The notes beneath the pieces are model-generated. The model searched no databases, had not been told where the DNA came from, and worked only from the letters and a program-made list of their open reading frames with translations. From IMG/VR virus record IMGVR_UViG_3300025687_000326, positions 1 to 23,939 of that record: DNA of 23,939 nucleotides; one strand, written 5' to 3'. This DNA comes from a virus. Positions 1-23,939 of this stretch are shown piece by piece. Position 1 is the stretch's first letter, and each line of letters starts with the position of its first letter. The position numbers were made by a program, and so were the translations under genes.

Positions 1-353
1 CAAACGCTCGTCATATACTTGTAGAGTTGGAATCCAGTCTTGGTAGCAAGCAGGTTGTCGAACTGAACCTCTAGCTCGTCCTGCTGCACACGACCAGGGT
101 AGAAGACCTTGTCGTTGACACGATCCACAGCAATGTCCTGCATTGTGTAGCCGAAGCCACCAACTCTCTTAGCAGCCAGCGTCAATGGCTTGGAGAATAC
201 CGAGGGAGTCTCGACACCTTGTGGTGGGTAGAAGGTAACCTCCCACTGGTATGACCTTACTGAGTCTAGGTCCTGTGAGATTACAGGTAGTCCTTCGTTC
301 TCCGTGAGGTCACGGTTAAGGTTGTTAGCGTAATATGAGGAGCGGAATGCCAT
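1..353 (-). CDS. gp19: Tail tube protein gp19 (partial, C-terminus beyond left edge)
   Basis: The visible 117 codons start MAFRSSYYANNL and include the stretch YQWEVTFYPPQG (about residues 35-46) and the segment with KRVGGFGYTMQDIAVDRVND, a pattern I recognise from T4-type tail tube proteins. These stack as hexameric rings to form the inner tube of the contractile tail, inside the gp18 sheath. The gene lies directly after the sheath gene, the 18-19 order of T4. The gap to the gp18 stop is only 6 bases, and I see no good Shine-Dalgarno sequence before the ATG at 353, so its translation probably depends on coupling to gp18. The rest of the gene lies outside the window; cyanophage and T4 homologues are about 160-210 aa. 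Family assignment is from memory of conserved sequence plus gene order. Confidence 0.88.
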   Translation of the reverse strand, partial: MAFRSSYYANNLNRDLTENEGLPVISQDLDSVRSYQWEVTFYPPQGVETPSVFSKPLTLAAKRVGGFGYTMQDIAVDRVNDKVFYPGRVQQDELEVQFDNLLATKTGFQLYKYMTSV

Positions 354-359
354 GGCTTA

Positions 360-2489
360 TCAGAGGGTTGCGGATTGGTTGGTGAGGTTCAACTCGAAGA
401 CGATGATCTCAGCAGTCTTCGTAGGTTTGATTAGAACTTTACACCATAGTTCGTTGCGGTCAACGCGGACGGGAGTGTTAGTTGTCTCGTCACAGATGAC
501 CTTGAACTCAGTGATACCACGACGGCGTCGGATATCGTCAACGAGAGGCTCGACCACGTTGGTGATCTTCTCCCAGGTTACACTGTCGTTAGGCTCGAAG
601 GCAAACTGACGAGTGCTAGCCAGCAAAGTCTTGCGTAGGACGATCATCATGCGACGAACGTTAACTCTATCAAGAGCAGTTGGCGTGCGCTGTGCGGTGC
701 GCTGACCGAAGATGGTAATGCCTTGCTGTGGGAAGTTAACGACTGGGTTAACAACGTTTCCACCAGAGTAGAGAGCATCACGGTCACCTTGGTTAAGTCG
801 AACCTCAACATCAGAAGGCTTGGTGAGGCGACCACGGTTGAATCCTGCTGGAGCGAACCAGGGATCGGCTACCTCATCAGTGACACACATCTGACGTATT
901 GCAAAGATAGAAGGGTCATACCAGCGATCAGATCCATCGAAGGGTGAGAAGGTCTTGACCCAGGGCCAGTAGACAGCAGCGTAGGAGGAGCTAATGGCCC
1001 CAGTTCGATCACCACCTAGTCCATTAGTCCACTCGATAGCCTCTTGAGCACCACCGATGGCATAGGGAGGAGCGACTACTGCTAGGAAGTTCTGAGTGCT
1101 TTCGGCCAAGGTGACCAGTGCATTCTGAACAGAGGGGATAGTGATGCCAGGAACAGCAGCCATTGAGATGTTAAGAAGGTCATCATCAAGAGCTTGCATA
1201 CCAGTCTTAGGCTCAAGTGCCTCGCCTATGAGAGCATCAGCAACCTCACTCTCTACAGTTGGGATACCACTGTCACCACCAGCGAGTCCGTAGGTTCCAG
1301 TAAGAACTTTACAGAAGCGAGGGCTAGCTCCGACAGGGCTGGAGGCAGGAGAGGCTCCAGGAGCAGCACCACCGCCGTAGGATCCGTCCCATCCCACAGT
1401 ATAGACAGCCTCGGCAGGACCCACACCGTAAGCAGTGACGGGAGCACCTAGGAGTGAGAGCTTATCAGCAAACTGAGTGAGAGGAACAGCATCGAAGTCT
1501 TCACCAGATGCGATGAGGCGACCTTGGATATACTCAGAGGTTGCATCGACACGACCAGTGTTGATCACATCCTCAATGAAGGAAGCGCCATCGACAAGAC
1601 CAACCTTGTAGGACTCGGAGATAGCTCCTTCATCCTCGACACCTAGGAAAGCAAGCTCGCTTCCTAAACGCTGAACAACAGCAGCAGTGCCTGAGAAGCC
1701 ACCAGCAGCGGTAATCCCTCGGTTGTAACCAGCACCAGGATAAAGGGACTCGACCTCGTAGCAAACACTAGAGTTAGTGTTATCGGCAAGGAGAGTGGTT
1801 CCACGAACCTGGACCACAGATGAGAGTGATCCAGTAGGGTTACCTGCAATATCTAGTGCCTTGAGGACATTTACTGGAGTGGACCCGTCAACCTCGAAGG
1901 CTGATAGGAATAGCTGGCAGGAGGATCCAGCAAAGCCACCACCAATATAAGCAACACTTTCGTCAGCAGTGTCGAAGTCTGCGAAGAGCTTGGCACCATC
2001 GAAAGGACCACCTATAGCCTGACGAACGGCTCTTCCTTGAGTGTTCACGCTAGGTGTAGAGGCTGGAATGGTGTAGGTCTTAGGTGTGTTGAACTGGGCA
2101 ATACCGTTCTCGTCAAAGACCTGAGCCTTAAGAACCAGACCAGCGGACGTTCCAAAGCCAGAAGCGGTAAGCTCGGCAGCGGGACAGGCACCTAGGGGAA
2201 CAAGAGCCTTTGCCTCAGTTGCATCGTCAGAAGCAGCACGGATGAAATAAAGGCTGTTGGTTGCCTCTAATATTTCAAGCGCACCCTCTAGACCTTGTCC
2301 GTAGATTGTCTCGGAAGGGCGACCAAAGACCTGAGTAAGGCGCTCGGCTGCCGTTATGAGAGTAGCATCGTTGACGGGACCACGGTTGGCAAAACCAACA
2401 AGACCCACCACACTAGGGTTGATTGATACGGGGTAGTCAGAATTGTCCTTCTCGACAACGTAGACTCCGGGGCTTACAAAGTTTGCCAT
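360..2489 (-). CDS. gp18: Contractile tail sheath protein gp18
   Basis: This 709-aa protein begins MANFVSPGVYVVEKDNSDYP and continues with VGLVGFANRGPVND, the typical N-terminus of T4-type sheath proteins (T4 gp18 is 659 aa). The C-terminal part is also typical: an arginine-rich stretch VDDIRRRRGITEFKVICDET near residues 650-670, followed by KVLIKPTKTAEIIVFELNLT. Both ends form the conserved inner core that interlocks with neighbouring subunits. The middle third (roughly residues 90-400), rich in Gly, Ala and Ser, corresponds to the variable, outward-facing part. The sheath surrounds the gp19 tube and contracts on infection. The start at 2489 is supported by GAGG six bases upstream. The upstream small gene ends at 2498, its stop overlapping this ribosome-binding site, and gp19 follows after 6 bases. 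Confidence 0.93.
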   Translation of the reverse strand: MANFVSPGVYVVEKDNSDYPVSINPSVVGLVGFANRGPVNDATLITAAERLTQVFGRPSETIYGQGLEGALEILEATNSLYFIRAASDDATEAKALVPLGACPAAELTASGFGTSAGLVLKAQVFDENGIAQFNTPKTYTIPASTPSVNTQGRAVRQAIGGPFDGAKLFADFDTADESVAYIGGGFAGSSCQLFLSAFEVDGSTPVNVLKALDIAGNPTGSLSSVVQVRGTTLLADNTNSSVCYEVESLYPGAGYNRGITAAGGFSGTAAVVQRLGSELAFLGVEDEGAISESYKVGLVDGASFIEDVINTGRVDATSEYIQGRLIASGEDFDAVPLTQFADKLSLLGAPVTAYGVGPAEAVYTVGWDGSYGGGAAPGASPASSPVGASPRFCKVLTGTYGLAGGDSGIPTVESEVADALIGEALEPKTGMQALDDDLLNISMAAVPGITIPSVQNALVTLAESTQNFLAVVAPPYAIGGAQEAIEWTNGLGGDRTGAISSSYAAVYWPWVKTFSPFDGSDRWYDPSIFAIRQMCVTDEVADPWFAPAGFNRGRLTKPSDVEVRLNQGDRDALYSGGNVVNPVVNFPQQGITIFGQRTAQRTPTALDRVNVRRMMIVLRKTLLASTRQFAFEPNDSVTWEKITNVVEPLVDDIRRRRGITEFKVICDETTNTPVRVDRNELWCKVLIKPTKTAEIIVFELNLTNQSATL

Positions 2490-2497
2490 TGTTATCC

Positions 2498-2675
2498 TCA
2501 GATGTTTCTAATTCGCAGAATCCTTCTGCGTGCCATAAGGGCACACTGTGGGGTAATTGCGGTGGCAGGAACTACAATAGTCTTTTTAGGACCTAGCCAC
2601 ACGCGCTGAGTGCCTGTAGGGTAGGCAACGTTGATCTCGAAAGCCTGTAGGCTGTCGTTAGTAATAGACTTCATA
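2498..2675 (-). pseudogene. Small virion-type protein of 58 aa, reading frame broken by one extra base
   Basis: From the ATG at 2675, which has a good ribosome-binding site (GGAGA, 6 bases upstream), the frame reads MKSITNDSLQAF and then runs into nonsense, stopping after 28 codons. If one T is removed from the run of four T (plus-strand AAAA at 2640-2643), the frame continues as FEINVAYPTGTQRVWLG, then KKTIVVPATAITP and ends ALMARRRILRIRNI at 2498, exactly one ribosome-binding-site distance before gp18. The restored 58-aa product looks like the small beta-rich proteins often encoded beside tail genes in large T4-like phages. Function is unknown. The break may be a sequencing or assembly indel, a true mutation, or +1 recoding (UUU followed by the slow codon CGA, with tRNA-Phe able to re-pair on UUC). 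An indel seems most likely. The length (178 bases) is not a multiple of three, which shows the frame problem directly. Confidence 0.6.
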
Positions 2676-2690
2676 GCGTTCTCCTACATC

Positions 2691-2710
2691 TATCTAGGTG
2701 GTCTAGATAG
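2691..2710 (-). promoter_or_regulatory. Perfect hairpin between the 1358-aa gene and the small gene
   Basis: Two perfectly complementary 8-base arms (CTATCTAG and CTAGATAG) are separated by a 4-base loop, in the 52-base gap after the stop of the 1358-aa gene. On the transcribed strand it is not followed by a T-run, so it is a poor intrinsic terminator. It could be an RNA-processing or stability element, or part of a weak attenuator, placed between the giant genes and the tail genes. Just upstream on the same strand is an AT-rich stretch, ATAAAATATATT, faintly like a T4-type late promoter (TATAAATA) but not a match. Confidence 0.45.
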
Positions 2711-2727
2711 GCTTTAGGGAATATATT

Positions 2728-5700
2728 TTATGCTGGGGAGGGTGACCCTGGTGCGCTGTAATCAGGGTCATCTATGACATCTCGGACTACACTGTTAGTC
2801 TGTGGGTTCCACCACTTGTTGTCATTTGTGGTAACCCCGGCGGCGATTGGCGCTGCAATAGACCAAGCCTCAGTGGTGCCAGACTCCTGACTGAACCTGT
2901 TGGCTACTATCTGAATACCAGAGATAGTGTAGCCTGCTGATGGGTAGGCACCTACCCTTATGGCGGGACCTGTGCCACCACGGAACCAGTTACCAGACAC
3001 TGTAACGTCCTGCACATTACCTTGTGCAGGACGTATGCGGACGCAGTTCTTTACCTTGGATCCGTTGGCGTCGTAAGGAGTGTTGAAGTAGTTCCACTCA
3101 ATGCTAATATCACTACCCTCATTGACGACAACACCGTAGTAATCTCCATCACCTACGGTAGCAATGTCATCGAAGTAGTTAGCTTCAACCAAAGAGCCAT
3201 GCCCACCAATATTGAGCCCATTGCCCTTGATGCCATAGATGGTGCAGCCTCTAACGATTACACTATCAGCATTGATGGCAGCCTTGGTAGAGCCTGTAAG
3301 GTTACAATTCTCTACCCTAAGACCTGAGAATCCACCACCTTCAATGCAATGGTTCTCGTTGCGTGCGTCAATGTTACCACCGTATAGGTGAACATCGTTA
3401 GCTCGGATATGGACCGTGCCATTGACACGGAAGTTAGAATAGTATCCAGGCTGGTCGATAACGTTTCTAAGAAGGTGAGTTCCAGAAGCCTGGAGAGTGT
3501 TTGGTCCAGGAATACTACCCATGGGTGGTAGACCTGAGTCAGCAGCGGTAACTCCTGAGGTAAAGACAGCCTGTAAGCTATCGAAGGACTGGCGCATGAA
3601 GGGAGAAGCTAGCTCGCCCATCGTTCTTCCACCTCTAACCACAGGACGGCTAGCGTTCTGGTGGCCGTAGGCTAGTGCTACGTCGTTACCATAGTCTGCT
3701 TCGGCATCACCGAACAGCATCATGGAAAGTGTCTCGGCTGCTGCCCAACGAGTATCACCTCGCTCTGCCTCTAGTGCAGACTCCTGGTCGAAGCCTTCAT
3801 ACTCAGTCAGAGTCTCACCCTCCATGGATCCTGCGTAGGTGCTGGTCGTGTTATCAACAGTCCATCCAATAGCATCACCACTAACACTGCGAACACCACT
3901 AGCGCTTACACCAGCGATAGTGGTGCCAGAGAAGCTACGGTCATCAGCAGTGTCGATCAGGTAGACCCTACTGTCTAGCAGTGTGCCAGAGGCAGCAGGA
4001 AGGTAGCTTCCTGAGAGCCCTTGGAAGCGCTTGAGAAGGACGCCAGCGGATCGTGCGACAACAGGGTTGGGTCGGGCTCCAGCGGCAGCAGCGGACTCGT
4101 AGGAGCCCACCATGTCAATGCACTGCTGAACCATAGGGTTGAGTAGAAGATCCTTGTCAGCATCAGAGGAGTGTAATAGGAGTGCAGCTTCATGGAATAC
4201 AATGGCTGCGTCCGTAGAGTTTCTAGGCATCTGGCGTGGGCGAGGCTTGCGTCGTGCCTGAGCGCTGACATCAGAGTCTCCGTAATACCACACATCATCT
4301 AGCCTGTAGCTGTAGGTCTCCACCCTAGTGCTGTTGGGGGACAGGAACATGTCACCAGAAGAATCAATGCTAGAAGCGAAGGTGCTAGTGCTAACATCAC
4401 TAGTATTCAATTGTAAGTTAACCGCACCTGCGTATGGAGCAGGGCGGAAGTCGCCTCGATGTGGGATAGCAGACACTACAGTTAGTATACCCATGTCACT
4501 GACACCACTAACTCCAGAGACAGTGCTGATCACAGAGCTACCTCCAGATAGTGTTAGAGGCCAAGTGGCTGCTGCGCTTCCATCGTAGTTGTCTCCACGT
4601 GGGTCGAAAGGCTGTGCCTGTCCAACCTCTAAGTCTACCACGTCAGCGTCAGCGTTGGAGCCTGTGATAATAGCAGGACCTAGGACCCAAGGACTACCGT
4701 CAACGAATACACCTACAGTGCCAGTGTTACTTAGATCCCAGCTAATACCAGAGCGACTATCAGTAACACTGCTACCTTCCCATCCAGTAGAACCTGATAC
4801 AACGTGGGTAAGGATTTCAGTGTTACGAGACTTAATGGGAGATGTAGCACGGACAACGTAGCGATAGGTCCCATCACCAGGGACAGCAATACGTGCTGAT
4901 AGATCAGAAGTGGTGGCTACTAGTTTGTAATCACCCTTGAAGGATCCGTAGACTAGGTCGTTGTCAGGGTGAGTAGCTCCCTCATAAGAGGACACTACGC
5001 TAACTTGATAAACCTCGTAGTCTCTGTCCAGTTCGTCAGTCCATGTAAGAGTTACACCTGAGCCATCGTCAGCAGACTGTAGGTTCTGCACGCCACTCAC
5101 GCTGTTGCTCATGAGCTTGAATGCCATGGGCATACCAGACAGCGATGCGATACGATAAGGAGCATAGAAGTTAATGTTCTTAGTGAACCACTGCATCATA
5201 GACGTGTGGTCATACTCCCCTGTCATCCAAAGCCACTGCATAGCCTCAGAGGTTAGAAGGTTATGTTCATCAGACCAGCAGGAGCCTAGTCCGTTGGGGC
5301 TGGAGATGTGGCCGAAGCGAGAGTTGCTCACGCCCCAAGGATCTGTGATAGCTACTCCGTTCTGTGGAACGTGAAGGAACTGCTCGATGTCTGTTGGTAG
5401 CTCCATGCCTAGGAGCTTGGCGAACCATAGCTTGATTGCCATGCCTGCCTGACGATACTCCTTGTCAGCATACATGGGAATGAATGCTCTACCAGTAGGG
5501 CCTACGTTGTCGGTTGTAATACCTGACACCCAGTTATAAGTGTCACCTGATGGAGTAAGATTGCTACCTTGGTTGAAGCGTCCGTAAGATATAACGGATG
5601 GGTAAGATGCTCTCATAGTCTGTGCGACTGAGGCCATCTTCCATAGTCCCTCGAATGCAGGAGTATAGGTTCCAACAGGAGCAGAGGTAGCATCCATTAC

Positions 5701-6804
5701 GGCAGCAAAGAAGAACAACTTCATAGCTGCTAGGTGTCTCTTGACAGATGCCTTGGCTACACCGTGAGCCATATGTCTCTTAGCGTTGATACCCTCACAC
5801 CAATCACCTGAACCATACTGTGCATTGTAGCAGGCATACTTGAACACCTTCCACATCATCTGGTAATCCGAGATGCTATAGGCTGATGAAGTATCGTGAG
5901 TCTGCCACTGTCTAATAGCAGTGTTGTATAGAATGTTAGCCAGTTGCTCAAAGGTGAAGGAATCTTTATCAAAAGTCCTTACTGCCTTGGTCAAGTAGTT
6001 GATTATAAAAGTGGTAGAGGGAGTGCTTCTTGTGATAGAATAGCTGGAGCAGTCCACTCCGCTAACGACCTCTCCATCGCACTCCACTTCGTAAGGTTCT
6101 GTTACATAGATAGTGGGGACTGTCGTGGCGTTGAAGGCTAGCTCGGCACTGTAAGGCAGTGCACTAAGGCCCTCAGTAACCTTGGTCTTGAAGTTAGACC
6201 AGACATCAGCATCATAAGACCCAGTGCCTTGGCCGAAGGGCAGGGCACGATAGCCAGGGTGAGTGGCACAGTGGACAGTAAACCCATCTGATCCAGCAGG
6301 GTTAGCCAAAGTTCCTCCATAGGTTCCTATGCCTACCACTAGAGTATCACCATCAGACAGTGTAACTACGATAGAATCTGTAGCACGATCTTCGGTGTAA
6401 GTATCGGTAGGATCAATAAGCTCTCCATCACCAGAACTGTTGAGTGAGTTACCATAAGTATCACCTTCGTAACCACTGGAATCGACAGTGCTAGTAGCTA
6501 GCACACCAGAGGTGTAGTCCCATCCATTAGGGATAGTAAAGTTGTCGTTGGTGAATGGTAAACTGCCGAAGGGACGAGAGATAATCTTATACATAAGCAT
6601 CTCTCCCCTTGCAGCAGCTTCATTCAACCTGTCTCCTAAAACATCAGGATCAAAGCTAAGTGTGTATCGTCCAGGGGTAACCCAACCCCCTTGTGACACA
6701 TCACCACTGATCCCTGGCTTGAACATACTGACACCAGGGTCAGCAGCCTCGATCTTTACACCGAGTCCATTTAGCTTAGATACTTGATGATATAGGATAT
6801 TCAT
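2728..6804 (-). CDS. Large multidomain virion protein of 1358 aa with C-terminal beta-helix
   Basis: I do not recognise a named gene. Domains by eye: residues 1-270 unassigned, beta-rich; about 280-560 helical, rich in Trp, Met and Phe; about 568-668 fibronectin-III-like (GVTLTWTDELDRDYEVYQVS and later GTYRYVVRATSP); about 684-782 a W module (GISWDLSN, GVFVDGSPWVLGP, then GGSSVISTVS and GILTVVSA); about 784-1050 a helical FRP module starting GDFRPAPYAG, with DLLLNPMVQQCIDMVGSY and VLLKRFQGL; about 1102-1330 a right-handed beta-helix with repeated short turns such as VIVRGCTIYGIKGNGLNIG. The W, FRP and beta-helix series also ends the neighbouring 4410-aa protein. I infer a fibre, appendage or receptor-binding/glycan-active virion protein. 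No signal peptide or membrane segment is evident. The start at 6804 follows the stop of the giant gene after 2 bases, with AGGA six bases upstream, so it is probably co-translated. It sits where T4 has terminase genes. Confidence 0.85.
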   Translation of the reverse strand: MNILYHQVSKLNGLGVKIEAADPGVSMFKPGISGDVSQGGWVTPGRYTLSFDPDVLGDRLNEAAARGEMLMYKIISRPFGSLPFTNDNFTIPNGWDYTSGVLATSTVDSSGYEGDTYGNSLNSSGDGELIDPTDTYTEDRATDSIVVTLSDGDTLVVGIGTYGGTLANPAGSDGFTVHCATHPGYRALPFGQGTGSYDADVWSNFKTKVTEGLSALPYSAELAFNATTVPTIYVTEPYEVECDGEVVSGVDCSSYSITRSTPSTTFIINYLTKAVRTFDKDSFTFEQLANILYNTAIRQWQTHDTSSAYSISDYQMMWKVFKYACYNAQYGSGDWCEGINAKRHMAHGVAKASVKRHLAAMKLFFFAAVMDATSAPVGTYTPAFEGLWKMASVAQTMRASYPSVISYGRFNQGSNLTPSGDTYNWVSGITTDNVGPTGRAFIPMYADKEYRQAGMAIKLWFAKLLGMELPTDIEQFLHVPQNGVAITDPWGVSNSRFGHISSPNGLGSCWSDEHNLLTSEAMQWLWMTGEYDHTSMMQWFTKNINFYAPYRIASLSGMPMAFKLMSNSVSGVQNLQSADDGSGVTLTWTDELDRDYEVYQVSVVSSYEGATHPDNDLVYGSFKGDYKLVATTSDLSARIAVPGDGTYRYVVRATSPIKSRNTEILTHVVSGSTGWEGSSVTDSRSGISWDLSNTGTVGVFVDGSPWVLGPAIITGSNADADVVDLEVGQAQPFDPRGDNYDGSAAATWPLTLSGGSSVISTVSGVSGVSDMGILTVVSAIPHRGDFRPAPYAGAVNLQLNTSDVSTSTFASSIDSSGDMFLSPNSTRVETYSYRLDDVWYYGDSDVSAQARRKPRPRQMPRNSTDAAIVFHEAALLLHSSDADKDLLLNPMVQQCIDMVGSYESAAAAGARPNPVVARSAGVLLKRFQGLSGSYLPAASGTLLDSRVYLIDTADDRSFSGTTIAGVSASGVRSVSGDAIGWTVDNTTSTYAGSMEGETLTEYEGFDQESALEAERGDTRWAAAETLSMMLFGDAEADYGNDVALAYGHQNASRPVVRGGRTMGELASPFMRQSFDSLQAVFTSGVTAADSGLPPMGSIPGPNTLQASGTHLLRNVIDQPGYYSNFRVNGTVHIRANDVHLYGGNIDARNENHCIEGGGFSGLRVENCNLTGSTKAAINADSVIVRGCTIYGIKGNGLNIGGHGSLVEANYFDDIATVGDGDYYGVVVNEGSDISIEWNYFNTPYDANGSKVKNCVRIRPAQGNVQDVTVSGNWFRGGTGPAIRVGAYPSAGYTISGIQIVANRFSQESGTTEAWSIAAPIAAGVTTNDNKWWNPQTNSVVRDVIDDPDYSAPGSPSPA

Positions 6805-6806
6805 AA

Positions 6807-8672
6807 TCAGTCCTCACACTGGCAGCGATCACGGCTGGTGTATGGCTTTCTTAAATAGGCAGGGAACACGTTGGTTCCAGTAACTCCACTAGTCCTGTCG
6901 GGGTGGTAGAAGGTGTCTTGGTAGATAGTGTAGTCATCCTCATCCCCCTTCTGCTCCCTGTTCAGAACATTGATAACGCTGACGTTGTTACCTACAACAG
7001 GGTTACCTGCGATGAAATCCTCGATAGAGAAGGCAGGGTTAATAGTCCCATACACATTAGTGCCATCGTTCATCCTGATGTTCTGACATGTCTGACCAGT
7101 CTCAATGTCGATGAACTTGTTGTTGCCGTCAGTGAAGATCTGCTTGGAGTCGAAGTTGTCCTCGCAGGCATCCATCCCAGTCCAGCCGTTGGCGTCAGTG
7201 TAGCCTGCTGCTCTAAGCTCATCACAGGAGGAGAGAACAGAGGTGGACTGGGCCGTGCTAATGGCCTGAGGATCAATGTCTAGCACAACCTCATGAGGAA
7301 TGGATAGGTTCTGATCTGAATGTAGCTGCCACATTGCACTCTTGTTAGCGTTGCCAAACGTGCAGGATGAGAAGTGCCACTCAGTAGGACCATCATTGTA
7401 GAGGGTTCCCCAGTTGACGTTATAGCCAACGTTTTGGGTGCATCTAGTTACGTTATAGTATCTGGTATCATACTGCTCGTATCCAGGGGAACCAGCAGGG
7501 TCGTTACCACCACCAGGGTAGAGAGGCGTGCTAGGATCAGGGCATCCATTGATAGACCATAGACCATCTCTGATCTGATACTTACCGTTGTGAACGCTGT
7601 GGTAGCTAGAGCCTGCTCCCATGAAGTTACATCTATCAAAGATGATTTTCTTCATCTTAGCAGTAATGCCGTTGACCTGTAGGTTCTTGTCCTGCATACG
7701 CTCTAGAATTGTAGCTGAGGTAGAGACAGGAGGTGCAGGGTATCCGTCCACAGTCATGGCAGATAGATGAGTTTCGTCATCGTGCCATAGTGGTGAGTAT
7801 CTAGCAGCAGTGTTGAGAACCCAGCGGTAGTTCCAAGCTGGATCGTTCTTGGGGTTCCATAGTGATGGGTTAATTGCGAAGGTGCATTTAGTTAGCCTGA
7901 ACTCTTCGAACTGAGTGCTCACAATCTGATAGCTATCGCAGTGAACCTCATCACCCTCGGGCCATGACCACCCATAAGCAAACTGACCACACTGAGTGTA
8001 GTGCAAGGGCTTGCAGTTCTCTACATCGTATCCGTTGTAAGTGCTCTGCTCTGAGCAGTCGAACAGCCAGGGACTATCCGTAGGGTTGCACGATGCCATA
8101 CCACGGACGTGAGAGCTATCTCCCCACCAGCATTCCTCGAAGTGGTAAGGCTCTTGACCTGCACCATACGTTCCTACTGGCATCATGTTGACAGCGTCAG
8201 CGGTATACCAGTCGAAGTTCACGCGCTTTAGAGTCCTGACAGGTGCGCTAATGATCTTAGATGCAGTTCCACGGAAGCTACTCCATAGGATGTGAAGGTT
8301 GTCAATACTGTCAGAGCTTGCAGCCTGAGCCTTGGATATCGTATACTTACACCCACCGTTCTGAGTGGACTTCCCAAGATCAGCAGTCTTTACAGTGCCG
8401 CCGTTGTCTGAGTAGCGCTGGAAGAAGTGAGTCTGACCGATGAACAGACAGTCCACGAAGGACAGGTCGTAGTTCATATCGTTGTCGATCTGAATCAGTC
8501 TGTTGTTCTGGTAGCTGTCAACTGATGAGAAGACAACAGCACTAACAATCATACCCTCGGGTGGAACCTCAATACAGTCTGTGTAACCTGCACAGTCACC
8601 TTGTCTTGCGAAGGTAAAGCAGGCATCACCTGTAGTGGGGACAGAGCTTACGGTCATGTCTCCGAGTGAGGT
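6807..8672 (-). other. Domain: cysteine-rich right-handed beta-helix, C-terminus of giant protein
   Basis: Residues about 3790-4410 show the alternating short-strand pattern of parallel beta-helices, with lines such as LSFVDCLFIGQTHFFQRY, VNFDWYTADAVNMM, YHFEECWWGD, FRLTKCTFAINPS and WHFSSCTFGNAN. I count 21 cysteines, often in the form x-x-C-x-F at the end of a strand, which in such folds can stack as an internal ladder. The protein ends RCQCED. Beta-helices are usual in phage receptor-binding and depolymerase proteins; which of these applies here is not visible. Confidence 0.6.
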
Positions 8673-11600
8673 TCTGTGACCAGTGTTGGCTCCATTGATT
8701 ACCGCGTCAGGGTTAGTAACACTATCGTCAATGGCTGGTGGGTATAGCTCACCGTTACCTTCTGATCCAATTCCAGGGTAGAAGGGGTTGCTACCTACCT
8801 CACCTTGGCTAGGCCCACCTGTTCCTCCAGGCGCAGGAGGCTCGGGGAAGGTCACACCTAGCGCCTCGCTGAGGTTAGCGTAGGGAGTGACAGGAGTGAC
8901 GCTACCTCTACCACTCTCTGCGTTAGAGATATAATTGTGAGTGTCAGAAGAAAGGTCGTAGTCGTAGCCTACTAGAGGACGCCATAGGTCATACAGCAGT
9001 GCGTTAGCCATACGAGTCTGCCCAGGAGTGCTGTCAGTTCCTAGCCAAGGAAGAACCTTGGGGCTGCGCTTGGCTACAGCATTGTCAACGTAAGGGTAGT
9101 CCTGAATAAGAAGAGCAGCCTTATCAGTGTGATCGAAGAACTCGTTGAAGCGATACTTATCCATCATGTTCATGGCACGCCATCCGATGGCAATACCATA
9201 ACGCTGCTTGGATGTCTGGACCATATACTTAGGGTTCTGAACGTCAGCAGTCAGGCCCCTGGTCGTGTCGCCACGGTAGGGAGGCCATCCCCACTGAGTC
9301 CACTGAGTCACAAGAGCGTGGTCATCCTCGAAGGGCATACCCTGAATGTTGTCGCTTCCGTTACCTGCTGCCTCTAGACCATCAGTAGGTGTATACTGAC
9401 CAACGTCGAAGCCTATCTGATAGGTTCTACATTCACCAGAGGTAGTGGCGTCTGCGGCTGGGTTCTCGGACTGGCAGACGTAGAAGTTAGCCTCGTCAAT
9501 GTCATTAATTCTAGAGATCTGTCTGTTCTCAGAGAAGTGCTTGGGGTTAAGACTATCAATCTCCTCATCGAAGATGAGACGCTTGAGTAGGATGGGAGTG
9601 TAGCGACCATTGCTGTGGTCACCGTTAGGTAGCCACTTCTGACCGTTGCGATAGAGTGCGTCTAGGTCAATGGCATACTGCATGAACCAGATAAGGAGGG
9701 CACGCTTATGCTCACGGGGGATGTCGCTGTTCAGAGCCACCATCACATCGTCAACGAGGCTCATCACTCCACCTACTCCACCGTAGTTACTTCCCTGTCT
9801 CTTTGCACCAAAGCGCTGACCAATTACATAGAAGTAATCAGTAGCAGCCATGTTGTTCGAGGTAACTCTACTAATACCTCCTGCGTAACGATACTGATAC
9901 TTTCTTCCGTCAGGGAGAAGGTAGTAGTAATCCTCTGGGTTGGGGACCCCGGTCACTCCATCGGTCGTGTAGCCCATTGGGTAAGGCGTCATGAACGTGT
10001 CGTAATCAAAGGTATACATATTGTTCTGTAGCGTGAGAGGTAGGTTAGCAAACTTACCTGCATCAAGCCAAGCATCAACAGAAGAGGTGTGGTAGGTAGG
10101 AACCTTCTGTGCCTCATTACCTGCGCGTGCTAGGTGGACAGAGGGACGGAAGTATCCAGTAGCCCCAGTGACAGGAGGAGAGTCTACCACGGGAGGAGTG
10201 ATAGCTCCACCGAACTCTTCGTCCTCTAGCTCAGGAAGTAGCTGTAGGATATACTGAGATACCTCAGTCATCATCTCCCAGGTTCCATCGCCAGATAGGT
10301 TGACGTTGGGGATGTCAGGGAAATACTTACCGTGAAGGTTGGTGGGGTTACCATCCTTGTCAAGGATTGGAGAGTTGTCGTTGTTGAAGTAGTTCTTGTA
10401 TGCGTAAGGCCAGAAGTCTGCAACAGGACCAGCAGAGATAATCTTAACATCAGCAGGTGTCCAAGGTGCAGTAGCTGCATCGAGAGGAACGCACTTCCAG
10501 GTGTGGTTATACCAGATGAATCCATCAGCACCAGCGTTGACGCAGGATAGAACTAGATCCTTCTGCTCCTGAACTGTTGGCCTATCCCAGTGGTAGTATG
10601 CCATAAGGCCACCAGCAGTAGGATCAGGGTTATTAGTGTCAGATGCTAGACCAGACACGAAGTTAGGAGTAGCAGCTAAGGTCACATAGACTGGCTTGCC
10701 CTCAGGGAAGTCGTCACTAGTAGACCAGTCCTTGATACGGTGCACACCAGAGACAACCCACTTAGGATCATCTACAATGTAGGTTCCGTTGGAGACTGGG
10801 TTGGTGTAGACAGAGGGGGGATCGTCGTTGTCTGCTCCGCTTCTTCCAGTTGGCTTGGAGTTGAATGGATAGTAGTCGAAGAGGAATCCATCAATCTCTG
10901 GGATGCTAGCGATAGCGGAGAAGTAAGATAGCTGATCCTCGTAGAGTCCGAACTCAGGGTCAGTCCAACCAGGACGAAGTCGTCCATCAACACCGTTCCA
11001 TCCAGCAACGCATACGCCTTTAGAGTAGAAGTAGTATAGCTTCTGCTCTGGGTAGGCTGCCTTGAAGTCTCTAGCTGCTTGAGCGATAGCGTAAGCTCCA
11101 GGACCGTGGCCCCAGTCTACGTTCGTGTCACCAGTGTCACGCACCCAGTAAGCGTTGTCAGCAGGAATGTATTGGTTGCTGTATCCAGGGGCTACCTGCC
11201 ATAGGGGAGAGGTTCCAGCAGGAACGTTCTGGATTGCGCGGAACACCTGCATCCTACCATACATGGTCTCGTAGGGGTCGGTGTAATCAGACTGACGGTC
11301 GATCATGAAGACCTTGTCGCCAGTGTTGTAGGTTGCCTCACCGTCCCACATGGTCCACTTGCGAGTGCCATCAGTGTTAAGATCCCAGGGAGAGATACCA
11401 ACACCAGCTAGCTCAGGCTCATGTCCAAGCATCCAGTATTTGGGCTCAACGGTATCACCGTCTGCGTCCACACCAGTGTAGGGAATGGGCCAGTCATCGT
11501 GGGCGAATCCAACCCACCTGTAAGATACAGGGGTTCCATCCTCTAGAGGAGTTCCAGTAACTGCATCACCATGGAGCTTGTTGAAGGAGGAGGGACGGTC

Positions 11601-14600
11601 AGGATCATCAGAGCTAAGACCAAAGGATCTAACACCGATAAACTCCATGCCATCATCAAGCATACTCTGATACTCACCAGCGGTGTAGGGAGGATCGTAA
11701 GGAGGGGTCTGCTTGGAGTGGTTCTTCCAGCGGAGTGCCATCTTGACACCGATGCTGTTAAGATCTTGCCACACGTTCAGTCCCTGGTTGTTTCCGTTTA
11801 CATCCTTTATCCACTTGGTCTTTGGAGTATACCAAGTGCCAAGGCGGCTGGGGAGCATAGCCTCACGGTAGACAGTTGAGATACCTCCACCACCAGATCC
11901 GCCACCAGTGTTGGACCCACCGCTGTTGTAACCAGCAGGTGCTTCCTCAAGAACCGTAAGAGGCTCAATGAGTAGGTTTGTAGATCTGTCAGAGGACCCT
12001 AGGATAGTCTTAGCAGACTGCTGCCAAGGTGCTTTGCCTAGCTCGTAGTCGGAACGAACAAGTTGACCATCCATGTATACCTCTGCCATCTCGGTGCTTC
12101 CAGGCCAGTAAGGCCCCTCCTGGTGAGTCCACGATGAGTTCAGAGTGTCACCTACCGCTAGAGTGATGGGGTTGCTCTGGCTAACCTGCTGTCCGTTGGG
12201 GAAGCCTGCGTTAAGAGAGTGGTCGTATGGAATTCTTCCTGATGTGTATTGAATCTCGTAGTTGACGTAGCCCTGAGTTCTGTAAGGCTGCACGACATTG
12301 CTGTCGAACGTCATAGCCGATACATCCACAGTGAAGTCGTCATCAGTGGAGTCAGTTCTCTCATGACCAGTTAGCTCACCCTGTGTAGTTGGGGTGGCTG
12401 GGTTGATCATAGATCCGTGAATGTATCCCATGTTGGGATCGTTGGTAGGACGTGGGAAGATGTCGATCACATTGACAGGACCAACTACCCACCAGTCACC
12501 AGTTACGAACTGACCAGCCTCAACTTGTCTATCGAAATACCAAGTGACGCCAGAGTCGGTGGTAATCTCAGTGACCTGTGAACCAGTGCCACCATTACCT
12601 CCACCGCCGCCACCAGTGCCTCCAGTGTTGTCAGGGACGTGACCGTCAATCAGTTGAACGACACAAGCAGAGGTGTCGCTAACCACTGAGTCAGTGCCAC
12701 TGTCAGCAGTGAGGTAGAATCTAGAAACCTGAGTTCCCTGATCACCCGTAGCACTGGTCATAAGAAGCTCAATGCTAAAGTCTGTTTCACCAGCAGCAAG
12801 AGTAATGTCCTTAGTGTTACCAGTGAATCCAACAGCAGTTAGACGTGTCTCTGCTGCTGGGATGTTTGCGCTTACAGTTAGAGTGGTGCTGCTAGCTAGT
12901 GGCTTGGTGTAGCTTCCTTCAAGGGTAATAATCTTGTTGTCAGCATCCTCATTCTCTACAACAGCAGTGTTAGTCCAACGAGCGCGTGCAGGTTGAGTAA
13001 CAGTGGTGACACCTAGGTCAGCATCAGGACCAGCATAGAAGTTATCATACACATCCTGTGCTGAGAAGACATCATCATAGAAGCTGAGTCTATAGAAGTC
13101 TCCATCAAACTGTCTTGCAGTGGCCTGACTAGCAGGCTGTTTCTCATCACCGATTGTAATCTCTGCACCTGCTACCCAGTCTTGTGGCTGGCGTCCAAGT
13201 TGTCTAACTAGAGGAGCGTCAGTGTTGCTAACGTGCTGGTTGATAACAGATCCGCCATCACAGAATGTGTTAACCCACCCGCTGGCGTTTAGACCCTCAA
13301 TACTTAGGACAATGTGATGTAGTTTATCCTGCTTGAGATAGTGCTGGGGTGCAGTAGGAGCAGCATACTTACCTACGGTTCCTGTCTGCATACCAAGAGC
13401 ACCGTGGTAGTCAGTAGCATTACCCCACTTGCTCTGAGTTAGAGAAACGTTGCGGGCTCCTGTTGGAGTAGCAGCGTCAGTCCATGACATAATACGGGCA
13501 GGACCTTCGTTGGTTATGTCGTGTGAGCGAACCCAAGCCTCGATAGTAACTGCGTTGTTACCAGCAGCAACGATAGCGTCACGGATCTGGTCTGCGTCAG
13601 CAGTTGGAATGGTAAGCATACCATCAGCAAGGGTGAGGAATTTAACACCATCAACCTCGTTGACAGTTACGACACCTTGTCCGCTATCAACAACAGATAG
13701 ACCAGAGACAAGGTCCTCCATGACACCACCGCTAAGGATGAAGTCTGCGATAACACCAGTGGTCTTCTTAGTGGTCTCTGGGAAACCTACGCCTCCACCA
13801 GCACCAGTGGCCTCTGCGAAGTAGGCAGCACCGTGAGGAGTAGCCTTGACCTCATCGTAGTTGGGAGGTCTCTTAGGATCGTAGGTTAGGTTCCAGTCTA
13901 GATGGATACACTCACCAGCCCAGCCAGCCATGTGAGCGCCCATAGGATCAACCATAGTGGGAGGCTCGATGGTGCTGTTCTGAGTGATGGAGTAGTAGTC
14001 CTGTGCAGCACCCCACTGCCATAGACGGGCAGCGTTGGCTGGTGTGGTTGGGACAAGGGAGGTGTAAGTCCCTGCGTTGATATGATCACACTCGACATAG
14101 TTATCGTTCTGGGTCAGTGGGTTCCAGCTAGCATCCCAGTCACAGTTAGTCCACTGGTCGAACATCTGCTGGGCTCCCCAGAGCAAGAAGCGGCGGTCAC
14201 CAGTCATGCGGTAGGCAATACCTTGGTGTAGTGCGTCACGGATAGGACGGTGACCAGTTACAAACCAAGACGTAACGGTGCTGTTAGGCCATGACCAGGG
14301 AACGAAGTCCATGGCGGGCTTGAAGGTTCCGTTGACACCGCCTGCACCAGTGATAAGACCAGTCTGTGGGCAGTAGAACTCACGGTTATTATCATCAATG
14401 GCACGCCAGAACTCAGTGTCGGTGTTACTCCAGGCACTAAGGTCAGGAGACATAAGCTCACGACGACGGTCAGTCCACTGCCACTGACGTAGTGGTAGGT
14501 AGGCAGTGGTTGTGAGGATGGCGTTACCTAGGTTTCCTAGGTTTCCAGGCTCCACGCCCTCGAAGGCTACAGCACAACCAAAGATACCGTGTGCGAAGTA

Positions 14601-17600
14601 GATGTAAGAAGTGATTGCCTGGGTGTGGGTAAGGTATCCACCTCCAGTGCCCACTGTAAGGTTGCCTGCACCACGACGACGCCCTTCTTCGAGGAGGAAG
14701 TTGGCATCATCTAGGTCAAGGATATCCTGAACACCAGACAGTCCACTCTCTAGGTAGCATAGCTCCTGCCAAGTGCTGTCCCACTGAGAGGCTCCAAGGC
14801 TGCCGTCGTTAGCGTAGCTCTGGAGTCCATCGTTGCTACGAGAGATACCTAGTGGGAAGATGACTGCCTTAGTAGCATCTACAAGTGTAGGTAGCCACTC
14901 AGACTTTAGCTTGGCACGCTTAGTCTCGTCGCCAAGAACACTGAAAGCCATACCGATAGAATCAAGGGGCTCCCCCTGAGCGCGGTTAGTGTGCTGGGAG
15001 CCTACTGAACTGTTGATACGATGGGTTCCGTTGTCTGCGAGATACTTGAGGTTCAGTCTCTTGTATGCATCACGTCCCTTCTGCTGATAGGTGGTGCCCT
15101 GGTGGACGTAGTCACCCATGGTGTCATACTGGCTGTGGCAGTGGCGCACGAAGGCAGCGTCCTGCTGCATGTAATGCTTAACTGGACCCATGTTGCCGAA
15201 CCAGATAGGTGCCTGGGTCATGAAGGTGAAGCGCCAGTGATGCTCACCATCGGTGGACATGAACTGATCAACGCTAGTGGTGTAGCCATCACTGAACATG
15301 ATCTTCATCTTCGAGCGCTCTGTGGCACCAACACTCTGATCAACGTGAGCGTATGTAGTAGGAAGACCTGCTGCTGGTGCGTTCCAGAAGCGGTTGGTTG
15401 GAGCTAGGGGTGGGTTAACCTCATGACCGTTGGTCATGCTAGCCTTAGTGGTTGGGTTAAGGTTACTGTCCTTGAGTGGACCCCAGAACCAGGGATGGTT
15501 ACCTGCCTTTGCAGCACCTCTCCAGGTGTCAAGCTGCCAGGGAAGGATGGGGACACCAGCGTTGTGGAAGTCTCCAGTAACCTTAGCGATCTGCTCAGGC
15601 TCAACGACCTTACCTTGAAGGTTGGTCATTGAGGTGCGTGCCCTGTGTGAGACATACTGTAGCTGCATCCAGCCAAGCTCGATATCCTCTGGGCACTGGC
15701 CGTATCCTACGCGAGGAACAATACCCTTGCCACCACCTTGTTGGATGGTCTTGTGCATGTAGGGACGGAACCAAGAGTTATACTTACGACGGTCTGTCTC
15801 GTCATCGAAGATCTTACCATAGGAGTATGCCTCCCAGCCAAGACCAGCGACTAGACCGCCTTCCTCAGGACCCTCATATTGGCTCTCCATCCTACAGGCA
15901 GAGCGCATTATGCGTAGGGTTCCAGTAGTTCTAGCACGGAAGACTTCACGGCCAGAGCCGAACTGGGCATACCATGCAACCTCTACATCATCTCTAGCTG
16001 CTGCGTTAGCGCTGTCGATGCTGGGTAGGTAGTCCTGCTGGGAACCATAGCCACGCTTGGCTTGATAGTTGTTGCCAAGTGGCTTATCACCATCAAAGGC
16101 TAGTGGGTAAGAGATGCCGTAGCCACCGAAGCGGTTAAGGTATACAGCAAGTGCGCGACCCTGGTTGTTGAGTCTACCAATTACAGTCTTGCGGTATAGT
16201 CTAGCCTGCTTGGGTAGAGGCTGTAGAATGGTGTTGCCCCTAGTGACTGAGGTCTGAACTGCGTCAGGGTTGGCACTGTTAAGAGGGCGAACTAGCCATC
16301 CGTTTACTGAGTCGATGCTAGGATCGGTGGGGATGATGTCAACGTTTCCACCATTGTTGGTCCACTGGCTACCCTCAAAGCAGCCGAAGCCAGCAGGAGA
16401 GTTTACCTTGATACCATAGAACCAAACCTCTCCGTTGACCTCAGGGTGATCTGCTCCACGATCACCGATAGTATCATCGAACACATCGTTGGCGATCTTG
16501 AAGGTAATCTCTGCCACGTTTACGTCAGAGCGCTGAGTAATCCATGCGTGAACACCTAGGACCTTAGGTGAGTAGCCAGTAGGAGCAGTGTATCCAGCAG
16601 GGTAGATATCAAACTGTGCGAAGCGATGCTCTTCCTTAATGTATGCACCAGAGCGAACAGTCTCTACGAGATCCCAGTTGGTGATCTTCTTAGTCTTAAC
16701 CTCTACTGCCTGAGAGCCATCATCTAGCCAGAGGCTAAGGTCTAGCTCTGATAGGTTTACTTCTGTAAGCGTCTGGGTGGGAGAGCCTGGAGATGTAACC
16801 TGCTCTAGGATACCGCTACCAGCAATGCTGTTAGCAGTAAGGGCAAGGTCTACACTCTCAAAGACATAAGAGGTGTCGGCTGGTCCAACAACCTGAACAG
16901 TTCTTACCTTACCATCGTGGTCATAGCTAACAGGGAATACGTCAGCGTGGTTGCCGTCGATAGTGAAGAAGGGGAGAGCAGTTGGAACTACAGGGTCGAT
17001 GGGAACCACGGTCTGTAGGAGTAGATCAAACTGACCAGTGGCGAACTGTAGTGGACCAGTAGCGTTGCGAGTAGCTAGGTAGCTCTGTCCTGGAACTCTG
17101 TGGACGATTTGTGATGGAGCGCCCTGGGCTACCCCTGGATCCACTGGCTCGTCAGGACAGACTACAGTGCGAGCAACTTGGTCTGCTCCGTCTAGAACAA
17201 CAAGATCATTTCCTGCGATCTCACCAGCAGATAGAGTAAGGTTGAAGTCCTGATATGTTCCAGGCTCAACAGTGATGGTTCCAGTTGCAGTGGTTGCGTG
17301 GGCGGGGACAGTGATGACTGGAAGAGTTACCTCTCCACCTACGAATGCCTCGCGCCATGTTCTAATGAATCCGAACTCAGCGTCAGCAGATACAGCATGA
17401 TCTAGGTTGATGGTAACAGTAATGTCGTGACCAGTAGTATCATCCACAAACACAGAGGTAGTGTCGATGTCCCAGTCCATTCCAGTAGCTACATCGTCAT
17501 CATTGATGGTAATGTAGTCGTAGTTAGCGTTACCTTGAGTAGGAATAGTAGCTGCGTGGCTGGTAGAGTTAGCATCGTAGATGCCAACCTTGAATAGTCT

Positions 17601-20039
17601 CTTGGTGGATAGTCCTCCAGGAGCGATGTTGGGCTGAGTGCTGTTGTCCGTGGTGTCACCAGAGACATGTAGCTCGTAGGAGAAGGAGGCTTGTCCTGCA
17701 CCAATAGGGATGGTAATGGTGCTAGTCTGTAGACCATGAGTAAAGGTTACACGGGGGTCAGAGAAGCTGTTACCACCACCAATGTCGTAAGGAACACAGC
17801 AAAGTGTGACATCACCACCGACAGGCATGACAGGATCAACAGTGCCATTGAAGGTATAGGTTCCTCCATCCCACTCGTTTACATCAAAGCTTATTGTTCC
17901 AGCGTTGTCAAGGGTTACGAAGCTGTTGGTTATGGGAGCGCCACCAACGTTGAAGCTAACCTGTGAAGTGCCAGCAAAGGAAGCAAAGGCGGTAGAGCCT
18001 GCGTCCACTGCACCATCTACGGTTGCAGCACCACCAGAGGATCCACCAGCGATGACTACGTCGAAGGCTACACGGTCAGATCCAGCACGGATAAGGGCAG
18101 TTGCTGGGCCTGCAAGGTCGGCAGCGATAGCACCTCCGTAGGTGAGGTTGATGGTAGTATCCTGTGGGACTGTGCGATCACCACGGATCTCAAGGGAGAC
18201 AGTGTCACCTGCGTCGGCCTGGACAGCAGCGACAGTGAAGCCTAGGTTGGCTGGAATGTCGTTATCCGTAACGAAGATGTCAGCAGTAACCTGTGCGCCT
18301 AGTGCTGGGGTGGAGATGTTGTTGGTTACAGTTGGCGCAACAGACAGCAAGGTCCACGTCTCTAGCTCAGAGGTAGTGGTAGTGTCTGTGTCAGGAATGA
18401 TACCTGTCCAAGTGTAAGTAGTCACGCCAGCAGGCATGATAATCTCTTGCTCGTAACCCTCTGCTGCTAGGCCAGGGAAACGATCCTCGGGGAACTTTAC
18501 AGTAAGTGCAAGCTCCTCAGGAAGGGCGACATCTGCAACGAAGGTAAGGTCGAAAGCACCGCCCTCAGTAGCATCACCAGTGATGCCATCGAACTGAACT
18601 TCAACAGGGTTGCCATCACCGTTGGTGGTGAAGGTTACAGTGTCGTCAGTGGGTAGGGAGAGTGCCCCTCCAGCAATCACGTTGCCTGCGACCTCTAGCG
18701 TGCGGCTGGGGAATGCGTTGGATAGAACTATGATCTGACCTCCAGTGGCCTGAGTAGCATAAGCGGGAACTGTTACACGGTCACCTGCCCAGTCGAAGTC
18801 TATGCCCTCTACTGCATCTCCACCAGTCTTAGATAGCTGAACAGTAATGTCCTGAGACACACCACGGCTAAGGGTTACAGTGAAGACAGCGTCGTCACCC
18901 TCTCCAAGAATATTACCATCCTCAGGTGAGGTAAGAACAGTGACAGCAGGAGTCTCATCATCTAGAATGGTAAGGGTCTTAGTAGTAAGGGATCCTAGTT
19001 CTGCGGTGAATGCTCCAGTAGAGTTAGGAGAGAAGTCAGTGATTGTAAATACGTAAGTTGCATCACCTTGGTCACCAGGAGCATCAATGATTGAGACAGG
19101 AAGCTCGACGCTAGAGCGGTTAGCGGGAACTGAAACAGTAAAAGTGCTTAGTAGTTGCTCACCAGTAGCTGTGTTCTTTAGGCGAACGTCAGGTGCAGGA
19201 GAGCAAGTAAGAGTTAAGGTGGCAGCAGTAGGAATGGATTGGTTGAATACTACATTCATACCTGCGTTACCACCTAGCCACTCCTGCCTAAGCAGAGGAG
19301 CGGAAGAGAAGAACTGGGCCGTGTATGTGGTAGGCTCTTGTGTTGCAGTTACCGCTACGTTGAAGGTATAAAGACCTACAGCATTGCCTGACTGAACCTG
19401 AACAGTAATTGTGGCAGTTCCTTGAGCGTAAGGGCTAAGGACCGTCATGTCTAGGACAGCGGATAGGGAACCAGCACCAGTGGCGTTTCCAGGGATGGTG
19501 ACAGTAGCAGGAACACTAATGTCGTCTAATCCTAGACCGTTACTAGTAACAACAGTAGTAGCAATTACGATATCCTCAGAGGTAAATCGGCTGAGGAGAA
19601 GATCAAGCGTTGCAGGGTTGTCGTAGTCTAAAACAGATGGAAGCTGTCCAATGGTGAAATCAGCAGTAACCTCGTCATCGACAATGGTAACCTCTAAGGC
19701 AGCATCAGTAGAGATAGAGGTTGGCACAGAGCCTCCACCTACTTCAAAGCTAATGATGGAGAGGTTAACAGCTAGGTCACCTTCCTCTTCTATAGTATCT
19801 GAGATATCTACTGGGATAAGGAAGTGATCTGAACCACCAGGAACATTGATAATAATGTCCGTAGTCTCGCTGTCGATCTGATTTACTTCGTCTCCTGGAG
19901 CAGCCTGGAAGGTGATGCGTTCATCAACTCCAACTGCTCTAATGGTTACTACACCGTCTTTATTGTCGGGTAGAGCGGGTGTAATAGATCCAGAGATGGC
20001 GTAGCTGCCATCCCACTCAAATAGGTTTACTTGTGCCAT
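6807..20039 (-). CDS. Giant 4410-aa mosaic virion protein (Calx-beta, LamG-like, glycosidase-like, beta-helix)
   Basis: One uninterrupted frame of about 13.2 kb; no named gene recognised. Domains by eye: residues 1-960, eight Calx-beta-like modules ending in acidic turns (VTIVDDE, ILDDE, VTDND, INDDD); 970-2090, a long region, first beta-rich and then helical and Trp-rich, of uncertain fold, possibly an alpha/alpha-toroid carbohydrate enzyme; 2095-2345, LamG/concanavalin-like (NAVTIEAWVRSHD, HHIVLSIEG, GDFYRLSFYDDVFS); 2348-2468, a ninth Calx-beta-like module; a Gly-rich linker; 2497-2704, W module (GVTWYFDRQVEAGQFVTGDW, then WVVGPV); a second Gly-rich linker; 2720-3275, possible TIM-barrel glycosidase-like region (IDGFLFDYYPF) with a CBM5/12-like insert near 2895-2955; 3293-3735, helical FRP module; 3790-4410, beta-helix with 21 cysteines. 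The start at 20039 has AAGGA seven bases upstream, 20 bases after gp15. I infer a neck or tail appendage that binds or cuts surface polysaccharide. The frame is certain; individual domain calls range from good (Calx-beta, LamG-like) to tentative (TIM barrel, 970-2090). Confidence 0.92.
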   Translation of the reverse strand: MAQVNLFEWDGSYAISGSITPALPDNKDGVVTIRAVGVDERITFQAAPGDEVNQIDSETTDIIINVPGGSDHFLIPVDISDTIEEEGDLAVNLSIISFEVGGGSVPTSISTDAALEVTIVDDEVTADFTIGQLPSVLDYDNPATLDLLLSRFTSEDIVIATTVVTSNGLGLDDISVPATVTIPGNATGAGSLSAVLDMTVLSPYAQGTATITVQVQSGNAVGLYTFNVAVTATQEPTTYTAQFFSSAPLLRQEWLGGNAGMNVVFNQSIPTAATLTLTCSPAPDVRLKNTATGEQLLSTFTVSVPANRSSVELPVSIIDAPGDQGDATYVFTITDFSPNSTGAFTAELGSLTTKTLTILDDETPAVTVLTSPEDGNILGEGDDAVFTVTLSRGVSQDITVQLSKTGGDAVEGIDFDWAGDRVTVPAYATQATGGQIIVLSNAFPSRTLEVAGNVIAGGALSLPTDDTVTFTTNGDGNPVEVQFDGITGDATEGGAFDLTFVADVALPEELALTVKFPEDRFPGLAAEGYEQEIIMPAGVTTYTWTGIIPDTDTTTTSELETWTLLSVAPTVTNNISTPALGAQVTADIFVTDNDIPANLGFTVAAVQADAGDTVSLEIRGDRTVPQDTTINLTYGGAIAADLAGPATALIRAGSDRVAFDVVIAGGSSGGAATVDGAVDAGSTAFASFAGTSQVSFNVGGAPITNSFVTLDNAGTISFDVNEWDGGTYTFNGTVDPVMPVGGDVTLCCVPYDIGGGNSFSDPRVTFTHGLQTSTITIPIGAGQASFSYELHVSGDTTDNSTQPNIAPGGLSTKRLFKVGIYDANSTSHAATIPTQGNANYDYITINDDDVATGMDWDIDTTSVFVDDTTGHDITVTINLDHAVSADAEFGFIRTWREAFVGGEVTLPVITVPAHATTATGTITVEPGTYQDFNLTLSAGEIAGNDLVVLDGADQVARTVVCPDEPVDPGVAQGAPSQIVHRVPGQSYLATRNATGPLQFATGQFDLLLQTVVPIDPVVPTALPFFTIDGNHADVFPVSYDHDGKVRTVQVVGPADTSYVFESVDLALTANSIAGSGILEQVTSPGSPTQTLTEVNLSELDLSLWLDDGSQAVEVKTKKITNWDLVETVRSGAYIKEEHRFAQFDIYPAGYTAPTGYSPKVLGVHAWITQRSDVNVAEITFKIANDVFDDTIGDRGADHPEVNGEVWFYGIKVNSPAGFGCFEGSQWTNNGGNVDIIPTDPSIDSVNGWLVRPLNSANPDAVQTSVTRGNTILQPLPKQARLYRKTVIGRLNNQGRALAVYLNRFGGYGISYPLAFDGDKPLGNNYQAKRGYGSQQDYLPSIDSANAAARDDVEVAWYAQFGSGREVFRARTTGTLRIMRSACRMESQYEGPEEGGLVAGLGWEAYSYGKIFDDETDRRKYNSWFRPYMHKTIQQGGGKGIVPRVGYGQCPEDIELGWMQLQYVSHRARTSMTNLQGKVVEPEQIAKVTGDFHNAGVPILPWQLDTWRGAAKAGNHPWFWGPLKDSNLNPTTKASMTNGHEVNPPLAPTNRFWNAPAAGLPTTYAHVDQSVGATERSKMKIMFSDGYTTSVDQFMSTDGEHHWRFTFMTQAPIWFGNMGPVKHYMQQDAAFVRHCHSQYDTMGDYVHQGTTYQQKGRDAYKRLNLKYLADNGTHRINSSVGSQHTNRAQGEPLDSIGMAFSVLGDETKRAKLKSEWLPTLVDATKAVIFPLGISRSNDGLQSYANDGSLGASQWDSTWQELCYLESGLSGVQDILDLDDANFLLEEGRRRGAGNLTVGTGGGYLTHTQAITSYIYFAHGIFGCAVAFEGVEPGNLGNLGNAILTTTAYLPLRQWQWTDRRRELMSPDLSAWSNTDTEFWRAIDDNNREFYCPQTGLITGAGGVNGTFKPAMDFVPWSWPNSTVTSWFVTGHRPIRDALHQGIAYRMTGDRRFLLWGAQQMFDQWTNCDWDASWNPLTQNDNYVECDHINAGTYTSLVPTTPANAARLWQWGAAQDYYSITQNSTIEPPTMVDPMGAHMAGWAGECIHLDWNLTYDPKRPPNYDEVKATPHGAAYFAEATGAGGGVGFPETTKKTTGVIADFILSGGVMEDLVSGLSVVDSGQGVVTVNEVDGVKFLTLADGMLTIPTADADQIRDAIVAAGNNAVTIEAWVRSHDITNEGPARIMSWTDAATPTGARNVSLTQSKWGNATDYHGALGMQTGTVGKYAAPTAPQHYLKQDKLHHIVLSIEGLNASGWVNTFCDGGSVINQHVSNTDAPLVRQLGRQPQDWVAGAEITIGDEKQPASQATARQFDGDFYRLSFYDDVFSAQDVYDNFYAGPDADLGVTTVTQPARARWTNTAVVENEDADNKIITLEGSYTKPLASSTTLTVSANIPAAETRLTAVGFTGNTKDITLAAGETDFSIELLMTSATGDQGTQVSRFYLTADSGTDSVVSDTSACVVQLIDGHVPDNTGGTGGGGGGNGGTGSQVTEITTDSGVTWYFDRQVEAGQFVTGDWWVVGPVNVIDIFPRPTNDPNMGYIHGSMINPATPTTQGELTGHERTDSTDDDFTVDVSAMTFDSNVVQPYRTQGYVNYEIQYTSGRIPYDHSLNAGFPNGQQVSQSNPITLAVGDTLNSSWTHQEGPYWPGSTEMAEVYMDGQLVRSDYELGKAPWQQSAKTILGSSDRSTNLLIEPLTVLEEAPAGYNSGGSNTGGGSGGGGISTVYREAMLPSRLGTWYTPKTKWIKDVNGNNQGLNVWQDLNSIGVKMALRWKNHSKQTPPYDPPYTAGEYQSMLDDGMEFIGVRSFGLSSDDPDRPSSFNKLHGDAVTGTPLEDGTPVSYRWVGFAHDDWPIPYTGVDADGDTVEPKYWMLGHEPELAGVGISPWDLNTDGTRKWTMWDGEATYNTGDKVFMIDRQSDYTDPYETMYGRMQVFRAIQNVPAGTSPLWQVAPGYSNQYIPADNAYWVRDTGDTNVDWGHGPGAYAIAQAARDFKAAYPEQKLYYFYSKGVCVAGWNGVDGRLRPGWTDPEFGLYEDQLSYFSAIASIPEIDGFLFDYYPFNSKPTGRSGADNDDPPSVYTNPVSNGTYIVDDPKWVVSGVHRIKDWSTSDDFPEGKPVYVTLAATPNFVSGLASDTNNPDPTAGGLMAYYHWDRPTVQEQKDLVLSCVNAGADGFIWYNHTWKCVPLDAATAPWTPADVKIISAGPVADFWPYAYKNYFNNDNSPILDKDGNPTNLHGKYFPDIPNVNLSGDGTWEMMTEVSQYILQLLPELEDEEFGGAITPPVVDSPPVTGATGYFRPSVHLARAGNEAQKVPTYHTSSVDAWLDAGKFANLPLTLQNNMYTFDYDTFMTPYPMGYTTDGVTGVPNPEDYYYLLPDGRKYQYRYAGGISRVTSNNMAATDYFYVIGQRFGAKRQGSNYGGVGGVMSLVDDVMVALNSDIPREHKRALLIWFMQYAIDLDALYRNGQKWLPNGDHSNGRYTPILLKRLIFDEEIDSLNPKHFSENRQISRINDIDEANFYVCQSENPAADATTSGECRTYQIGFDVGQYTPTDGLEAAGNGSDNIQGMPFEDDHALVTQWTQWGWPPYRGDTTRGLTADVQNPKYMVQTSKQRYGIAIGWRAMNMMDKYRFNEFFDHTDKAALLIQDYPYVDNAVAKRSPKVLPWLGTDSTPGQTRMANALLYDLWRPLVGYDYDLSSDTHNYISNAESGRGSVTPVTPYANLSEALGVTFPEPPAPGGTGGPSQGEVGSNPFYPGIGSEGNGELYPPAIDDSVTNPDAVINGANTGHRTSLGDMTVSSVPTTGDACFTFARQGDCAGYTDCIEVPPEGMIVSAVVFSSVDSYQNNRLIQIDNDMNYDLSFVDCLFIGQTHFFQRYSDNGGTVKTADLGKSTQNGGCKYTISKAQAASSDSIDNLHILWSSFRGTASKIISAPVRTLKRVNFDWYTADAVNMMPVGTYGAGQEPYHFEECWWGDSSHVRGMASCNPTDSPWLFDCSEQSTYNGYDVENCKPLHYTQCGQFAYGWSWPEGDEVHCDSYQIVSTQFEEFRLTKCTFAINPSLWNPKNDPAWNYRWVLNTAARYSPLWHDDETHLSAMTVDGYPAPPVSTSATILERMQDKNLQVNGITAKMKKIIFDRCNFMGAGSSYHSVHNGKYQIRDGLWSINGCPDPSTPLYPGGGNDPAGSPGYEQYDTRYYNVTRCTQNVGYNVNWGTLYNDGPTEWHFSSCTFGNANKSAMWQLHSDQNLSIPHEVVLDIDPQAISTAQSTSVLSSCDELRAAGYTDANGWTGMDACEDNFDSKQIFTDGNNKFIDIETGQTCQNIRMNDGTNVYGTINPAFSIEDFIAGNPVVGNNVSVINVLNREQKGDEDDYTIYQDTFYHPDRTSGVTGTNVFPAYLRKPYTSRDRCQCED
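12636..12998 (-). other. Domain: isolated ninth Calx-beta-like module
   Basis: Residues about 2348-2468 of the giant protein repeat the pattern of its N-terminal modules: an acidic opening (VENEDADNKIITLEGSYT), strands TTLTVSANI and KDITLAAGETDFSIELLMT, then TGDQGTQVSRFYLTA. Module 3 has the similar APGDQGDATYVFTIT (residues about 320-335). It links the LamG-like domain to a Gly-rich linker (GGTGGGGGGNGGTG) and the W module. It looks like a spacer or Ca-binding joint. Confidence 0.5.
13005..13757 (-). other. Domain: LamG/concanavalin-like jelly roll in giant protein
   Basis: Residues about 2095-2345. The pattern is that of LamG-type lectin domains: a short strand before the domain (VIADFILSGGVMEDLVSG), the hallmark AVTIEAWVRSHD strand, LHHIVLSIEG with the usual His-His-Ile/Val core, an NTFCDGG turn, AEITIGDE, and the closing DGDFYRLSFYDDVFSAQDV. 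Such domains usually bind glycans or proteins. It separates the putative catalytic region from the second half of the protein. Confidence 0.65.
17162..20039 (-). repeat. Protein-level array of about eight Calx-beta-like modules
   Basis: The first 960 residues of the giant protein divide into modules of about 100-150 aa. Boundaries are marked by acidic turns: VTIVDDE (near 118), ILDDE (near 360), VTDNDIPA (near 592) and INDDDVA (near 848). Recurrent elements are VTVPAYATQ or ITVPAHATT type strands and ...GD..F.VTLSR openings. The opening of module 1 (EWDGSYAISGSITPALP) recurs in module 7 (EWDGGTYTFNGTVDPVMP, near 722), which suggests internal duplication. Calx-beta modules often bind calcium between neighbours and serve as rigid extensions in adhesins. 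The DNA copies are too diverged to be direct repeats. Confidence 0.7.
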
Positions 20040-20059
20040 GTGCGAGTCCTTATGTGTAT

Positions 20060-21469
20060 TTAGTCCTCAGGGTAATAGGGACGATTGATTAGTTCTGATA
20101 TCGTAGGTTCTGTTCCATCAACAAGATCGTAGCGCGGGTCCCAGAACCAGACCTCCTCATTGTTGTCGGTGGGGTCACTGAAAAACCCTACTTGCAAAAA
20201 GTCAGTTATATCTGCTGCGCTATTGAAAGTGAACTCTCTGATTTCGGCCACGGCAGTTCCGTCTGCGGAGTAGATTTTAGACAGTCCCGTCGAAGCTCCC
20301 GTGTAGGTGTAAGGATGAATGTAAGAAACCGCCAGATACCACTCACCTACTTGAGCAAGGCCTGTCAAGCCCGCAAAGAAAATAACATCTATAGTAGATG
20401 ACCCCGGTGAAATCTCAGTGCGAGCCTGCTGCTGCGTAATACGGAGCCGCCCATCTGTGGCGTCTTGCACCTTGAACCAGACAGACCTGCGATAAGTTTT
20501 GGTCGGGTCTACCGCCATTGGAATTGGACTTTTGAACCCGCCATCGAATGAAACGGCACTCTCAATATTCTCTGCAACCCACACAACTGCGTTGTTGCCG
20601 TGGGGGTTAGTCAGCGTTTTGCGGGAGTCTTCTCCAGGAGCGCCTACAGGGGACCAGCCATTGACGCTTCCCGTTCCGACAGTCCAGTCGGTTTCTGGGT
20701 CGAGCAAGTTGGTGTAGTCTAAAGGTTCTCTAATAACCCTTTCAGTAATCTTATCACCAAGATCAACATCTACTGTGAACTTCTCAATCTTTCCACTGCT
20801 CGTCACTCTATATTCTGGGGATGGGATGTAGGTTTCAACTGTGATGTCAAAGTTACGTCTAAGCACACGATCTTCCCGATCCTGTGCATCAATCGAACCA
20901 TCATCCTCTTCCTGTGTCAGGTAAGCCTTGGTCAGATGAGACCAAGGAGTTTGTAATGTAATGTCTGGGTGGAACCTGCTGCGAATCTGCGCTGCAATCT
21001 GGTCCAGATCCCCAAGGTGCCTCGTCCATAGAGACAGTCTGTAGGTGAGCTTCACAGGCACGTCAGGTAAGGAGATGATGCGGACTGCTCTCTGAGTCTC
21101 ATCGTCCCACACGGAGCGTGCCAGGATGTTTAGTGAGGTCCTGTGCCTATCCGCGTCATTCTCTATAGCAGACTGGTAGATGGTAGAGTATGGGAGAATT
21201 AGGTTATTCTCTTGGAACATCTTGGCTACCAGCCTGTCCTGCCTACCATGGTGCATCTTTACATCAACCCTTTGTCCTTGATCGTTGATATAGGAAAGAG
21301 GGATCTGATGTAGAAGGGTTCGTAATAGCTCCTTGTAGTAGTCGTGCTTAAAGCTACTATCGTTCTCCATCATGGAGATTAGCTGGGACAGAAGCGTTCT
21401 AGAGCTTCGTCCTGAGTTTGTGTTGAAAGGAATACCTTCCCTGATCATGAAGTCTCTGATCTCACTCAT
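20060..21469 (-). CDS. gp15: Tail-sheath stabiliser/terminator gp15 with C-terminal lectin-like extension
   Basis: Residues 1-245 of this 469-aa protein match T4-type gp15 in pattern: RSSRTLLSQL near the start, a His-Gly-Arg-Gln segment (about 73-78), LTYRLSLWTRHLGDLDQIAA (about 141-160) and EDRVLRRNFDITVETYIPSP (about 199-218). gp15 caps the tail and joins it to the neck proteins gp13/gp14. T4 gp15 is 272 aa, so about 200 residues are extra. Residues about 250-455 look like a jelly-roll carbohydrate-binding domain (TDWTVGTGSVNGWSPVG, NAVVWVAEN, KTYRRSVWFKVQDA, EVWFWDPRYDLV). The extension uses AAA for Lys, CGC/CGG for Arg and GGC/GGG for Gly, whereas the N-terminal half uses AAG, AGA/AGG and GGT/GGA, a sign of later acquisition. 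The start overlaps the gp14 stop (ATGA). The gp15 call relies on pattern and gene order 13-14-15. Confidence 0.85.
   Translation of the reverse strand: MSEIRDFMIREGIPFNTNSGRSSRTLLSQLISMMENDSSFKHDYYKELLRTLLHQIPLSYINDQGQRVDVKMHHGRQDRLVAKMFQENNLILPYSTIYQSAIENDADRHRTSLNILARSVWDDETQRAVRIISLPDVPVKLTYRLSLWTRHLGDLDQIAAQIRSRFHPDITLQTPWSHLTKAYLTQEEDDGSIDAQDREDRVLRRNFDITVETYIPSPEYRVTSSGKIEKFTVDVDLGDKITERVIREPLDYTNLLDPETDWTVGTGSVNGWSPVGAPGEDSRKTLTNPHGNNAVVWVAENIESAVSFDGGFKSPIPMAVDPTKTYRRSVWFKVQDATDGRLRITQQQARTEISPGSSTIDVIFFAGLTGLAQVGEWYLAVSYIHPYTYTGASTGLSKIYSADGTAVAEIREFTFNSAADITDFLQVGFFSDPTDNNEEVWFWDPRYDLVDGTEPTISELINRPYYPED
20105..20722 (-). other. Domain: jelly-roll (CBM-like) extension of gp15 with foreign codon use
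   Basis: Codons for residues about 250-455 of gp15. The protein pattern (Trp-rich strands, SVWFKVQD, GEWYLAVSYIHPYT, VWFWDPRYDL at the end) resembles lectin or CBM jelly rolls that decorate virion proteins of other marine phages. The stretch contains no CTAG tetranucleotide by my scan, though the giant gene next to it has about one per 180-200 bases. It has AAA, GGG, GGC, CCG and CGG codons that are uncommon in the neighbouring sequence. Confidence 0.6.
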
Positions 21470-22038
21470 AGGTCATCGTATCCTCCAATGTCTCCACCGA
21501 CATCAGGAGCAACGTCGGTAATAGGTTCGTTAACAGTCTCCTCATCATCACGGAGGATCTTAGCTGTCACAACCGAGTGGTAAACGCCGTAAAGCTCGAA
21601 CGAATCTTCTTGAACCTCGACCACTTCGTAGCGTATGTTCTGGAACTGCGGCTTGATTTGATCACCAATCCTGGGCTCACGGTGAAGGGCTTTCTCAATG
21701 TAACTCTTATTAAATACAAACATCTGGTCATTGGTGATCTCAATCCCGAATTGGCTGAGTGTCTCTTCAACAACAGATGGCTCATAGAAACCGTGGACCT
21801 GAATAGGCTCGCTAGCAACGGTTCGGTTCCTTGCCTCTAGGTATACATCATCATAGTCCGACTCCACGTAGGACTTGTAATAGTTAAGAGGAGAACCTGT
21901 GATACGGATGATCTCATCATCAACCAAGTTGAATAGGTTTACATCAGGGTTGGTAGGATCAAAGAATGATAAAGGCGTAGCCCCCTGTAATTCAGGGAGT
22001 CCGTCCATCTGCCTCGTTACTTTGAACTTCCTATTCAT
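21466..22038 (-). CDS. gp14: Neck protein gp14 (head completion)
   Basis: This 190-aa protein has the T4-like/cyanophage gp14 signature: YYKSYVESDYDDVYLEARNR (about 53-72), FYEPSVVEETLSQFGIEITN (about 84-103) and a C-terminal VEVQEDSFELYGVYHSVVTA (about 139-158). gp14 acts with gp13 at the neck, sealing the filled head and providing the site for tail attachment. It is shorter than T4 gp14 (256 aa) but close to the cyanophage form. The ATG follows the gp13 stop after one base (TGATATG) with no clear Shine-Dalgarno sequence, so translation is probably coupled. Its stop overlaps the gp15 start. Confidence 0.88.
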   Translation of the reverse strand: MNRKFKVTRQMDGLPELQGATPLSFFDPTNPDVNLFNLVDDEIIRITGSPLNYYKSYVESDYDDVYLEARNRTVASEPIQVHGFYEPSVVEETLSQFGIEITNDQMFVFNKSYIEKALHREPRIGDQIKPQFQNIRYEVVEVQEDSFELYGVYHSVVTAKILRDDEETVNEPITDVAPDVGGDIGGYDDL

Positions 22039-22039
22039 A

Positions 22040-22909
22040 TCAACCAGTGGTAAAGATGGGTGGTTCTTCTATCTCCGTCATTAACTCTTGACGAAGAGCA
22101 GCCTTCTCCTGTTGAGCTTGCTGTAGTAAGACAGTTCCATTTAACTGTGTTCCCCCGCCTGGACCAGGGACGGAGTTAAACTTTCCACGAACCTGTCCTA
22201 GGATCTCTTTGGCACAGGCAGTAGAGAATCTCTGAACCCAGTTGCGTAGCTTAGGGGAAAGTGTTTCTGAGTTGAGTCCACGAAACTCAATGATAGCTGT
22301 ATCGTCAGTTACAGGAATAGGATGCAGTTGTAGATACTGACCATCTAGAATCTCGAAGGCACCGTCCTGTCCTAAGATGCGGCGAGTAGTCTCCATGGTG
22401 GACTGTAGTAGATAGAAGTCTCCTATTCCAAGACCTTCTAGGAAGTTAGTTCCGCCCTGGAACATAGATAAGAGGAAGTCGAACTCTAGGGTTCCTCTGC
22501 TAGCTTGCAGAGCCATTAGGTTCTTCTTGTAAGTTACGTGGTTAATGTTACGTATGATGCTCTTAGGTAGCTGATACACGGATACGCCAGGGGTTAGCTG
22601 GATCATGCACATCTGACGGGTGAGGTGAGGTGCGTGATACTCTAGCTCAGTTAGAGCCTCGTCCATACACACCTTTAGTTGGTGATCCACTAGCTCAACA
22701 CGCACTACTGGGTGTCCTAATGAGGCAAGCACGTAGTCTCGGATCTGCTCCTCTATCTCATTAAACTCTACCTGATCGGATAGGCGAGTCCTGTTTAGAT
22801 TATCTACATCTATCTCGCCAGGAGTTTCGTTGTCGGACATGTTCCTATAGGCTTGTCGGCTATAGGTGTTACCATATGTGGTAACGTCAGGAATTACTAC
22901 TTGTGCCAT
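22040..22909 (-). CDS. gp13: Neck protein gp13 (head completion)
   Basis: This 289-aa protein (T4 gp13 is 309 aa) carries typical neck-protein features: IRDYVLASLGHPVVRVEL (about 56-73), an ALTELEYHAP helix, VSVYQLPKSIIRNINHV, and a C-terminus with GPGGGTQLNG followed by helical QQAQQEKAALRQEL and EEPPIFTTG, the equivalent of the PGG..LNG...PP.FF.G ending of T4-like gp13. It joins the portal end of the head to gp14. The start at 22909 has GAGGAG three bases upstream and lies inside the end of the preceding 62-aa gene (23-base overlap). Confidence 0.88.
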   Translation of the reverse strand: MAQVVIPDVTTYGNTYSRQAYRNMSDNETPGEIDVDNLNRTRLSDQVEFNEIEEQIRDYVLASLGHPVVRVELVDHQLKVCMDEALTELEYHAPHLTRQMCMIQLTPGVSVYQLPKSIIRNINHVTYKKNLMALQASRGTLEFDFLLSMFQGGTNFLEGLGIGDFYLLQSTMETTRRILGQDGAFEILDGQYLQLHPIPVTDDTAIIEFRGLNSETLSPKLRNWVQRFSTACAKEILGQVRGKFNSVPGPGGGTQLNGTVLLQQAQQEKAALRQELMTEIEEPPIFTTG

Positions 22910-23075
22910 AGCTCCTCTTCTTGGTCTGCTTCTTAGGCTTTGGAGTGATGTCCTTTAGATGCGGATACGATAGGCTATACTCAGACTCAATCACTTGATT
23001 AGGTCTAATATGAGTTATCGTATCCCCTACAAGAACCAGCATGGGGAACCTGCACACGCTCCTATACCTATACAT
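22887..23075 (-). CDS. Small basic protein of 62 aa upstream of gp13
   Basis: I do not recognise the family with certainty. The product begins MYRYRSVCRFPMLVLVGD, has HIRPNQVIESEYSLSYPHL in the middle and a Lys/Arg-rich tail (TPKPKKQTKKRS). The short beta-strand pattern followed by I-R-P-x-x-V-I resembles small virion-associated proteins near neck genes of large phages. It is the first gene after the gp23 terminator and overlaps the gp13 start by 23 bases, which argues for a real, coupled gene. The start is uncertain: the ATG at 23075 has no clear ribosome-binding site; a GTG at 23057 follows AGGAG too closely; an ATG at 23042 has only a weak AGG. The frame itself is supported by the protein pattern. 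Confidence 0.6.
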   Translation of the reverse strand: MYRYRSVCRFPMLVLVGDTITHIRPNQVIESEYSLSYPHLKDITPKPKKQTKKRSYGTSSNS

Positions 23076-23090
23076 CTACTGTATATAGAC

Positions 23091-23126
23091 AAGCAGCCAC
23101 CCTTCATCGAAGAAGAGTGGCTGCTT
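23091..23126 (-). terminator. Strong stem-loop after gp23
   Basis: Two 15-base arms pair with a single G-T wobble around a 6-base loop, beginning 17 bases after the gp23 stop codon. The stem includes AAGCAGCCAC and GTGGCTGCTT. On the minus strand the tail (TTGTCTATAT) is only moderately T-rich, while on the plus strand it is TTTT. Since no plus-strand gene ends here, it most likely terminates or processes the abundant gp23 transcript, in line with the usual terminator behind T4-like capsid genes. Confidence 0.75.
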
Positions 23127-23142
23127 TTAGCTGTCAGCTAGG

Positions 23143-23939
23143 TCACTTACCAGAGACGTTCTTGAAAGGAGCGTATAGACCACCAGGACCGACGATGCGG
23201 ATTACGCGATAGAAGCGACTGGTTGGTGCAATTGCGACCTTACCGTAACGGGTAAGGATACCCTTTCTAGGCTGGAAGGACTCGGGGTCCGTGAGAGTTG
23301 GCAGGGCCTGGAAGGGGATGTAGGGGGCGTAAATGAAGCCACCGTCCATGGTAGAACCACCCTTGTAGCCCATAAGGATCTCACCCTCTGGGTAGAGAGG
23401 ATCAACAAAGAGATCGTAGCGACCCATGAACTTGCCACGGAACTGGATGCTACCAGGACCGAAGTTAGTGGGGCCATCGGCCTTCTCGATACCACCCTGG
23501 AGACGAGCAGCGGACTCAAGGAGAGTAGCTACTGCGGGGGCGCAGATGATCCAGTTACCTGCACCACGCTGAGTGGTGGTGTAGATGTCCTGGGAGGCGA
23601 AGTTGATTACAGCAAGAAGGTTGCTGTAGATATCTCCAACGTGGCGGGGAGCGAAGTTGAAGGCGCTGGAGGTGAGGTCAACAAGCCAGATGTTCTTGTT
23701 GCCACCAACGGCAGTCGTTACGCCAGGAAGACCTAGGTCAGAACCATCAGTTCCGAGGAAGTTGAACTTACCAAACTCAGAGTCTGCGCTTGGGTTGAAG
23801 TTCATGACGTTGGTCTGCTTGTCGTGCTGATCAAGCATTGCGTAGTCGAACATGCCCGCCTTACCAGAGAGGTCGTAGGCAATGCCACGAAGGTCTTCGA
23901 TAAGCTCGCGGTCAACCTCAAGGCGGATTTCTTTGCCAA
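23143..23939 (-). CDS. gp23: Major capsid protein gp23 (partial, N-terminus beyond right edge)
   Basis: The frame is open to the right edge: before the internal ATG at 23853 it continues upstream as EIRLEVDRELIEDLRGIAYD and on through DLSGKAG, so the gene starts outside the window. About 264 residues are visible, roughly the C-terminal half or more of a T4-type gp23. Recognisable stretches are GNWIICAPAVATLLES, DLFVDPLYPEGEILMGYKGG, DGGFIYAPYIPFQALP and FQPRKGILTRYGKVAI, the last two being highly conserved in gp23 (APY..., FQP..G..TRYG). It forms the hexameric lattice of the head. In T4 it would be cut by the prohead protease at the N-terminus, which is not visible here. The stop at 23143 is followed by a strong hairpin. 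Confidence 0.94.
   Translation of the reverse strand, partial: GKEIRLEVDRELIEDLRGIAYDLSGKAGMFDYAMLDQHDKQTNVMNFNPSADSEFGKFNFLGTDGSDLGLPGVTTAVGGNKNIWLVDLTSSAFNFAPRHVGDIYSNLLAVINFASQDIYTTTQRGAGNWIICAPAVATLLESAARLQGGIEKADGPTNFGPGSIQFRGKFMGRYDLFVDPLYPEGEILMGYKGGSTMDGGFIYAPYIPFQALPTLTDPESFQPRKGILTRYGKVAIAPTSRFYRVIRIVGPGGLYAPFKNVSGK

Follow-up and report, generated by a model that had tools for sequence, protein, structure and literature searches.

What a single gene of more than 13 kb is doing among the neck and tail genes of a contractile-tailed phage is the question raised by this locus. The window, that is, the whole stretch of DNA analyzed here, is the entire 23,939-bp record IMGVR_UViG_3300025687_000326, with nothing beyond its ends. 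Homologs of gp23, gp13/Ad2, gp15, gp18, and gp19 (the last a weak match) are present together as a T4-like structural module, and the source is an uncultured T4-like myovirus that probably falls within the Far-T4 group. According to the accessible part of their published description, in which no such giant gene is mentioned, Far-T4 phages are uncultured and T4-like; their gp23 is divergent, and structural genes lie close to that of the capsid (PMC4360716). On the minus strand of the window, the genes run in the order gp23, gp13, gp14, gp15, giant, P0002, 58-aa gene, gp18, and gp19:

23143..23937, minus strand: gp23 major capsid protein, C-terminal part (PF07068, E 6e-38)
22040..22909, minus strand: gp13 / head-tail adaptor Ad2, 289 aa (phrog_211, E 5e-24)
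21466..22038, minus strand: gene in the gp14 position, 190 aa, assigned by position and by conservation in relatives, with no family match
20060..21469, minus strand: gp15 tail sheath stabilizer, 469 aa (PF16724, E 1.1e-9; phrog_227)
6807..20039, minus strand: the giant gene, 4410 aa, pI 4.5, one ATG-started frame with no internal stop
2728..6804, minus strand: P0002, 1358 aa, the co-inherited partner, with a right-handed beta-helix near its C-terminus; starts 2 bp after the giant's stop
2498..2674, minus strand: 58-aa gene immediately preceding the sheath gene, a position it also has in 75 related loci
360..2489, minus strand: gp18 tail sheath, 709 aa (family matches)
3..353, minus strand: gp19 tail tube, start of the gene only (phrog_4542, E 0.0042; the full 197 aa are seen in the related locus L002)

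The first-pass annotation of this DNA had described an unbroken 13.2-kb frame within the neck-tail cluster, filling over half of the window and encoding a protein of roughly 470 kDa. Both points hold: the frame comprises 4410 codons at 6807–20039 on the minus strand, or 55% of the window, and the computed mass is 478.5 kDa. The giant was also placed between gp15 and the tail genes, which is correct as to the neighbors, but P0002 and the conserved 58-aa gene separate it from gp18. The 58-aa gene in front of the sheath is below the usual size cut-off, hence was missed, and has no PHROG match.

The giant frame is also found intact elsewhere. The chance of 4410 consecutive sense codons is about (61/64)^4410, near e^-211. 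In L088 (IMGVR_UViG_3300005512_002377), which comes from another metagenome, the giant is a single 4420-aa frame, 90% identical and in the same gene order; comparison with the window copy gives a dN of 0.062, a dS of 0.40, and a dN/dS of about 0.16, and at the level of codon substitutions the giant is under purifying selection. The 67-kb contig IMGVR_UViG_3300007541_000018 (L090) encodes a 4392-aa homolog, colinear end to end with 32–39% identity, followed by a 1542-aa P0002 homolog and then by a sheath 71% identical to that of the window. A partial relative, L007, retains the C-terminal 1141 residues of a related giant together with a 1429-aa P0002 homolog. The giant-P0002 pair and its order are kept in four contigs (the window, L003, L090, and, in part, L007), so that the search for the same arrangement in other phage genomes, proposed in the first pass, does find the giant beside gp15, P0002, and the sheath in further contigs. 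The same annotation had worried about a chimeric assembly joint. We found nothing in favor of the giant being a chimera or a pseudogene, and against it stand the dN/dS of about 0.16 and an intact giant in three independent contigs; the full-length copies in two contigs other than the window exclude a chimera, and we regard the chance of an artifact as negligible.

On the sheath tree, the carriers of the giant group together in one clade (99/96 support) with one change, a topology that suggests a single acquisition followed by vertical inheritance. Besides the window's, three homologs of the giant were found, none of them from a cultured phage, a small number that limits inference. The phage collection contains no homolog of the giant or of P0002, and scanning the genome contigs with two regional alignments returned no homolog. 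Compared whole and piecewise with Pfam, PHROGs, NCBIfam, and PDB sequences, the giant matches nothing beyond LamG. A PHROG/mycobacteriophage match at aa ~2489–2532 was set aside as uninformative, as it covers 43 residues only and adjoins a Gly-rich hinge.

The site that the pair occupies varies among relatives. From 80 loci collected by their sheath gene, the spacing between gp15 and the 58-aa gene was measured in the 62 that show both genes; its median is 312 bp and its maximum 1.5 kb, compared with 17.4 kb in the window. The gaps between gp14 and gp15, between the 58-aa gene and the sheath, and between the sheath and the tube are all tight in relatives (less than ~65 bp), and the 58-aa gene marks the right border of the insertion slot. 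Most relatives are without the giant-P0002 pair. In L092, the same slot contains another large insertion (1340 + 767 + 271 aa), of which the 767-aa gene is similar to the N-terminal part of P0002 (23% identity). A second variable slot is located between gp13 and gp14, where the spacing is at least 300 bp in 9 of 33 relatives (e.g., L031 and L077), against a median of -1 bp. Terminase genes 16 and 17 are absent between gp15 and gp18, both in the window and in relatives; Phage C48C1, with the T4 gene order, has them there. We rejected the idea that the giant replaces the terminase genes, because relatives without the giant have no terminase-sized genes at this place either.

In cyanomyoviruses, the hyperplastic region contains host genes and is made up mostly of small and metabolic genes. 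Its location is g15–g18. The slot in the window differs in holding a pair of giant structural-type genes. The hyperplastic region of T4-like cyanomyoviruses (Millard et al. 2009, cited in PMC6722890) is a variable insertion region that recombines. The variable slot of other T4-like phages can carry genes unrelated to the virion, and the giant might likewise encode a secreted or cell-surface protein, acting for example in superinfection exclusion or host-surface modification and located in the late operon by chance. We consider this very improbable, given the adhesin-type composition of the protein, the coupling of its gene to gp15 (20 bp) and to P0002 (2 bp from the giant's stop), and the fusion of gp15 in relatives to similar kinds of module. 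Both the giant and P0002 are presumably virion proteins.

Within the giant, the following regions can be distinguished:

17130..20039, minus strand: aa 1–970, an array of two domain types in alternation, about eight domains in all; probable stalk (profile self-comparison)
13650..15992, minus strand: aa 1351–2130, rich in helices according to a low-confidence model (mean pLDDT 26), with no family match
13050..13565, minus strand: aa 2159–2330, LamG / concanavalin-like lectin, PF13385 (sub-cut-off profile match)
12630..13007, minus strand: aa 2345–2470, a further A-type domain (77% probability to the domain at aa 246–365)
12402..12623, minus strand: aa 2473–2546, Gly-rich hinge, then a strongly conserved W-F-x-GDWWVVGP module (conservation, profiles)
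10440..11867, minus strand: aa 2725–3200, putative (beta/alpha)8 glycoside-hydrolase-like region (low-confidence model, conservation)

In the N-terminal array, A domains begin at aa 1, 246, and 711, and B domains at aa 126, 366, 601, and 856 (hhalign probability up to 96%). This repeated array of unnamed domains in the first 970 residues bears out the spacer-like repeats seen in the first pass, but not their naming as Calx-beta: the window, L090, and L003 records, searched alone, give no PF03160 match at E ≤ 1. A LamG-like lectin, also anticipated, is supported at aa 2159–2330, where the Laminin_G_3 match lies just under the Pfam cut-off of 27.6 bits (27.2 bits, E 4.8e-6; the L090 homolog scores 27.6). 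The GDWWVVGP module is common to the giant and P0002, with a moderate profile probability of about 60%.

The region at aa 2725–3200 includes some of the best conserved stretches across the four sequences, among them W-M-L-x-H-E and LFDYYP, in which E2874 and D3055, respectively, are candidate catalytic residues. AlphaFold, run with 3–4 sequences, produced two models with mean pLDDT values of 26 and 29, which we used as hints only. In the low-confidence model of aa 2725–3200, strands and helices alternate, and TIM barrels, including several glycoside hydrolases, make up most of the top Foldseek matches in the PDB, none of which reaches E ≤ 0.001; a comparable low-confidence model of another region of the giant gives no TIM-barrel matches. 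The structure prediction and fold search that had been recommended for this protein yielded, in sum, two low-confidence models and no significant Foldseek match, although the TIM-barrel-like pattern serves as a hint. The same pattern, at aa ~2725–3200, lends weak support to the one or two possible carbohydrate-active regions named in the first pass. It is suggestive of a TIM-barrel enzyme region, and on such modeling the giant may have enzymatic activity. Searches of Pfam and NCBIfam, even at permissive thresholds, gave no CAZy-type match for the giant.

These features could also describe a polysaccharide depolymerase or lysis machine of the virion, with enzymatic attack on capsule or slime as the primary function and attachment as a secondary one. 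The TIM-barrel-like pattern with its conserved HE and LFDYYP motifs and the LamG domain are consistent with such a role, as are helix-rich regions whose length is typical of alpha/alpha-toroid lyases in low-confidence models. However, every structural hint comes from models of this kind and no CAZy-type family is matched, and we consider a primary depolymerase improbable.

The beta-helix ascribed to the giant in the first-pass annotation is located elsewhere. The giant has no PF13229 match, and its motif count is no better than that of shuffles; judged by profile matches, the beta-helix belongs to P0002 instead. The only match of the window copy of P0002 is to phrog_2234, a tail spike (E 0.0017), while the L090 homolog matches PF13229 (E 3.9e-7, 30.3 bits, cut-off 25.9) and the L003 homolog remains below threshold for this family.

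Synonymous divergence between the window and its nearest relative is uneven along the pair. Along the giant, dS is 0.04–0.7 up to aa 3750 and 1.1–2.9 from there to the end; it continues at 1.0–1.2 through the first 430 residues of P0002 and then falls to 0.3–0.5. The divergent stretch has two parts:

6810..8792, minus strand: giant aa 3750–4410, divergent C-terminal tract (660 aa)
5515..6804, minus strand: P0002 aa 1–430, second half of the divergent tract, continuous with the giant C-terminus

From these rates, a single tract across the giant/P0002 border appears to have been replaced. It would be natural, though it is unproven, that the tract spans the border because the giant C-terminus contacts the P0002 N-terminus, much as subunits of the T4 long tail fiber contact one another. 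The description of the giant as a mosaic fits this one tract with the divergence of a replaced segment, but not the gene as a whole, which is colinear throughout with a homolog of ~35% identity. In the giant interior (window 8800–18700, compared with L088), dS is mostly about 0.15–0.35, against 0.6–0.8 in gp15, sheath, and tube; the lower values suggest that close phages have recently exchanged the giant.

The position of the pair in the virion can be approached through gp15, which in T4 forms a ring at the top of the tail. In the window, gp15 carries an additional segment:

20063..20755, minus strand: gp15 aa 239–469, accessory module absent from the nearest relative's gp15 (239 aa)

Homologs of this 230-aa module are found in tail-fiber regions (26–29% identity, E 1e-5 to 2e-9). 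One is part of a 3347-aa product encoded by a 10-kb hypothetical gene in the tail-fiber region of Phage C48C1 (Kyanoviridae; L111:550-10593), and another lies in a virion structural protein of Vibrio phage F86, encoded beside long-tail-fiber genes. Fusions of other kinds occur among relatives. In L041 (1–4185), gp15 is preceded by a fused stretch of at least ~1150 aa that contains FN3 domains, the appendage being N-terminal to the gp15 ring domain; L062, L063, and L079 have N-terminal fusions of 137–256 aa; and L031 (6640–9489) has a 692-aa C-terminal extension that looks enzyme-like and has no family match. We infer that, in this group, such fusions bring sequence of appendage type to the neck or the top of the tail, and it is mainly because gp15 is fused to appendage-type sequence in relatives that we prefer a neck location for the giant, which would place it near the same ring. 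Profile comparisons gave no match for domains common to the giant and the gp15 fusions of L031 and L041, or to the giant and the baseplate-region proteins of L090 and L092. The giant shows no known neck-anchoring domain, and for T4 fibritin or the neck passage structure it has no Pfam, PHROG, NCBIfam, or PDB match.

Gene order is no proof of virion position, and tail fiber genes could occupy the gp15–gp18 site. The pair might be the main long tail fiber, with the giant forming the proximal part and P0002 the distal tip; as in T4, such a fiber would attach to the baseplate, and its genes would only happen to lie beside those of the neck. Its stalk-then-tip order resembles that of T4 genes 34–37, in which the stalk comes first and the tip after; P0002 has a tail-spike-like beta-helix; and the joint tract of giant C-terminus and P0002 N-terminus represents a type of exchange known for fibers. 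However, the baseplate cluster of L090, which encodes gp25- and gp6-type wedge proteins, is separate and is followed by large fiber-like genes (551–1450 aa) that are better candidates for baseplate fibers. They include, in the baseplate-side cluster of this 67-kb relative, a 1121-aa protein with beta-helix matches (L100:7977-11342, minus strand), a candidate baseplate tail spike. Because L090 has its own baseplate cluster with fiber-like genes, the giant-P0002 pair looks additional; its absence from most relatives argues that it is not an essential fiber of the group; and the fused modules sit on gp15, not on a baseplate protein. We therefore consider a baseplate-attached main fiber rather unlikely.

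The explanation we favor, at somewhat better than even confidence, is that the giant and P0002 form an accessory virion arm, anchored at the neck or upper tail, with an adhesive or glycan-processing role; the first pass had already suggested a neck or collar appendage, and the gp15 fusions of relatives strengthen that suggestion. The two genes would have been inserted as a pair into the variable slot between gp15 and the small pre-sheath gene, and their products would build a long arm anchored near the tail top or neck. The N-terminal domain array of the giant would serve as the stalk, while its middle would provide the LamG lectin and probably also a TIM-barrel-like domain that cleaves glycans. 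The two proteins would meet where the giant ends and P0002 begins, C-terminus to N-terminus, with the P0002 beta-helix as the outer tip. Such an arm could bind, and perhaps trim, polysaccharide of the host or of particles, either before the baseplate engages or during that step.

Arms at the neck are already known; what is unusual here is the size and position of the giant. The closest parallel is found in 936-group and TP901-1 lactococcal siphophages, whose neck passage structure is accessory and present only in part of the group; its proteins of 500–900 aa have a conserved BppU-like N-terminus, a coiled coil, and C-termini that vary and adopt carbohydrate-binding or beta-helix glycan-hydrolase-like folds, and binding to host cells was observed for one tested CBM (PMC6669499). 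The likeness lies in the accessory character, the place at the neck (proposed for the pair), and the carbohydrate-binding and beta-helix folds. In contrast, the giant and P0002 measure 4410 + 1358 aa, belong to a contractile-tailed phage, and have no sequence match to the neck passage structure. Among myoviruses, the collar whiskers of T4 fibritin (wac) and the collar spikes of Vibrio phage XM1 gp40 are neck appendages proposed to sense or aid attachment, and fibritin C-termini have been swapped (PMC3797505, PMC10491603); these, however, are small fibers, and neither the giant nor P0002 has a family match to them. The pair shares its tandem stalk and tip genes and its modular exchange with the T4 long tail fiber (gp34–gp37) and large T4-like fiber genes, and the 3347-aa fiber-region gene of Phage C48C1 has a module in common with the gp15 extension of the window. 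Unlike the giant, large T4-like fiber genes are encoded away from gp15–gp18, and the giant has no match there.

More tentatively, and short of what we would call probable, the pair may define a new class of neck-anchored arm of 4410 + 1358 aa, over 0.6 MDa each, with a lectin and at least one glycan-cleaving domain. It would stand beside the receptor-binding set of the baseplate, the phage engaging polysaccharide from the tail top, and in relatives the slot and the gp15 ring would form a general docking site for exchangeable appendages. The giant family itself (about 4400 aa, ~35% identity, almost no recognizable domain) represents unexplored candidate glycan-active proteins, and gp15 fusions provide a rule, open to testing, by which neck appendages could be sought in genomes. 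If the proposal is true, the neck ring of widespread aquatic contractile-tailed phages would be a modular platform on which very large adhesive or enzymatic arms dock, and the picture of host recognition by these uncultured phages would change.
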